Assembly: GCF_003925875.1 (NCBI RefSeq)
Contig: NZ_AP019309.1
Coordinates: forward strand, 1,612,001-1,676,000
Reading direction: 5' to 3'
Origin: Intestinibaculum porci
Lineage (GTDB): Bacteria; Bacillota_I; Bacilli_A; Erysipelotrichales; Coprobacillaceae
DNA: 64,000 nucleotides
Position 1 is the first letter of the stretch. Each line of letters begins with the position of its first letter. A program made the translations under genes and the position numbers. The notes under the pieces are model-generated. The model made no database searches. It was not told where the DNA came from and saw only the letters and a program-made list of their open reading frames with translations. Shown one piece after another: positions 1-64,000 of the stretch.

Positions 1-205
1 GGCTATTGCCCGCTAAAAGCGCGCTGGCTACTAGGAAAAAGACAAGTAAAGGGGCAATGGCCCGTAAAGCGCCGACAAATAAATTACCTAAGGTTGTTAA
101 CATGGTCGCTTGCGGGAAGAGCAGGGCACAAGCGATGCCTAAGATCAAGCCGATGATAATGCGTAAAACTAAGCTTGTTTCGTTGTATTTTTTGATAATG
201 AACAC
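1..205 (-). CDS. SstT-like Na+/dicarboxylate-type amino-acid symporter, N-terminal part (cut by window edge)
   Basis: The first 68 codons are visible on the minus strand. The protein begins [15 protein letters not shown] and continues into hydrophobic segments containing [19 protein letters not shown], which resembles the N-terminus of the SstT serine/threonine:Na+ symporter branch of the DAACS (SLC1) family. The start is a GTG at 203-205 with an AGGAG ribosome site 7 nt upstream (complement of 213-217). These proteins are inner-membrane carriers that import small amino acids with sodium. The rest lies outside the window, so the assignment to SstT rather than another DAACS member rests on the N-terminus only. 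The 272 bases between this gene and the next are AT-rich and show no gene. Confidence 0.7.
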
Positions 206-477
206 AGAAATTCTCCTTTCGCCGTTCCATCATACCATGAATAAGGGAAGATACAAAGGAAATTCATAAGTAATATTCCGATTTCAATGAAAAATATTTT
301 AAATATTTTGTAATAATACAATTCCATATCAGTGAAAAAATATTGATGGTCAAATGAATTGCAGTCAATCGGTTTCTCCTCTATAATGGTCATAGTAAGT
401 TTTATGTGATAGAAATGGAGGAAACTTCTGAGCATATTGCATGAAACAGGAAAAAGTATGAATCGCTCAGAAATATT

Positions 478-2178
478 ATGCAGCCATTACAGCTCACTGA
501 TTATGAAAAAATTAAGCCATATTTAGAAATGGCCAATTACGAAGGTTACAACTCGAACTTTGTGAATATGATGATGTGGAATCATGAATATCATGTTGAA
601 TATGAAATTCATGAGCATTTTTGTGTGATGTTGCACAACTTTAAAGGAACGCGCTATTTTGCCATGCCTTTTACATCACCGGATTATCTAAAAGAAGCCG
701 TCGATTATATGGTTCAGTATGCGAAAGACAATCATTTTAATTTTATGATTGATTTTGCTGTTCCTTCTTTTATTGAAAATATGAAGAAGATTTATGGCGA
801 TCACTTTATGTTTGAACGTGAACGTGATCAGGATGATTATATTTATGATCGTCAAATGTTAGAAACGTTATCTGGAAAAAAGATGCAGAAGCGTCGTAAT
901 CACTACAAAAACTTTGTCAAAGATTATCCAAATCATGAATACCGCGCTTTATCCGTTGATCGTGATTTTAACCTGATCTTAGATTCTTTAACCCGCTGGG
1001 AAGATGATCAGGAAGCTTCAGAATCCTTATTATCAGAAGTTTATGCAATTCTTTATCTGCTTTCTAGTGATCATCTTTTAGATATTAAGATGGGAGGCAT
1101 CTTTATTGATGGGGAACTGAAAGCTTTTACGATTGCCTCACCGCTCAATCATTCCACTATTCAAATGCATATTGAAAAAGCTGATAAAAATATCCGTGGT
1201 CTTTATCCCGCGATCTGTAAAGAATTTTTGGAACATGAATTTCCTGGCTTTCAGTATGTTAACCGTGAAGAGGATATGGGCTTAGACAATTTACGTCAGG
1301 CTAAAATGCAGCTGCATCCCTGTATGATGATTGAAAAATCACGTGTTTTCATCAATGACTCTTCAATGGCTATTGCCAATCGTGAAGATTTGGAAGATGT
1401 GAAAACTTTATGGTTAGATCGTTTTGAAGATGAGGATGAAGTGTCAACCGATTTCTACTTTACCCATGTCTATCCTCATGCCCAGACTTATATTATGCGT
1501 TTCCATAACCAGCTAGTCTGTGCCATTACGATTGAACATATGGCCATCAAAGATCACGAAAACAGCTACTATATTATGGGAGTAGCCACCAATCGGAAGT
1601 TTGAACATCAGGGCTGCATGAAAAAATTATTCCAGTATCTGCTTAAAGACTATCCAAATGATCGCCTCTATTTAACTGCATATCATCCTGACATTTATAA
1701 GTCTTTAGGCTTTAAGGAAACAGCTTATCTAAAACGCATTAAGCTGCAGAAAAGTGCTTATCGCGGCGAGACTGACATTAAGGTCATCTATGAGTTTAAT
1801 CATTTAAGTGACTTATATCAGGATTATGTTCAAGACTTCGCTGAATATCGTTTGCGCGATGATGATTATTATGCACATTTTCTCATTCCGCGTACCGTTG
1901 CCTTTAAACAAAAAATGGCGACCTTCGCAAAAGATCATGAGCAGGTTGGTTATATGATTTATGAAGAAACGGAAGAGGAATTACATATTACCGAATTTAT
2001 TTATGTCAAAGATGCTTTAAAAGATATTCTCACTTATTTAGCGAATACGTATAATAAACGTGTCATCATCGATAGCGATGAACAGGCTGATATTGAAGGC
2101 AAAAGTGAACTGATCAACGCTATGATGTGTAATCAGGATGAACATGATCCTCATAATTTTGTTAATGAAGTATATTGA
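478..2178 (+). CDS. DUF2156 (LPG-synthase C-like) plus GNAT acetyltransferase two-domain protein
   Basis: A 566-residue soluble protein. Residues 1 to about 290 resemble DUF2156, the acyltransferase-like fold found in the C-terminal domain of phosphatidylglycerol lysyltransferases. A GNAT N-acetyltransferase domain follows at roughly 300-430; the segment MGVATNRKFEHQGCMKKLF looks like the acetyl-CoA-binding V-A-T...G turn. The last 130 residues are not recognised. The same two-domain layout is known in other Firmicutes, but I know of no defined substrate. The ATG at 478 has no good Shine-Dalgarno sequence, and nearby upstream ATGs (441, 458) are in other frames, so the start is somewhat uncertain. 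It is a single-gene unit closed by a terminator just after the stop. Confidence 0.75.
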   Translation: MQPLQLTDYEKIKPYLEMANYEGYNSNFVNMMMWNHEYHVEYEIHEHFCVMLHNFKGTRYFAMPFTSPDYLKEAVDYMVQYAKDNHFNFMIDFAVPSFIENMKKIYGDHFMFERERDQDDYIYDRQMLETLSGKKMQKRRNHYKNFVKDYPNHEYRALSVDRDFNLILDSLTRWEDDQEASESLLSEVYAILYLLSSDHLLDIKMGGIFIDGELKAFTIASPLNHSTIQMHIEKADKNIRGLYPAICKEFLEHEFPGFQYVNREEDMGLDNLRQAKMQLHPCMMIEKSRVFINDSSMAIANREDLEDVKTLWLDRFEDEDEVSTDFYFTHVYPHAQTYIMRFHNQLVCAITIEHMAIKDHENSYYIMGVATNRKFEHQGCMKKLFQYLLKDYPNDRLYLTAYHPDIYKSLGFKETAYLKRIKLQKSAYRGETDIKVIYEFNHLSDLYQDYVQDFAEYRLRDDDYYAHFLIPRTVAFKQKMATFAKDHEQVGYMIYEETEEELHITEFIYVKDALKDILTYLANTYNKRVIIDSDEQADIEGKSELINAMMCNQDEHDPHNFVNEVY

Positions 2179-2179
2179 T

Positions 2180-2207
2180 AGGACTTTTACAAGTCCTATT
2201 TTTATTT
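2180..2207 (+). terminator. Intrinsic terminator after DUF2156/GNAT gene
   Basis: A perfect 7-bp stem (AGGACTT / AAGTCCT) with a TTAC loop is followed by ATTTTTATTT, directly after the stop codon. Confidence 0.85.
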
Positions 2208-2234
2208 CGGGAATATAAAAAATCCGTGAATGAC

Positions 2235-2263
2235 TTGTGTTTATGAAGCGACATCTATATAAT
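2235..2263 (+). promoter_or_regulatory. Probable purF promoter
   Basis: A perfect -10 TATAAT (2258-2263) lies 17 nt after a weak -35 TTGTGT. Its position downstream of the alternative ATG at 2237 argues that translation begins at 2291, not 2237. Confidence 0.5.
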
Positions 2264-2290
2264 GAAATTGAAAATGGGGGACAAAACTAC

Positions 2291-3706
2291 ATGATTAGTA
2301 ATGATTTAGCAGAATTACATGAAGAATGTGGTGTATTTGGTATCTATGGTGATCCCAATGCAGCACGCTTAACTTACTATGGCTTACATGCTCTCCAGCA
2401 TCGTGGTCAGGAAGCTGCTGGTATTTGTGTCAAAAGACATCACCTGCATATTCATAAAGGTGAAGGTCTGGTAACGGAAGTTTTTAGCGCTGATAAAATT
2501 GACGAATTAGCAGGTGACGCAGCTATTGGTCATGTCCGTTATTCGACAGCCGGCGGAGGTGGTATTCTTAATGTACAGCCTTTCTTATTCAAAACCCTTG
2601 ATGGTGATATGGGGATCTGCCATAACGGCAACCTCGTCAATGCCAATGTTTTAAAGAGAAAACTCGAAGATCAGGGTTCGATCTTTAATTCCCAGAGTGA
2701 TACCGAAGTACTCGGTCACTTGATCAAACGTAACTATGGCCATTTCATTGATCGCTTATGCGCTTCATTACGTGAACTTGATGGCGCTTTTGCGTTTTTA
2801 GTGTTATTAGAAAGCGGCCTTTATGCAGCGCGTGATAAATATGGCTTACGTCCATTATCCATCGGTCAGCTGCCAAGCGGGGCATATGTACTCGCTTCTG
2901 AAACTTGCGCTTTTGATATCATTGGTGCAAAATTTGTCCGTGATGTTTTACCAGGCGAAGTGATCCGTATCCGTAAAGGTGAAATCAAATCTTGTTTCTA
3001 TACCAGATCACCTAAAGACGTATCCGATCATTTATGTGCGATGGAATACATCTATTTCTCGCGCCCGGACTCAAACTTAGAAGGTATTAACGTTCATGCG
3101 GCGAGAAAACGTGCTGGAAAGGTCTTATTTGAAGAATCTCCAGCCGAGGCAGATGTCGTCATCGGGGTACCAGATTCATCATTATCTGCCGCTACAGGTT
3201 ATGCTGAAGCTTCTGGCATTCCTTATGAAATGGGTCTTATCAAAAACAAATATGTCGGCCGTACCTTCATTCAGCCAACTCAGGAATTACGTGAATTAGG
3301 GGTCCGGATGAAATTATCGGCAGTGCATTCAATTGTTCAGGGCAAACGGGTGGTTATGGTTGATGACTCCATTGTCCGTGGGACAACGTCTAAACGAATC
3401 GTCGCTTTATTAAAAGAAGCCGGAGCGACCGAAGTGCATGTCCGCATTGCTTCACCAGCGATCAAATTCCCATGTTTCTATGGGGTGGATACATCAACAC
3501 TTGAAGAACTGATTTCTCACCGTATGGATGTGGATGCCTTATGTGATTATATCCAGGCAGATTCATTAGCCTTCATTTCTGTCGAAGGTTTAAGTAAATC
3601 GGTTCGCGGAGAAAATGGGGATGCGTTATGCTGCTCATGCTTTACCGGTGATTATGTCACTAAACTGTATGACTCATTTGATAAAGCCAATAAAGATCGT
3701 AAGTAG
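2291..3706 (+). CDS. purF: Amidophosphoribosyltransferase (PurF)
   Basis: This enzyme catalyses the first committed step of purine synthesis, transferring glutamine-derived ammonia to PRPP to give phosphoribosylamine. The start chosen at 2291 gives 471 residues and a 12-residue propeptide ending E-E before C13, the N-terminal nucleophile of the glutaminase domain (CGVFGIYG). The phosphoribosyltransferase domain has the PRPP loop VVMVDDSIVRGTT at about 354-366. Cysteines near 249, 394 and the C-C-S-C cluster near 447 match the 4Fe-4S ligands of the Bacillus-type oxygen-labile enzyme. A G-rich ribosome site (GGGGG, 2276-2280) precedes the start. The gene stands alone here, without other pur genes, between two terminators. 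No PurBox or purine riboswitch was seen in the short leader. Confidence 0.96.
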   Translation: MISNDLAELHEECGVFGIYGDPNAARLTYYGLHALQHRGQEAAGICVKRHHLHIHKGEGLVTEVFSADKIDELAGDAAIGHVRYSTAGGGGILNVQPFLFKTLDGDMGICHNGNLVNANVLKRKLEDQGSIFNSQSDTEVLGHLIKRNYGHFIDRLCASLRELDGAFAFLVLLESGLYAARDKYGLRPLSIGQLPSGAYVLASETCAFDIIGAKFVRDVLPGEVIRIRKGEIKSCFYTRSPKDVSDHLCAMEYIYFSRPDSNLEGINVHAARKRAGKVLFEESPAEADVVIGVPDSSLSAATGYAEASGIPYEMGLIKNKYVGRTFIQPTQELRELGVRMKLSAVHSIVQGKRVVMVDDSIVRGTTSKRIVALLKEAGATEVHVRIASPAIKFPCFYGVDTSTLEELISHRMDVDALCDYIQADSLAFISVEGLSKSVRGENGDALCCSCFTGDYVTKLYDSFDKANKDRK

Positions 3707-3728
3707 AAAGGGAGAAATCCCTTTTTTT
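3707..3728 (+). terminator. Intrinsic terminator after purF
   Basis: A 7-bp stem (AAAGGGA / TCCCTTT) with a GAAA tetraloop and a T-rich tail starts one base after the purF stop. Confidence 0.9.
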
Positions 3729-3886
3729 AATGGTCATTTATAGGTTGATCTGTCGGTTTACTCCCTTTTATATGACTTATAACTAATGATATTATAGAAT
3801 GAATACTTTTAACCTAAATGTGATTGATTTCGTCTCAAAACTATGTCTATAATGAAGATGATCTAATAGAAGGGAGATTATTTTTT

Positions 3887-4573
3887 ATGAACAGACAGGT
3901 TTTAAAAGCACAGGCCAAAGATGTTTTAAGAAATCATTACTGGCCCATGGTCGGCTTAAGCGTCTTATTAATGATTTTTGGCGGCGGCAGCGGTTCGGCC
4001 AATACCATCCGCGCAGTCTTCACCGATGACAACAGCATCGCCTTAGCGACGTATAGTACGATCGTGGGAATGTTAATAGGGGTATTTGTCGTGAATCCTT
4101 TAACGGTTGGTGTGAACCGTTATATGATCCGTATTTCACGCGGTGAACAGGCCCGTTTTGAAGATGTCATTTACGCGTTTCATCATAATTATTTCAATGT
4201 TGTGAAAATCATGCTGATGGAAGTTGTTTTTATCCTTTTGTGGAGTTTACTGCTTGTTATTCCTGGCATTTACAAAGCCTTTGAATACAGCATGATTCCT
4301 TATTTACTTGCGGAAGATAGCAGTTTATCGCAAAAAGAAGCTTTTGCGACAACAAAGCGGATCATGAGCGGTCATATTGGGGATTACTTTGTGTTGACGC
4401 TCTCCTTTTTCTTATGGTACTTCCTCGGCGCTTTAACTTTTGGTATTTTATACATTTTCTATGTTGTTCCGTATGTTAATTTAACGTATACACAGTTTTA
4501 TTTATTACTTACTAAATTGCCAGAAGACAATACGTTTGTAAACATTAACAATCAAAATACTGATCTTTCTTAA
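3887..4573 (+). CDS. DUF975 family integral membrane protein
   Basis: A 228-residue membrane protein. The N-terminus MNRQVLKAQAKDVLRNHYW is typical of DUF975: an amphipathic stretch, then a first membrane span at about 18-30. About five or six hydrophobic segments follow; the cytoplasmic-looking segment SLSQKEAFATTKRIMSGHIGDYF lies between the middle spans, as in other DUF975 proteins. The start at 3887 is preceded by AAGGGAG ten bases upstream. An ATG at 3824 in the same frame has no ribosome site and would add a hydrophilic extension. The cellular role of the family is not established. The gene is monocistronic. Its terminator T-tract is the insertion point of the adjacent IS. Confidence 0.85.
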   Translation: MNRQVLKAQAKDVLRNHYWPMVGLSVLLMIFGGGSGSANTIRAVFTDDNSIALATYSTIVGMLIGVFVVNPLTVGVNRYMIRISRGEQARFEDVIYAFHHNYFNVVKIMLMEVVFILLWSLLLVIPGIYKAFEYSMIPYLLAEDSSLSQKEAFATTKRIMSGHIGDYFVLTLSFFLWYFLGALTFGILYIFYVVPYVNLTYTQFYLLLTKLPEDNTFVNINNQNTDLS

Positions 4574-4574
4574 C

Positions 4575-4597
4575 AAGCAGGTGTTCCTGCTTTTTTT
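4575..4597 (+). terminator. Terminator of DUF975 gene, T-tract used as IS target
   Basis: A 7-bp stem (AAGCAGG / CCTGCTT) with a TGTT loop. The final C and T-run, CTTTTTTT (4590-4597), are the left copy of the 8-bp target duplication of the IS that starts at 4598. Confidence 0.85.
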
Positions 4598-6162
4598 GGG
4601 TCTGTACTTTTTCCTATGGAGTAGGTTGTACACAATTAATTCCAAAATATTGAAATAAAAAGAGGTCTACCGTATGATAGTGACTGTATCTTGGCGGATA
4701 TAAGTAACTAACAAGGAGACCTCAAATGGATTATACACAATTAGCTATTAACACTCAATCTAAAAATACAATCATTGATGATGGATATCTGAAGATTCCT
4801 AACACATTAACTGGGTTTATTAATACTGACACTGAAATTGAAGATGATCCTAAGAAAGCCGATCACAAGATCATTGTCTATAAGGGCATTCAGACTGTTT
4901 CGGATGAGGATAGAATTTGTGAGTGCTGTGGTGCTCACATGTACAAGAACATGATCTGCGCTCCTACAAGAATCAAGCACTTCAGCTACGGCCCAACAAG
5001 CACGGTTGTGGAAGTCAGCCTTAATCAGATGCAGTGTACAAATCCTGAATGTAATGCTACAAAGATGCAGGGTGTTCCATTCAAGGCAAAGCACCATCGC
5101 ATTACTAAGGCTCTTGAAGAATTCATTGAAAAGCTCCTCGGCAGAGCCTCATTCACTCTTAAGAGCATCTCAGAGCTTACAGGAGTTGGTAAGAATATTG
5201 TTAAGGCCATTGACCTTAGAAGACTAAAGAGACTCTATACCGTTGATGGAAAAACTCTTAGAAAGCCGCAAAAGTTCTGCAAATACCTTGGAATTGATGA
5301 ATTCAAGCTTCATAACGGCTACAAGTATGCCACTCACATCATTGATATGGAAACAGGAAATGTTCTCTGAATCGCTAGAGGAAAGTCTAAGCAGGTTGTC
5401 TATGACTTCATTGACTATGTCGGTGAGGAATGGATGGATCATGTTGAGGCCATCGGCTGTGACATGAACAGCGACTTTGAGGAAGCGTTTGAGGAAAGAT
5501 GTACTCATATACAGCCTGTTTTTGACTACTTTCATATTGTAAAGAACATGAATGAAAAGCTGATCAATGAAATCAGAAAGGATGAGCAGGCACGTCTTAT
5601 CGCTGAAGGAAATATGGAAGCTGCTAAGCATCTTAAGAAGTCTAAGCACGTTTTATGCTCAAAGAAGGCAACGCGTGACAGGAAGGATGAGGCTGCTCAG
5701 AAAGGCATTGTGAAGCAGAAGAAGTCAGATCTGTTTAACCTTCCAGAAATCAAGGCTATCGGTGGGTGGAACGATAAGTTTGATCTTCTTATTAAAGAAA
5801 ATGAGCTGCTGTTCAAAGCTGATCTTATCAAAGAAAAGATAACAGCAGCCTATCAGGAAGATCATGAATGGAAAATGGCTAAACAGATTATTGAGATCAT
5901 TGATCTATGCAATGAGACAAAGAATGAACATTTCATTTGGTTTGCTAATCTTCTTTCCAATCATTTTGAAGGTATCATAGCTCATGCAACAATCAAAATC
6001 ACAAGTTCTAAAATTGAAGGAATTAACAACCGCATTAAGACAATACGTCGAATGGGTTATGGCTATCCTGATGATGAATATTTCTTCTTGAAAATCATTG
6101 ATATGAGTCGAAGAAATCCGCTATAGGGAAATTAGCTATTCCATAGGAAAAGTGATTGAGCC
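4598..6162 (+). mobile_element. ISL3-type insertion sequence, copy 1 (inactivated)
   Basis: The element is 1,565 bp. The left end begins GGGTCTGTACTTTTTCCTAT; the right end, read inward, begins GGCTCAATCACTTTTCCTAT. The two inverted ends therefore share a TTTTCCTATGGA core. An 8-bp direct repeat CTTTTTTT flanks it (4590-4597 and 6163-6170), as expected for ISL3. It is nearly identical to copy 2 at 58,195-59,759, which has exactly the same length. The one internal gene carries a premature stop, so this copy could move only if copy 2 supplies transposase. Confidence 0.93.
4726..6126 (+). pseudogene. ISL3-family transposase interrupted by an in-frame UGA
   Basis: The reading frame matches the intact 466-residue transposase of copy 2 at 58,231-59,631, except that the tryptophan codon TGG after G-N-V-L has become TGA at 5368-5370. 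This splits it into a 214-residue N-terminal part (zinc-finger-like CxxC pairs and helix-turn-helix) and a C-terminal part that lacks the first catalytic aspartate region. No other frame damage was seen. AGGAGA eight bases before the ATG is the ribosome site. Many genes in the window end in UGA, so readthrough as tryptophan is not expected. Confidence 0.93.
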
Positions 6163-6190
6163 CTTTTTTTTGGGAAAAGATAAAAAAGAA

Positions 6191-6219
6191 TTGTGGATAT
6201 TATATTGTTTTTATATAAT
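6191..6219 (+). promoter_or_regulatory. Candidate promoter of the AIM24-family gene
   Basis: TTGTGG (6191-6196), a 17-nt spacer and a perfect TATAAT (6214-6219) lie just outside the IS right end, so the gene keeps its own promoter despite the insertion. Confidence 0.45.
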
Positions 6220-6253
6220 ATCATTAAGAAAATTACAAAAAAGGAGATTATCT

Positions 6254-6955
6254 ATGAGATTTACAATCAATGGTGATGCGGATTGCCCATTAGCGCACAT
6301 CAGCTTAGACAAAGGAGAAACCATTAAAATCGAACGCGGCGCCATGGCGTATATGGCGAATGTCGAAATTGTCGGCAAGATGAATTCTAAAAAGAAAGGC
6401 TTAGGCGGCATGTTAGGCGCGATTGGCCGCAGCTTGACAAGTGGCGAAAGCATGTTTATCACCCAGGCGCAGGGGACCGCTAACGGCGGTTATATCGGCG
6501 TGGCGCCAGCTATTCCTGGGGCGATCGCCAAACTGGAAGTTGGCACTAATCAGTATCGCCTCAATACAGGCGCTTTCTTAGCTTCTGATGATCAGGTCAA
6601 TTATGTCATGAAACGTCAGGACTTAGGAAAAGCGTTCTTTGGCGGCACTGGTGGTTTATTTGTTATGGAAACGGAAGGTTCAGGTGATATTTTAGTCAAT
6701 GCTTTTGGCGCTTTAGTATCGTTAGAAGTGACACCAGATACGCCATTAACAATCGATAATGAACATGTCGTGGCTTGGGATGCGGATTTAGATTACAACA
6801 TTGAAATTGCCTCTGGCACTTTTGGTTTCACGACGGGTGAAGGATTAGTGAATACCTTCCATGGCCAGGGCAAAGTGCTGATTCAGACACGTAACTTACA
6901 TAGCTTAGCGGATGCTTTAAGTCCATTCTTACCAGATAAGTCAAGCAATAGTTAA
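6254..6955 (+). CDS. AIM24 / TIGR00266 family protein
   Basis: A 233-residue soluble protein of the AIM24 family (TIGR00266), a beta-rich fold with two similar halves. Family signs are the early segment D-K-G-E-T-I-K-I-E-R-G-A-M-A-Y-M, the glycine-rich G-L-G-G-M-L-G-A-I-G-R-S-L-T-S-G-E-S, and the later segment F-V-M-E-T-E-G-S-G-D-I-L-V. The bacterial function is not established. The ATG at 6254 follows AAGGAG by 7 nt; an in-frame ATG at 6152 lies inside the IS end and is not credible. The gene is monocistronic with a terminator four bases after the stop. Confidence 0.88.
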   Translation: MRFTINGDADCPLAHISLDKGETIKIERGAMAYMANVEIVGKMNSKKKGLGGMLGAIGRSLTSGESMFITQAQGTANGGYIGVAPAIPGAIAKLEVGTNQYRLNTGAFLASDDQVNYVMKRQDLGKAFFGGTGGLFVMETEGSGDILVNAFGALVSLEVTPDTPLTIDNEHVVAWDADLDYNIEIASGTFGFTTGEGLVNTFHGQGKVLIQTRNLHSLADALSPFLPDKSSNS

Positions 6956-6958
6956 AAG

Positions 6959-6984
6959 AAATCCCTTTTGATAGGGATTTTTTC
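6959..6984 (+). terminator. Intrinsic terminator after AIM24 gene
   Basis: AAATCCC / GGGATTT stem with an 8-nt loop and a T-run. Confidence 0.85.
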
Positions 6985-7002
6985 GTATTTCTAAAAAACT
7001 TA

Positions 7003-7011
7003 TGTTACAAT
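7003..7011 (+). promoter_or_regulatory. Extended -10 element before the Wadjet operon
   Basis: TGTTACAAT matches the extended -10 form TGnTATAAT with one mismatch. Transcription would start around 7018, giving a leader of only about 10 nt before the ATG at 7027. Confidence 0.4.
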
Positions 7012-7026
7012 GGGAATGGTGATAAC

Positions 7027-7971
7027 ATGAAGAAAAAAGTAACTTTAGACAGTATCGAAAAACGGGGCTTTACCTCTTATGAAGAGGAAGTCGCCTATGT
7101 CCATAAACAAATGCAAGATGGCCTTCTTACGCCGATGAAAAGCAGCGCGACAAATGATCGCTATCCGCCTTTATATTTAAAATATTGGATGACAACAGAA
7201 GAAAAGCAAGATTACAGCGATGAATTAAATCATTTACATTATGCGCTTGATCCCACCTATTATTTATCTCATCAAAAAGAGTATGAAAAAGTGCGAAGTT
7301 TTGTATTAGCTTTACAACAGTATTTATCACGGCCGCACCAAAAGGGGAAAGTCAGTGCGCGCGAAGGGGCTTATGAAATTTTTGGCTATGAAAAAGTTTT
7401 CGATGAAAATAAGCATTTATTAGCACATCTAGGTTTAAGCTTAGAAGATTTAGATTTTTATGAAACAGTCGAACCGATTGCTTATTATACAAATGGATTA
7501 TTTCAAAATGCTTTAATCGTGGAAAACAGCAGCCCTTATTTTACGATACGTGATTTACTTCTTCATCATCAGACCACTTTTTTAGGAGAAAGCTTTGATA
7601 CGATTATTTATGGTGCTGGACACCGCATAGAATCGACGCTAAAAGAGGCAAAGCTCTCTTTTCTGCCATATGATTTAGAAAAGTGCCGTTTTTATTATTG
7701 CGGTGATATTGATTATGAAGGTTTAAGCATTTTTGACAATGCGCGTAAACTTCTGCCAATGAAGCCGTTTGATGCGATGTATCGCCTGATGCTTGATCAT
7801 GCGACAAATCGCAAATTAACCTTGATGAAAGAAAAACAAACACAGCCATCAGATGATGTTTATACATGCTTTGCCCCGGATTTACGCAGCCGGATGCAAG
7901 AGGTGTTAAAAAGCGGTTATTATATTCCACAGGAAATGATCAACAGGAGGGACTTAGAAGATGCATCATGA
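7027..7971 (+). CDS. jetD: Wadjet nuclease subunit JetD (DUF2220/Toprim-like)
   Basis: A 314-residue protein. The C-terminal half carries a Toprim-like metal site: V-E-N at 165-167, Y-G-A-G-H-R at 195-200 and C-G-D-I-D-Y-E-G at 225-232, as in the topoisomerase VI A-like JetD family. In characterised Wadjet systems JetD is the nuclease that cleaves plasmids after the JetABC SMC motor extrudes DNA. The protein is somewhat shorter than type I JetD proteins I know of. It is the first gene of the operon, unlike the usual JetA-B-C-D order. Its TGA stop overlaps the jetA start by 11 nt, so translation is coupled. Identification rests on these motifs and on the neighbouring genes. Confidence 0.85.
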   Translation: MKKKVTLDSIEKRGFTSYEEEVAYVHKQMQDGLLTPMKSSATNDRYPPLYLKYWMTTEEKQDYSDELNHLHYALDPTYYLSHQKEYEKVRSFVLALQQYLSRPHQKGKVSAREGAYEIFGYEKVFDENKHLLAHLGLSLEDLDFYETVEPIAYYTNGLFQNALIVENSSPYFTIRDLLLHHQTTFLGESFDTIIYGAGHRIESTLKEAKLSFLPYDLEKCRFYYCGDIDYEGLSIFDNARKLLPMKPFDAMYRLMLDHATNRKLTLMKEKQTQPSDDVYTCFAPDLRSRMQEVLKSGYYIPQEMINRRDLEDAS

Positions 7972-9403
7972 TGAATTAGAGCAGCGAATCTTAAGTGCGC
8001 TGCCTGCCTATGTCTTTTTTCATAATATCGATACCTATTTAAATACGACTGGCGCTGTGCCAGATCCGATGAAACTTGGCTGTGGCAGCGTAGATGAGGC
8101 TTATGAAATTGTCTTTTCGATCTTCTCGCTGATTGTAAAAAGAGAATTAGAAGAAGTGGATCTGACAATGGCAGAAATTGTCGATACGCTGAAAGACTTT
8201 TCCCTGCAAACAACTGAAACATTAAGCCTTAAAGAAATCGGCATTCGGATCGTTATTGAAATTCTGATGAATGGCTCAGCACCGATGATGCCTTATAATA
8301 GCGTCCGCATAAGTTTTATTACTTCGCAAAGCAGCACGGAAGAAAAGGGAAAAGTCATTTATAAACCGACTCAGCAGGGCTTAAAGTTCTATTTTTCTAC
8401 CCATGAATATGAAGCATACTTAGAAAATCTCAATGGCATGCGTTTTGATTTAATGCTGCTAGAAGAAAAGATCAATGCCGGAGATTACAAAAGTGCGGTG
8501 CGTAATGCGCAGCGGATTTATGCAGCCATTGTTACACAGCATGCGATGATTGAAGATTTTTATGAGAAAATCGCCGCACAGCCTTTAGCGACAAATACCG
8601 ATGAGATGTTTAAAGAGAAACGTGAAGTTGTCGATGCGCTTAATGATGCCAAGCAGCGCTTAGAAAAGATTATGAAACATGCAGATATGAAAATAGAAGG
8701 GCTTCAGCAGCTTAATGATGAGGAGAAAATGAATCAGTATGCGCCTGCCTTAAGAGAAATCAGTGATTTAAGTAATCGCTGTCTAAGTAAAGATGCCCAG
8801 ACGATTGCCCTTTATATGGGCTTAGATGCCTACTGGCAGAAACAGGTTTTAGCGGCGGCCCAGGCCGATCATCCTCAGCGTTTTAGCGTTAGTGAATTGA
8901 CCTCCGCATTACAAAGTGATAGTAATCCTATCAATTTAGAAGATCTCTTAAGCATCTTTATGATTAAGCCTTTACCGAAAACCTTTTCTTTATCACGCTT
9001 AGATGAAACAAAAGAAGAGAAGGTCACAAACGAAGAAGATTACGCGATGAAAAAGATGGAAGAACCAGTGGAAACCCAGCGCTATCGTTATGATGAGATC
9101 GCCAAGATTCTCCTAAGCTGGCTGCGTGATCACTTGGCGATCAAATCACCGCAGAAATTAAGTGAAATGATGCCCTATCCGCATGAGTTAGTTGCGCATA
9201 AAGAAGAAACCGGCGGGTGGGTTACATCCGTATTAATTGATCTGTATCAAAGCTGTAATGGCATGGATCATGACATGACCCCGCTTGATCGATTAGCGCA
9301 AGAAGTAGGATGTCCATCTTTCGTTATTACGGCTATTCAGGGGACATGTGCGACCCTAGATGGAGAATTAGATCATGATTTAATATTTGAGGTGAAACGA
9401 TGA
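7961..9403 (+). CDS. jetA: Wadjet kleisin-like subunit JetA
   Basis: 480 residues, mostly helical, with an N-terminal winged-helix-like region and a charged middle (about 190-260) likely to form coiled coil. JetA is the MukF-like kleisin that links the two SMC heads. The assignment is by position between jetD and the MukE/SMC-like genes and by overall character. It seems closer to the clostridial JetA family than to type I (DUF3375) JetA, but I cannot settle the type by eye. AGGAGG (7944-7949) precedes the ATG. The stop overlaps the jetB start in an ATGA. Confidence 0.78.
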   Translation: MHHDELEQRILSALPAYVFFHNIDTYLNTTGAVPDPMKLGCGSVDEAYEIVFSIFSLIVKRELEEVDLTMAEIVDTLKDFSLQTTETLSLKEIGIRIVIEILMNGSAPMMPYNSVRISFITSQSSTEEKGKVIYKPTQQGLKFYFSTHEYEAYLENLNGMRFDLMLLEEKINAGDYKSAVRNAQRIYAAIVTQHAMIEDFYEKIAAQPLATNTDEMFKEKREVVDALNDAKQRLEKIMKHADMKIEGLQQLNDEEKMNQYAPALREISDLSNRCLSKDAQTIALYMGLDAYWQKQVLAAAQADHPQRFSVSELTSALQSDSNPINLEDLLSIFMIKPLPKTFSLSRLDETKEEKVTNEEDYAMKKMEEPVETQRYRYDEIAKILLSWLRDHLAIKSPQKLSEMMPYPHELVAHKEETGGWVTSVLIDLYQSCNGMDHDMTPLDRLAQEVGCPSFVITAIQGTCATLDGELDHDLIFEVKR

Positions 9404-10098
9404 ATAATAAAGAAATAGCCTATCAGGCTTTACGGCTGCTCACGAAACTTTTAGTAAGCAGAGATAAACAATTGAAGAAAAGCGATGATCCGGCCTTATT
9501 TTCTCTTTATAGGACAGAGTCTTTAGAAATGCGCGAATATGTCAATAGCTTAGCGATGGAAAATGACTGTGATGTCGTTGCTGGCGAAGAAGCCATTTAC
9601 CTGATTCCCCATGAAAAGAACTTTAATTTGGTTTATACCAAAGCAGAGTTACGACAGGAACTCAAGTGCGCCGGGAATGAAGAGCAGTATGCCTTATCGA
9701 TGGTGGCGATCTTAGTGCTTATCACAACGATGTATAGCGGGCAGTCACCAGCGAGCAGCCGGGTGCGTGAAGTCATTAGGCCGTCTTTCTGGGAAAGTGA
9801 AATCACCAAAACACTGACCCAGTTAGGAGAGACCAATCCGCAAATGAAAGCGTTAGGGGAAGCCTGGCAAGCCAAACCGAATGCGGAAAATAATAACGAG
9901 TTTAAACGGACAAAAGAGTATTTACTTAAATGTGTAATGAGCTTTTTAGAAAAAGAATCGTTAGCGATCTATCGTGAAGAGAGTGATACTTTGCAAGTAA
10001 CGGAACGCTTAACGATTTTAGTGGATCGTTATTTGTTAAATGTCAATAACTTAGGACGCTTAGCGTCGATCATGAAAGGAGAGTATGAGGATGCCTAG
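9400..10098 (+). CDS. jetB: Wadjet MukE-like subunit JetB
   Basis: 232 residues, predicted all-helical with winged-helix character, the size and position expected for JetB, the MukE-like partner that binds the kleisin. The segment AILVLITTMYSGQSPASS in the middle is the most hydrophobic stretch and is more likely a buried helix than a membrane span. It starts in the ATGA overlap with jetA and ends inside the start of jetC. Sequence alone would leave it hypothetical; the operon supplies the call. Confidence 0.78.
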   Translation: MNNKEIAYQALRLLTKLLVSRDKQLKKSDDPALFSLYRTESLEMREYVNSLAMENDCDVVAGEEAIYLIPHEKNFNLVYTKAELRQELKCAGNEEQYALSMVAILVLITTMYSGQSPASSRVREVIRPSFWESEITKTLTQLGETNPQMKALGEAWQAKPNAENNNEFKRTKEYLLKCVMSFLEKESLAIYREESDTLQVTERLTILVDRYLLNVNNLGRLASIMKGEYEDA

Positions 10099-13000
10099 AA
10101 TTATTGCCCGACGTTTTGAAAACATTCACTGGGGTGAACGTGCGATCATTGATAATCTGATTGATTACGATCTTTACAATAATATCGAATGTCTCGCTAA
10201 TGGCGGCGGGAAAACGGTACAGATCTTCTTGACGAACTGTCTGTTTACCCATCGTCGAAAACATAAATCTACTGGGGCGGGCTTTTCTTTCAGCTTAGCA
10301 GATTATTTCCAGGAAGGGCCGGTACCGGGCATCGTGATGGTAGAAGTCTTACTAGACCAGTCTCAAAAACGTTTATTAGTGGGAATGTTAGCCCATAAAG
10401 TGAATGGCAGCTTTGATCAGCATAACTTTCTTTATGCTTATAAAGATCCTGAAGATCCGATGGGGATTCGCCATATTCCGTTTATTCGGGAAAAGGATGG
10501 GGAAAATCATATTCTTTCCATGAGCAGCGCATTACGTTTACTTGAAGACCACCATATCCATGTTTATGATATGACCTCCAATAATGATGCCACCCGATAT
10601 TATAAAGATCTGATGTCTTATAAGATTTCTCCTTCCCAATGGGAAGATATTGTCATGAAGATCAATGAAGGCGAAGGGGGAATTTCTAAGTTCTTTAAGG
10701 GGTTAGATGAACCCGCTATTATTCGTAACTGGCTTTTTAAAGTCATTGAACAAAAAATGAATGATCAGGACGTCGGTGAGGCAAGTATCCGTGATTATTT
10801 AGGTGATGCCTTCTATCGTTTATGTGAGAAAAGACGGCTGGTGGATCAGCATTTGAAAACAGAAAAGCAGTCCCAGGCTTTTATTGACACACTGCAAAGC
10901 CAAAGGGAGGCTTTTGCGGCAGAAAAAGCTGCCAGTGATCAAGTGAACCAAAAGGAAAATCAGTTAGAAAGCGAATTAGGGGCTTTATCTTCCGCATTAA
11001 CGAAGCTTCACCAGCAATTACAGGAATTAGAAGTCAAAACCCAGGAAAAAAAGCAGGAGATCACCCATATTCACTGTGAGAAGGAATCACAGGATTATCA
11101 TGATCAGGTGCATGATTTGGATAAACATAAAGAGGAATTAGCGTTATTAAAAGAAAACCTTAATCAAATCAATGATCAATTAGCTGCAGATACTTATGCT
11201 TTTGGTTTACAGGGCTATGCGAAAGCGTATCAGGCTTATTCAAAACAGGAAGCGATTGCGCAGGAATATACAAAGCTGTTAGAAGATTTAGGCAGTAATG
11301 AGCAGCAGCGTCATTTACGAGATCTAGGCTATTCTCTTAAAGTCAAAACGACGGCTTTGATACAAGAAATTGAAGAGACTTTACAAAAAGCCAAAGATCA
11401 GTATTTAGCATTACAAAAAGAAAACAGTCAGTTAGAAGACAAGAGAACATCAATAGACGAACAGATTCAAAAGCGAACAGCATCAACCGCTTCCTTAGCC
11501 TATAAAATTGAAGCTTATAAAAAGCAGGAGGAAAATCTATTAGGAGAGGTTTACGCTTTTAATATGATGGGGGAACATGAAGAGAAATTCTTTGAAAGCC
11601 AAAAAGAAGCTTCGAAAAAAGCGATCAAAGCTTTATCTTTACAGATTGATCAGTTCACGCAAAAAATAGAAGCTCATCAAAATCGATTAGAAACCATCAA
11701 ATCAAACCAGGAGCAATTAAAAATTGAAGAAGGCTTAACAAAAGGACATTTAGCTGATGCAAAAGCGATCTGCGACGATGATCAAAAGATTATGGAAAAC
11801 AGAGAAGCGCATTATCCCGATTTTGATCCTTTAGATGCAGAAGGAATCATCGCTTCTTTAGATGCCCATATCACGAAACGTGAAGAAGATATTGAAGAAA
11901 AGAGAAAAGACTTAGAAGCAAAACAAATTGCTTATGGACAGCTCTCTTCTTCCCTCAATAAAACACTGAGCGACTTTTTCACGCATCATGATATTCGTTT
12001 TATGTCAGGGATGGATTATTTACGCTCACAGGCAGATATTACTGATCTTATTACCCGTAATCCTTTATTAAGCTATGCTTTTGTCATTGATGATCGAGAC
12101 TTCGATACCCTTAAGGCTTTAGATCTGCCAACGGTCTTAGAACCTGCGATCTTTATGAAGCGCAGCGCGATCGGGCAAAGTCATGATGTTTCTCTTAATG
12201 ATGATACAATCATCTATGTCAATCGCGATGCTGCATTGCTCGATGAACAGCAGGTGGCTTTAAAGCGCGCTGCTTTAGAGCAAGCTATTGAAAATATCAA
12301 AGAGGATATCGTCCTTTTTAAAGACGAGATTAAAAGCGCCCAGGGAGTAAAACAGCGTTTATTACAGGAAGGGCTCAATCATCAGGTTTATGAAGAACAT
12401 ATTCATAAAGTTCATGATTTAGAAGATCTGCAGAAAAACATCATCACGCAGCTAAATGATTTATCAAAGCAGGCAGACACATTCAAATTAAAGCTAACAG
12501 ATGAGGAAAAGACGTTAACAAGGGTAAATACACAAAAACAAGAGGCAGAAGCCTTCCACAAAGAGCTGCTCTTATTAGAAAAAGCGTATGCAGATTATCT
12601 GAATGATTATCATCAGTATCTTGATGATTGTCAGTTATTAGAAAATGCAAAGCAGGAAAAAGCGACATTGCAGCAAAAGTCAACAGCTTTACAGGAGACA
12701 TTACAGAAAGTTTCTAATAAACAGATACGTTTAGAAGAACGTTTAAATCAAACCGATATTTCTCCTTATGTATCTTATCAGGAAGGAACCCTGATTGAAG
12801 CGTCTTATGAGCAGCTGCAGACAAGTTTTGAAGAATTAAAAGAAGCCTTAGGCAGTGATGAAAAGTATTATCATCGTATGCTTGATGATGCACATAAACA
12901 GATGGCAGAGCTGCAAAAGACTTTAGCGGAAGTTTTTGATCAATATCGGTTAAACAAAGAAGAAGCCTTAGCTACCCGTTTTGAAGAAACGCGTTATAAA

Positions 13001-14344
13001 GAATTAGAAAACAATGTTTATCTTGACAAGAAACAAATACGCACATTAGAAAATCGAATCAATATTCTTGATGGAAAAGTCTCTGTCAAAGCGCAAAACG
13101 TCGAAACCTTAAAAGCGCGGATTTTCAATCATTACCAGAGAATTCTGCCATTAGAGGAAATTTATGATCAGTTTAATGAACGTTTAGAAAAAGCCAATAC
13201 CCTGTTAGGAAAGTATAAACAGGAAGCTGATGATAAGCATAAGCAGATCAGTACGATGACGTTAGCAGCGGCGTTATTAGAAAAAGAAGGTATTCATGCC
13301 TCAGAAATGGCATTGAGTAAGCAAAGTGATGCTTTACTTGAAATGAATGAAACAGATTTCAAGAAGCATGAGGATGATTTATTGGCAGATTATCATTATC
13401 AGAAAAAGCTGTTTGATATAAAACGTAAGGAAGTATCAAAAGCGCTCAATACAATGTCGGATGAACATTTAGATGTCTTTGCGAAAAATATGATAACCCA
13501 GTTACGACAAAGCCATGAGGAAAGTACGATTGAGCAGGCTTTAGAGAAACTGCACATGTTTATTGAAGTTATGCATAAGAAGTTATCGATCAATCAGAAT
13601 TCTACGAAAGAATATCATCATGACGCGATGACACTGAATGATCGTATCTGTGATTACTTATCTCGCATTCATCAGGGACTCAATGAAATAGACCGGCATA
13701 CGGCAATTGATTTTGGTGATCGGAAACGCAAGCTGATCACTATCGAAACAGCATCCTGGGAAGATAATAAAGCCCTCGTGGCGCATAAGATTGAAAACCT
13801 GTTAGAAGAGAAGTTAAAAGAATCTTTGACTTTTGATACTGATGAAGCTCTTAAACAGTTCAAGATGAAAGTCATTGAACCAACATATTTATATAATGAA
13901 ACCTTAGGTATTGATTCCATCCGGCTGTATGCCTTAAAGATTGATCAGGATCATCAGCGTCGCTTCCGCTGGGATAGTTATCGTTCAGGCGCCGAAGGAA
14001 CTGTCAGCTCAATGGCATTATTAGGTGCTTTATTATCATATTTAGGAACGGATCCATTAACCAGTGCGGCCAAACGGCCATGGTCCGTCCTCATTATGGA
14101 TAATCCATTTGCGGAAATGGTTAATAATAACTTAGTGCGAGCGTTTTTAGAAGCGGCGAAGAGCCTGCATGTCCAGCTTATTCTCTTTACTGGTTCAACG
14201 CAGGAATCTATTATCAAGGAAGCGGATCGGGTGATTATTTCTCGCTTGAATCCTAGCGGCACGATTGCCATTGAAGAAATTCATAAAAAAAGTACGATTG
14301 AAGCAATTGGTTTAAACCAGCAAATGTCTTTATTTGACCTTTAA
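10091..14344 (+). CDS. jetC: Wadjet SMC-like ATPase JetC
   Basis: About 1,417 residues with SMC layout. Counting from the upstream in-frame ATG at 10085, the N-terminal head has the P-loop A-N-G-G-G-K-T at 38-44. Two long coiled-coil arms (about 270-600 and 720-1250) flank a hinge-like globular region around 620-710. The C-terminal head has S-G-A-E-G at 1301-1305 in the ABC-signature position and Walker B V-L-I-M-D at 1335-1339 followed by N-P-F. In Wadjet this protein extrudes plasmid loops with JetA and JetB. The start at 10091 is preferred because AAGGAG (10076-10081) is 9 nt away, against 3 nt for 10085. The Walker B aspartate is followed by asparagine rather than the usual catalytic glutamate; a glutamate lies three residues further on. 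Confidence 0.88.
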   Translation: MPRIIARRFENIHWGERAIIDNLIDYDLYNNIECLANGGGKTVQIFLTNCLFTHRRKHKSTGAGFSFSLADYFQEGPVPGIVMVEVLLDQSQKRLLVGMLAHKVNGSFDQHNFLYAYKDPEDPMGIRHIPFIREKDGENHILSMSSALRLLEDHHIHVYDMTSNNDATRYYKDLMSYKISPSQWEDIVMKINEGEGGISKFFKGLDEPAIIRNWLFKVIEQKMNDQDVGEASIRDYLGDAFYRLCEKRRLVDQHLKTEKQSQAFIDTLQSQREAFAAEKAASDQVNQKENQLESELGALSSALTKLHQQLQELEVKTQEKKQEITHIHCEKESQDYHDQVHDLDKHKEELALLKENLNQINDQLAADTYAFGLQGYAKAYQAYSKQEAIAQEYTKLLEDLGSNEQQRHLRDLGYSLKVKTTALIQEIEETLQKAKDQYLALQKENSQLEDKRTSIDEQIQKRTASTASLAYKIEAYKKQEENLLGEVYAFNMMGEHEEKFFESQKEASKKAIKALSLQIDQFTQKIEAHQNRLETIKSNQEQLKIEEGLTKGHLADAKAICDDDQKIMENREAHYPDFDPLDAEGIIASLDAHITKREEDIEEKRKDLEAKQIAYGQLSSSLNKTLSDFFTHHDIRFMSGMDYLRSQADITDLITRNPLLSYAFVIDDRDFDTLKALDLPTVLEPAIFMKRSAIGQSHDVSLNDDTIIYVNRDAALLDEQQVALKRAALEQAIENIKEDIVLFKDEIKSAQGVKQRLLQEGLNHQVYEEHIHKVHDLEDLQKNIITQLNDLSKQADTFKLKLTDEEKTLTRVNTQKQEAEAFHKELLLLEKAYADYLNDYHQYLDDCQLLENAKQEKATLQQKSTALQETLQKVSNKQIRLEERLNQTDISPYVSYQEGTLIEASYEQLQTSFEELKEALGSDEKYYHRMLDDAHKQMAELQKTLAEVFDQYRLNKEEALATRFEETRYKELENNVYLDKKQIRTLENRINILDGKVSVKAQNVETLKARIFNHYQRILPLEEIYDQFNERLEKANTLLGKYKQEADDKHKQISTMTLAAALLEKEGIHASEMALSKQSDALLEMNETDFKKHEDDLLADYHYQKKLFDIKRKEVSKALNTMSDEHLDVFAKNMITQLRQSHEESTIEQALEKLHMFIEVMHKKLSINQNSTKEYHHDAMTLNDRICDYLSRIHQGLNEIDRHTAIDFGDRKRKLITIETASWEDNKALVAHKIENLLEEKLKESLTFDTDEALKQFKMKVIEPTYLYNETLGIDSIRLYALKIDQDHQRRFRWDSYRSGAEGTVSSMALLGALLSYLGTDPLTSAAKRPWSVLIMDNPFAEMVNNNLVRAFLEAAKSLHVQLILFTGSTQESIIKEADRVIISRLNPSGTIAIEEIHKKSTIEAIGLNQQMSLFDL

Positions 14345-14491
14345 TAAGAAGTTCAAAAGATGTTGATATTATCAAGATAAATTGGTTTATCAATCAAGAG
14401 CAAAATGATATATTTGTAAAGGAAACGCTTATATATTTGTATTATAACTAAATATACACATGTATAATTATCTAAAAGATAAAATTAAGTG

Positions 14492-14520
14492 TTGACATTT
14501 ATATGATATCGATCTATGAT
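14492..14520 (+). promoter_or_regulatory. Strong sigma-A promoter of the T-box leader
   Basis: TTGACA (14492-14497), 17-nt spacer, TATGAT (14515-14520). The preceding 150 bases after jetC are AT-rich with no gene. Confidence 0.8.
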
Positions 14521-14526
14521 GGTGTC

Positions 14527-14794
14527 GTTGAATAACTCAAGTAAATTCGTCGATGAGAAACACGTCATAAGTCAGACGACAGTAAGAGAGTCTGCGGTTG
14601 GTGCAAGCAGATCTGCAGGGGCTTATGGTATCGTCTCTAAGAAGCGGGCTGAATAGTAAGTAAGCTTAGCCGGGTGCGCCCGTTAAAGCGTCCATGTATG
14701 CTTGTACATGATAAGTGCTATGCGTCAGCATAGAAGAAGGATGGTACCGCGGTCATTCGTTCCTTTTAGTCTTAGACTAGAAGGAACTTTTTTG
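14527..14794 (+). promoter_or_regulatory. T-box riboswitch leader controlling the BASS transporter
   Basis: Stem I shows the AGAGAG motif followed by a distal stem capped by GGTTGGTG (about 14585-14615). The canonical T-box AAGGATGGTACCGCGG is at 14737-14752 and is followed by a terminator hairpin. A pairing of CATAAG with CTTATG, plus GAGA with TCTC, leaves ATC+G (14630-14633) unpaired on the 3' side, suggesting an isoleucine (AUC) specifier; GTA (valine) is the alternative. Uncharged cognate tRNA would stabilise the antiterminator and switch the transporter on. Confidence 0.9.
14759..14794 (+). terminator. Regulated terminator of the T-box leader
   Basis: A long stem (GTTCCTTTTAGTCT with AGACTAGAAGGAAC) is followed by a T-run. 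Its 5' strand lies just after the T-box sequence, which would pair instead in the antiterminator. Confidence 0.88.
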
Positions 14795-14850
14795 TATAAG
14801 CAGACATGTTGGGGGAAGAGTTATCCAATTATAGGGGGAAAATATCACAT

Positions 14851-15879
14851 ATGAAACAATTACAAAAATTCAGTCGCTTTTTATCAAACTATACGGCCTG
14901 GGTTGTTATTGCGATTGCGGCCGTTACGTATTTCGTGCCACAGTTAATGGGCTGGGTGAACGCATCACTTTTCAGTGATTTCGTTCAAAACAAATTTACA
15001 ACTCAGTCATTAATCATCGGTATCATCATGTTCTCTATGGGGTTAACATTAACATCTCATGATTTCAAAATCTTAGCAGAACGTCCATTTGATATTTGTA
15101 TCGGGGCCGCTGCGCAGTATCTGATCATGCCATTTTCAGCATTCTTCTTAAGCAAGTTATTACATTTACCAAATGCATTAGCCTTAGGTTTAATCTTAGT
15201 TGGCTGCTGTCCAGGTGGTGTTTCAAGTAACGTTATGTCTTACTTATGTGGTGGAGACGTCGCTTTCTCAGTCGGAATGACGACTGCTTCTACTATTCTT
15301 TCACCAGTTATGACACCATTAATGGTTTCTTTACTAGCTGGCGGAGCTGTCGTTAATATCAAGGGTTTCCCAATGTTTGTCTCAATCATTGAAACTGTCT
15401 TATTACCAGTCGCTGTTGGTTTCTTCTTAAACTATAAATTAGGGGAAAATGAAACGTTTAAAGAATTCCAGAAATTAATGCCTGGTGTGGCCGTCATTGG
15501 TTTAGCCTGCGTTGTTGGTGGCGTTATGAGTTCACAGGGTGATAAGTTCTTTACTTCTGGTATCGTTGTCTTTGCAGCTGTCTTCCTTCATAACTTTGTT
15601 GGTTACTGCTTAGGCTATTTAGCTGGCATTTTAACAGGTATGAGTACACCAAAACGTCGTACAATTTCGATCGAAGTTGGGATGCAGAATGCCGGCTTAG
15701 CCACTAACTTAGCTACTTCTACAGCTCAGTTTGCAGCTTTACCACAGTCAGCCATCATCGCCGCTGTTTCTTGTGTATGGCATTCTATCTCTGGTACTTT
15801 AATTGCAGCCTTCTTCGCTCATCTTGATAAGAAAAAAGCAAAACAGGCCGTTAAAGAAACAGCAAAAGCCAATTCATAA
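14851..15879 (+). CDS. BASS-family transporter (bile acid:Na+ symporter / PanS-like), T-box regulated
   Basis: A membrane protein of 342 residues from the ATG at 14851, with about ten spans. The BASS hallmark G-C-C-P-G-G-V-S-S-N is near residue 115-124, and the second half has E-V-G-M-Q-N-A-G-L-A, matching the crossover motifs of the fold. Family members import bile acids, pyruvate, ketopantoate (PanS) or keto acids with sodium. The T-box leader ties it to amino-acid starvation, so a branched-chain amino acid, keto acid or pantothenate precursor is a reasonable substrate; this is inference. GGGGG (14834-14838) precedes 14851. An in-frame ATG at 14806 lacks a ribosome site. Confidence 0.82.
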   Translation: MKQLQKFSRFLSNYTAWVVIAIAAVTYFVPQLMGWVNASLFSDFVQNKFTTQSLIIGIIMFSMGLTLTSHDFKILAERPFDICIGAAAQYLIMPFSAFFLSKLLHLPNALALGLILVGCCPGGVSSNVMSYLCGGDVAFSVGMTTASTILSPVMTPLMVSLLAGGAVVNIKGFPMFVSIIETVLLPVAVGFFLNYKLGENETFKEFQKLMPGVAVIGLACVVGGVMSSQGDKFFTSGIVVFAAVFLHNFVGYCLGYLAGILTGMSTPKRRTISIEVGMQNAGLATNLATSTAQFAALPQSAIIAAVSCVWHSISGTLIAAFFAHLDKKKAKQAVKETAKANS

Positions 15880-15889
15880 TAATATATTG

Positions 15890-15914
15890 AGATCCTTTCG
15901 AGGATCTTTTTTTT
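15890..15914 (+). terminator. Intrinsic terminator after BASS transporter
   Basis: AGATCCT / AGGATCT stem with a TTCG tetraloop and eight Ts. Confidence 0.9.
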
Positions 15915-16027
15915 GATCTTAAAATTCATAATAATTTTTTTTGAAAAATATTTTAAATATATTGTATGCGATTACAATCAATGCTATAGTGTAAGTGAAT
16001 CAAAAAAGATTAATATATTGGTTATCA

Positions 16028-16285
16028 CCGTTTTCTCTTTTTTCGCGATCATCAAAGTGCAGCGACCATAAAAAAGCAGGAAAACGTATCAAAAACATTA
16101 CGATTCTTACATTGATTCCATTATCTATGAAAACAAAGCTTTAAGTGGTATCAGTATCTTTGCAAAAAAGAATAGTACAGCGCAAAAGCGGAGTAAGATT
16201 GCCCAAAAGAAATACCAGGCTATGAAAGGTATAACGCTTTCTGATAGTCATGGGGAAGGTCTTGAAAAAGTGCTGCGTTTTTAAA
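16028..16285 (+). pseudogene. Fragment of the neighbouring ABC permease gene
   Basis: About 250 bases match, with small changes and indels, the stretch at about 18,090-18,365 inside the 722-residue permease. They encode the same N-S-T-A-Q..., Y-Q-A-M-K-G-I-T-L and G-E-G-L-E-K-V-L-R sequence and then stop at TAA in place of the continuing gene. The start codon and first membrane span are missing and the frame is broken upstream. It is a remnant of a duplication of the export locus, not a gene. Confidence 0.85.
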
Positions 16286-16315
16286 TTTTTTTCTTAATCA
16301 CTTTAATATTGAATG

Positions 16316-16365
16316 TAAAAGATCGGGAGCTTTTACAAATATATGAGAGCGATCAACAGATCGCT
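16316..16365 (+). other. Two leader hairpins before the small secreted protein
   Basis: Stems GTAAAAG/CTTTTAC (16316-16337) and AGCGATC/GATCGCT (16348-16365) sit in the leader. The second ends immediately before the ribosome site GGAAAGG, so it could influence translation. Neither has a T-tail. Confidence 0.4.
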
Positions 16366-16380
16366 TGGAAAGGATCATCT

Positions 16381-16737
16381 ATGTTAAAAAAAATTTTCAT
16401 CATTATGCCAGCTTTAGTGTTTTCTTTATGCGTAGGGAATGTCTATGCGCATTCTATTACTGGACGTTTAAATGCTAGTGCTACAAAATGTACAGTGAAA
16501 CAGTCAGTAAGTGGTTCTGGTGTCATTACTACCCATATCAAATGTTACGAAGTATCAAAGGTAAGTCATTATTATTTATATAGGGATACATCTACAGTCT
16601 ATAGCGGGGGTAGTAGAACTGAGATTTTTGATTCAGTTGATGGCTATAAATTTGTTTTAGAGCACAATGGTGTGAAAGGAACAGTATGGGTTACATTAGG
16701 CAGCTCAACTGTAGCTTCAGCTAGTATTTCTTATTAA
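16381..16737 (+). CDS. Small secreted protein of unknown function
   Basis: 118 residues. A signal peptide is evident: MLKKIF, a hydrophobic core IIMPALVFSLCV, and a likely signal peptidase I site after V-Y-A. The mature part (about 94 residues) is rich in S, T, V, Y and G, has two cysteines, contains alternating hydrophobics suggestive of a small beta-sandwich, and ends S-T-V-A-S-A-S-I-S-Y. No family is recognised. It lies upstream of a lipoprotein and an ABC exporter, separated by its own terminator. Its size and context would suit a bacteriocin-like or surface peptide handled by the exporter, but that is only a guess. GGAAAGG precedes the ATG at 16381. Confidence 0.65.
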   Translation: MLKKIFIIMPALVFSLCVGNVYAHSITGRLNASATKCTVKQSVSGSGVITTHIKCYEVSKVSHYYLYRDTSTVYSGGSRTEIFDSVDGYKFVLEHNGVKGTVWVTLGSSTVASASISY

Positions 16738-16803
16738 TATAATGGAATAAAGGTTAATATAATGAAATAAAGGCATTAAAAAACTCCCGGTAATGCCTTT
16801 TTT
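16735..16803 (+). terminator. Short tandem duplication and intrinsic terminator
   Basis: Two near-identical 19-20 bp units (TAATATAATGGAATAAAGG and its variant) run from 16735 to 16773. The terminator stem AAGGCATTA / TAATGCCTT (16770-16799) with a T-run follows. Confidence 0.8.
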
Positions 16804-16815
16804 AAGGAGAATTTT

Positions 16816-17978
16816 ATGAATACTTATCAATTTATTAAGAAAACATGTTTATGCTTCTTCATTTTGATTGTTGGGGGGGCTGCAGTAGTTCTCAAGTATC
16901 AAACGAAAAAAAGAAAGAGGAAAATAAAAACACGGCAATTGCAAATGTAACGACTGATCAGATTGCACAAAAAGAGTTATCTTATCATTTTGATACCGAT
17001 GCGCAATGCGATCTTGGTGACTATACAGATTATGCTTATACTAAAAATGGTTATTACCACATGAAACTTTTAAATCAAGAAAATGACAACATGACTTATC
17101 AGCTTACATTTACAGATAAAAAATCAGGGAAAACAGTACCTGTTTGTACAAAAAGTAATTGTACCCATACAAGTGCAGATTGTGATGCTAACTTTGAAGA
17201 AGGTTATGACGGAGATCATGCTTCAGCTAATAAATCTTATTATATTGGTTATGGCTACTTTCAGTACTATAAAGGTTCTCTTTACTTACCAGTAAAGAAA
17301 GGTGATTATGTTTATTTGATGAAAGTAGGTGCCGATGGTTCAACGCGTAGTAATGTGATGAAATTATGCCGCTTTTTACAGATCACTAAGAAAAAAGGAG
17401 ATGCTACGGAAACGGCAAGCTTTTATCCAATGTTACAGATTCATCGTGGCTATGTATATTTCACAAACGATGAAACGGGCGGGAAAACAGCTACATTATA
17501 TCGTAAAAAGATGGGAGGAGATCAAATAGAAACAATCAAGCATTTAAAATCACATCAACCAATGATTTATCGCATTCATCCATATGGAAACTATGTCTTT
17601 TATATTGCGGGAACGATGGACTCTAAAGGTAATATGAAGTCTAATCTTTATGCCTACAATACCAAAAATAAGAAAATTTTTCTAGCAGGTAAAAATATTT
17701 CAGGTAACTATACAGTTTATAAAGGATCTATTTACTATACCAATGGTTTTAAAACGATGCGCATTTATCGTCTCTCTCTTGGCAGCTTTCAACCTACTTA
17801 TATAACTAAGACTGCTATGAAAGAAGGGGAAAGTGTTCATCTATATGGCAATGGAAAAAAAGTGGTTGTCCAATTTGTCAATAATGATGGAAACTTGGAT
17901 AAACAAATGATTTTAGAAAATACTAAAAAGGTGGCTACTTACAAAACTCCTAAAATAAAGCCTTATCAAAATTTATAA
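16816..17978 (+). pseudogene. Lipoprotein with CTH-type cysteine motif, frame broken in a G7 tract
   Basis: The ATG at 16816 has an ideal AAGGAG site (16804-16809) and encodes MNTYQFIKKTCLCFFILIVG, a lipoprotein signal sequence. At the G7 tract (16873-16879) the frame shifts away. With one more G (or two fewer) it would read I-V-G-G-C-S-S-S, a lipobox with its acylated cysteine, and continue for about 365 residues to 17978. The body has C-T-K-S-N-C-T-H-T...C-D-A, the cysteine pattern of clostridial cell-surface beta-propeller-like lipoproteins (DUF5050 type). As written the gene is off or truncated; an ATG at 16845 in the body frame lacks a ribosome site and a proper signal. It is probably the surface component of the following ABC exporter. 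Confidence 0.75.
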
Positions 17979-17979
17979 G

Positions 17980-18009
17980 AAAGGAGGATCCAGGGAGGTA
18001 TCTCCCTGG
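17980..18009 (+). other. Ribosome site and hairpin before the permease start
   Basis: AAGGAGGAT (about 17981-17989) is followed by a perfect 8-bp hairpin (CCAGGGAG / CTCCCTGG, loop GTAT, 17990-18009). The ATG at 18020 is 31 nt from the AGGAGG. If the 20-nt hairpin folds, the effective spacing becomes about 10 nt. There is no T-tail, so it is not a terminator. Confidence 0.65.
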
Positions 18010-18019
18010 TTAACTTTCT

Positions 18020-20188
18020 ATGGAACTTCGAAAACATATTGGACATCGGCGCTTTCTCTTATTAGCGGCCTTCATGATCCTTTTATCAGGTGTTCTCTTT
18101 TTTCGTGATAATCGAAATGATGCCACTATAAAAAGACAAACAAAATGGGAAAAGCAAGAAGAAACTTATCAAAAACATTACGCATCTTACATCGCTTCCA
18201 TTATCAATGAAAACAAAGCTTTAAGTGGTATCAGTATCTTTACGAAAAAGAATAGTACTGCGCAAGAAAGGAGTAAGATTGCCCGAAAGAAATATCAAGC
18301 TATGAAAGGAATCACCCTCTCTGATAGTTATGGGGAAGGTCTTGAAAAAGTACTTCGCTTTCAAAGTGTGCATGGTTTATTAATGATTGTTATGATTGTT
18401 TTAACCTTAGGTTTTCTTGATCATGATCATCAGTCTTTAGCTCTTATTGTAGCGAGCACCCCTAAAGGGAGAAGCATTTTAGCAATGAAAAGAATGGGTG
18501 TCCTCTTGATTGTGTCATTAGGTCTTCATATGATTGCTTATACGCTTTTATTAGGGGAGGGCATAGTAATGTTTGGAATGCCCCAATTTAACGTATCAGC
18601 CCAGTCTTTATCATATTTAAAAGATATGACTTTACCAATTTCACTAGGGGCATTTTATCTGCTCTATATAATGGTATCAAGCTTTTGTATGGCTTTACTT
18701 TCATTAGTATTTTGGGACTGCTTAATAGCCTTTCATACAAGATCACTCGGATTAGGATTATTTTTAGGATTATCGATTCTTGAAGTGCTCTTACAAAGTC
18801 ATCTGATTGCCCAAAGCCCGATCGCCTTTTTGAAATACAATAACATTTACTATCTACTGATGCCGATTGAAATTATGCGCTCATTTCTTACTTATACATG
18901 TTTGAAACAGATGGTTAATGGACAACACGTATTTGTGATTGTGATGCTTACAATAGCGGTTTTATTGATCATCTTCACAGTTTTAGATCATCAATATCAT
19001 CGCGTGCTTTCGCAAAGTCATACATACAAATTGAAAAAGTTAATTCAAAAAGTAACGATAAGGGTGCGTTCACGAATGTCCTTACATAAGACATTTTTCC
19101 AGGAATGCTACAAAATTGTGATCTGTGAAAGAGGATTACTCTATATCATTTGTTTTGGTATCTTATTAGTAAGTTTACAGGATACAACACCCTATTTGGC
19201 TAATGATACGATGAATACCTATCAAACGCTTTATGCCAAGTATGGCGGGGCATACGATGGACGGATTATGAAAGAGTACATTATTCCCACGCATAAGAAG
19301 TATCAAAAAAGAAAGCGAAGCTACGAGAAAATTTCTGCTTTGTATGACAAAGGGAAAGTGACTCTTGATCGTTTGAGTGGTGAAGAAACGTTACTCATTG
19401 CGGCAAAACATGAGGAAGATATCGCTTCGACGATCGAAGCACAAATAAAAGATATCCAGAAACTTTCACAAAAAGGCATTAAAGCAAACCTGATTGATCA
19501 AAAAGGATGGACGATTTTACTTTCTAAAGATGGTCATTATCCTGGTGAAGGCTACTACAGTGCTGAAGCGGAAGGGATGATCACCATCGCCTTGATGTGC
19601 TTTCTCTTAAGCAGCCTCTGGTATTACGATCGTAAAAATCGTATGAATTTGATCATTCGAACAACGCCGCAGGGACGTGATTCCCTTTATTACATGCGTC
19701 TAAAAATCATGGCCTTATTGGCGCTTTTAGCGGTGTTATCCTGCGAAGGCATGGACTTTTATGTGCTTGCGAAAACCTATCCTTTAACATCATGGAATGC
19801 CCCTGTACGCAGTTTATTATTCTTAAATGATTTACCAGTCAATATGCCGATTTGGTGTTTCTTAATTATTTTAACGCTTTTAAGAATGTTCTCGCTGTTT
19901 TCGTTATGTATGCTCATGAACTGCCTCTTTATGTTTGCTGGCGGTTTAAAAGGGGCCTTTATAAGTGTTGGTGTCTTAGTTATTCCACAAGTGCTTTCTT
20001 CCCTTGGGTTATCATTTTTTCACTATCTGTCCGCCGTGCAGCTCATCACCATCATGCGAATGGGACAGGAGTTAGGCTTTGCCTTCACAGCGCTGATTTT
20101 ATTAGTTTTATATGGCAGCGCAGCGATCGCCATTTATTTTTCAAAACAATTGTGGAACGGAAAGAAGGGAAAGATTGTATGGAGCTAA
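18020..20188 (+). CDS. ABC-2-like permease with two homologous halves
   Basis: 722 residues. Each half has one membrane span, a charged extracytoplasmic domain of about 80-130 residues, then roughly five spans. The halves match each other: first span A-A-F-M-I-L-L-S-G-V-L-F-F against I-C-F-G-I-L-L-V-S-L-Q, and S-T-P-K-G-R-S (about 150) against T-T-P-Q-G-R-D (about 550) just before a membrane segment. This looks like a fused dimer of an ABC-2 type permease. It overlaps the ATPase gene by 10 nt and should form a complete exporter with it. Substrate unknown; the upstream secreted protein and lipoprotein are candidates for cargo or partner. Start: ATG at 18020, with the hairpin-bridged ribosome site described separately. 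Confidence 0.78.
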   Translation: MELRKHIGHRRFLLLAAFMILLSGVLFFRDNRNDATIKRQTKWEKQEETYQKHYASYIASIINENKALSGISIFTKKNSTAQERSKIARKKYQAMKGITLSDSYGEGLEKVLRFQSVHGLLMIVMIVLTLGFLDHDHQSLALIVASTPKGRSILAMKRMGVLLIVSLGLHMIAYTLLLGEGIVMFGMPQFNVSAQSLSYLKDMTLPISLGAFYLLYIMVSSFCMALLSLVFWDCLIAFHTRSLGLGLFLGLSILEVLLQSHLIAQSPIAFLKYNNIYYLLMPIEIMRSFLTYTCLKQMVNGQHVFVIVMLTIAVLLIIFTVLDHQYHRVLSQSHTYKLKKLIQKVTIRVRSRMSLHKTFFQECYKIVICERGLLYIICFGILLVSLQDTTPYLANDTMNTYQTLYAKYGGAYDGRIMKEYIIPTHKKYQKRKRSYEKISALYDKGKVTLDRLSGEETLLIAAKHEEDIASTIEAQIKDIQKLSQKGIKANLIDQKGWTILLSKDGHYPGEGYYSAEAEGMITIALMCFLLSSLWYYDRKNRMNLIIRTTPQGRDSLYYMRLKIMALLALLAVLSCEGMDFYVLAKTYPLTSWNAPVRSLLFLNDLPVNMPIWCFLIILTLLRMFSLFSLCMLMNCLFMFAGGLKGAFISVGVLVIPQVLSSLGLSFFHYLSAVQLITIMRMGQELGFAFTALILLVLYGSAAIAIYFSKQLWNGKKGKIVWS

Positions 20189-21042
20189 TCATTAAGAATT
20201 TAACGAAAAAATATGGTTCATTTATCGCATTAAATCATGTCAATATGACGTTTACACCTGGTGTTTATGGGATCTTAGGCGCCAATGGCGCCGGCAAGTC
20301 CACGCTTATGAATCTGATTACTGATAATTTAAAAAGAAGCAGCGGGGAGATTCTTTACAATGGTGAGGATATTTTAAAGCAAGGCGCCCGCTATCGTAAA
20401 AAATTAGGCTATATGCCCCAGCAGCAGGGCTTTTATGAAGATTTTACAGCCTTACAGTTTCTTTATTATATCGGTGAGCTCAAAGGTTTAAATCGCGCTA
20501 TTCGTCACGATCAGGCTGAAGAACTGCTTGAACAGGTTCATCTTTATGATGTGCGCCATGAAAAACTGAAATCTTTTTCTGGCGGAATGCGTCAGCGTGT
20601 CTTATTAGCCCAGGCCTTATTAGGGAATCCGCAAATCATTATTTTAGATGAACCATCAGCCGGTCTTGATCCGCGCGAAAGGGTCCATATTCGTAATATG
20701 ATTGCCTCGTTAGGCAGACAAAAGATCGTTTTGATTTCCACGCATATCGTCTCCGATGTCGAATGCATCGCTGATTCCATTATCTTAATGAAGCAAGGGC
20801 AGGTCATTGCCCAGGATACACCTGAAGCACTTATTCATTCCATTACGCATCATGTCGAAGAATTTCCCTGCACAAAGCGTAGCGTTTCTGCTTTGCAGAA
20901 GAAATATCCAGAAGGCATTTTAGTGCAGCGATCAGATGGCTTGCATTACCGAATTGTAACGCAGGAACCGATTACTGGTGGTCTTATGATTCCAGCGGAT
21001 CACTTAAACTTAGAAGATGTTTATATGTATTATGTGAAATGA
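20179..21042 (+). CDS. ABC transporter ATP-binding protein (exporter type)
   Basis: 288 residues. Walker A G-A-N-G-A-G-K-S-T at 34-42, Q-loop in Y-M-P-Q-Q-Q-G-F-Y, signature F-S-G-G-M-R-Q-R, Walker B I-I-I-L-D-E-P-S-A-G-L-D and the switch histidine in S-T-H-I-V-S-D. The pattern resembles ATPases paired with ABC-2 permeases of antibiotic or peptide export. The start ATG at 20179 lies 10 nt inside the permease gene, so the two are translationally coupled. The long open frame upstream (from 19,852) is an overlap artefact of the permease gene. A terminator begins within the stop codon. Confidence 0.92.
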   Translation: MELIIKNLTKKYGSFIALNHVNMTFTPGVYGILGANGAGKSTLMNLITDNLKRSSGEILYNGEDILKQGARYRKKLGYMPQQQGFYEDFTALQFLYYIGELKGLNRAIRHDQAEELLEQVHLYDVRHEKLKSFSGGMRQRVLLAQALLGNPQIIILDEPSAGLDPRERVHIRNMIASLGRQKIVLISTHIVSDVECIADSIILMKQGQVIAQDTPEALIHSITHHVEEFPCTKRSVSALQKKYPEGILVQRSDGLHYRIVTQEPITGGLMIPADHLNLEDVYMYYVK

Positions 21043-21062
21043 GGAGCAATCCTCATTTTTTA
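21040..21062 (+). terminator. Terminator of the ABC exporter operon
   Basis: TGAGGA / TCCTCA stem, GCAA loop, six Ts. The TGA stop is part of the stem. Confidence 0.9.
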
Positions 21063-21075
21063 GAATGCATTGTCA

Positions 21076-21104
21076 TTGACATAATATATCTAATTAGATA
21101 AATT
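21076..21104 (+). promoter_or_regulatory. Promoter and palindromic MarR-type operator
   Basis: TTGACA (21076-21081) with a 17-nt spacer to TAAATT. A perfect 14-bp palindrome TATCTAATTAGATA (21087-21100) covers the spacer and -10. This fits autorepression by the MarR protein encoded just downstream. Confidence 0.7.
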
Positions 21105-21127
21105 TGGATGTGAAAGAGGTGAGTGAA

Positions 21128-21556
21128 TTGAAAGATGAAATGATTCTTATAGCTCTGCACAAAATTGTGAAAGATTTAGACCATGAAACCATGCAGATTG
21201 CTGGTCACTATGGACTCTCTTTTCCACAGTTCATGGTATTAGAAGCACTGATGCATAAAGATGAAATGTGTATTGGAGACATTAAAGATACAATTTTAAG
21301 CAGCAATGGGACGATTCCGGTGATTATTCAAAACCTAGAGAAACAGGGATTACTAAAAAGACGCAAAGATCTCAATGATCGCCGGAAAAGCATGATCTCT
21401 TTAACGGCGCAAGGCCGTCAGATCATTGAAAAGATTGTTCCTGAAAATACGAATATGTATCGTGCACGTTTTCAGATCTGGTCAGAAGAAGAAAAACGTA
21501 CGCTTATTCACTTACTCAATCGCTATCGTCAATTAATAGAAACAGGAGATGAATAA
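21128..21556 (+). CDS. MarR-family transcriptional regulator
   Basis: A winged-helix regulator of about 142 residues. The helix-turn-helix region reads I-G-D-I-K-D-T-I-L-S-S-N-G-T-I-P-V-I-I-Q, and the wing contains the family signature K-R-R-K-D-L-N-D-R-R-K-S-M-I-S-L-T. The likely start is TTG at 21128, about 6 nt after AGAGGTGAG; the ATG at 21140 is too far from that site, and an upstream in-frame TTG at 21104 sits in the promoter. It heads an operon with a pirin 3 bp downstream and a TMEM175-like channel. By analogy it may respond to an oxidant or phenolic ligand, but nothing in the sequence shows the ligand. Confidence 0.9.
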   Translation: MKDEMILIALHKIVKDLDHETMQIAGHYGLSFPQFMVLEALMHKDEMCIGDIKDTILSSNGTIPVIIQNLEKQGLLKRRKDLNDRRKSMISLTAQGRQIIEKIVPENTNMYRARFQIWSEEEKRTLIHLLNRYRQLIETGDE

Positions 21557-21558
21557 AA

Positions 21559-22416
21559 ATGTTAAGACAAGTTGAAAATAAGGTCCAGGGCTTTCGCACA
21601 CAGGATGGTGCGGGCGTGAAGTTAGTGCGGGTATTAGGTAATGGCACCACTGATGCCTACGATCCCTTTTTAATGTTAGATGCATTTGATTCCACCGATC
21701 CGCAAGATTATATCAAAGGCTTTCCGATGCATCCGCATCGGGGCATTGAAACCTTTACATTCCTTTCAAAAGGGACCATTGTTCATGAAGATCATTTAGG
21801 GACAAAAGCGACCATTCATGATGGTGAAGCGCAGTGGTTAACCGCTGGATCAGGCGCTTTCCATTCAGAAATGCCTCAGGTATCAGAAAGAATGTTAGGC
21901 TTACAGCTGTGGCTCAATATGCCAGCGCAAAGCAAAATGGCGGCTGCACCATTTTATCATGGTGTGGTCAATAGTGAAATTCAGGAATTTCCTTTTGCCG
22001 GCGGGAAACTGCGTTTGTTAGCAGGTCATTATCAGGGACATAGCGGTATTCAAGGGCAGTATTTGCCATTAGATTATTATGATATTCTCTTAGATCCGCA
22101 TGGATCCATCACTTTAGAAGTACCAGGAGAAAATAAATCGGCAATGATCTTCACTTTAGAAGGTGAGGCCATCGTCAGCGGGACACATGTAAATGAAAAG
22201 ACAGCAGCAAAATTAGGAAATGGTGATCAAGTGACCATTGAAGCAGGTAATGAACCAATTGAAATCATCTTTATGTGCTCAGAGCGTTTACAGGAGCCCG
22301 TTGCATGGTATGGACCGATTGTCATGAATTCAAGAGATGAACTCTTAACAGCTTATCAGGAATTAGAAGACGGGACCTTCATCAAGCAAAACGCTGTGTA
22401 TGAAAACAAAGAATAA
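21559..22416 (+). CDS. Pirin family protein (bicupin)
   Basis: 285 residues. The pirin signature D-P-F-L-M-L-D-A-F near residue 34-42 and the metal-binding motif H-P-H-R-G-I-E-T near 55-62 are present, with further conserved H-E-D-H-L and H-S-E-M-P. Pirins are iron-binding bicupins; some act as quercetinases, others as redox-sensitive regulators. The ATG lies 2 nt after the marR stop, with GGAG in the marR tail as ribosome site. Together with the MarR gene this suggests a stress or aromatic-compound response unit. Confidence 0.92.
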   Translation: MLRQVENKVQGFRTQDGAGVKLVRVLGNGTTDAYDPFLMLDAFDSTDPQDYIKGFPMHPHRGIETFTFLSKGTIVHEDHLGTKATIHDGEAQWLTAGSGAFHSEMPQVSERMLGLQLWLNMPAQSKMAAAPFYHGVVNSEIQEFPFAGGKLRLLAGHYQGHSGIQGQYLPLDYYDILLDPHGSITLEVPGENKSAMIFTLEGEAIVSGTHVNEKTAAKLGNGDQVTIEAGNEPIEIIFMCSERLQEPVAWYGPIVMNSRDELLTAYQELEDGTFIKQNAVYENKE

Positions 22417-22431
22417 AAAGAGGTAAGGGAA

Positions 22432-22977
22432 ATGGAAAAAAATCGTATTGAAGCATTTAGCGATGGTGTTTTGGCGATCATTATCACCATCATGGTCTTA
22501 GAATTAAAACAGCCAGCTGGCGATGGAATCAGCGACTTTCTAAAACTCGGTCATGTTTTATTAGCCTATATCATCAGTTATTTCTTTATCGCCATTTACT
22601 GGGTCAATCATCATCTGATTTTTCATCAGGCCAAAAGGATCAATGTGAAAATATTGTGGTGCAATATTGCCTGGCTATTTGTCATGTCATTTATTCCTTT
22701 TGCGACAGCATGGATCGGTTCTTATCCGCAATCCTGGGCCCCTTTAACATTTTATTTTGCGGTGCTGGCTTTAGCCTGCATCACCTTTCATCTGATGTAT
22801 TATCTGATTGCCTGTGAAAATGGTCATGAGCTCTTTAAAATGGGGCCTAAAAATATAGCTAGTCTGATTATTTATAGCGGAGCTGCCATCATTGGTGGCA
22901 CATATCCACTTATAGCTTATGTTTTAGTGGCAGCGATCAGTGCCTGGTGGATTGTGCCCACAAAGAAAAAAGCATAA
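22432..22977 (+). CDS. TMEM175 / DUF1211 family membrane protein
   Basis: 181 residues, six membrane spans. It begins M-E-K-N-R-I-E-A-F-S-D-G-V-L-A-I-I-I-T-I-M-V, which contains the R-x3-F-S-D selectivity-filter helix of bacterial TMEM175 potassium channels. W-V-N-H-H-L-I-F-H also fits the family. It follows the pirin gene by 15 nt with AGAGGTAAGGG as ribosome site, so it belongs to the same operon. A strong terminator closes the unit. Confidence 0.9.
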   Translation: MEKNRIEAFSDGVLAIIITIMVLELKQPAGDGISDFLKLGHVLLAYIISYFFIAIYWVNHHLIFHQAKRINVKILWCNIAWLFVMSFIPFATAWIGSYPQSWAPLTFYFAVLALACITFHLMYYLIACENGHELFKMGPKNIASLIIYSGAAIIGGTYPLIAYVLVAAISAWWIVPTKKKA

Positions 22978-22983
22978 AAGCAT

Positions 22984-23011
22984 ACACATAACTTAGGTTA
23001 TGTGTTTTTTA
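22984..23011 (+). terminator. Terminator of the marR-pirin-TMEM175 operon
   Basis: A 9-bp stem ACACATAAC / GTTATGTGT with a TTAG loop and a T-run. Confidence 0.92.
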
Positions 23012-23056
23012 TATTGTAACATTTTACATATTTTTCATAAAAATAGTGTACTCATG

Positions 23057-23065
23057 TGATATACT
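23057..23065 (+). promoter_or_regulatory. Extended -10 promoter of the GGDEF/EAL gene
   Basis: TGATATACT (23057-23065) fits TGnTATAAT with one mismatch. AAGGGGGAG follows, then ATG at 23091. Confidence 0.5.
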
Positions 23066-23090
23066 AAATAAAGAAAAGGGGGAGATCTTT

Positions 23091-25067
23091 ATGCATGCCT
23101 TTATCACATGGCTAAACGCTTATCCATACAATAATTTTCCGGACTATACGCAAAGTTTATTATTTGCAGGACTAGTTGTCTGGATATTTTTCAGACAGGA
23201 AAAAACATCTGTCAAAGTGAAAAACTTTCTATTATCATTTTTACTTTCTTTCAATACCGCTAATATTTTTGCGGCACTGATTAATTCATTGATCAATAGT
23301 TCTTTTCCTAATAAAGGGTTAAGCAGTTTCTTTGTGGCAGACTTTGCCTTACTTCTTACGGTTATTCCTATCGGTGAACTGTTTCGCAATGTTGTAGGGA
23401 AGGGAAAAACCGTTTTTCTCTTTATCTATGCGCAGTTTTTTGTCTCTAACTGTTTAGGAATGATCATTGCATATACTGTTTTTCAGCGTTTTCTTATAAC
23501 TATTATTCTTAGTATCGCGATTCTCTTAGGTTTCCGCCAGGAAATTCGCTACATGGCTCAAGAAAAGACAATGTTAAGTACTGATCGTCGTTTTATCTTT
23601 TCAACCGTTTTCTTTATGGCTCTGATGACAGCGGAAGCGGAAATGCCGCGCATTGTTTTAGATGGCAGTAAAGATGGTGCCGTTAACAGCTTAGCTATTG
23701 GGGTTTCAATTGTCGGGATCTTTCTTACTGTTATGTACAACGTCATTATGAAGTTTAGTTTTTATAGTATCTCAACTTATGAAACCTATTTACGGGAACA
23801 TTACAATGATGTCATAACCCCCGCGAAAAACCTATCTTATTTATCAGATCATGCAGTAGAACTTGTAGAATATTATGAAAGGAAAGGGGTCCAAGCGGTT
23901 GTCTTCTATACAGATATCCAAAATTTCCGTGATATTAATATTCTTCATGGTTATGAAGCTGGCAGTCATGTTCTAAAACTGATTGCTGAAAAGCTAATGG
24001 CAGCTTTTCCTGATGGCATTATTATCCGGATGTCTTCTGATCACTTTGCCGGAATTGTTCCTTTAGACGGAGCGATTGAGCACTTCGATCAGATTCGTAA
24101 AGACGTAGAAGATCTCAGTCTGGATGAAACACTTTTATTAAACATTGGTGTTTATCAGTTAAGTCATAACTTTACCACTGATCCTAGCAAATATCTTATG
24201 CGCAGTATCGACTTAGCAGCTACAGCAATGCGCCATATTCCCCAAGGATCTAAAGAGCATATCCAAATGTTTAATGAAGATCTCGAAAAAGCAGAGAAGA
24301 TTCGTACGCATGTTTTATCATCCGTTGATCAGGCAGTGACGGAAGGCTGGCATGATGTTTATTATCAGCCATTAATTGATATAAAGAGTGGAAAACTTGC
24401 AGAATTTGAAGCTCTTTCCCGCTGGATTGATCCGATCTATGGCTTTTTGACACCAGATCAGTTTATTGTCCCCTTAGAAGATAGTCGTCTGGTTTATAAA
24501 ATGGACTTGAATGTCTTAAGATCTTTTGCAAAGGATGCACAAGTGCAGTTATCACAGGGCCAGAAAGTCTATCCTATCAGTTTCAACATCTCCCGTACTG
24601 ATTTAGAAGCCTCCATCAACATCTATGAAGAGATTGAAAAGATCGTCCATGATTATCATCTTTCAAAAGATCTCGTCCATATTGAAATCACTGAAAGTGC
24701 CTTAAATGATAGTTCAGAAAAGATGAAAGAAGCACTGCATCATTTCCATGAATTAGGTTATGAAGTCTGGATGGATGATTTTGGTTCTGGCTATTCTTCT
24801 TTAAATGTCTTAAAAGACTATCATTTTGATGTCTTAAAAATTGATATGGTTTTCCTCCGCCACTTTGACGAGCGTTCACAAACGATTATTGCATCGATTT
24901 GTGAAATGGCCAGTCATTTAGGTATCCGTACCGTCGCAGAAGGGGTGGAAACACAGCAGCAGTTTGATTTCTTAAAGAAGGTAGGCTGTACATATGCCCA
25001 AGGCTATTTGTTTAGTAAACCATTACCTTTTGATGAAACAACTATAAAAATGCAATCGCTTATGTAG
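23091..25067 (+). CDS. Membrane-bound GGDEF-EAL protein, likely c-di-GMP phosphodiesterase
   Basis: 658 residues. About seven membrane spans occupy residues 1-235. The GGDEF domain (about 240-400) is degenerate: the active-site loop reads S-S-D-H-F near 313, so cyclase activity is not expected. The EAL domain (about 415-655) keeps its key motifs: F-E-A-L-S-R-W near 437, H-I-E-I-T-E-S-A-L, D-D-F-G-S-G-Y-S-S near 561, K-I-D-M, and A-E-G-V-E-T-Q-Q near 615. It should therefore hydrolyse c-di-GMP, perhaps with the GGDEF domain as a GTP sensor. The start at 23091 has AAGGGGGAG upstream; an in-frame ATG at 23046 has no ribosome site. Single-gene unit. Confidence 0.9.
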   Translation: MHAFITWLNAYPYNNFPDYTQSLLFAGLVVWIFFRQEKTSVKVKNFLLSFLLSFNTANIFAALINSLINSSFPNKGLSSFFVADFALLLTVIPIGELFRNVVGKGKTVFLFIYAQFFVSNCLGMIIAYTVFQRFLITIILSIAILLGFRQEIRYMAQEKTMLSTDRRFIFSTVFFMALMTAEAEMPRIVLDGSKDGAVNSLAIGVSIVGIFLTVMYNVIMKFSFYSISTYETYLREHYNDVITPAKNLSYLSDHAVELVEYYERKGVQAVVFYTDIQNFRDINILHGYEAGSHVLKLIAEKLMAAFPDGIIIRMSSDHFAGIVPLDGAIEHFDQIRKDVEDLSLDETLLLNIGVYQLSHNFTTDPSKYLMRSIDLAATAMRHIPQGSKEHIQMFNEDLEKAEKIRTHVLSSVDQAVTEGWHDVYYQPLIDIKSGKLAEFEALSRWIDPIYGFLTPDQFIVPLEDSRLVYKMDLNVLRSFAKDAQVQLSQGQKVYPISFNISRTDLEASINIYEEIEKIVHDYHLSKDLVHIEITESALNDSSEKMKEALHHFHELGYEVWMDDFGSGYSSLNVLKDYHFDVLKIDMVFLRHFDERSQTIIASICEMASHLGIRTVAEGVETQQQFDFLKKVGCTYAQGYLFSKPLPFDETTIKMQSLM

Positions 25068-25094
25068 GAAGCTTTCTTTCGAAAGCTTCTTTTT
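25068..25094 (+). terminator. Terminator after GGDEF/EAL gene
   Basis: GAAGCTTTC / GAAAGCTTC stem, TTTC loop, T-run. Confidence 0.92.
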
Positions 25095-25211
25095 AAATAG
25101 AAAATACTTTATATTGCAAGTTGGATAATTCACTTTATAATGAATACAAATGAGAACTTTATAAATATGTTTTCATGAATGATTTTGGGAAATGGAATGA
25201 GGGAAAAGAAG

Positions 25212-25771
25212 ATGTTAAAAAAGAAGAAAAGAATTGACGAATTCGATATTGCGAAGGGGATCGCTATTATTGCGATGATGATTGGACATTTAGGCATGAA
25301 GCATATCAATATGATTGTCTATGCCTTTCATATGCCATTATTTTTTATTCTAAGCGGTTATTTTTTATCGGCAAAAGATTCTTTTATACATTTTATAAAG
25401 AAGAAATTTATTGGACTGATCATACCTTATTATATATGTGCAGGGATGATCTGCCTCACCTCTGTCATAAGTAATCGTTTTGTAAACATGTTACATACGA
25501 CTTTTCAAACGCACGATATCACCACTTGGATCACGGCAATGTTTATGGGGCCGGCTCGCAGCACTTATTATCACATGGGCTTATTCCCATTGGCGGCATC
25601 TGGTTTCTCCAGGCTCTTTTTATCGCCTCAATACTGGTGAAATTACTGGATATCTTTATTGATCGTCACTATGAATATGTCAAAGCGATGATTGTCCTAT
25701 TATTAGCAGTCACATCCTACATAAGTGCAAAATACATCTGGTTGCCACTTAATATTCAGACAGGATTTTAG
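25212..25771 (+). pseudogene. Acyltransferase-3 family gene, frameshifted and 3'-truncated
   Basis: The N-terminal part reads R-I-D-E-F-D-I-A-K-G-I-A-I-I-A-M-M-I-G-H, the hallmark of membrane acyltransferase family 3 (OatA/YiaH-like), followed by A-F-H-M-P-L-F-F-I-L-S-G-Y-F. The frame moves by one base around 25,560-25,590: the new frame gives G-G-I-W-F-L-Q-A-L-F-I, which is the continuation expected for the family. The gene ends at 25771, where relic transposon sequence begins, having lost roughly the C-terminal 40%. It marks the left edge of the accessory island. Confidence 0.85.
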
Positions 25772-25821
25772 GAAGTGATTCATTATAAGGCATAGAAGAG
25801 GGAATCTCACAAATAATCTTC

Positions 25822-26271
25822 ATTCAATTAAAGAGTCTTTTGATCAATTCAGGATTTATGGATTTGATGAATGCATTGGATTCTATTGATGCCAGCGAGT
25901 ATGATGTTATTCGAAAACGAGAACTCGCTGAATCAGAAAGACTGATGAGATTAGACATTGACAATCAAAAAACTGCTGAACGTGAAAAAAAAGAAAGCAG
26001 TCGTTCAAAGCCGTCCATCAGACAAAGATGAACTTATAAAACTATCGGTCCAAAGAATTATGAGTGTTACTAAGCAGTTTAAGGTTAAAGATATTATCGA
26101 AACAGCCAAGAACCTATATGATCAAGGTTCATATAGCATTGTTGATAATAAGGAGTTTACGCGAGATGTAATGAAAAAATGGAAGGGAAAAAAGTGTACC
26201 ACAAAAAGAAGCCAGATAAAATTTCAGATGATGCATTAACTCAATTCTTAGATAACAATAGACAATCCTAA
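25822..26271 (+). pseudogene. Relic of a TnsC-like ATPase gene, C-terminal part (opposite orientation)
   Basis: Three short frames on the plus strand, joined, match the C-terminus of the tnsC gene at 26,962-28,659: L-M-N-A-L-D-S-I-D-A-S-E-Y-D, then P-S-D-K-D-E-L-I-K-L-S-V, F-T-R-D-V-M-K, and finally K-K-P-D-K-I-S-D-D-A-L-T-Q-F-L-D-N-N. Frameshifts occur in the A8 run near 26,000 and again near 26,185. Divergence is much greater than between the two good copies, so this is an older, related element in mirror orientation. A terminator hairpin overlaps its stop. Confidence 0.85.
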
Positions 26272-26305
26272 TTTAAAAGCTCCATCGAACAGGAGCTTTT
26301 AAATT
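26270..26305. terminator. Hairpin after the TnsC relic
   Basis: A perfect 14-bp stem (AATTTAAAAGCTCC / GGAGCTTTTAAATT) with an 8-nt loop. It sits where a terminator sits after the intact tnsC. Confidence 0.75.
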
Positions 26306-26314
26306 TAGCTATCT

Positions 26315-26541
26315 CATTAACGATAATATTATTATGAAATGCATTAAAATGATAGATTCAAAGTATCTATTAATGATGATACTATCATAGAATACAGTCT
26401 ATTAACGATGATATTATCATGAATTATAGCAAAATAGACATATGTGACATGCTCATTAACGATTATATTATATGAAATGATGGAAAAATACGTTTTACAT
26501 TAACAAAATAAGCTCTCATTAACAATGGTATTATCATCCAA
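26315..26541. repeat. Five dispersed repeats, probably an end of the relic transposon
   Basis: Copies begin near 26315, 26369, 26400, 26454 and 26517 with consensus ATTAACGATGATATTATC; two weaker part-copies lie near 26342 and 26498. Each full unit contains the dyad ATGATA-T-TATCAT. They follow the relic tnsC and its terminator, just as the 19-bp repeats follow the intact tnsC, so they are best read as transposase-binding sites of the older element. The sequence differs entirely from the other set. No gene lies between 26272 and 26961. Confidence 0.6.
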
Positions 26542-26651
26542 CAATATGATAAATTATGATAAAATTTAATAGATATTTTAGTTCGTATAATGTATATTAT
26601 GTAATTTTTAAGCAAAATGAGGGGACTTTAAGTACGCCATTTTTGTTAATT

Positions 26652-26884
26652 GAAAACACTATCGCGAACAGGACAATTTAATGCGAATAAATCAATGTTT
26701 TTTGAGAATTGTGTTAAAACACTACCGCGAACAGCAGTTTTTATAATGCAGAAAAACGATGATTTTGTTAAAACATAATCGCGAACAGCATACATTTTTT
26801 AAAAACACTATCGAGAACAGTAGCCAGTTTTTGAAAACATTATCGCGAACAGTAGCTGATTTTTGAAAACACTATCGAGAACAG
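26652..26884 (+). repeat. Left-end transposase-binding repeats (six copies)
   Basis: Six near-identical units with consensus AAAACACTATCGCGAACAG at 26652-26671, 26714-26734, 26768-26788, 26801-26820, 26832-26852 and 26862-26884. Two of them have GAG in place of GCG. All point the same way, as TnsB sites do in a Tn7-type end. Confidence 0.9.
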
Positions 26885-26932
26885 TAAGCTTATTTCATTA
26901 AATAATGGCTATAAAATGGTCTCTATTATGCT

Positions 26933-26962
26933 AAAAAAGTCTCCAGCTTTGTGCTAGAGACT
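26933..26962 (-). terminator. Terminator of the tns operon
   Basis: Minus-strand stem AGTCTCTAGC / GCTGGAGACT with a 5-nt loop and six Ts. The first base of the stem is the last base of the tnsC stop codon. Confidence 0.88.
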
Positions 26963-28659
26963 TAATTGGTATCTTGTGTGTTGTTGTCTAAAAACTGCAT
27001 CATAACGTCCTTTGACATGCGATCTGGTTTCTTTTTTGCTCTGATCTTTTTTCCTGATAAAACTTTCATTACATCTCTGGTGAACTGCTTTTCATCAGTA
27101 ACTGAATAATTGCCAGTTTCATAGAGCTCTTTAGATACATCGATAATACTGTTCACTTTGAAATCATCTGATACGGCGGTAATCTTAGCGACTGCTGATT
27201 TGATCAGCATATCCTTATCAGATGGCTTATTTTTGATTTTCGATATCGTACGTTCATGTTCGATGTCAGACTGCTTGCTGATGTCTTTTTTCATCAGCTT
27301 ACTGGCTTCTTCAATCTCAGCTAAACGTGTCCGGTCATAGTCTGAGGCACCAATATTATCAATCGTTTTCATCAGATTCGGATAATACTTTTTTGCAACT
27401 TTTCTAACGAAGGATTCATTAATCTTTGTCTTGCGATCAGTGATCAGTGCTTCATGCTGAAGTGCTGAATATAATCCAATAATCAGATCGATGATTCCAT
27501 GTGTACAGTCCATGAATGCCTTGAGCAAATCTGGCGTTAAATCTTCTTTAGTGATTTTTACGTCAGTCCATTGATAATCGATGAGTGCATTGAGTATGCG
27601 CATAAATGTCGAATGATTGGAACAGTATGAGTCAGCATAAATAGTTTTACCAAGTCGGCGATTCTGATGGATCTGATCTTCAAAAATCAGACGATAGGCA
27701 ATTTCAGTTCCGATGACACCAATACTGACGCCGGTACTGTTCATGATTGTAGTAATGGCCTGAAAAGATTCTGTTTTAACATTAACCCTTTCATGATTGT
27801 TATTCTTTGAAGTTAAAAACATTTGAATTTCATCAAATATTATTAATCCAATGTTAAAACGTTCAATAATATTAATGACAATATTAAGTTTTTCGCCTAA
27901 GCTGCGCACTTGATCGATTCGCTTCTGAAAAGCCGGATAAGTGTAACCAATAGCAGTATCAACAGCTTTTCCAATATTCGAATAAAAGGCTGACATATTG
28001 CCGTTAGGAGGACACTGGACAATCAGATAAAGAATCTGATAAATTTCGCCTCCCCCTTTCAATCTATGGATAACCACCTGTTTATAATGCGACATGATAA
28101 TTGACAGTGCTAAGCTTTTTCCAGTCCCGCCATATCCTTCAACATTAAAGGAACCATAACTTTCAAGATGAAGAGGATCCTTATACATCTTCACAGGTGA
28201 ATTATTATTGAAATCAGCATTGGTTGTTTTGTTGATACTTGATCCGTCGAAAGAAACTCTTCTGTTTCGATATCCTTTAATGAGGGCCTGGTAAATAGCC
28301 CTGTCAAGATTTTCATGAAACGGCAGCATAATACGAAACTGCTCTCTAAGCATAACAATATTCTCAAGCTTCTCAGAAAGTGACATACCCCCTAATTCTT
28401 CCTCATTATATGAATAGACAGGCTGGGTAAAGTCTGTTTCAAGATCTTTTAATGATCGCGGAAGCGGAATGGATTCGATATAAGGATTGTGGCTGTCACT
28501 ATTTGATGCGACGTATTCAGCATAAACCACCTGCTCATCTTTTGAGTACTGTTCATAAAGATTATGGCCTTCTGTGAGGGTTTTGTAGTGAATATCAAAC
28601 ATAGAATTCTCACAGATAGATCGTGTAAAGAAATTCACTCCGTTTAATCCTTTTTCCAT
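26962..28659 (-). CDS. tnsC: TnsC-like AAA+ transposition regulator
   Basis: 565 residues. AAA+ ATPase with Walker A G-Y-G-G-T-G-K-S near 175-182 and Walker B L-I-I-F-D-E-I-Q near 268-275. A long N-terminal region precedes the ATPase core and a charged C-terminal tail (S-K-Q-S-D-I-E-H-E-R onwards) follows it. In Tn7 systems TnsC links the target selector (TnsD/TniQ) to the TnsAB transposase and gives target immunity. The preferred start is the ATG at 28659, 9 nt after AGGAGG; in-frame ATGs at 28668 and 28677 lie within or upstream of that site. The gene begins at the tnsB stop and is last in the operon. Its 3' two-thirds are repeated almost exactly at 41,375-42,574. Confidence 0.9.
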   Translation of the reverse strand: MEKGLNGVNFFTRSICENSMFDIHYKTLTEGHNLYEQYSKDEQVVYAEYVASNSDSHNPYIESIPLPRSLKDLETDFTQPVYSYNEEELGGMSLSEKLENIVMLREQFRIMLPFHENLDRAIYQALIKGYRNRRVSFDGSSINKTTNADFNNNSPVKMYKDPLHLESYGSFNVEGYGGTGKSLALSIIMSHYKQVVIHRLKGGGEIYQILYLIVQCPPNGNMSAFYSNIGKAVDTAIGYTYPAFQKRIDQVRSLGEKLNIVINIIERFNIGLIIFDEIQMFLTSKNNNHERVNVKTESFQAITTIMNSTGVSIGVIGTEIAYRLIFEDQIHQNRRLGKTIYADSYCSNHSTFMRILNALIDYQWTDVKITKEDLTPDLLKAFMDCTHGIIDLIIGLYSALQHEALITDRKTKINESFVRKVAKKYYPNLMKTIDNIGASDYDRTRLAEIEEASKLMKKDISKQSDIEHERTISKIKNKPSDKDMLIKSAVAKITAVSDDFKVNSIIDVSKELYETGNYSVTDEKQFTRDVMKVLSGKKIRAKKKPDRMSKDVMMQFLDNNTQDTN

Positions 28660-28676
28660 TGGCTGCATCCTCCTCA

Positions 28677-30425
28677 TTAATCAAGAATAAAATCTTTTTC
28701 TTCATCACTCATATGGTCGGAAATTTCGTCCCATGATGGCCATGATCTGTCTTTCTGATTTCTTTCAATCATTGCTTTTTCTTTTGTCTTCATCTCGCTG
28801 TTTAATGCCTTATGCATTGCGTTTTCTGATTTAATTAGGTTCTTTACTGCAATTCTGTTTTCGCTCATATTTTGAATATTGGCATAGGTATCGCGTTTAT
28901 TTTCAGTCAGAACGCTTTTGACGAGAATTCTGTTTGCTACATCAATAGCAATATTCTGCTCTCTTGCATGGGCTTCTAATTCTTTTTGAATTTTTCTGTA
29001 CTTCATATAAATTTCGTATGGCATATCTTTAAAGTCCATATTATAAGTCTTTTTAGGATTGAGAGTCATGAGCCTGAGCTTATTATCTTTAATGTAGTAG
29101 AGATGAGAAACATCACGGCGATCCATACGAACCTCCATCTTATGATGACTTCCCTTCCAGCGAAGATCATCAATGTCAGTATCATTATACTGATACCATA
29201 ATTCTTCCCATCTGACACCATTTTTGCTGATGTAGCAGGTTGTAGGCGTCATAAGCGAATACATGAACGCATTTTTATTACCGATAGGATGGACGGTATG
29301 GTATTTGCTATTATAGTAGTTCCAAAGATTGATTGGTGAACATAAAATCTTTTGACTGAGCATTTCTTTTGAACGCTTGAAATTTTCGATTTCCGACATA
29401 TTATAGGCAAGCACATTTGAGATGCAGATTTTCATAATATCATAGTAATCAAGAACTGCTTTTTCATGATGATTGGAATCATGAAGTTTGCTAATGAGTC
29501 CATATTCTGCAAGGATATCTTTCCAAATGGCACCAAAGAGACTGAACTGCTTTTCAACTGTTCCCTTGCGGCTGGCGGTTCTTGCTGGGGTTGGAATAAG
29601 ATTTATGCTGTTCTCCTGACAAATGCGAGCAAACTCTTTTGACATATATTCAGAGCCACGATCGACTCTAATCGCATTAACACGATTTCCAGAAGGCCAG
29701 GCTTCTGGCTTAATTTCAACGCCATATTTTTTACAGAATTCCACATGGTCTTCAGCTAAATTCATCAGGCAATGAGTAGCACCAACAACTGAGTTGTTAT
29801 CAAGGGAAACAGAAATAGCCATTACAAGTTTGCTCTGAACGTCGATAATGACATGCAGAATAAATCTGCCAATAGCTAACGATGGATCAAAATAGGAAAC
29901 TGCTGACAAATCCATTTCCTGCTCATCCATTTCAACAACTGTAGTTGGTCCATGAATATCAAACAGAAAATCAGAATCATTTAAGGAATTATTTCCTTCT
30001 GATACGTCTTTTCGCTTTGCCCTTATTAATGATTTTTCTTCTTCCGTAATAACTTTGTTAAGTCGATATCGAAACTGATTTATGGAAGGAATTTCTGATG
30101 CTGGCAAAAGCGCCGGCATCGTTGAGCCATCTTCTTCACGAATATATTCAGTATAATATTTTCCCAGCATATCCTTATAGCATGATGATACTGATGAGAA
30201 AATGTTAGACTTATATTTCTTTATATAGCTATCTATGTTTTTTATATCATTGTCAGTCAGATTTACCAAAAGTTGAGTATTTTGGTTTTCTCCCAACTTT
30301 GCTGTGATAGACTCTATGTGAAAGATCGTGTGATAAGATTCGTTGGTCATAAAGCGCATTTGTATCAAAACCAGACTGCAGAAAGCGCCTATATATTCTC
30401 CAAATTTTGGTCTTGCCGATACCAT
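28677..30425 (-). CDS. tnsB: TnsB-like DDE transposase, catalytic part (out of frame with its N-terminal part)
   Basis: This open frame holds the RNase H-fold catalytic core: D167 in V-V-E-M-D-E-Q, D255 in A-I-R-V-D-R-G-S-E-Y and E291 in K-G-T-V-E-K-Q, followed by the beta-barrel and C-terminal TnsC-interacting region. TnsB binds the end repeats and joins 3' ends to target DNA. The frame is open up to an ATG at 30425, but that ATG has no ribosome site and lies inside the other tnsB frame. Homology-like sequence appears only from about L-T-D-N-D-I (around 30,255) onward. The N-terminal DNA-binding part is in the overlapping gene at 30,253-30,843, one base out of register, so the full protein needs a frameshift or the two parts must work in trans. 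Confidence 0.82.
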   Translation of the reverse strand: MVSARPKFGEYIGAFCSLVLIQMRFMTNESYHTIFHIESITAKLGENQNTQLLVNLTDNDIKNIDSYIKKYKSNIFSSVSSCYKDMLGKYYTEYIREEDGSTMPALLPASEIPSINQFRYRLNKVITEEEKSLIRAKRKDVSEGNNSLNDSDFLFDIHGPTTVVEMDEQEMDLSAVSYFDPSLAIGRFILHVIIDVQSKLVMAISVSLDNNSVVGATHCLMNLAEDHVEFCKKYGVEIKPEAWPSGNRVNAIRVDRGSEYMSKEFARICQENSINLIPTPARTASRKGTVEKQFSLFGAIWKDILAEYGLISKLHDSNHHEKAVLDYYDIMKICISNVLAYNMSEIENFKRSKEMLSQKILCSPINLWNYYNSKYHTVHPIGNKNAFMYSLMTPTTCYISKNGVRWEELWYQYNDTDIDDLRWKGSHHKMEVRMDRRDVSHLYYIKDNKLRLMTLNPKKTYNMDFKDMPYEIYMKYRKIQKELEAHAREQNIAIDVANRILVKSVLTENKRDTYANIQNMSENRIAVKNLIKSENAMHKALNSEMKTKEKAMIERNQKDRSWPSWDEISDHMSDEEKDFILD

Positions 30426-30843
30426 ACTTAGTCATCTGCGCTTGTGTAAAATGAGTGCCTGCCTGGGTTTTCAGCTTAATATAATCATTTTTAAAATATT
30501 TCTGCATCTCAATTGCAATTTTCATATTTAAATCATGTGCCTCACGGATTTTAAAATCGATTTTATCTTCATCAACGATCAGATCTTCATGCTGCAGAAT
30601 TTGAATTTCAGAACGGTCCAAAAGCTTATTTAAATAGTCTTTGCTGATTGCTTTAATATTAATGGAATTAATGTTCATCTGAACCAGCTGTACTTCATCA
30701 TCAATCAAAGAAACAATTCTGTATGATACACCAGTGTTGGAGAATGCAATTACATCGCCGATCTTGAAATCAGGCACTGTTTTATTATCTTCGTTTTCCG
30801 TAAGCCCTTTAGAGAGCAGTTTATCAATCATTGAGTTGGCCAT
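30253..30843 (-). CDS. tnsB: TnsB-like transposase, N-terminal DNA-binding part
   Basis: 196 residues. Residues about 100-185 hold a helix-turn-helix region (F-T-Q-A-Q-M-T-K-Y-G-I-G-K-T-K-I-W-R-I-Y) and end in the linker G-R-K-P-K-Y, a usual feature just before the catalytic domain of TnsB/TniA proteins. The frame then stops at TGA (30253-30255), followed by C. Joined to the next frame the product would be about 730 residues, near the length of Tn7 TnsB. The ATG overlaps the tnsA stop (TAATG). I cannot tell from one sequence whether this is a decay mutation, a sequencing error or programmed recoding. Confidence 0.8.
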   Translation of the reverse strand: MANSMIDKLLSKGLTENEDNKTVPDFKIGDVIAFSNTGVSYRIVSLIDDEVQLVQMNINSINIKAISKDYLNKLLDRSEIQILQHEDLIVDEDKIDFKIREAHDLNMKIAIEMQKYFKNDYIKLKTQAGTHFTQAQMTKYGIGKTKIWRIYRRFLQSGFDTNALYDQRILSHDLSHRVYHSKVGRKPKYSTFGKSD

Positions 30844-31586
30844 TATTTTTTCATCTCCTTCAGAAAAGCGGCAAATTCATCTTTTAAAGCAGGGGTTTTG
30901 TAAATAAGCTGATCGAGATCTAACAATCTATCCATAAGATTGACTTCAATCATGTGATGTGTGATTTTGTACTGTATAAATGAGTAAAGGTCGTGAATCT
31001 GATCAATATCAGCTATATAGAATGCATTTCTTAAATTTGCCACATAAGTTTGCATTGGTTCAAGATCTTCTCTTGTGATGATGATGAACTGTATTCCTTT
31101 TTGATTCCAGTATGTTTTTTCAATAAAAAGATTCTTACTGATGGATACATTACTAAGATAACTGCTGTCATACTTGACTGAGTATACTTTTTCGCTTCCG
31201 TCCTTAAAGTCAACAAGCAAATCAGAAGTCATAACTGTTTCTTGATGTCCTTTTGGACTATTTTTTCTTGGATGATCAATGCCATACTTTTCGCAAATTT
31301 TCTTTGTTATTTCAATATCAAGAGGAAATTGCTCTCTAATATCGGTTACTGATTGGTCATATCGTAAAATGTACCATGCCATAGTTTCTCCAACACTAAG
31401 AAGATGTACATCGCGCTTATTGTATGGATCGATAATAACTGTAGCACCACCTTGATTACTGTTAAACTCCTGTGCCCTAATCCATGGGCGATATTCAGCA
31501 CCAGTTCCTTCCCCTCTATGTTCCTTTTTCTTTGTTTCATCTGAAACTGTTCGACCATAGAAGTAATTTCTCTTTTTCTGTTTCAT
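30843..31586 (-). CDS. tnsA: TnsA-like endonuclease subunit of a heteromeric transposase
   Basis: 247 residues. The restriction-endonuclease-like site is complete: E67 in S-V-G-E-T, D122 in M-T-S-D-L-L-V-D-F and K138 in V-Y-S-V-K-Y, matching E63, D114 and K132 of Tn7 TnsA. The hallmark R-E-Q-F-P-L is at 84-89. TnsA cuts the 5' ends of the transposon while TnsB cuts the 3' ends, giving full excision. The C-terminal 100 residues match the winged-helix part that contacts TnsC. The gene overlaps tniQ by 4 nt and tnsB by 1 nt, so the operon is tightly coupled. Confidence 0.93.
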   Translation of the reverse strand: MKQKKRNYFYGRTVSDETKKKEHRGEGTGAEYRPWIRAQEFNSNQGGATVIIDPYNKRDVHLLSVGETMAWYILRYDQSVTDIREQFPLDIEITKKICEKYGIDHPRKNSPKGHQETVMTSDLLVDFKDGSEKVYSVKYDSSYLSNVSISKNLFIEKTYWNQKGIQFIIITREDLEPMQTYVANLRNAFYIADIDQIHDLYSFIQYKITHHMIEVNLMDRLLDLDQLIYKTPALKDEFAAFLKEMKK

Positions 31587-32620
31587 TTTCTTATTATCCT
31601 TTTCATATACATATTTTTAAATGGACGACACTTTGAGCAACTGCATGTAGCATAATTTAATGTGCCGAAACACTTTAAAGTTGATGCTCCGCATGGATAA
31701 ATTACTTTTAGCAAATCATTGTTTTGTTCGATAACAGTACCATATAGACCAAAATCTGACCCCGGCGCAATGATTTTGCTGTCCGTTTTGATAAATTCCT
31801 CGGAACTGGCAATAAAATGATCATAGTTTCCAAACAGTAATCTAATAAGACTAATAACATCAGTGATCTGCTCTGCTGTTTCAAAAGGAACATCCATATA
31901 GTTTGTAAAATAGGCATCCGGGTATTTTAATGAAGTAAAACGATCCATTCCTTTTTTTCGAAGATAATCGACAAACTGATTATAGCCATTTCCTTTATAG
32001 TGATATTCTTCAAGTACTTCACAGTATTTATTATAAAGAAGATGTTTGATGGAGCGAAAATCAAATGTATACACAGATGAATATATATCAGCAAGAAGTT
32101 TACTGAGTTCGATATCAGGTTCATCAGTGAAGCCGTGATGTTCAATCAACATTCCATTTGCTGATAGATCAACTGATTTAAGAGGTCTTGAACATTCCAA
32201 ACAGCAGCTTATGCCAGGTATCTGATTTACTGTTTTGAAATATCCTGAATCACAATGATCACAGTATTTTAATGATGCATCATTAGCTGTAATTCCTGTT
32301 TCCCAATGGTTTTTATGAGAATATGCAAGAGATAAATAATACTGCAACTGAGCTTCACCAACGAAATGCTTATAAAAGTCATATAATGTTGCCGATTTTA
32401 TTAAAGAAGTGGTGTTTAATTTAAGGTCTGGCACGCAAGAAGCAAGCGTTCCAATCATCATTGTAATTGAGTTGATCTTGTTGATAGACAGCTTACATTC
32501 AGCATTCATAAGATCCGCAAGAAAATCTTCGAGATGAGTGTAAGCATTAAGCCAGGACATCCTAATCAGCCATCCTAGAAAGTATTCGTCATGAAACGGT
32601 TTTGTGATATTATGTATCAT
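31583..32620 (-). CDS. tniQ: TniQ/TnsD-like target-selection protein
   Basis: 345 residues. The N-terminal region (P-F-H-D-E-Y-F-L-G-W-L-I-R-M-S) fits TniQ, followed by a zinc-ribbon with cysteines near 120, 123, 139/140 and 143. The C-terminal half has a further C-x-C-x2-C cluster (C-S-C-S-K-C). TniQ/TnsD proteins bind the attachment site and recruit TnsC. This one is short compared with TnsD of Tn7 and near the size range of short TniQ proteins. The start is taken at ATG 32620, nine bases after AGGTGAGG, rather than GTG 32629. It is the first gene of the tns operon. Confidence 0.85.
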   Translation of the reverse strand: MIHNITKPFHDEYFLGWLIRMSWLNAYTHLEDFLADLMNAECKLSINKINSITMMIGTLASCVPDLKLNTTSLIKSATLYDFYKHFVGEAQLQYYLSLAYSHKNHWETGITANDASLKYCDHCDSGYFKTVNQIPGISCCLECSRPLKSVDLSANGMLIEHHGFTDEPDIELSKLLADIYSSVYTFDFRSIKHLLYNKYCEVLEEYHYKGNGYNQFVDYLRKKGMDRFTSLKYPDAYFTNYMDVPFETAEQITDVISLIRLLFGNYDHFIASSEEFIKTDSKIIAPGSDFGLYGTVIEQNNDLLKVIYPCGASTLKCFGTLNYATCSCSKCRPFKNMYMKRIIRK

Positions 32621-32682
32621 ACTTTTCACCTCACCTTCATTTAATCTGATATTCTAAAAAAGTGAAGATTTTAAGTGATTAT

Positions 32683-32697
32683 GCGTAATATTTACGC
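32683..32697. promoter_or_regulatory. Dyad upstream of the tns operon
   Basis: GCGTAATATTTACGC: inverted arms GCGTAA/TTACGC with a 3-nt centre, 63 bases before the tniQ start. It is a candidate operator for the operon; no regulator is identified. Otherwise 32,621-32,870 shows no gene. Confidence 0.4.
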
Positions 32698-32870
32698 AAG
32701 AAATGATTATTTAAATTGTGAAATGTAAATTATACTTACCTTTAAACATATCATACTCCATTTTTTAGCATATTCAACAGAAAACGCTATCATAGAGAAA
32801 ATTTTTGATCTTTTATTATATTAAAATTCACATATTATGATACTGAAAGGAGTCGATTGACTATTTAGCG

Positions 32871-33019
32871 GTTCCACCCTTGATACTATTGCACCAGGGA
32901 AGGAAAAAGACGTTACTGTCGGTTATGGCACAAATAAATTAGGTACCTTTGAACTTCATTTTAAGCCAGCTCTCTCTTTTAAAAAAGAAGCAATCTACAA
33001 AGTAAAAGTTGACAAATAA
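32871..33019 (+). pseudogene. 3' fragment of a secreted/lipoprotein-type gene
   Basis: An open frame without a start encodes F-S-G-S-T-L-D-T-I-A-P-G-K-E-K-D-V and L-G-T-F-E-L-H-F-K-P, ending K-V-K-V-D-K and TAA. The pattern resembles the last beta-strands of an immunoglobulin-like DUF4352/DUF5067-type domain of a surface lipoprotein. About 48 codons remain; the upstream part is absent. It is a leftover inside the transposon. Confidence 0.55.
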
Positions 33020-33059
33020 CGAATTGAGCTGTCCTTGTGGCTGCTTTTTGTTATTCCAT

Positions 33060-33083
33060 AAAAAAACGGGAACACAGTTCCCG
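33060..33083 (-). terminator. Terminator of the restriction-modification operon
   Basis: Minus-strand stem CGGGAAC / GTTCCCG with a 3-nt loop and at least seven Ts, just after the XRE gene. The same 17-bp hairpin recurs at 37162-37178 without the T-run. Confidence 0.9.
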
Positions 33084-33084
33084 A

Positions 33085-33348
33085 TTATGATTCAATCTTT
33101 TTAAGATCCTTTGTTGTTTCTACGGCAATTCTCATCACTTCCGACAAATCGCACTGATAGATTTCACACATATGATAGGCATCGATTAGAGACACCGTAA
33201 TTGTGCCACTTTCGATCTGCGAGAGCCAGTTTCTTGTTTTGCCAAAAGCTTCAGCAGCGTCTAGCTGTTTGACTTTAGCAAGACGACGCCTTCTTCCCAG
33301 CTCAAGTCCAAGACAACGCTTATCTATGTCAGTTAATTTATACTCCAT
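33085..33348 (-). CDS. XRE-family helix-turn-helix regulator (controller candidate)
   Basis: 87 residues. A Cro/C1-type helix-turn-helix spans about 15-70: L-G-R-R-R-R-L-A-K-V-K-Q-L-D-A-A-E-A-F-G, then W-L-S-Q-I-E-S-G-T. The family is commonly used as controller protein for restriction-modification operons. It follows hsdR by 15 nt (from the 33348 start) and is the last gene of the operon, so its level would report restriction-gene expression. The ATG at 33348 follows GGAAGGTGA; a GTG at 33357 overlaps that site. A frameshifted relative lies on the other side of hsdM at 40,712. Confidence 0.85.
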   Translation of the reverse strand: MEYKLTDIDKRCLGLELGRRRRLAKVKQLDAAEAFGKTRNWLSQIESGTITVSLIDAYHMCEIYQCDLSEVMRIAVETTKDLKKIES

Positions 33349-33363
33349 AACAATCACCTTCCT

Positions 33364-36300
33364 TTACATGATACCTGAGAATTTTTCAAAAAGCGTTTTA
33401 AATTTATCGATAATTCTAAGTTTCTTTTTTGCTCTTCCGCCGCCAAAACGGCTCATTGGAGGCATACAGTCATCAATGGCAGTACCGCCAGTCTTAAGCT
33501 CTCCCTGATTAAATGACTTGTCAAGAAGTGATCTTGTTTTATCTTCCTTAAGTTTTTCATCAGCGATCAGCTGACTTACTTCATCATCATATTTTTCTTT
33601 GACAAATGACTGCCATTCGTCTGTAACTTTCTTATCCTCATCAGAAGGCATAAGATTAACTCTTGCCAGGAATGCAGCGATCAGTTCCTTTTTGCTCCTG
33701 AGCTGAACAGATGAATCGACAGCTTTTAAAATATTAGCAGTTGCTTCGTCATCAAGGCAGTTGTCATTATGATACTTTTGGACAAGATTAAGAATATAGT
33801 CAATGTTAACCTCAATTTGTTTGACTAGTTCAATTTCAAAAATCACGTCATCTTCAATATCTGCTTTATCCGTTTTACGTCTGTATTTTTTATAAAGATC
33901 AAGATAGCGCGACTGAAAATCCTGCATCTGTCTGTCAGTAAGAAGCTTATCATTTTCAAACTGATCAAATGAGTTCAGAATATTCATTACCCTCAAAATG
34001 CTGCCAAATATAGCAATAAATTCCTTTTCCTGCTTTTCACCAAATGGCTCAGTATCTGGCGGATATTTTGAAAGCAGCTCATTAATAAGCTCGTTGTATC
34101 CCTTGTGGTGTCTGCCATCTTTCTCCTCATAACCATCATAATATGATTTGTAATCCTTCAGCAGCACGATGCTTCCTGCATCCTTATCACCAAATAGTGA
34201 TATAGCATCTTCAACCTCCTGCGAAAGGTTTCTGAAGCAGACAATATTACCGAATGTCTTAACACTGTTTAGGATTCTGTTCGTACGGGAGAATGCCTGA
34301 ATCAGGCCATGCATCTTTAAATTCTTGTCACACCATAAAGTAGATAATGTAGTTGCATCAAATCCAGTAAGGAACATGTTGACTACGATAAGAATATCAA
34401 TCTCACGGTTTTTCATTCTCATAGAAATATCCTTATAGTAAGCTTCAAAATCACCGCTTACTGCAAAATTGGAATGAAACTGCTGATCATAATCACTCAT
34501 GGCTATAAATAGCACTTCCTTGCCTGTTGCATCAAGCATGGATGTATCAAAGTTTTCCTCTTCAAGAATACCGTCTGCCTGTTCCTCATTGGCGGCATAG
34601 CTAAAAATCGTAGCAATTTTTAAGCCAGCGTTTCTTTCATCAATCTGTTTTCTAAATTCCGAATAGTAGCGTACAGCTGCCGGAATAGACTGACAGGCGA
34701 AAATACTGTTAAATCCGCTGACTTTCTTCCCTTTGTAAGAATAGAACGTATTTCTCTTTGTTTTCTGATCATAGTGATCAAGCGTATAAGAGACAATCTG
34801 TGAGATGCGCTTCATAGAAAGCATTGCACTTTCGCTGTTAATGGCCTCAACATTCACATCGCTTTCGTCCTTCATCTTCATGGTGTTGATATAATCAATT
34901 CTGAATGGAAGAACATTGCCGTCATTAATGGCATTAACAATTGTATAGGTATGAAGGCGATCACCAAACAGCTGAGGCGTAGTCGCATAAGCAGGATCAT
35001 TATTCTTGTTGGCATTAGGAGCAAAAATAGGTGTCCCGGTAAAGCCAAAGAGATAATACTTCTTAAAGAATTTGGTAATCTGATGATGCATTTCACCGAA
35101 CTGAGAGCGATGACACTCATCAAAAATAATAACAATACGTTTATTAGAGATCGGATGCCCCTGATTTCGTTTAACAAAAGTAGACAGCTTCTGAATGGTC
35201 GTTACAATGATTCTGTATTCATGCGGATTGCCCTTTTCGTCAAGATCAGAAAGCTGACGTTCCAGTATTTTTGTTGATGTATTGCCATTAGCTGCTCCTT
35301 TTTCGAAACGGTCATATTCACGCATTGTCTGATAATCAAGATCCTTTCTGTCAACCACAAACAGGACCTTATCAATATAGTCAAGCTGTGAAGCTAGAAT
35401 AGCTGTCTTAAAGGAAGTCAGGGTCTTCCCTGTTCCAGTTGAATGCCATATGTAGCCGCCTGCGCCAATTGTGCCTTCTCGGTGATAGTTCGTAGCCAGA
35501 TTAATACGATTGAGAATGCGTTCGGTAGCCGTAATCTGATATGGACGCATAACAAGAAGAAGATCCTCAGATGTCAGTACACAGTATCTTGTCAGAATAT
35601 TAAGAATGCTATGTCTGGCAAAGAACGTCTTTGTGAAATCAATGAGATCAGTGATGATATGGTTATTGGCATCTGCCCAGTAAGAAGTAAATTCAAATGA
35701 ATTAGAAGTCTTTTTCTTCGATCCTTTTTTGTTCTTCATTTCCGCAATGTGGGAGTTTCTGGTCGTGTTTGAATAGTACTTTGTATGCGTACCGTTGCTG
35801 ATCACGAAGATCTGCACATACTCAAAAAGGCCATGAGAAGACCAGAATGATTCACGCTGATAGCGATCGATCTGGTTAAAAGCTTCCTTTAATGCAATGC
35901 CTCTTCTTTTCAGCTCGATGTGAATAAGAGGCAGCCCATTCACAAGAATCGTTACATCATAACGGTTATCATGCAGACCATCATTATTGACATACTGATT
36001 AATTACCTGAAGATAATTTTTGTGGATATTTTTCTTATTGATGATAGTAATGTTTTTAGTGCTTCCATCATCTCGTTTAAGCACCTGCACATTATTCTGC
36101 TGAATGATTCTCGTTTTTTCGACAATGCCCTCATTGGTGTTTGCTAAAACATCATTGAAGAATCTATCCCACTCATTGTCACTAAATTGAAAGTCATTCA
36201 GCTTTTCAATCTGTGTGCGAAGATTATCAATAAGCTCTGATTCAGAGTGTATTGGCAAGTAAGAATACCCCTGCCTTCCCAGCAGTTCAATGAATTCCTT

Positions 36301-36408
36301 TTCAAGTTCAGCTTCTGACTGATACTTTGAAGATTCAAACTGCTCAGGGGTATACTCGCTTACAACGGTAGAATCGTCAGAGCTTGCTACAACGTTGTAT
36401 GCTGTCAT
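33364..36408 (-). CDS. hsdR: Type I restriction endonuclease subunit R (HsdR)
   Basis: 1,014 residues. The N-terminal PD-(D/E)xK nuclease has the V-T-I-L-V-N-G-L-P-L-I-H-I-E-L-K-R core near 150-166. The superfamily-2 translocase has Walker A H-S-T-G-T-G-K-T near 322-330, the DEAD-box variant F-D-E-C-H near 429, F-T-G-T-P, and motif VI Q-A-F-S-R-T-N-R-I. The C-terminal helical region would bind the methylase core. HsdR translocates DNA past unmethylated sites and cuts at distance. No damage is visible, so restriction should be functional if the subunits assemble. It lies 26 nt downstream of the GIY-YIG gene. Confidence 0.95.
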   Translation of the reverse strand: MTAYNVVASSDDSTVVSEYTPEQFESSKYQSEAELEKEFIELLGRQGYSYLPIHSESELIDNLRTQIEKLNDFQFSDNEWDRFFNDVLANTNEGIVEKTRIIQQNNVQVLKRDDGSTKNITIINKKNIHKNYLQVINQYVNNDGLHDNRYDVTILVNGLPLIHIELKRRGIALKEAFNQIDRYQRESFWSSHGLFEYVQIFVISNGTHTKYYSNTTRNSHIAEMKNKKGSKKKTSNSFEFTSYWADANNHIITDLIDFTKTFFARHSILNILTRYCVLTSEDLLLVMRPYQITATERILNRINLATNYHREGTIGAGGYIWHSTGTGKTLTSFKTAILASQLDYIDKVLFVVDRKDLDYQTMREYDRFEKGAANGNTSTKILERQLSDLDEKGNPHEYRIIVTTIQKLSTFVKRNQGHPISNKRIVIIFDECHRSQFGEMHHQITKFFKKYYLFGFTGTPIFAPNANKNNDPAYATTPQLFGDRLHTYTIVNAINDGNVLPFRIDYINTMKMKDESDVNVEAINSESAMLSMKRISQIVSYTLDHYDQKTKRNTFYSYKGKKVSGFNSIFACQSIPAAVRYYSEFRKQIDERNAGLKIATIFSYAANEEQADGILEEENFDTSMLDATGKEVLFIAMSDYDQQFHSNFAVSGDFEAYYKDISMRMKNREIDILIVVNMFLTGFDATTLSTLWCDKNLKMHGLIQAFSRTNRILNSVKTFGNIVCFRNLSQEVEDAISLFGDKDAGSIVLLKDYKSYYDGYEEKDGRHHKGYNELINELLSKYPPDTEPFGEKQEKEFIAIFGSILRVMNILNSFDQFENDKLLTDRQMQDFQSRYLDLYKKYRRKTDKADIEDDVIFEIELVKQIEVNIDYILNLVQKYHNDNCLDDEATANILKAVDSSVQLRSKKELIAAFLARVNLMPSDEDKKVTDEWQSFVKEKYDDEVSQLIADEKLKEDKTRSLLDKSFNQGELKTGGTAIDDCMPPMSRFGGGRAKKKLRIIDKFKTLFEKFSGIM

Positions 36409-36434
36409 ATTATCTATCCCTTTCTGATTAAATT

Positions 36435-37133
36435 TTATCCGGTGCGTTTTCTCCTATAGATATCAATTGGATCATCGTCCTGATTTTTCCAGTTCACCCA
36501 GCCATTGGAAGGACCTCCAATAACAAAGTCGCTTGCAGCAGAAGGCGCCATAAATGTAACATCTTCCTGTGTCACAAAATCTTTTACGGCATCTGAATGT
36601 CTGACTGAACGTATATTATCAGCAAGACGTTCAGCTTCAGTTGGACTTATTACTGTCCCTTTTGGAATGATATACCGTCCTTCTTTTACTATCATGCTGG
36701 CTTCCACAGCTTTGTTTTCATTTCTTTTGATTTTTCTTTTCAGATAATATGTTCCATCGGGAACCAGTGCCCAGTCTTCCTTAATATGTCTTTTTGCAGT
36801 TGCTTCATCAAAAGTCTGCTCCTTTGTCTCGGTTTCAGGATAAACCTGATTTCCTTCAAAAGATGAGAGAAGCTGAATGACAAGATCAATATCAAGCGCA
36901 AACAGTTCAGTCCCCGGAACACGTGACTTGCTGAAAATATCATCAAGAAGTTTTTCCTTCTCATCATAATCTTCAACCTCAATAGCAAACTGTCTCTGCA
37001 GTCCAACTACATTTGAGTAGCCATTGTGTTCAAGACTGTACATTCTGCCTTCAAAATTGTCAGTTCCTGTCTTTCCTATTTTAATAAGGCCAGGAACAAT
37101 TGTTGACATTACATAAATTATCCCTTTTGACAT
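36435..37133 (-). CDS. GIY-YIG nuclease (T5orf172-like) with DUF4357 domain
   Basis: 232 residues. The N-terminus (G-I-I-Y-V-M-S-T-I-V-P-G-L-I-K-I-G-K-T) fits a T5orf172/MUG113-type GIY-YIG nuclease, with R in G-R-M-Y-S-L and E in the expected region. The C-terminal half (about 120-225) is DUF4357: G-T-Y-Y-L-K-R, then A-A-S-D-F-V-I-G-G-P-S-N-G-W-V-N-W-K. Proteins of this kind are found beside restriction-modification genes, where an accessory role is assumed but, as far as I know, not proven. Its place between hsdS and hsdR in a single operon supports co-function. Confidence 0.8.
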   Translation of the reverse strand: MSKGIIYVMSTIVPGLIKIGKTGTDNFEGRMYSLEHNGYSNVVGLQRQFAIEVEDYDEKEKLLDDIFSKSRVPGTELFALDIDLVIQLLSSFEGNQVYPETETKEQTFDEATAKRHIKEDWALVPDGTYYLKRKIKRNENKAVEASMIVKEGRYIIPKGTVISPTEAERLADNIRSVRHSDAVKDFVTQEDVTFMAPSAASDFVIGGPSNGWVNWKNQDDDPIDIYRRKRTG

Positions 37134-37161
37134 TTTATATCTTCCTTTTCATGCAGTAAGC

Positions 37162-37178
37162 CGGGAACACAGTTCCCG
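37162..37178. repeat. Intercistronic hairpin, copy of the operon terminator stem
   Basis: CGGGAACACAGTTCCCG, identical to the stem at 33067-33083 but without T-run. It lies between hsdS and the GIY-YIG gene and might act as an mRNA processing or stabilising element. Confidence 0.6.
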
Positions 37179-37186
37179 ATCGCTGC

Positions 37187-38975
<1,789 letters not shown>

Positions 38976-38983
<8 letters not shown>

Positions 38984-40544
38984 TTTCTGCACCGCCTTCG
39001 ATTTCAGCAATGATTTCATCAATGGATGCTCTCAGCTTCTCTTCTCTTTTTACAATTTCTCTGATCTCTGCATTTAGTTTTACAATGTCAATCTTTTCTC
39101 GTGTGTCTTCAGGCTCAACATATGTGCTGACAGATAAGTTGTAGTCTTCTTTTGCAATGTCATCGATTGATACGAACTTAACCTTATGTTCAACTTCTTT
39201 TTTATCCATATACCATTTGTAAATAGTCTGAATGTTTTCTTCAGAAAGCTTGTTTGAATTGGTTGCACTAACAAACTCACTTGATGCATCAATGAATAAG
39301 GTCTTATCGTTTTCCTTTGCCTTTCTGAGAATCAGAAGACATGTCTGAATTGAGGTTCCGAAAAAGAGATTACCTGGCATCTGAATGACCGCATCTACAA
39401 AGTTTCTTTCTACTAGATATTTTCTGATTGTCTTTTCTTTGCCGCCTCTGTACATAATGCCTGGGAAGCAGACAATTGCAGCGGTCCCTTCATTAGAAAG
39501 CCAGCTTAATGAGTGCATGACAAAGGCTAAATCGGCTTTTGATTTTGGTGCAAGTGCACCAGCAACATTGAAACGTTCATCGTTGGCGAGTACGGAGTCG
39601 GAATCTCCAGCCCATTTAGTTGAATATGGGGGATTACTTACGATCAGGTCAAACGGCTCATCATCCCAATGCTGCGGATTGATGAGTGTATCCCCTTGTG
39701 CGATATCAAACTTTTCATATCCGATATTATGAAGGAACATATTGATACGACAGAGGTTATATGTGGTTACGTTTTTTTCCTGACCATAGTAGCCTAGTCT
39801 TACATTATCATTGCCTAAGATTTTTGCAGACTGGAGCAGAAGTGAGCCCGATCCACAGGCAGGGTCATATACCTTATTGACCTGTTTTCTGCCATTAAGA
39901 CCAATCAGTGTCAGAAGTCGGCTGACTTCCTGTGGTGTAAAGTACTCGCCGCCGCTCTTCCCTGCATTGGCTGCATACATGCCCATCAGGTATTCATAAG
40001 CATCACCGAATGCGTCAATAGAATTGTCTTCATAACTTCCAAGGTTCATGCTGCCAATCCCATTAAGAAGACTGACCAGACGTTTATTTCTTTCAGCTAC
40101 TGAACCGCCAAGTTTATTGCTGTTGACATCGATGTCATCAAACAGTCCTTTCATATCTCGCTCAGAGTCTGTTCCAACCGATGACTCTTCGATATCTCTG
40201 AAAACTTTATCGAGCGTTTCATTCAGATTCTCGTTACTGTTTGCGTTTTTTCTGACGTTGCAGAACAGTTCGGAAGGAAGAATAAAGAATCCTTTTTCTT
40301 CGATAAGTCCTTCACGTGCTTCTTTAGCATCTTCATCTGACATTTCTGCGTAATCAAAATCCGTATTACCGGCATCATGTTCGCCTTTATTAATATAACC
40401 AGTCATATTTTCAGAAATATATCTGTAAAAGAGCATACCAAGAACGTAGTTTTTGAAATCCCATCCATCAACTGCGCCTCTTAGATCATTGGCGATCTGC
40501 CATATACCCTTATAAAGTTCTAATCTTTGTTGTTCTCTGTCCAT
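38976..40544 (-). CDS. hsdM: Type I restriction-modification N6-adenine methyltransferase (HsdM)
   Basis: 522 residues from the ATG at 40544. The N-terminal HsdM domain is at about 1-150; the methylase domain has the SAM motif Y-D-P-A-C-G-S-G-S-L near 222-231 and the catalytic N-P-P-Y near 304-307. With HsdS it forms the M2S methylase that protects the host, and with HsdR the restriction complex. The C-terminal helices (E-I-V-K-R-E-E-K-L-R-A-S) would pair with the HsdS spacer helices. It heads the operon hsdM-hsdS-GIY-YIG-hsdR-XRE. An in-frame ATG at 40592 has no ribosome site; AGGAAAGG precedes 40544 by about 14 nt. Confidence 0.95.
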
Positions 40545-40711
40545 ATAATAAATAAAACCTTTCCTTTCTAACACATACTTATATTTTATCATAGGCAGTT
40601 ATAATATGACATATTTGGGTAACTATAACTGATAAATTTATCATCTAACAAAGAAATTGTTAGTTCAATGACCTATTTTTGTAATATGATTTTGATGAAA
40701 GGAGAATGCTA

Positions 40712-40960
40712 ATGAAATATCACAACAACAATTTAACAGATGTTGAGAACGTAGGCGAACAGCTGCGCAGGATCAGAAAAGAAAAAAGGCCTGACACAAA
40801 AGCAGGCAGCAGAACTTACTTATCATCCCCCTGACTGGCTGTCGAATGTTGAAATCGGCAGAACGCCTATCACCTTTGTTGATGCCGTCAGACAACTTAA
40901 AGTTTATGACCGACTCGATGAGGTTGATCATTTAGTGCAGCGAGATTTCAGCACAGCACA
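40712..40960 (+). pseudogene. Frameshifted XRE-family regulator
   Basis: ATG at 40712 with AAAGGAG upstream encodes G-E-Q-L-R-R-I-R-K-E-K, then an extra A in a poly-A run (about 40,785) throws the frame. The other frame continues G-L-T-Q-K-Q-A-A-E-L-T-Y-H and D-W-L-S-N-V-E-I-G-R-T-P-I-T-F, clearly a Cro/C1 helix-turn-helix. It resembles the intact regulator at 33,085. It points away from hsdM and may once have been the divergent controller of the operon. Confidence 0.75.
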
Positions 40961-41032
40961 CTCCTTTCACTTATGTATATTTATCTTACTGTTTTATAAT
41001 ATGTTTTAATACTATTAAACCTCAGCTTTCAG

Positions 41033-41163
41033 CTGTTCGCGAAGGTATTTTGATTAATTAGTTAATTCTTGCAATGCAAAAATCGCCATTCTCGATGGTG
41101 TTTTTAAATATCTTCATATTTTCAGCAAAAACAGGTATTCTCGTTCTCGATGGTGTTTTTACA
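41033..41163 (-). repeat. Right-end transposase-binding repeats (three inverted copies)
   Basis: Read on the minus strand, units AAAATACCTTCGCGAACAG (41033-41052), AAAACACCATCGAGAATGG (about 41087-41107) and AAAACACCATCGAGAAC (within 41142-41163) match the left-end motif. The outermost begins TGT at 41163, the expected terminal trinucleotide. Confidence 0.8.
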
Positions 41164-41344
41164 AAACATATCGCGAACAGGACAATTTAATGCGAATAAA
41201 TCAATGTTTTTTGAGAAATGTGTTAAAACACTACCGCGAACAGCAGTTTTTATAATGCAGAAAAACGATGATTTTGTTAAAACATAATCGCGAACAGTAA
41301 GCTTATTTCATTAAATAATGGCTATAAAATGGTCTCTATTATGC

Positions 41345-41375
41345 TAAAAAAGTCTCCAGCTTTGTGCTAGAGACT
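41345..41375 (-). terminator. Terminator of the truncated tnsC copy
   Basis: Same AGTCTCTAGC / GCTGGAGACT stem and T-run as at 26933-26962. Confidence 0.85.
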
Positions 41376-42574
41376 TAATTGGTATCTTGTGTTTTGTTGT
41401 CTAAAAACTGCATCATAACGTCCTTTGACATGCGATCTGGTTTCTTTTTTGCTCTGATCTTTTTTCCTGATAAAACTTTCATTACATCTCTGGTGAACTG
41501 CTTTTCATCAGTAACTGAATAATTGCCAGTTTCATAGAGCTCTTTAGATACATCGATAATACTGTTCACTTTGAAATCATCTGATACGGCGGTAATCTTA
41601 GCGACTGCTGATTTGATCAGCATATCCTTATCAGATGGCTTATTTTTGATTTTCGATATCGTACGTTCATGTTCGATGTCAGACTGCTTGCTGATGTCTT
41701 TTTTCATCAGCTTACTGGCTTCTTCAATCTCAGCTAAACGTGTCCGGTCATAGTCTGAGGCACCAATATTATCAATCGTTTTCATCAGATTCGGATAATA
41801 CTTTTTTGCAACTTTTCTAACGAAGGATTCATTAATCTTTGTCTTGCGATCAGTGATCAGTGCTTCATGCTGAAGTGCTGAATATAATCCAATAATCAGA
41901 TCGATGATTCCATGTGTACAGTCCATGAATGCCTTGAGCAAATCTGGCGTTAAATCTTCTTTAGTGATTTTTACGTCAGTCCATTGATAATCGATGAGTG
42001 CATTGAGTATGCGCATAAATGTCGAATGATTGGAACAGTATGAGTCAGCATAAATAGTTTTACCAAGTCGGCGATTCTGATGGATCTGATCTTCAAAGAT
42101 CAGACGATAAGCAATTTCAGTTCCGATGACGCCAATGCTGACACCAGTACTGTTCATGATTGTAGTAATGGCCTGAAAAGATTCTGTTTTAACATTAACC
42201 CTTTCATGATTGCTATTCTTTGAAGTTAAAAACATTTGAATTTCATCAAATATGATTAATCCAATATTAAAACGTTCAATAATATTAATGACAATATTAA
42301 GTTTTTCGCCTAAGCTGCGTACTTGATCGATTCGCTTCTGAAAAGCCGGATAAGTGTAACCAATAGCAGTATCAACAGCTTTTCCAATATTCGAATAAAA
42401 GGCTGACATATTGCCGTTAGGAGGACACTGGACAATCAGATAAAGTATCTGATAAATTTCGTCTCCCCCTTTCAATCTATGGATAACCACCTGTTTATAA
42501 TGCGACATGATAATTGACAGTGCTAAGCTTTTCCCAGTCCCGCCATATCCAAGAAGAGAAAATGAGCCATTCAA
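41375..42574 (-). pseudogene. N-terminally truncated duplicate of tnsC
   Basis: 399 residues, nearly identical to residues about 172-565 of the intact TnsC, with changes concentrated towards the upstream end (42,080-42,560). Walker A and Walker B remain, but the first 170 residues are gone. The first codons M-N-G-S-F-S-L-L-G replace Y-G-S-F-N-V-E-G, so the break may lie in a third, related sequence. There is no ribosome site before the ATG. Probably not expressed; if it were, it would be an ATPase core without the N-terminal region. Confidence 0.85.
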
Positions 42575-42604
42575 AAGGTCTCTAGCTTTTGTAGCTAGAG
42601 ACCT
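42575..42604 (-). terminator. Terminator-like hairpin, relative of the tnsC terminator
   Basis: Minus-strand stem AGGTCTCTAGCT / AGCTAGAGACCT with a TTTTG-type loop and a short T-run. It resembles the tns terminator and probably belongs to a further element copy, now ending the small gene at 42,625. Confidence 0.65.
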
Positions 42605-42624
42605 AATTGATTCAACTTAAAAAT

Positions 42625-42816
42625 TCATTTAAAAAAATTTCTAGTAGCCTGACGGTCAGCCTCCATTCTTGCTTTCGCAATTCTCTCTTCATTCTCTCTT
42701 TCTAATTTAACTCGTTCAGGATCATAAGCTGGTTCTGGCTTTTTAGAAAAATGAAGATAAAGCGCAATTGCAATAAGAGCTACAAGAATGATAATGATAA
42801 AAATTAAAATAATCAT
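42625..42816 (-). CDS. Small single-span membrane protein
   Basis: 63 residues: one strongly hydrophobic N-terminal span (M-I-I-L-I-F-I-I-I-I-L-V-A-L-I-A-I-A-L-Y) followed by a charged tail with P-E-R-V-K-L-E-R-E-N-E-E-R. GGGAGG lies 8 nt before the ATG at 42816, which is better than the ATG at 42849. No family recognised. A degraded relative of the charged tail lies at 43,840-43,965, so this small gene has been duplicated in the island. Confidence 0.6.
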   Translation of the reverse strand: MIILIFIIIILVALIAIALYLHFSKKPEPAYDPERVKLERENEERIAKARMEADRQATRNFFK

Positions 42817-42889
42817 AAAATTAACCTCCCTTTTATTGTTCTTGTTCAAAAGTCAGTTATAGTTTTTGGCTTGGATTGCCAATATTTTT

Positions 42890-43384
42890 CTAACTACAAT
42901 CAACTAATGTCCCCGATGTTGATTTTGATTTTTCATTTACAGTATAAATACATTTTACCTTAAAAAAGACATTATTAGCCAACTGTTTAGCATTTTGAGA
43001 ATTTGAGTGGAAATAGAAATAATCAATTTTATGAGGCCTTGAATCAAGTGTGATTTTTTCTTTCATTTTATCAGTTGTAAAGTTCTTACTATTATAAACT
43101 CCGGTAACTTTTTTTACATCATCTGGAAGTTTGTAACTGACTTTCAAGTCTTTCATATCCTTTAAATCAGATTTTTTCGAAGTGAGTGTAGTAATAGCAC
43201 AAAGAATATAATTATACTTATAGGGCGATGAATTGATCTCTACTTTCCAATAATAAAAGTCTGTAGAAAGTTGACTAAAATAATCTTTTTTGCTTTGTGA
43301 ACATCCAGTAACGCAAATTAAAGATAAAGTGATTACGAGGACTTTTTTTAAATTATCGATAACTAACATAAATATATTTCTCAC
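42890..43384 (-). CDS. Putative lipoprotein, unknown function
   Basis: 164 residues starting at GTG 43384 (AAGGAGG upstream); an ATG seven codons in is possible. A signal sequence ends in a lipobox L-I-C-V-T-G-C, so the protein would be lipid-anchored at C29. The mature part is rich in K, D, S, Y and T, with a possible disulfide pair (C near 150 and the penultimate C). No family is recognised. It sits among transposon relics beside two other small membrane genes, which may be old cargo. Confidence 0.65.
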   Translation of the reverse strand: MRNIFMLVIDNLKKVLVITLSLICVTGCSQSKKDYFSQLSTDFYYWKVEINSSPYKYNYILCAITTLTSKKSDLKDMKDLKVSYKLPDDVKKVTGVYNSKNFTTDKMKEKITLDSRPHKIDYFYFHSNSQNAKQLANNVFFKVKCIYTVNEKSKSTSGTLVDCS

Positions 43385-43435
43385 TCTCCCTCCTTTTAAA
43401 AGAAATCTCCTGATAAATGTATTTTATAATAAATC

Positions 43436-43556
43436 AGTATAAATAGTTTTTCTAATTCGCGGTTCTAATGACTCCTATCTAAAAGATCAGGCGATATGCA
43501 TTTTCAGTACTGACAATACCAATGCTTACGATCGCACCCATTCGTGATTGTATTTA
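43436..43556 (-). pseudogene. Short diverged tnsC fragment
   Basis: About 120 bases align, with many substitutions, to the tnsC stretch at 42,049-42,170 (the region after Walker B), but contain indels and no open frame. A further independent relic of a related element on the same strand as the intact tns operon. Confidence 0.75.
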
Positions 43557-43796
43557 CTTATGATCATGCTCATAAAATAGGTAAAACGTAAATACCATTA
43601 CAAGATATAGCAGTAAGCTCAAAATAAGAAGTGAATAAACTTTAGATAAAACTGGGATCATGTAATATAATGCAACTAAGAAACCCACAACTAATACAAA
43701 CGAAATGACATTTAGCGCAAAAGGATGCTTTAATTCTTTTTTGCTGATACAAAATGGTAATCTAATAACTTCTAATGTTGAAAGCTGTTTTCTCAT
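43554..43796 (-). CDS. Small two-span membrane protein
   Basis: 80 residues from the ATG at 43796, which follows AAGGTGAT by about 5 nt. Two hydrophobic segments (about 27-47 and 53-74) follow a basic N-terminus M-R-K-Q-L-S-T-L-E-V-I-R. The C-terminus Y-E-H-D-H-K is polar. No family recognised. It abuts the tnsC fragment and belongs to the accessory island. Confidence 0.5.
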   Translation of the reverse strand: MRKQLSTLEVIRLPFCISKKELKHPFALNVISFVLVVGFLVALYYMIPVLSKVYSLLILSLLLYLVMVFTFYLFYEHDHK

Positions 43797-43839
43797 AAAT
43801 ATCACCTTCATCTCTTTAACTATTCTCCAACACTTTTAT

Positions 43840-43965
43840 CTTTCGCGGTGGTCGACAAATGGTTCTTTTCTTTTTTGATTTCCTGTTTCACGTTCTGCTT
43901 CTAATTTTGCCCTTGTAATTCTTTCTTCGTTTTCTCTTTCCAGCTGATTACATTCTATAACATAA
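43840..43965 (-). pseudogene. Fragment related to the small membrane protein at 42,625
   Basis: The minus strand encodes Q-L-E-R-E-N-E-E-R-I-T-R-A-K-L-E-A-E-R-E, matching the charged tail of the small membrane protein. The membrane span is missing and there is no start. The following 200 bases to 44,164 show no gene. Confidence 0.65.
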
Positions 43966-44164
43966 TGACAATTCATTGTAAGCGATCACCTAATAGCTAA
44001 ACTTTTTTTGCTTCGCAAACCATTTTATAATCATTCAGCTTCTCTTCATCTACTTATATTATAATAAAATGGAAATATAAATACAATACTTTGGGTGCGA
44101 ACGGTCATTTTTGGTTTCCAACGGTTATTTTTCATAATCATTTCTCAGCCAAATAAAGCATCAC

Positions 44165-44197
44165 AAAAAAAGAGAGAAGCCAATCAACAGCTTCTCT
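44165..44197 (-). terminator. Terminator of the galactoside operon
   Basis: Minus-strand stem AGAGAAGC / GCTTCTCT with a 9-nt loop and a T-run. Confidence 0.9.
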
Positions 44198-44223
44198 TAA
44201 ATATTCATGGTTCTTATAGCACC

Positions 44224-46581
44224 TTAGAGTGCTTTCATTAAATAAAGACGGGAATCGAAATCCTGATATAAGCGGACATTTTCATTATATCCTGTTCCAG
44301 TATAAGATGTTTTTAAACAAATACCACCATACATCAATGATGCACCTGATAAAGATGCATAATAGTCCTTTTCACCTTCTAGTTTGACAAACTGTGAAGC
44401 AACTTTTTGAGTCAGGGAATCCGGCTTAATATGAATGGGAATCTGACTATTAATTAAATCACCAAAACGACGAATATCTTCCTTGTGGGATACATTTTGA
44501 AATGAGTAACATTTCATGGGATCAAGACCTCTCGCCTTATATGTATGAAAAGGCTGATGCGGATGGACTAATGTCTGCAAGGTGAAGCCAATAGCACAGC
44601 TTTGATCTTGTGCAACACATGTCCAGCTATACTCCTGGCGATCATTTTGCTTTTGCATCGTACGATAAAAGTGTCCTTCTTGTAAAATCGTACGGTATTG
44701 TTTATACCAGGTAATCTGCTGCTTAACTTCTTCTAATGCGTTTTTACTGAGATCATTAAGGTTGAGCTCATAACCAAGGATAGCGAAGGTAGCTACGTCA
44801 AAGCGTGTTTTGAGAGAAGTCTGCCTTAAAGTCTGGTGATTAGGACTGGCAGAGACATGAGCAGAAAAGACAGATAATGGATACCCATAGCTATAGTTTT
44901 CCTGAATTTGCGCGCGACAGATCGGATCAGTATTATCACTTGCCCAGATTTGTGGAAAAAAACAAAGTATGCCTAAATCAAAACGATTGCCCCCAGCAGC
45001 ACAGCCTTCAAATAAGATATGGGGGAACTTCACTGTGAGACGATGCATAAGATCATAAAGACCTAAGACGTAGCGGTGAAAAACTTCTCCCTGTCTTGAG
45101 GCCTCTAATGAAGGAGAAAAAGCATCGGAAATGATGCGATTCATATCCCATTTGATATAGTCAATGGGAGCACTTGAAAAGAGGTCACTCATGACTTTTT
45201 CGAGGTGATCAACAACGTCTTTTCGTGTTAGATCTAATAAACGCTGATGACGTCCTTCCGAATGTGGCGTATGAGGAATCGCTAAGGTCCAATCAGGATG
45301 TTCCTGATAAAGTGTACTCTTCACATTGACCATTTCTGGTTCAATCCATAAGCCAAAATCCATGCCTAATTCATGGATCTTTTCACCAAAATATTTAAGA
45401 CCATGAGGTAACTTTTTCGAATTGACAAACCAGTCGCCTAGGGAAGATGTATCATCATCGCGATGACCAAACCAGCCATCATCTAAAACAAATAATTCTA
45501 TCCCCACTTGTTTGGCTTTCTTAGCTAATGAGAGAAGCTTATGTTCATTAAACTGAAAATAATAGGCTTCCCAGCTGTTCAACAAAACAGGACGTGGTTT
45601 ATGCTTCCATTCTCCTCTGACGATATGTTCACGGATAAAGGCATGCATATGTAAACTTAATACGCTCCATCCTTCATGAGAATAGGTCATGACCGCTTCT
45701 GGCGCTTCAAACGTTTCGTGAGGTTCTAGTACCCATTGAAAGCCACGAGGATTGATGCCTGATAAAAAGTGGGTCTGTCCATAGGCATTGACTTCGGCCA
45801 TTTCATAGTGATTGCCACTATAGATCAGATTCATACCATAACAGGATCCATAGTCTTCACTGGTGTTTTTCTCACTGATCATGACAAAAGGATTTGCGCG
45901 GCTTGATGAAGTCCCGGTAAATGAAGAAATCTCATGTTTACCAGCTAAAAGCGATGTATCGTGACGATTCATTTCATTGCTCCAAGAGCCCGTAAAAGAT
46001 GTCATCACATAATCATTATTCGTTAAATCTAACTGTGTACTCATTAGCCTGTTAAGAGTCACAGTTTCATCACTATCGTTAATCAGACGACTGCTGCGAC
46101 AAATGACATCCTCATCTTCATAAACATAATAGTGCAGTTCAAGACGTAAATCAGCTTGCTGATCCTTAAGCGTGATCACAAGATGATTGTTTCCTGCGAG
46201 GCCATAGGATCCCGGTAAAGTGTCATAGGGATCTTTCTTGGCAAGGATTTCTGCTTTTTGGAAAAGGAAATCTGAAGTGCGGCTGCCATTTTCATGAATC
46301 ACTTCAATAAAGGGTTCACGGATATCCCCTTTCCCTTCTGCAGACATTTCCAAAGGTGTATTTTCCAGCATGACATCGGGATCATCATCACTATAAATAA
46401 TGGTATTGCCACACTCACAAGCACGCTTCTGTGCGAAGGCCAATGCTTCATCGCTCGTGACTTGCGGTAAAAGTGGACCATAATAGAGATGTTCTAAATG
46501 TCCTGATGGTAAGACTTCAAATAAATAAGTTGTTGTTTTTGTTGAGAGTGCATAAACACGTTCATTAATTGTTGTGATCAT
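44224..46581 (-). CDS. Alpha-galactosidase, GH36
   Basis: 785 residues. The N-terminal beta-supersandwich is followed by a TIM barrel with D-D-G-W-F-G-H-R-D-D-D, G-L-W-I-E-P-E-M-V-N, the nucleophile in K-W-D-M-N-R (D near 478) and the acid/base in S-D-N-T-D (near 550). The enzyme releases alpha-1,6-linked galactose from melibiose and raffinose-type oligosaccharides. It has no signal peptide, so it acts in the cytoplasm on sugars taken up by the neighbouring GPH symporter. GGAGG lies 7 nt before the ATG. It is last in a three-gene operon; a small intercistronic hairpin (46603-46622, TCCGGC/GCCGGA) separates it from the symporter gene. Confidence 0.93.
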   Translation of the reverse strand: MITTINERVYALSTKTTTYLFEVLPSGHLEHLYYGPLLPQVTSDEALAFAQKRACECGNTIIYSDDDPDVMLENTPLEMSAEGKGDIREPFIEVIHENGSRTSDFLFQKAEILAKKDPYDTLPGSYGLAGNNHLVITLKDQQADLRLELHYYVYEDEDVICRSSRLINDSDETVTLNRLMSTQLDLTNNDYVMTSFTGSWSNEMNRHDTSLLAGKHEISSFTGTSSSRANPFVMISEKNTSEDYGSCYGMNLIYSGNHYEMAEVNAYGQTHFLSGINPRGFQWVLEPHETFEAPEAVMTYSHEGWSVLSLHMHAFIREHIVRGEWKHKPRPVLLNSWEAYYFQFNEHKLLSLAKKAKQVGIELFVLDDGWFGHRDDDTSSLGDWFVNSKKLPHGLKYFGEKIHELGMDFGLWIEPEMVNVKSTLYQEHPDWTLAIPHTPHSEGRHQRLLDLTRKDVVDHLEKVMSDLFSSAPIDYIKWDMNRIISDAFSPSLEASRQGEVFHRYVLGLYDLMHRLTVKFPHILFEGCAAGGNRFDLGILCFFPQIWASDNTDPICRAQIQENYSYGYPLSVFSAHVSASPNHQTLRQTSLKTRFDVATFAILGYELNLNDLSKNALEEVKQQITWYKQYRTILQEGHFYRTMQKQNDRQEYSWTCVAQDQSCAIGFTLQTLVHPHQPFHTYKARGLDPMKCYSFQNVSHKEDIRRFGDLINSQIPIHIKPDSLTQKVASQFVKLEGEKDYYASLSGASLMYGGICLKTSYTGTGYNENVRLYQDFDSRLYLMKAL

Positions 46582-46628
46582 TATAATCCTCCCATGAGAA
46601 AGTCCGGCAAAGTAATGCCGGATCTTTG

Positions 46629-48068
46629 TTATTTTTGTTTTTCGTGAAGATGGGCCACTTCGTTGGCTAAGGCTTCTACTTTTTCATCTGTTAATATATA
46701 TTTCTTTCTAAACCAGAAGAAGGCAATAATAATACCAGCCATCGGAATGAGAGTGACAACCAGGCGCAAACCCATTTTCTGCGCAAGTGAGACTGCACTG
46801 GCAAAGTCAAAGGTCTGCTGGGCAGTGGTCGTGGCTTTGTCCGATAAAGAGAGTATGCCTAACGTAATCGATGCCACGAAAGCCGCAATCCCTGACGCTA
46901 ATTTCACGACAAAAGTCTGCATGGAGAAAATGACAGATTCATCACGGCGATGGTTTTTGATTTCCCCGTAATCGACGGTGTTGGCAAGAAAGATCGTGGT
47001 TAAAACATTATTGATGCCTGAGGCTGCCATAATCAGAACACCAGGAATCAAATACACAGCTAAAAGCTTTGATCCTGAAATAGCAAATAATAGTAAAACA
47101 ATATAGCCGATCACCGACATGGCTAAACTGATATAGAAAATATGCGTATTGGCAATTTTTAAAGCACGTCTTAACAGCGGATAAAGGGCCATCATGGCCA
47201 AAATCTGCGCCGCCCCGGCGACGGTATTAAAAAGGGTATAATTATTATACCAGCCCGATCCGCCTAAATCATACTTAAAGAAATAGATCACTAAATTAGA
47301 TGTAATATACATCGCTGTATTGATTAAGACAATCGTCACGACAACCGCCATGGCCTGATCATTATGAACAAGTGATACAAACATATCCTTGACACTGGCA
47401 GCCGGCATAGAGACAGATGATTTTTCTTTAATATTGAGACAAGTAATGATGATAAAGACGGCAAACAATATGGCAATGATGAGAGCAAACCATTTGAAAC
47501 CAATACGTTCAATGTCTTTGGCAGAGGTGCCGCCAAAAGCGCTGCCTAAGGCATGAACGGCTAATAAAGTGAAGATTGTGACAATCGCCGAACCGACCCC
47601 AGAACAGGATCTGGCAAGAGCAGTGAGGTTTTCTCTTTCCTCGCCGCCTCTGGTAAAGGCGGGAATCATTGACCAGAAAGGAATATCCATCATGGTATAA
47701 GTGACGCCCCATAAAATATAGAAGATGGCGGCATAAGCGATTAATCCCGCACCATTTAATGCTGGCGGACAGGCAAACATGGCAAAAAGAACAACCGAAT
47801 TAGTCAGTGTCCCAATGAGCAGCCATGGTCGGAATTTGCCAAAACGTGTTCTTGTTTTGGCGACGATCACGCCCATGACGGGATCATTAAAGGCATCGAA
47901 GACTCTGGCGACTAGCAGAATGACTGCCATGGCATAAGCACTCACGCCCATAATATCTTGAAAGTAATAAAGGATATAGCTGGCAGAAAGCATGTAGACC
48001 ATGTCTTTTCCTACTGCGCCAAGTCCATAGGAGGCTTTTTCTCGTCCTGTTAACGTTTTATTGTTCAT
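46629..48068 (-). CDS. GPH-family sugar:cation symporter (MelB-like)
   Basis: 479 residues and twelve membrane spans. The start M-N-N-K-T-L-T-G-R-E-K-A-S-Y-G-L-G-A-V-G-K-D, then D-A-F-N-D-P-V-M-G and R-F-G-K-F-R-P-W, are signatures of the glycoside-pentoside-hexuronide family. With a GH36 enzyme in the same operon the substrate is likely an alpha-galactoside taken up with Na+ or H+. It overlaps the upstream gene by 11 nt, so it is translationally coupled. Confidence 0.92.
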   Translation of the reverse strand: MNNKTLTGREKASYGLGAVGKDMVYMLSASYILYYFQDIMGVSAYAMAVILLVARVFDAFNDPVMGVIVAKTRTRFGKFRPWLLIGTLTNSVVLFAMFACPPALNGAGLIAYAAIFYILWGVTYTMMDIPFWSMIPAFTRGGEERENLTALARSCSGVGSAIVTIFTLLAVHALGSAFGGTSAKDIERIGFKWFALIIAILFAVFIIITCLNIKEKSSVSMPAASVKDMFVSLVHNDQAMAVVVTIVLINTAMYITSNLVIYFFKYDLGGSGWYNNYTLFNTVAGAAQILAMMALYPLLRRALKIANTHIFYISLAMSVIGYIVLLLFAISGSKLLAVYLIPGVLIMAASGINNVLTTIFLANTVDYGEIKNHRRDESVIFSMQTFVVKLASGIAAFVASITLGILSLSDKATTTAQQTFDFASAVSLAQKMGLRLVVTLIPMAGIIIAFFWFRKKYILTDEKVEALANEVAHLHEKQK

Positions 48069-49599
48069 TGTGTTTCCCTCTCATTTCCATGGCCAGTTTC
48101 ACCACTTTATAAGCACCATCATAAAGGCCCATTTTCTTATTGCGCATAATATTTTGACACATCTCTTGAAGAAATGAGGAATCATTCAGGAATAATTCCA
48201 GCATTTGAATGACATGAGGGAGATCTTCGCATTCTAATGTGCCATCCCCCATTTCTGCAGAATGAATAGCCCCCCACTTTTCATGACCGCCAATCCGGTG
48301 AATAAAGAGTTTAGGAATCGGATAAAAGGTCAGTTCACTTGGTTTTGTCACTAAAACATCGGTGCTGCGCATTAATAAATTTGTACAATAAACCGCCTGA
48401 AAGATATTCTGATGATAAAAAGCGTGAATCCCGAAAATAGGTTCATCGAGAGCTTTTTGTGCAAATGTCTGCGTTTCTTTCCAGTGATCGAAATGTTCGA
48501 CAGAACGTTTATGAAGTTCAGGAATTTCTTTACATAACTGATCCCAGACATTACGATAGTCTCCTACATTGATATAAAGCATCGCTTTCTTCTCTTCAAT
48601 CAGTGGGAGCAGATAGCGAATAATTCCAGCAAAGATTTCTCTTTGTGCCCCGGCCCCGCCAATGGTTAAAAGGAAGCGCATCGGCTGTTTGGCTTCCTTT
48701 CGACGGATTCTCGCTTCACAATCTTTTTCAACATTTGCAGTCAGTTCATGATCAACATAATGTCCGGTGTAAACAAGACTGCCTTCAGGCATTGGCCGCA
48801 GAACTTTTGCGCCCTGCATGCCATTTAAAATGCGATAGCCTTGATAAGCCTGATGGGTTTGCACAGTATGAAGACTGCCTTCAGCTAAATGAAGGGCCAT
48901 CGGCCAGTTATCAGGAATGGCATTGACGACATATTTCATATGTCCATGAAGCGCCGCTTGAGCTGGCCAGACATGCGTCGCAATAAGCGGAATATCTTTA
49001 GGAATATTGTGAAATACGGGCGCCATTAATTCCGCATTCTTCTGATCGGCCGCATTATAGCTGAGTTTGCGAAAGCCTTCATAGTTCATCGGTTCCCAAA
49101 CGACATGATTAAAAGCACGACTCTTTTGCGAGATACGTGATCCCATGGAGTACAAATCATTTTGGGCAGAGATCACTTTTGTACAAGTTGTATCCGGATA
49201 AGAGTTAAGATCCATCCAGTAAAGATGATATCCTAATGCTTGGGCCGCAGAAGCCATGGCCATCGAAATACGATAATGGCCAAATCCCATGCGGATATTC
49301 CCGACAATGATCCCTTTTTCATGATCAAATATTTCTCTTTCCTCTTGATTTACGCTTTCAGCACGCTCCCCAACAAGCAAGTTACTGACGCCCAGTAAAT
49401 CCCCAATTTCCCTATTGGCGACTAAAGCCACCGGATAATCCTTATTTTGGTCATCACCAAATCGTTTAATAAAACGCTGTTTCGAACGAACTGCTTTTTG
49501 ATAATCCGAATTACTAATGGGATTACCAAAAATAATAGCCGAACGATCTCTTTTAACGATTGATACTTGATCGAAATCAATCTTCTTGTTTTTATTCAT
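48058..49599 (-). CDS. Glycosyltransferase-like (GT-B fold) protein of unknown substrate
   Basis: 513 residues, soluble. The region G-I-I-V-G-N-I-R-M-G-F-G-H-Y-R-I-S-M-A is like the N-terminal G-x-G-H loop of MurG/MGDG-synthase-type GT-B enzymes. The later F-L-L-T-I-G-G-A-G-A-Q and the stretch L-L-M-R-S-T-D-V-L-V-T-K-P-S-E-L-T are placed like the donor-binding half. I do not recognise a characterised homologue. It is first in the operon with the GPH symporter and alpha-galactosidase, so a role in making or processing a galactoside is suggested by context only. Alternatively it could be an inverting phosphorylase-like or epimerase-like enzyme. The promoter and dyad lie 60-100 bases upstream. 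Confidence 0.6.
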   Translation of the reverse strand: MNKNKKIDFDQVSIVKRDRSAIIFGNPISNSDYQKAVRSKQRFIKRFGDDQNKDYPVALVANREIGDLLGVSNLLVGERAESVNQEEREIFDHEKGIIVGNIRMGFGHYRISMAMASAAQALGYHLYWMDLNSYPDTTCTKVISAQNDLYSMGSRISQKSRAFNHVVWEPMNYEGFRKLSYNAADQKNAELMAPVFHNIPKDIPLIATHVWPAQAALHGHMKYVVNAIPDNWPMALHLAEGSLHTVQTHQAYQGYRILNGMQGAKVLRPMPEGSLVYTGHYVDHELTANVEKDCEARIRRKEAKQPMRFLLTIGGAGAQREIFAGIIRYLLPLIEEKKAMLYINVGDYRNVWDQLCKEIPELHKRSVEHFDHWKETQTFAQKALDEPIFGIHAFYHQNIFQAVYCTNLLMRSTDVLVTKPSELTFYPIPKLFIHRIGGHEKWGAIHSAEMGDGTLECEDLPHVIQMLELFLNDSSFLQEMCQNIMRNKKMGLYDGAYKVVKLAMEMRGKHNEQ

Positions 49600-49658
49600 T
49601 ATAGAATCCTCTTTTCATGTTGACATATTATTATTGTACAACATTGAAGTAAGCGCAT

Positions 49659-49696
49659 ATAATAATTATTTAAAAATAAACTGTAAAACTTTACAG
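49659..49696 (-). promoter_or_regulatory. Promoter and dyad operator of the galactoside operon
   Basis: Minus-strand TTTACA (49682-49687), 17-nt spacer, TATTAT (49659-49664). The -35 lies inside the inverted repeat CTGTAAAACTTTACAG (49681-49696), which suits a repressor, but no regulator gene is adjacent. Confidence 0.7.
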
Positions 49697-49755
49697 TTTC
49701 ATTTGTGATGACTTCACTCTTTAGTGTATTATTTCAAGACATTTCTGATGGATGG

Positions 49756-49784
49756 AAAAAGATCTCCAGTAATAGCGGAGATCT
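49756..49784 (-). terminator. Terminator after homocysteine methyltransferase gene
   Basis: AGATCTCC / GGAGATCT stem, 9-nt loop, T-run on the minus strand. Confidence 0.9.
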
Positions 49785-49797
49785 GCAATGTGTTATA

Positions 49798-50739
49798 TTA
49801 TTTGATATGAATTTGTTTAATATCTTTCATCTGTAAGAAACGATCACGTGCTGCGGCGACTTGCTTAATATGTTTTTCGGTTGTTGTGCAACAGCCGCCG
49901 ACGCCTTTTGCGCCAGCTTTATACCAGGTATAAGCATAATCACCAAAGGAAACCTGATCACCCTTTCCTGACCATGTTTTGGTAACGGGATCATAGACTT
50001 CACCGCTATTTGGATAAACAAAGACTGGTAAATCCGTTACGCGGACGAGATCTTCAATCAGCCCTAGAATATGACGCGGATCTGTACAGTTGATGCCAAT
50101 TGCTTTTAAATGTGAGTAAGCAGATAAAGCCTGCACGCATTCTGCCATCGTCTGTCCTTCATTGGTATGATGTGAGTCACGACAAGAGAAACTGATCCAG
50201 TAATCAAGACCTAATTCTTCACCGATTTGCGCTTCGACAAGTGCTTCTCTTAAAGAAGGATCGGTTTCAAATAAGATAATATCTGCCCCCGCTTCATGTA
50301 ATAATTCAATACGTCTTTTATGAAAGTTATAAAGCTCCTGGTCTGAGATTTTATAATGGCCACGATATTCACTGCCATCGGCTAAATAAGCGCCATAAGG
50401 GCCAACAGATCCTAAACAAAGCGGATACGTGCGCGTATGATCAGCATTTTGCCACCACTCTTCACGAGCCTGCTTGAATAAGTCAACGGATAAAGTAATA
50501 AAGTGTTCAGCTTCCGCTAAGCTGTAGCCAGCTTCTAATAAACCAGGAATACTCGCTTGATAGCTGGCCGTAATGCCACAGTCGGCGCCGGCTTCAAAAT
50601 AGTTATAATGCACCTGCTTAATGAGCTCAGGATATTTAGCGAGGACACTAGCGGTCCATAATTTGTTATTAAGTGATGGGCAATGCAGCTCTTCTAAAGC
50701 GCTCGACATCGCGCCATCAATGACAAAATATTCATTCAT
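49798..50739 (-). CDS. mmuM: Homocysteine S-methyltransferase (MmuM-like)
   Basis: 313 residues. The zinc ligands are in G-I-N-C-T-D (near 216) and G-G-C-C-T-T-T (near 282), the three-cysteine site of the BHMT/MmuM family; the substrate-side motif I-D-G-A-M-S is at the start. MmuM makes methionine from homocysteine using S-methylmethionine or SAM. It begins at the base after the stop of the amino-acid symporter gene, so the pair is one operon and the symporter probably brings in the methyl donor or a related amino acid. Confidence 0.92.
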   Translation of the reverse strand: MNEYFVIDGAMSSALEELHCPSLNNKLWTASVLAKYPELIKQVHYNYFEAGADCGITASYQASIPGLLEAGYSLAEAEHFITLSVDLFKQAREEWWQNADHTRTYPLCLGSVGPYGAYLADGSEYRGHYKISDQELYNFHKRRIELLHEAGADIILFETDPSLREALVEAQIGEELGLDYWISFSCRDSHHTNEGQTMAECVQALSAYSHLKAIGINCTDPRHILGLIEDLVRVTDLPVFVYPNSGEVYDPVTKTWSGKGDQVSFGDYAYTWYKAGAKGVGGCCTTTEKHIKQVAAARDRFLQMKDIKQIHIK

Positions 50740-52158
50740 TTAAACATTCTCCTTGTTGCCATAAACAACTGGCGGAACATTTTCCCCAGCTTCTTTTAAT
50801 GGTAAATAACGATCCCAGAAGTCTTTGAACAGACGGATGATTTCTCCTTGTTTGGTGTAGATGAAAACCATCGTTACGATGACATAGATCCCTGAAAGGA
50901 TATCGGTCATCGCCCAAAGGGTTGTCGCCTGAACATTGTATAAAAAGACACATGGAACTAAATAATAAAGCATATAAATTTTGGTAAAGATCTTATTGCG
51001 ATGGGTGTCGCCAAAGACGTAGTTTACGGATTTTTCACAGCTATAATACATGCCGATAATAGTCGTCCAGGCAAAAACAGTAATCGCTAACGCCATGAAG
51101 TACTTGCCAAAAGGACCATAGACTTCTCCAAAGGCGACCGTTGTTAAACGGGCTGATGTGACACCAGGATGGGTGACATAAACGTTTGTCAGAATTAATG
51201 ATAAAGCTGTGACTGAACATACGACAATCGTATCCAAGAAAACTTCACCCCAGCCCCAGGAAGCCTGACGAACCGGATGATCAGTTTTAGCGCTGGCATG
51301 AGCGATCATCCCATAACCAGTCCCAGCATCATTTGAATAAAGACCACGCGCCACGCCATAACGAATGGCATCACGGACGGTTGCTCCGGCGAAACCGCCA
51401 ATTCCCGCCATTGGGGTAAAGGCGCTTTTAAAAATTAACATAAAGGCCGCGGGAACCCTGGTGATATTGAGAATCAGGATCCCTAATCCAGCTAAAATAT
51501 AGATCATCGCCATAAATGGAACGACCTTTTCCATGACTGATGAGATACGTTTGAGACCGCCAAAGATCGTCACAAAACACGTAATACCCAAAATCGTAAT
51601 GGAAATACGCGGATCAATATTGAAGGCTTCTTTTAAAGAACTGGTGACGGATTCGCTTTGCACTGAGCAGGTCCAAGGTCCAAAGACAAAGCAGGCAATG
51701 GCTAAAATAACGGCCCCAGTTTTCCAGCCTAAGGCATTGCGCATGACAAACGAACGATCGCACATGTATTCGTCCATTGATTCGCTGTATTTGACGCGAT
51801 AACGCTGTCCTAAAATAATTTCACAGGCTTTGATTGACATGCCAAATAAACCGGAAAACCACATCCAGAAGATCGCGCCCGGACCACCGGAAACGAGAGC
51901 CGTGGCGACCCCGCCGATATTGCCGACACCAATGGTATTCGCCATGGCCGTACAGGCGGCCGCAAAGCCAGAGACAGTGCCTGTTCCTTCCCCTTTCTTA
52001 AACATTTTCCCATAGGTATTTTTAAAATGAAAGGGAATTTTTCTAAAGTTGTAATAAAAACGGAAACGAATCGATAGAAAGATTCCTGTTCCTAAGATCA
52101 GCACAGTCATCCATGTCCCCCACATGGCATTGGCTGCTGATTGTAACCATGATGACAT
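50740..52158 (-). CDS. AGCS-family sodium:amino-acid symporter
   Basis: 472 residues with about eleven spans. The segment T-G-T-V-S-G-F-A-A-A-C-T-A-M-A-N-T-I-G and N-I-G-G-V-A-T-A near residues 58-85, and G-V-A-R-G-L-Y-S-N-D-A-G further on, are typical of the alanine/glycine:cation symporter family (AlsT/DagA-like). Known members move alanine, glycine or glutamine with Na+. Its operon partner mmuM argues for S-methylmethionine or methionine-related uptake, which would be an unusual substrate for this family. AAGGAAGGAG precedes the ATG. Confidence 0.9.
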   Translation of the reverse strand: MSSWLQSAANAMWGTWMTVLILGTGIFLSIRFRFYYNFRKIPFHFKNTYGKMFKKGEGTGTVSGFAAACTAMANTIGVGNIGGVATALVSGGPGAIFWMWFSGLFGMSIKACEIILGQRYRVKYSESMDEYMCDRSFVMRNALGWKTGAVILAIACFVFGPWTCSVQSESVTSSLKEAFNIDPRISITILGITCFVTIFGGLKRISSVMEKVVPFMAMIYILAGLGILILNITRVPAAFMLIFKSAFTPMAGIGGFAGATVRDAIRYGVARGLYSNDAGTGYGMIAHASAKTDHPVRQASWGWGEVFLDTIVVCSVTALSLILTNVYVTHPGVTSARLTTVAFGEVYGPFGKYFMALAITVFAWTTIIGMYYSCEKSVNYVFGDTHRNKIFTKIYMLYYLVPCVFLYNVQATTLWAMTDILSGIYVIVTMVFIYTKQGEIIRLFKDFWDRYLPLKEAGENVPPVVYGNKENV

Positions 52159-52190
52159 AGTGTAACTCCTTCCTTAAATGCATAAGATAA

Positions 52191-52219
52191 ATATAACAGT
52201 ATATTTAGGCAAATGTAAA
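52191..52219 (-). promoter_or_regulatory. Promoter of the AGCS-mmuM operon
   Basis: Minus-strand TTTACA (52214-52219), 17-nt spacer, TTATAT (52191-52196). The leader is about 30 nt; no S-box or T-box was found. Confidence 0.6.
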
Positions 52220-52330
52220 AGAAAATCTACATATTTCATGAAAAAACAACGAATTATTTTCAATAATGGACGCACTCACTTTCTTTTTCAAGAAAATGTT
52301 TTATAATGAGGCCTATTAGGGGGAAGAAAA

Positions 52331-53218
52331 ATGAAAAAAGGTTTCTTGTTGACTGCCTTAGGGGCCGCCTGCTGGGGCTTTAGCGGGACTTGTGGTCAAT
52401 ATTTATTTATACATGCCCATATCTCCTCATCCTATTTAACAACGATGAGGATGCTGATTGCTGGTGGTGTTTTAATGATCATCACTTTCATAAATTCAAG
52501 AGAGATGCTGAAACGTTTGATACAAAATAAACGCGATCTCTTACAGCTTTTCATTTTTGCCATTGGCGGTTTAGCTTTTTCGCAGTGGACATATCTGACC
52601 GCTATTTCTTATTCGAATGCGGCCACGGCTACGGTTTTACAGTATTTATATCCAACTTTACTCGTTATTTTGACTTGCCTTAAAGATCATCGTTTCCCTC
52701 AAAGCATTGAGGTCTTGTGTATTGTTTTGGCGACCTTAGGGACCTTTGTCCTCGCTACCCATGGTCATCTAAGCAGATTAAATATTTCTATGCAAGGACT
52801 CTTATGGGGGATTTTAGCGGCGATAGCAGCCTGCAGCTACACGTTAACTCCGGTGAAACTGATGCATCGTTATGGCAGTCTGCCAATCGTCAGTTTAGGG
52901 ATGATGATTGGCGGCTTATTTATGGGAATTGCCTTCCAGTCTTATAAACATATCCCAGCCTTAGATATATCTGGCATCTTAGCGATGTTAGCGATCGGTT
53001 TAATCGGCACCGCTTTAGCCTTTACTATGTATCTTTTTGGGGTCAGTACAATTGGTGCGATCAAAGCGAGTATGTTAGCGAGCTTAGAGCCGGTCAGTGC
53101 CGCAATTTGTTCATTCTTCTGGTTACATACAACCTTTCAGTTCACTGATTTCTTAGGTTTTTTCCTGATAATGGCCACTGTTTTCATCTTAGCAAAAGCC
53201 AAAGAAAAGGCTCAATAA
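52331..53218 (+). CDS. EamA/DMT-family transporter
   Basis: 295 residues and ten membrane spans in two EamA repeats. It begins with the family-typical G-A-A-C-W-G-F-S-G-T-C-G-Q-Y-L and has the second-half pattern A-L-A-F-T-M-Y-L-F-G-V and S-M-L-A-S-L-E-P-V-S-A. DMT proteins of this kind export or import metabolites such as amino acids; the substrate cannot be told here. A TATAAT (52302-52307) with a poor -35 and an AGGGGGAAG ribosome site precede it. It is transcribed divergently from the AGCS operon. Confidence 0.9.
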   Translation: MKKGFLLTALGAACWGFSGTCGQYLFIHAHISSSYLTTMRMLIAGGVLMIITFINSREMLKRLIQNKRDLLQLFIFAIGGLAFSQWTYLTAISYSNAATATVLQYLYPTLLVILTCLKDHRFPQSIEVLCIVLATLGTFVLATHGHLSRLNISMQGLLWGILAAIAACSYTLTPVKLMHRYGSLPIVSLGMMIGGLFMGIAFQSYKHIPALDISGILAMLAIGLIGTALAFTMYLFGVSTIGAIKASMLASLEPVSAAICSFFWLHTTFQFTDFLGFFLIMATVFILAKAKEKAQ

Positions 53219-53241
53219 AACGCACCTAAATGGTGCGTTTT
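53217..53241. terminator. Bidirectional terminator
   Basis: AAAACGCACC / GGTGCGTTTT with a 5-nt loop. The A and T tracts on both sides make it usable for the converging EamA and PanE-like genes. Confidence 0.85.
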
Positions 53242-53259
53242 AAGGCTTTCGCAATCATT

Positions 53260-54141
53260 TCATAAGTTGGCAGAGAAAGATGATAAATGCGCGCGGTGCG
53301 AATAAACCTGATCGATTAACCCTGCTATTTCTGAGGCGTGATGAGAAGCAATATCTTTCTGCATTGAAGTGGTCATATCGGGAGATAAATGATCTAAGAT
53401 ATTTAAGTTTCTTTCAACAATATCATCCCCTAAATCAATATTTTGCGCTTTCGCTAATAAGGCAATTTCGGATACCAGCTTAGCAAAGGTATCACGCTCT
53501 TTGCCGGGTTTCTGCATTGGGCCAGCAGGAATATGATAGTACAGACCGCAAGCACCTTGCGGGGATACATAAGAGAATTTCTTGAGAGCATCACGTTCAA
53601 TATGATCGCTTAATAGCCCCTTAATCCCACTTTCATTTAAATCATCACGGATTTCTTCTAAGATCACCCTCTTTTCCTGATCACGACGTGGCCCATAGAC
53701 AACTCTTAAGATATCTCCGCTCATTAAGATGACCCCTGGCGCTTTCTTCTGTGAAGCTACATAAATACAGCCATCAAGAACATAAAGATCCGGCAGTTGC
53801 TTTTGCATCATCGCTCCTGTTCCATAAATATTGAGGATCGGAATGATCACGGTTTGGGGCGACGCAATGCTTTTAATAAATGGCAAAACCTCATCAATAG
53901 AATAACTTTTCACGCAGACAAAAATGACGTCAGGATGCTCCTGAAGAGCATCTTCACTGCATGCTTTCACATGCTCTAAATAAAGCGTATCATGAACGCG
54001 GATGATCTCTAAGCCTTTTTCCTGCATCGCTTTTAAATGCGCTCCTCGCGCAATGAAAGTGACATCTTTTCCGGCTTTTGATAGATAGCCGCCTAAAGCA
54101 CCGCCCGTTCCGCCGCTGCCGATTATGACATATTTTAACAT
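53260..54141 (-). CDS. Ketopantoate reductase family protein (PanE/ApbA-like)
   Basis: 293 residues. An N-terminal Rossmann fold (Y-V-I-I-G-S-G-G-T-G-G-A-L-G, a G-x-G-x2-G type site) and the C-terminal helical domain place it in the PanE/ApbA family, which reduces 2-ketopantoate with NADPH for pantothenate synthesis. Many paralogues in the family are not true PanE: the usual active-site lysine could be the K in F-V-C-V-K-S or in D-A-L-K-K-F, but I cannot be certain. GGGGAG precedes the ATG at 54141; the in-frame ATG at 54168 has no such site. Monocistronic. Confidence 0.75.
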   Translation of the reverse strand: MLKYVIIGSGGTGGALGGYLSKAGKDVTFIARGAHLKAMQEKGLEIIRVHDTLYLEHVKACSEDALQEHPDVIFVCVKSYSIDEVLPFIKSIASPQTVIIPILNIYGTGAMMQKQLPDLYVLDGCIYVASQKKAPGVILMSGDILRVVYGPRRDQEKRVILEEIRDDLNESGIKGLLSDHIERDALKKFSYVSPQGACGLYYHIPAGPMQKPGKERDTFAKLVSEIALLAKAQNIDLGDDIVERNLNILDHLSPDMTTSMQKDIASHHASEIAGLIDQVYSHRAHLSSFSANL

Positions 54142-54190
54142 TCTTTTCTCCCCTTTCGTTGTCTTCATTATATCAATCCTCTCAGTATAT

Positions 54191-54214
54191 GAAAAGGACC
54201 TTACTCAAGGTCCT
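54191..54214 (-). terminator. Terminator of the siderophore ABC operon
   Basis: AGGACCTT / AAGGTCCT stem with a 4-nt loop and short T-run; it overlaps the ATPase stop codon. Confidence 0.85.
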
Positions 54215-54992
54215 GATGATACTTTCCTAAGGGAATGATAAGTGGTGTGTGTGAAATGGGATCTTCGACAACTTGGCAATTTAAATGATACACCTCCTGC
54301 ATCAACGCTGGAGTAATGAGCTCTGATGGCACGCCTTCATAAATTGAATCATGGGCTATTGCATAGACATATGAGCTATAGCGGGCAGCTAGGTTGATAT
54401 CATGAAGGATCATAATGATTGTTGTCTTCTTCTGTTTGTTGAGGGTCATCAGGGCATCGAGCAATTCGATCTGATAGGAGATATCCAAATAAGTGGTTGG
54501 TTCATCTAATAATAATACTTCTGGATCCTGCGCTAATGCTAAAGCAATCCAGACGCGCTGGCGCTGTCCGCCAGATAACTCATGAATATAACGATCTTTA
54601 AGATCTTCAATATGCATCATTGCTAAAGCATCCTGAATCATCTGATGATCTTTCTCACTTAATGTACCCATCATTTTTAAATACGGATAACGGCCCTGAG
54701 CCACTAAATCATAGACGCGCATGCCTTCCGGGACTAATGGTGATTGGGGCAGTAAACTTAATGACTGTGCCAGTTTTTTCGGTGGTAAGCTATGAATGTT
54801 CTGACGATCCAGAGTGACAATCCCGCTTTTTGGTTTGAGTAAGCGTGAGAAGGTTTTTAATAGCGTGGATTTCCCACAGCCGTTAGCACCTAAGATAACA
54901 CTGATTTCATGCGCTGGCGGTGTAATGGAAATATTGTCTAGGATGGTATGATCCTGATAACCGATGGCAAGATCATGGGTTTGAATGTGCAT
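54201..54992 (-). CDS. Iron-siderophore ABC transporter ATP-binding protein (FecE/FhuC-like)
   Basis: 263 residues. Walker A G-A-N-G-C-G-K-S-T at 35-43, signature L-S-G-G-Q-R-Q-R near 139, Walker B V-L-L-L-D-E-P-T-T-Y-L-D near 158 and the H-loop in I-L-H-D-I-N. The T-Y-L-D form after Walker B is typical of FecE/BtuD/FhuC-type ATPases. It powers the two upstream permeases and follows the second one after a single base. Last gene of the operon. Confidence 0.93.
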   Translation of the reverse strand: MHIQTHDLAIGYQDHTILDNISITPPAHEISVILGANGCGKSTLLKTFSRLLKPKSGIVTLDRQNIHSLPPKKLAQSLSLLPQSPLVPEGMRVYDLVAQGRYPYLKMMGTLSEKDHQMIQDALAMMHIEDLKDRYIHELSGGQRQRVWIALALAQDPEVLLLDEPTTYLDISYQIELLDALMTLNKQKKTTIIMILHDINLAARYSSYVYAIAHDSIYEGVPSELITPALMQEVYHLNCQVVEDPISHTPLIIPLGKYHQDLE

Positions 54993-54993
54993 A

Positions 54994-55968
54994 TTATGAT
55001 GCTCCTTTCTGACGAATGAGTAAAATGATAAGATAAGGTGCCCCTAATAAAGCGGTGACGACCCCAACGGGATAACGATAAGGCAATACGTTCGCTGCTA
55101 AAAGCTGAGCGAAAATGACAATCAAAGCGCCAATCAGACCGCTTAAAAGCATGTTACTTTTGTGATTTGTGGTTATTTTGGCACTAATAGGTCCAGCAAT
55201 AAAGGCAACGGACGCAATGGGACCGGTGATCGCGGTCGCAAAAGCCACAAGCAAGACGCCTAAACTCAAGAAAAACATCCGTTTTTGGGTTTTGTTTTGT
55301 CCTAAAACAAGGGGCAGCTCTTCACCGAGTTTGAGTAATTCAAAATCACGAGAGAAGATCTTTATTAAAAGACCAACGATTAAAATGACTATTAGTAAAA
55401 TAATAGCATCACTGCTATTGGCATCATTTAACGAGCCAGTTAAAAAGCGCATCGCTGAAGCGAGGTTATAATCATTACCTAATACCTGCATCCAGGAAAT
55501 AAGGGCATTGCCCATAAACTGTAAAGCGATCCCGCTTAAGATCATTTTGGAAGAGGAGCCTCTACCTAAATAAAAGATCAAAAATGCCCCTAACAAACTG
55601 CTTATGAGCGCTAATAAGGATAATGATAATCCGGATAGCTGGAAGAACATAATGCCGATCATCGCGCCGATGGAGGCGCTGGTGCTGATGCCTAAAATGT
55701 CTGGCGATGCTAAGGGGTTGTGAAAAAGACGCTGGAAGAGATTTCCGCCAATGCCAAAAGCCATTCCGGCTAAAATACCTACCATGATCTGCGGCATCTT
55801 TAAAAGCTTAATGGTGAAATACCCCTGACTGCTTTGCCCAAGTAAGGTTGCTAAAACAGTTGTTAGCGCATAATCGGTATGCCCAAAACTTAAATAAGCC
55901 AAAGATACCGCGATCATTAGAAGTAAGGTTATCAGACAGATCAGCTGATAATGAATTGTTTTACGCAT
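54994..55968 (-). CDS. Iron-siderophore ABC permease, FecCD family (second)
   Basis: 324 residues and about ten spans. FecCD/BtuC family: G-I-L-A-G-M-A-F-G-I-G-G-N-L-F-Q-R-L near residue 62-79, L-G-I-S-T-S-A-S-I-G near 93-102, and G-P-I-A-S-V-A-F-I-A-G-P. It overlaps the preceding permease gene by 8 nt and would form the membrane heterodimer with it. Confidence 0.92.
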   Translation of the reverse strand: MRKTIHYQLICLITLLLMIAVSLAYLSFGHTDYALTTVLATLLGQSSQGYFTIKLLKMPQIMVGILAGMAFGIGGNLFQRLFHNPLASPDILGISTSASIGAMIGIMFFQLSGLSLSLLALISSLLGAFLIFYLGRGSSSKMILSGIALQFMGNALISWMQVLGNDYNLASAMRFLTGSLNDANSSDAIILLIVILIVGLLIKIFSRDFELLKLGEELPLVLGQNKTQKRMFFLSLGVLLVAFATAITGPIASVAFIAGPISAKITTNHKSNMLLSGLIGALIVIFAQLLAANVLPYRYPVGVVTALLGAPYLIILLIRQKGAS

Positions 55969-56923
55969 GAGTGCTCCTCCTTAACATAAAGATAAAAACG
56001 GGTGCCCCGATTAAAGCGGTAATGACCCCTACTTCCACATTACCTAAGACTCTGGCAAAAATGTCACTAATGACAAGCAGAATTCCGCCAAGCATCATAC
56101 TTAAAACCATCTGGTGTTTTAAATCATGGATGCCGATGATTTTAATCATATGGGGTACCATCAAGCCGATAAAACCAATCGGACCGCATAAAGCCGTCAC
56201 ACAGCTGACTAATAAAATACTGCAGAAGGCAGCAATCGTTGTGATCAGAGGAACATTGACCCCTAGACTGATAGCCATCTCATCTCCTAACATAAACAAC
56301 CGTAACGGTCTGATAAGAAAAAAACTGATACCGATAGCCAATACTAAAACAGGACCAAGAATCATTAAATCGGACATGGTCATGGCCCCTAGCGAGCCAA
56401 GTTGCCAGAAGCGAAAACGTTCCATTGTTTGAATATTCGGTAAGATCATCGCTGAGATCAGACTGCTTAAGATCATGGATAAGGCAGCGCCTGATAAAAT
56501 CATTTTCGTGGGCGTTAGCCGGCCGCCGCTATGAGCTAAGACGTAGACGCAGAAAAAGGCCAGTAAGCCGCCGATGAAGGCAAAAAAGAGATAGGCCTGG
56601 TGTGCGCTTATGCCTAAACATATCATCGCGCTAATCACAGCTAAGCTCGCGCCGCTATTGACCCCTAAAACTGTCCCATCAGCGCAATCATTACGGGTGA
56701 GACACTGCATAAGAAGACCACTTAAAGCCAGGCTAAAACCCGCTAATAAGCCGCCGATAGTCCTTGGCACACGCGAGCGGACAATAATACTTGTGTGAGT
56801 AAGTGTAGGTGAAAGAAAAGCTTCTAAAACTTCTTTCATTGATGTGCGAGTGGCACCGATTCCTAAAGAAAGACTCATGACCAGGATCATGCTGATCATG
56901 AGTATCAGATACTTTCTTTTCAT
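55961..56923 (-). CDS. Iron-siderophore ABC permease, FecCD family (first)
   Basis: 320 residues and about ten spans. FecCD family signs: R-V-P-R-T-I-G-G-L-L-A-G-F-S-L-A, L-T-R-N-D-C-A-D-G-T-V-L-G-V-N-S-G-A and G-P-I-G-F-I-G-L-M-V-P-H. The ATG overlaps the substrate-binding-protein stop (TAATG). The pair of unlike permeases is the usual arrangement for catecholate or hydroxamate siderophore uptake. Confidence 0.93.
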   Translation of the reverse strand: MKRKYLILMISMILVMSLSLGIGATRTSMKEVLEAFLSPTLTHTSIIVRSRVPRTIGGLLAGFSLALSGLLMQCLTRNDCADGTVLGVNSGASLAVISAMICLGISAHQAYLFFAFIGGLLAFFCVYVLAHSGGRLTPTKMILSGAALSMILSSLISAMILPNIQTMERFRFWQLGSLGAMTMSDLMILGPVLVLAIGISFFLIRPLRLFMLGDEMAISLGVNVPLITTIAAFCSILLVSCVTALCGPIGFIGLMVPHMIKIIGIHDLKHQMVLSMMLGGILLVISDIFARVLGNVEVGVITALIGAPVFIFMLRRSTHA

Positions 56924-57915
56924 TATGAGAGCGCCTTATTCATCGCTTTCAGATAATGATCTAAGTTGTAAGGAATCGATAAAATACTTGGGGTCGCTCC
57001 AGCAGCTAAATCTGATGACGGCTCAATAAAGACAACATGGCCAGCTTTAATAGCCGGAATCTGACCAATTAACGCATCTTTCTGTAAGGCTTTTAAATCA
57101 CTCTTCTTACCATAAGTAACAATCAGATCCACATCAGATAACTGATTGGCTTTCTCACTTGAAACTGTGATACTGAAATCTTTTGAACCATTTGCCAGTT
57201 TATGAATACTCTTTGGTGTTGTGAAACCTAAATCCTTTAAATAGGCTGCTCTTGGATCGTTATTCAAATAAATGTAGAACGAACTTAAATTCGCTGTTGA
57301 TAATGATAAGAAAGCGGCCGTTTTATTTTTAAGTTTTGGATATTGGGCTGTTTTCTTGGCAATCAGTGCTTCGGTTTTCTTAATGAGGGCCTGTGCTTCT
57401 TTCTTTTTTCCTAATGGCGTTGCATTTTCAATCGTCTGAGCACGCCATGAGGTACTCCAAGCCTTTGTTTTGTAAGGAATGACAGGGGCAATCTTACTGA
57501 GTTTCTGATAGTCTTCTTTACTCATGCCTGAATAAGCCGCCAGAATGACATCTGGATGAGAATCGGCGATCGCTTCGTAATCAAAGCCATCGGTATCATC
57601 ATAGACATTTGGTTTATTGACTTTGAGCTTCTTGAAAGCTTCATCAGCCCAGCTATGTAAATGATGTTTAGTTTCTTTCCCATAGTTAGAACGGGAAATG
57701 CCAACGGGGGCAATGTTTAAAGCTAACGGTGTATCACCATTCTCCCAACCGACTGCCGCTACGCGTTGAGGCTTATTTTTGATAACAGTTTTTCCTAACG
57801 CATGGGTAATTGTCATCGGATAGGCATCCGTTGATGCTTTCGATGATGTTGGAGATGATGTACATCCCGTTAAGACAAGGGCGCCTAAGAGCGCTGATGT
57901 TAAAACTTTTTTCAT
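56923..57915 (-). CDS. Iron-siderophore substrate-binding lipoprotein
   Basis: 330 residues. Lipoprotein signal MKKVLTSALLGALVLTGC with acylated C18, then a periplasmic-binding-protein type III fold: K-P-Q-R-V-A-A-V-G-W near 53-62, D-Y-E-A-I-A-D-S-H-P-D-V-I-L-A-A-Y near 132-148, and the C-terminal I-P-A-I-K-A-G-H-V-V-F-I. Family PF01497 (FhuD/FepB/YclQ-like). It captures ferric siderophore or heme at the cell surface and delivers it to the two permeases. AGGAGG precedes the ATG, and it is first in the operon after a strong promoter and dyad. Confidence 0.93.
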   Translation of the reverse strand: MKKVLTSALLGALVLTGCTSSPTSSKASTDAYPMTITHALGKTVIKNKPQRVAAVGWENGDTPLALNIAPVGISRSNYGKETKHHLHSWADEAFKKLKVNKPNVYDDTDGFDYEAIADSHPDVILAAYSGMSKEDYQKLSKIAPVIPYKTKAWSTSWRAQTIENATPLGKKKEAQALIKKTEALIAKKTAQYPKLKNKTAAFLSLSTANLSSFYIYLNNDPRAAYLKDLGFTTPKSIHKLANGSKDFSITVSSEKANQLSDVDLIVTYGKKSDLKALQKDALIGQIPAIKAGHVVFIEPSSDLAAGATPSILSIPYNLDHYLKAMNKALS

Positions 57916-57926
57916 AAATCCTCCTG

Positions 57927-57979
57927 GTTAGATATTGCTAACTACGCAAAACTATACAGGAAGAAGTTAGTCTTGTCAA
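57927..57979 (-). promoter_or_regulatory. Promoter and candidate metal-regulated operator of the siderophore operon
   Basis: Minus-strand TTGACA (57974-57979), 17-nt spacer, TATAGT (57951-57956). An inverted repeat GTTAGcaatatCTAAC (57927-57942) lies between the -10 and the ribosome site, and TTAGT...ACTAA frames the -35. The TTAG/CTAA arms recall DtxR-family operators, but a Fur-type or other regulator is not excluded. Confidence 0.75.
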
Positions 57980-57991
57980 ACTAAATGCTAC

Positions 57992-58017
57992 AAAAAAAGA
58001 ACGCGATTAACGTTCTT
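57992..58017 (-). terminator. Terminator at the end of the broken YkvI-like gene
   Basis: AAGAACG / CGTTCTT stem with a 7-nt loop and seven Ts on the minus strand. Confidence 0.85.
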
Positions 58018-58194
58018 CATGGGATTGTTCTTTAGATGCATCTTTCGGCAGTGATAATTCGTTTTTAATAAAGTCTTTTTCATCAGTATCACTTTCGATA
58101 ATATCATGAGCGTACTGCTTAATATCTTTCTTTAAGGTTTCTGTTTCAGCGATAGAAGCATCACTCAATCGATCAAAGTTTTTTGATCTTTTTT
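58007..58194 (-). pseudogene. Tail fragment downstream of IS copy 2
   Basis: About 60 codons of a hydrophilic, acidic and lysine-rich sequence (D-R-L-S-D-A-S-I-A-E-T-E-T-L-K-K) remain between the IS and a terminator. It is probably the cytoplasmic tail of the YkvI-like gene cut by the IS. Joining across one copy of the target duplication puts it one base out of frame with the membrane part, so a frameshift in the A-run seems to predate or accompany the insertion. The apparent TTG start lies in the IS end and is not meaningful. Confidence 0.55.
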
Positions 58195-59759
58195 GGCTCA
58201 ATCACTTTTCCTATGGAATAGCTAATTTCCCTATAGCGGATTTCTTCGACTCATATCAATGATTTTCAAGAAGAAATATTCATCATCAGGATAGCCATAA
58301 CCCATTCGACGTATTGTCTTAATGCGGTTGTTAATTCCTTCAATTTTAGAACTTGTGATTTTGATTGTTGCATGAGCTATGATACCTTCAAAATGATTGG
58401 AAAGAAGATTAGCAAACCAAATGAAATGTTCATTCTTTGTCTCATTGCATAGATCAATGATCTCAATAATCTGTTTAGCCATTTTCCATTCATGATCTTC
58501 CTGATAGGCTGCTGTTATCTTTTCTTTGATAAGATCAGCTTTGAACAGCAGCTCATTTTCTTTAATAAGAAGATCAAACTTATCGTTCCACCCACCGATA
58601 GCCTTGATTTCTGGAAGGTTAAACAGATCTGACTTCTTCTGCTTCACAATGCCTTTCTGAGCAGCCTCATCCTTCCTGTCACGCGTTGCCTTCTTTGAGC
58701 ATAAAACGTGCTTAGACTTCTTAAGATGCTTAGCAGCTTCCATATTTCCTTCAGCGATAAGACGTGCCTGCTCATCCTTTCTGATTTCATTGATCAGCTT
58801 TTCATTCATGTTCTTTACAATATGAAAGTAGTCAAAAACAGGCTGTATATGAGTACATCTTTCCTCAAACGCTTCCTCAAAGTCGCTGTTCATGTCACAG
58901 CCGATGGCCTCAACATGATCCATCCATTCCTCACCGACATAGTCAATGAAGTCATAGACAACCTGCTTAGACTTTCCTCTAGCGATCCAGAGAACATTTC
59001 CTGTTTCCATATCAATGATGTGAGTGGCATACTTGTAGCCGTTATGAAGCTTGAATTCATCAATTCCAAGGTATTTGCAGAACTTTTGCGGCTTTCTAAG
59101 AGTTTTTCCATCAACGGTATAGAGTCTCTTTAGTCTTCTAAGGTCAATGGCCTTAACAATATTCTTACCAACTCCTGTAAGCTCTGAGATGCTCTTAAGA
59201 GTGAATGAGGCTCTGCCGAGGAGCTTTTCAATGAATTCTTCAAGAGCCTTAGTAATGCGATGGTGCTTTGCCTTGAATGGAACACCCTGCATCTTTGTAG
59301 CATTACATTCAGGATTTGTACACTGCATCTGATTAAGGCTGACTTCCACAACCGTGCTTGTTGGGCCGTAGCTGAAGTGCTTGATTCTTGTAGGAGCGCA
59401 GATCATGTTCTTGTACATGTGAGCACCACAGCACTCACAAATTCTATCCTCATCCGAAACAGTCTGAATGCCCTTATAGACAATGATCTTGTGATCGGCT
59501 TTCTTAGGATCATCTTCAATTTCAGTGTCAGTATTAATAAACCCAGTTAATGTGTTAGGAATCTTCAGATATCCATCATCAATGATTGTATTTTTAGATT
59601 GAGTGTTAATAGCTAATTGTGTATAATCCATTTGAGGTCTCCTTGTTAGTTACTTATATCCGCCAAGATACAGTCACTATCATACGGTAGACCTCTTTTT
59701 ATTTCAATATTTTGGAATTAATTGTGTACAACCTACTCCATAGGAAAAAGTACAGACCC
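58195..59759 (-). mobile_element. ISL3-type insertion sequence, copy 2 (intact)
   Basis: 1,565 bp, the same length as copy 1, flanked by the 8-bp duplication TCTTTTTT (58187-58194 and 59760-59767). The ends match those of copy 1 exactly in sequence and position. The transposase frame is complete, so this is the potentially active copy. As with copy 1, the target is a T/A homopolymer tract. Confidence 0.95.
58231..59631 (-). CDS. ISL3-family transposase
   Basis: 466 residues. The N-terminus has a zinc-binding region with C-E-C-C near 62-65 and C-T-N-P-E-C near 104-109, then a helix-turn-helix (S-I-S-E-L-T-G-V-G-K-N-I-V). The DDE domain follows: I-D-E-F-K near 190, A-I-G-C-D-M-N near 244, and the C-terminal K-I-E-G-I-N-N-R-I-K-T-I-R-R-M-G-Y-G-Y typical of ISL3 transposases. 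AAGGAGA eight bases before the ATG is the ribosome site. It could also mobilise the inactivated copy at 4,598. Confidence 0.95.
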   Translation of the reverse strand: MDYTQLAINTQSKNTIIDDGYLKIPNTLTGFINTDTEIEDDPKKADHKIIVYKGIQTVSDEDRICECCGAHMYKNMICAPTRIKHFSYGPTSTVVEVSLNQMQCTNPECNATKMQGVPFKAKHHRITKALEEFIEKLLGRASFTLKSISELTGVGKNIVKAIDLRRLKRLYTVDGKTLRKPQKFCKYLGIDEFKLHNGYKYATHIIDMETGNVLWIARGKSKQVVYDFIDYVGEEWMDHVEAIGCDMNSDFEEAFEERCTHIQPVFDYFHIVKNMNEKLINEIRKDEQARLIAEGNMEAAKHLKKSKHVLCSKKATRDRKDEAAQKGIVKQKKSDLFNLPEIKAIGGWNDKFDLLIKENELLFKADLIKEKITAAYQEDHEWKMAKQIIEIIDLCNETKNEHFIWFANLLSNHFEGIIAHATIKITSSKIEGINNRIKTIRRMGYGYPDDEYFFLKIIDMSRRNPL

Positions 59760-60095
59760 TCTTTTTTCGTAAATTCAACGTCATCATTATGTTTCTTTAA
59801 ATGAAGACGAATCAGTTTACGACGAAAATATTTTTCCTGGATAATCTGCTGATAACCTTTGATCCAAGTAATAAGTAAGACTAATAATAGGACAATTCCA
59901 AGATAGCCTAAGATCGGATACATTTTTGAGATTAATGTTTTAAAGCCGCCAAAACTACATAAGTAGCCAGCGCCGACGACAACAATCATAACTTTTCGCT
60001 GGCAGCTCTGAATACCACCAGAGAAACGGCGCGCCGTCGCATAAAAGAGGCTGAAGGCCGTATTAAAAATTAAGGCAAAGATAATAATTGCATAT
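59760..60095 (-). pseudogene. YkvI-like membrane transporter, 5'-truncated and IS-interrupted
   Basis: An open frame on the minus strand from about 60,095 encodes Y-A-I-I-I-F-A-L-I-F-N-T-A-F-S-L-F-Y-A, then V-V-V-G-A-G-Y-L-C-S-F-G-G-F and Y-P-I-L-G-Y-L-G-I-V-L-L-L, which look like the last three membrane spans of the YkvI family (normally about 350 residues and ten spans). There is no start codon, the first two-thirds are missing and stops lie just upstream. The IS then cuts the C-terminal tail at F-T-K-K. It is clearly dead. Confidence 0.75.
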
Positions 60096-60144
60096 ATAAC
60101 ATATTTTTCTTATTATTTCAAAAACAATGATATAGCGCTTACAA

Positions 60145-60180
60145 TTTTAAAAGAAGAGACCTCAAATTGGGAGTCTCTTC
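60145..60180 (-). terminator. Terminator after the acidic small protein gene
   Basis: GAAGAGAC / GTCTCTTC stem with a 12-nt loop, followed on the minus strand by TTTTAAAA. Confidence 0.75.
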
Positions 60181-60189
60181 GCGTCTATA

Positions 60190-60450
60190 TTATTTTTTAT
60201 GTTTTAAATAATCCTCATAAGAATCGTAATTGGCGTCAAAGAAATCATCATCAGGTTCACCGCTGATCATGATGGATTCCCCTTCTGGCGTTTCATAAAA
60301 GGTCAAATCGTCCACTAAATCAAAATCTTCTTCTTGCTTTCGCAAAGCGTCAAAAGACGCATATAACGTTGGATAAGAAAGACGAAAAGCAGCTCTTTCC
60401 TCATCATTTGCCTCGATAAAATCTTCAAATGTTGCGTGAGCATCTAACAT
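60190..60450 (-). CDS. Small acidic protein of unknown function
   Basis: 86 residues, strongly acidic, with a predicted helical first half (T-F-E-D-F-I-E-A-N-D-E-E-R-A-A-F) and a C-terminal run of D, E and Y (P-D-D-D-F-F-D-A-N-Y-D-S-Y-E-D-Y). No membrane segment or known domain. It follows the PspC gene by 10 nt and was probably co-transcribed with it. The ATG at 60450 has a modest AGGGGAT ribosome site. Confidence 0.65.
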   Translation of the reverse strand: MLDAHATFEDFIEANDEERAAFRLSYPTLYASFDALRKQEEDFDLVDDLTFYETPEGESIMISGEPDDDFFDANYDSYEDYLKHKK

Positions 60451-60460
60451 AACATATCCC

Positions 60461-60646
60461 CTAAACTTCTTCTGGAATGACGATCCACATGATGATATAT
60501 AAAAGGATGCCTGTCCCCCATGTTAACATTAATAATGCCGCCACGATGCGGACAATGGCAGGATCAATATTCAAATACTCGGCCAAACCGCCACAGACAC
60601 CACCAATCATCCGATCTTTTTTAGAACGAAATAAACGTTTATCCAT
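60461..60646 (-). CDS. PspC-domain membrane protein
   Basis: 61 residues: D-K-R-L-F-R-S-K-K-D-R-M-I-G-G-V-C-G-G-L-A-E-Y-L, then one or two membrane segments L-L-M-L-T-W-G-T-G-I-L-L-Y-I-I-M-W. This is a stand-alone PspC domain, associated in other bacteria with phage-shock/envelope-stress responses. GGGGGAG precedes the ATG at 60646 by 7 nt; an in-frame ATG at 60679 overlaps the preceding terminator region. Confidence 0.9.
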   Translation of the reverse strand: MDKRLFRSKKDRMIGGVCGGLAEYLNIDPAIVRIVAALLMLTWGTGILLYIIMWIVIPEEV

Positions 60647-60675
60647 ATGTATCTCCCCCTTTTCCTTATCATACC

Positions 60676-60705
60676 ACAAAGAGCTAGACCTTGATAGTCT
60701 AGCTC
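60676..60705 (-). terminator. Terminator after the deoB operon
   Basis: GAGCTAGAC / GTCTAGCTC stem with a 7-nt loop on the minus strand; only a short T-tail (TTTG). It overlaps the stop codon of the small membrane gene. Confidence 0.75.
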
Positions 60706-60976
60706 AAAAATGATTAATACCCATGTAAAGGGTTGTTAATACGATAAAGAAGACATCAATGCCCATCAGATAAGAAAGTAAAGCTTTCTTATACACTTTA
60801 CGATTATTTTTTAACATAATCAAAGTGATAATGAGCAATGCTAAAGTTAAGACGTAATAAACGCCATCGACGAAAAGACTGTTATGGGAAATGGTAATCC
60901 CAAACATGAAGAGCAGCACGGCCAATAAAAGGCCGGCTAAAGACATATAAACAACTTTACGTAATTTATGATCCAT
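60704..60976 (-). CDS. Small three-span membrane protein
   Basis: 90 residues with three hydrophobic segments (about 9-30, 34-54 and 66-86) joined by short basic loops (K-N-N-R-K-V-Y-K-K). No family recognised. It starts one base after the deoB stop, so it is the last gene of the dinB-xerD-deoB run, but nothing links it functionally to them. Confidence 0.7.
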   Translation of the reverse strand: MDHKLRKVVYMSLAGLLLAVLLFMFGITISHNSLFVDGVYYVLTLALLIITLIMLKNNRKVYKKALLSYLMGIDVFFIVLTTLYMGINHF

Positions 60977-60977
60977 T

Positions 60978-62174
60978 CTAATCTCTTTCTAATTCCTTTA
61001 ATAAAGAATAACCGATCCCAGGGTTTTCAACATTGAAGTTATCCGCAATAGTTGCGCCAATCACCGCATAGCTTTCTAATAACCCTAAGTTTTTCGGACG
61101 TTTTAAAGTTTTTGAATACATAATGAGTGGGACGTGTTCACGGGTATGATCAGTGCCTTTCCAGGTTGGGTCATTCCCATGATCCGCCGTGATCATGATT
61201 AAATCATCTTCATTAATAGCAGCCATTAAATCCTGGAGCTGACGATCAAAAGCTTCAATTGCATCGCCATAGCCAATTGCGTTACGACGATGACCATAAA
61301 CCGCATCAAAGTCTACTAAATTGACAAAAACGAGGCCATGCTGAGAGCCTTTAGCAAGTTCAATGGTTTTATTCATCCCATCTTCGTTTGATACGGTATG
61401 AATACCTTTGGTAATGCCTTTATTAACGAAGATATCAGGAATTTTACCAACACCGACAACATCAAAGCTGCCGGCTTTTAAAGTATCTAAGACAGTATCG
61501 CCAAATGGTTCTAAAGCATAGTCATGACGGTTTGCCGTACGTTTGAAGGCGCCTTTATGGGTGCCGACATATGGACGGGCAATAACACGGCCGACTTTCC
61601 ATTCATCACGCATTAATAATTCACGGGCGATTTCGCATGCTTTATATAATTCTTCAAGAGGAATGACATCTTCATTTGCTGCAATCTGGAAAACAGAATC
61701 AGCTGATGTATATACGATCCAGTCGCCGGTCGCGATCTGATGTTCGCCATATTTATCTAAGATGACGGTGCCGCTTTCCGCGTAGTTACCAACACATTTA
61801 CGGCCAGTTTTTTCTTCAAATAAGTGAATAAATTCTTCTGGGAAACCAGTATCGGTAAAGGTTTTAAAAGGTTTTTCTACCTTTAAACCCATCATTTCCC
61901 AATGACCGGTCATGGTATCTTTGCCATTAGAAACTTCTCTTAAAGCAGCGGTAGTGCCAAGCTGCGCTTTGATTGGATGAATGCCTTTGAAATCACCTAA
62001 ATTGCCTAAACCTAAGCCTTCTAAGTTTTCGACATCTAAGCCGTTTTTCGCTTCAGCGATATGTTTGATAGTATTGGCGCCTTCATCGCCAAATTTTGCG
62101 GCATCTTCCGCGTTGCCAATGCCCATGGAATCACAGACAATGACAAAAATACGTTTGTAAAGTTCGTTACTCAT
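60978..62174 (-). CDS. deoB: Phosphopentomutase (DeoB)
   Basis: 398 residues, alkaline-phosphatase superfamily. Metal-binding and active-site motifs: V-C-D-S-M-G-I-G-N near 13-21, G-A-N-T-I-K-H near 32, M-T-G-H-W-E-M-M-G, and the C-terminal I-T-A-D-H-G-N-D-P-T-W-K-G-T-D-H-T-R-E-H. It interconverts ribose-1- and ribose-5-phosphate (and deoxy forms) in nucleoside salvage. AAAGGAG lies before the ATG, which is one base after the xerD stop. The xerD-deoB pairing is common in Firmicutes. Confidence 0.97.
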   Translation of the reverse strand: MSNELYKRIFVIVCDSMGIGNAEDAAKFGDEGANTIKHIAEAKNGLDVENLEGLGLGNLGDFKGIHPIKAQLGTTAALREVSNGKDTMTGHWEMMGLKVEKPFKTFTDTGFPEEFIHLFEEKTGRKCVGNYAESGTVILDKYGEHQIATGDWIVYTSADSVFQIAANEDVIPLEELYKACEIARELLMRDEWKVGRVIARPYVGTHKGAFKRTANRHDYALEPFGDTVLDTLKAGSFDVVGVGKIPDIFVNKGITKGIHTVSNEDGMNKTIELAKGSQHGLVFVNLVDFDAVYGHRRNAIGYGDAIEAFDRQLQDLMAAINEDDLIMITADHGNDPTWKGTDHTREHVPLIMYSKTLKRPKNLGLLESYAVIGATIADNFNVENPGIGYSLLKELERD

Positions 62175-62175
62175 G

Positions 62176-63066
62176 TTATGTTCTCCTTTTACTGCCAGGA
62201 TGGTATTTGGTATAATCCTTTTTTATTTTTGCGTGGTTGACGTGGGTATAGATCGTTGTCGTAGAAATATCACTATGCCCTAATAGTTCCTGAATACTGC
62301 GCAGATCCGCATTTTCTTCAAGAAGCGTCGTCGCAAAAGTATGTCTGAGTTTATGGGGTGTAAAATGGGTTTTGACCCCAGATGCCTGAGCGCGGTTATT
62401 TAAGATCCGATAGAAGTTTTCGCGACTGATTGGTTTGCCGTATTTACCGACAAAAAGAAGCAGACTGCCCTCTTTATTTAGCTCTGGTCGATCATTGTAA
62501 AGATAGTTTTTGATCTGCTTTAAAGTGATTTCATCAAGAGGAATAATGCGCTCCTTATCCCCTTTCCCAATCACATCGAGGGTGCGCGCATGAAAGTTAA
62601 CATCACTCACCTTCAAGTGGACCATTTCACTTACTCGTAAGCCGCTGTTGATTAATAAGGCAATCATACAGGCATCTCGATGATCAACCGGCTCATCACC
62701 AGTGATCGAGGCGAGCACCTGGGCGACTTCCTGTAAAGAGACTGTTTCTGGCAGTTTTTCACTTTGCTTTGGTAAATCAAAGGCTTCCATCATATTGGTT
62801 GTCATGATGCCTTCACGCATCAGATACTTGCTAAACTGACGAAAAGCGACCATCTTTCGCTGCATTGAGGATGCGCTGTAATGATCATGACCATAAGCTA
62901 AATAGGAAGAAATATCTTCCTGGGTGATTTCTTCTATCATCTCTTTATGGAGATAATCCATCAGCTGCGTAAGATCATCAATATAGCTGATCACGGTATT
63001 TTCACTGCGTCCTTTTTCTAAGGTTAAATAGGTTTTAAATTCACGAATTGCCTCGATGCATCTCAT
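62176..63066 (-). CDS. xerD: Site-specific tyrosine recombinase XerD
   Basis: 296 residues. The N-terminal SAM-like core-binding domain spans about 1-90; the catalytic domain has the R in S-G-L-R-V-S-E, K in G-K-G-D-K-E-R, H-x2-R in P-H-K-L-R-H-T-F-A-T, H in L-G-H-S-D and the nucleophile Y in T-I-Y-T-H-V. It resolves chromosome dimers at dif with a partner Xer protein. The chromosomal context beside deoB supports XerD rather than a mobile-element integrase. It is 53 nt downstream of dinB. Confidence 0.94.
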   Translation of the reverse strand: MRCIEAIREFKTYLTLEKGRSENTVISYIDDLTQLMDYLHKEMIEEITQEDISSYLAYGHDHYSASSMQRKMVAFRQFSKYLMREGIMTTNMMEAFDLPKQSEKLPETVSLQEVAQVLASITGDEPVDHRDACMIALLINSGLRVSEMVHLKVSDVNFHARTLDVIGKGDKERIIPLDEITLKQIKNYLYNDRPELNKEGSLLLFVGKYGKPISRENFYRILNNRAQASGVKTHFTPHKLRHTFATTLLEENADLRSIQELLGHSDISTTTIYTHVNHAKIKKDYTKYHPGSKRRT

Positions 63067-63119
63067 AAACTCACCTTCTTTATTATATCAAGTTACGTGT
63101 TTCTTTGCCAATTATATGA

Positions 63120-64000
63120 TTAATGTGTCTTTTCTCCTTTTAACAAGCTGCTTGCTTTCATTAAATGGAAGTCATTTTCCTTATTAAAGGTTTTAATAAT
63201 ATCATCAACCTTTAATTCATGCGGTTCTTCTTTCACAGGTTCATCAAATATTGACATCTGAATTTTTAACTGATCCTTGCGGACGACATTATTCAGAGTG
63301 ATGCCAATGAGGCGCACCGGCTTATGATTATAGTGTTCACGAAAGAGCATCATCGCATAAGAAAAAATTCTTTCAAAATCATTCGTATAGGAAGAAATAT
63401 TCATCTGTCTAGTAATATGATTGGCCAGATCATAACGGATAGTAATAGAAATATTATTAGAGACCATATTGCTCTTCTGTGCTCTTGATGAGACATTGAG
63501 GGCAATTTCTTTAAAACGGTCTTCTAATAACTTTTCATCACTGATATCTTCTTCAAAAGTGGTCGTATTACCAATGGATTTAACATCTGTTTCCTGATAA
63601 ATGACCTTGGCATCATCACGACCATTCGCTTTATTGTAATAAATCAGGGCATGACGACCTAAAAGCTGGCGTAATGTCTGATAATTGGCATAGTTTGCCA
63701 CATCCCCAATCGTTTCAATACCAGCCGCTTTCAGCTTCGGCGCGGTTTTTTTGCCAATGCCAAAAAAGGCATCGACAGGAAGCGGCCAAAGAAGCTGTTT
63801 AATATTTGACCTGGTTAACATCGTAATCCCCATCGGCTTACGCATATCACTCGCCATTTTGGCTAAGAACTTATTAGGAGCAATACCAATTGAACATGGT
63901 AAATGGAGCTCTCGCATAATCCGCTGCTGAATTTCTAAAGCTAAATCCGCCGGATGGATATGATGTTCAATAATATAATCGCTGACATTTACGTAACATT
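63120..64000 (-). CDS. dinB: DNA polymerase IV (DinB), start beyond the window
   Basis: About 293 C-terminal residues of a Y-family polymerase are visible. The frame is open to the window edge, through Y-V-N-V-S-D-Y, then S-I-G-I-A-P-N-K-F-L-A-K-M-A-S-D, a helix-hairpin-helix segment D-A-F-F-G-I-G-K-K-T-A-P-K-L, and the little-finger domain. The N-terminal palm with the first catalytic aspartate lies outside. Pol IV copies past lesions at low fidelity. The C-terminal end (I-Q-M-S-I-F-D-E-P) holds a QxxLF-like beta-clamp-binding motif. An internal ATG at 63917 is not the start. Confidence 0.95.
   Translation of the reverse strand, partial: CYVNVSDYIIEHHIHPADLALEIQQRIMRELHLPCSIGIAPNKFLAKMASDMRKPMGITMLTRSNIKQLLWPLPVDAFFGIGKKTAPKLKAAGIETIGDVANYANYQTLRQLLGRHALIYYNKANGRDDAKVIYQETDVKSIGNTTTFEEDISDEKLLEDRFKEIALNVSSRAQKSNMVSNNISITIRYDLANHITRQMNISSYTNDFERIFSYAMMLFREHYNHKPVRLIGITLNNVVRKDQLKIQMSIFDEPVKEEPHELKVDDIIKTFNKENDFHLMKASSLLKGEKTH

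Follow-up and report, generated by a model that had tools for sequence, protein, structure and literature searches.

A frameshift at a run of seven G residues in a lipoprotein gene of Intestinibaculum porci is confirmed in the assembled sequence, and its most likely explanation, still a tentative one, is a recent slip in a G run that is mutable by accident. As far as a single genome can tell, this is an event of an ordinary kind. Positions given without a label such as L022 or G000 refer to the window, i.e., the whole 64,000-nucleotide stretch of DNA that was analysed.

Reading frames at the G7 run

The run occupies exactly positions 16873–16879, with T on its 5' side and C on its 3' side, where a sequence-only reading of the window had placed it. 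The signal is well initiated, as that reading had also claimed, by AAGGAG at 16804–16809 with a spacing of 6 nt to ATG 16816. Translation from this ATG as sequenced yields MNTYQFIKKTCLCFFILIVGGAAVVLKYQTKKRKRKIKTRQLQM, a 44-aa product that reads MNTYQFIKKTCLCFFILIV-GG and then AAVVLKYQTKKRKRKIKTRQLQM up to the TAA stop at 16948–16950. For the protein body (CSSSQVSNEKKK... to 17978) it is the -1 frame that is open, extending in the 5' direction as far as a stop at 16836–16838. Signal and lipobox are therefore both encoded, but split across two frames that part at the run, and the frame as sequenced lacks the combination of charged n-region, hydrophobic core and lipobox cysteine by which a bacterial lipoprotein is recognized. 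The frames computed for run lengths of 4–9 agree with the proposed restoring lengths, with G5 giving 386 residues and G8 giving 387 residues in which signal and body are joined; joining occurs only when the run length modulo 3 equals 2. A one-base change of this tract in coding sequence shifts the frame, as in poly-G contingency genes. The joined frame at length 5 passes the strict Gram-positive lipoprotein pattern, while that at length 8 fails it. The presence of a G run is accounted for by the glycine pair preceding the lipobox cysteine, because such a pair written with GGG itself makes one.

The account of the frames given by the sequence-only reading was sound for the tract and the two frames but overlooked an ATG at 16845 that lies in the body frame and opens a 377-aa ORF, the one that gene callers would report. 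The features of the locus, all on the plus strand, are as follows.

16022–16285 (+): degraded fragment of a second permease copy; blastn aligns 216 bp with the intact permease (N-terminal part) at 88% DNA identity, tblastn match with two TAA
16381–16737 (+): small secreted protein, 118 aa from ATG 16381; its Kandleria counterpart, encoded upstream of the lipoprotein there, is 48% identical across 96 aa
16734–16763 (+): promoter-like site TTAATA-18-TATAAT; scan not above chance for the whole region
16769–16803 (+): terminator-like stem AAGGCATTA/TAATGCCTT with a T6 tail, abutting the Shine-Dalgarno sequence; -9.6 kcal/mol, z -1.45
16804–16809 (+): Shine-Dalgarno sequence AAGGAG, 6 nt 5' of ATG 16816
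16816–16950 (+): signal-frame ORF MNTYQFIKKTCLCFFILIVGGAAVV..., 44 aa as sequenced, TAA 16948–16950
16873–16879 (+): G7 run, coding for the glycines preceding the lipobox cysteine; the frames part here
16845–17978 (+): ORF in the body frame, starting at internal ATG 16845 and coding for 377 aa, lipobox cysteine codon at 16881–16883; orthologous to the lipoprotein in Kandleria (46% across 335 aa)
17978–18018 (+): stable hairpin across the permease ribosome-binding region, reaching back to the lipoprotein stop codon; -21.9 kcal/mol, z -3.1
18020–20188 (+): ABC-type permease, 722 aa, intact at full length; 35% identity to Kandleria
20179–21042 (+): ABC transporter ATPase; 64% identity to the Kandleria ortholog

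The degraded second copy of the permease start upstream indicates that the locus has been rearranged before. The terminator-like stem may act as an attenuator, and since it stands with its T6 tail directly before the Shine-Dalgarno sequence, expression may need read-through or a promoter within that stretch; the promoter scan returned no promoter signal above chance for the region. The Rfam search gave a single match, below threshold and attributable to chance, and Pfam and NCBIfam returned no family for the lipoprotein or the permease.

The Kandleria ortholog and the gene cluster

Among 43 family genomes, the sole close relative of the gene was found in Kandleria vitulina DSM 20405 (cluster NZ_JNKN01000004.1), where secreted protein, lipoprotein, ABC permease and ABC ATPase follow in the same order, with identities of 48, 46, 35 and 64%. 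The Kandleria ortholog starts with MKKFFSLLLLSTLLVSGCNANN and carries a standard lipoprotein signal (...LLVSGC) in a single frame without a G tract, matching both lipoprotein patterns. It shares with the present protein the motif CTKxNCxHxxxxCDAN, but differs in that its signal is in frame and the permease start overlaps the lipoprotein stop. As this relative is an intact lipoprotein in the same gene order, the gene in the window is read as a disrupted lipoprotein gene. The searched collections hold one genome per species: in a class-wide search of 395 genomes just three further, more distant genomes carry the gene, with weaker relatives in the class showing the motif form LCxKxNCxHxxxxC. The gene is missing from the second genome of the genus. 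A scan of genome contigs recovered Kandleria alone, and a pattern scan of viral contigs with the tract flanks gave no match.

The small cluster is of the exporter type, and we infer that the lipoprotein serves as an extracellular, lipid-anchored partner of the permease and ATPase encoded downstream. The disrupted lipoprotein is probably a beta-propeller, judging from a predicted body structure that is all-beta (mean pLDDT 58), with propellers first among the solved matches at TM about 0.3. The top Foldseek match (E 9e-8) is EUBREC_1955, a 7-bladed beta-propeller-like protein (PDB 3s25) that likewise consists of all-beta repeats; at this pLDDT and a TM-score of 0.28–0.33 the comparison indicates the fold class only and is no proof of kinship.

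Integrity of the body and age of the lesion

The claim that everything downstream of the run is intact was borne out, as the body is open over 16845–17978 and its coding statistics are ordinary (53rd percentile among 201 ORFs). A random substitution in the body would create a stop in about 4.7% of cases; since none is present, neutral decay can have reached at most about 0.058 substitutions per site (5% point). This bound makes the lesion recent at the species scale, is silent on reversibility and far exceeds the time that a reversible switch would need.

Rarity of G runs and reliability of their lengths

The whole genome (3.21 Mb in a single contig, 38% G+C) contains four G/C runs of at least 7, where a first-order Markov model with dinucleotide frequencies predicts about 49, a depletion of about 12-fold. 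Poly(G) tracts are generally under-represented in prokaryotic genes (Orsi et al., PMC2831843), and the same holds here. The run at 16873–16879 is the only one of at least 7 in a protein gene genome-wide, the remaining three comprising two outside the listed ORFs and one inside a 16S copy. The absence of a second such run from the protein genes means that there is no poly-G contingency repertoire.

The run in the 16S gene offers a view of how far such lengths can be trusted. At the site CAGC-Gn-ATGG, six of the seven copies have G6 and one has G7 (G000:C1:765580-765586, L015). The seven rRNA operons, aligned over about 4.85 kb, retain copy-specific substitutions at some 25 variable sites, and the G6/G7 difference is the only indel inside the rRNA genes, so that long G runs either slip in this organism or have been miscounted in its assembly. 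A coding-frame model was applied to a sample of 1.12 Mb in 54 stretches (685 modelled genes, 839 kb coding), in which nearly all of the 127 frame switches are ordinary gene overlaps. About four are unexplained singletons, and three more come from a single IS-like element, whose frame breaks at an A9 run in three copies (GTCGTAAAAAAAAAGGG; L022 near 16868, L064 near 15619 and L079 near 13593). This break resembles those of elements in which slippage at A runs is programmed. One of the four singletons is a methionine-synthase-like gene (L027 near 9361), which has a frame break at a G run and is intact elsewhere. In a survey of frame transitions, singletons were regarded as likely indels or sequencing errors (PMC3711429).

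An error of the consensus or assembly in the G run, with the gene intact in the strain that was sequenced, is the alternative that survives best, although it is unlikely. A long G run is a classic site of homopolymer errors. Both other cases at hand could be of this kind: the only other G7 inside a gene, in one 16S copy, is one base off its six sister copies, and the methionine-synthase-like gene is likewise broken at a G run. On the other hand, the assembly is otherwise clean, and the scarcity of frameshifts elsewhere indicates a low general indel error. General assembly error as the main cause is ruled out by the rRNA operons and the coding-frame model, but an error specific to G runs may be compatible with such a background.

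Elsewhere in the window, at 4726–6126, lies an ISL3 copy, one of four copies of an IS transposase of which the other three are intact. It was considered as a further indel case and rejected, as it has a single stop of the TGG-to-TGA type instead. An acyltransferase gene (Acyl_transf_3) at 25179–25771 is apparently frameshifted and then cut off near the remains of a Tn7-like element. This element (26962–43384) carries genes for TnsA, an rve-type transposase and a TniB-like ATPase, includes a second, truncated copy of the TniB-like ATPase gene at 41375–42574, and adjoins a type I restriction-modification system. A Wadjet-type anti-plasmid defence operon (JetD-A-B-C, type 3 models) lies at 7027–14344.

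Proposed explanation: a recent slip in a G run prone to mutation by accident

In the preferred, still tentative, explanation, the two glycine codons preceding the lipobox cysteine would form a mutation-prone G run by accident, and a recent slipped-strand indel in this run would have thrown the body out of the signal frame. Several lines of evidence argue for it. Signal, body, secreted protein, permease and ATPase are intact, with an ortholog that is intact and has no G tract; the body scores as ordinary coding sequence, and frameshifts elsewhere in the sampled 1.12 Mb are few; there is only one protein-gene G/C run of at least 7, and so no repertoire of poly-G switches; and the G7 versus G6 difference in 16S, the sole rRNA indel, is consistent with slippage at G runs. 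As sequenced, the stop after 44 codons leaves about 1 kb untranslated before the permease. ATG 16816 would then yield a 44-aa peptide, with the lipoprotein not made or not anchored. The hairpin at 17978–18018 suggests translational coupling of the permease to the lipoprotein gene, and because it encloses the permease start, and the two genes overlap in Kandleria, a coupled loss is plausible, in which permease synthesis may fall as well once ribosomes no longer translate up to its gene. Another slip could revert the frame in principle, but selection for reversion, or its frequency, forms no part of the proposal.

A comparable situation is the C7 of meningococcal siaD, regarded in a review of phase variation as a mutation-prone tract that is present by accident (PMC11868660). 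This tract and the poly(A) of Listeria inlA (PMC2831843) resemble the present case as slippage-inactivated homopolymers within genes for which an evolved switch is unproven, but the genes, functions and lineages are different, and strain data exist for them whereas the present locus is known from one genome. Against an accidental slip, the run is of the rarest type in the genome and is located at the 5' end of a gene for a surface protein. The possible base-calling errors in 16S and in the methionine-synthase-like gene could also weaken it.

Phase variation and other explanations

The locus had been put forward as a reversible contingency locus, and of this claim the frameshift in a lipoprotein signal and the intact body stand. 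The remainder is not supported, given the lack of a tract in the ortholog and of a poly-G repertoire, G-run lengths that the 16S difference shows to be either slippery or unreliable, and an intact body that bounds only the age of the lesion. A true phase-variable locus, its run retained for reversible slippage that would turn the lipoprotein, and perhaps the exporter as well, on or off, is rather improbable. Phase-variable tracts often lie at the 5' ends of surface-protein genes, and the present run lies within the signal region of such a gene whose body is undamaged. Runs of this length are strongly depleted in the genome, and one is nonetheless retained here.

The same window contains, at 37768–37855, a perfect (TCTG)22 array inside hsdS (37187–39022, minus strand), a type I restriction specificity gene, which makes it probable that slippage-type variation exists in this organism. 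A 324-kb sample contained no other short tandem array of this kind. In its present frame HsdS has 611 aa with three specificity-domain matches, and the gain or loss of one TCTG unit would end it at 421–422 aa, an ordinary two-domain size. The array is a strong candidate for phase-variable specificity and a far stronger contingency candidate than the G7 run.

Several observations weigh against a retained G7 switch. The tract is absent from the Kandleria ortholog and does not recur in other protein genes genome-wide, no G/C run of 8 or more is found in the genome, and seven residues lie at the low end of the lengths of such loci. The joined frame at length 8, moreover, fails the strict pattern noted above. 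By published criteria, phase variation calls for switching through genetic change at one locus, reversal in either direction and at least a minimal switching rate that can be detected in the absence of selection, and a C7 tract alone has not been accepted as evolved phase variation (PMC11868660). The likeness to the poly-G and poly-C phase-variable genes of Neisseria and Campylobacter lies in a 5' coding G run in a surface-protein gene, where a one-base change shifts the frame; the present locus differs in its short tract (7), in being the single such gene in its genome, in having an ortholog without a tract and in being known from one genome.

Programmed recoding, in which either transcriptional slippage or a -1 shift by the ribosome at the G run would yield some full-length lipoprotein, is very improbable. 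If ribosomes shifted by -1 at the second GGG codon, signal would be joined to body, and the run allows re-pairing, but a programmed -1 frameshift site was rejected since there is no stimulatory structure downstream beyond chance (z -0.19 and +0.15) and the site is not conserved in the Kandleria ortholog; in the portion of the literature consulted, moreover, documented bacterial slippage occurs mostly on A/T runs. Translation from ATG 16845 into a cytosolic 377-aa protein, with no disruption that matters, is scarcely credible either, because although this ORF is open and would be annotated from that codon, no Shine-Dalgarno sequence precedes it, its N-terminus (MFMLLHFDCWGGC) lacks a charged n-region and fits neither of the two lipoprotein patterns while the family is one of lipoproteins, and a good start with a signal sits 29 nt upstream.

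Implications

If the run is not a switch, the case illustrates that a G-run frameshift known from one genome cannot tell whether a locus switches, has slipped or was miscounted, and that multi-copy rRNA genes can be used as an internal ruler of G-run accuracy. To our knowledge, no poly-G switches have been described in this Kandleria-related lineage, and a genuine poly-G phase switch on the lipoprotein signal of a lipoprotein-ABC exporter cluster in a Kandleria-related gut or rumen Firmicute, possibly acting on the permease by coupling, is doubtful. If such a switch did prove genuine, annotators would be warned that the called 377-aa ORF begins at the wrong codon, and homopolymer phase variation would be extended to the surface lipoproteins of a Kandleria-related commensal lineage.
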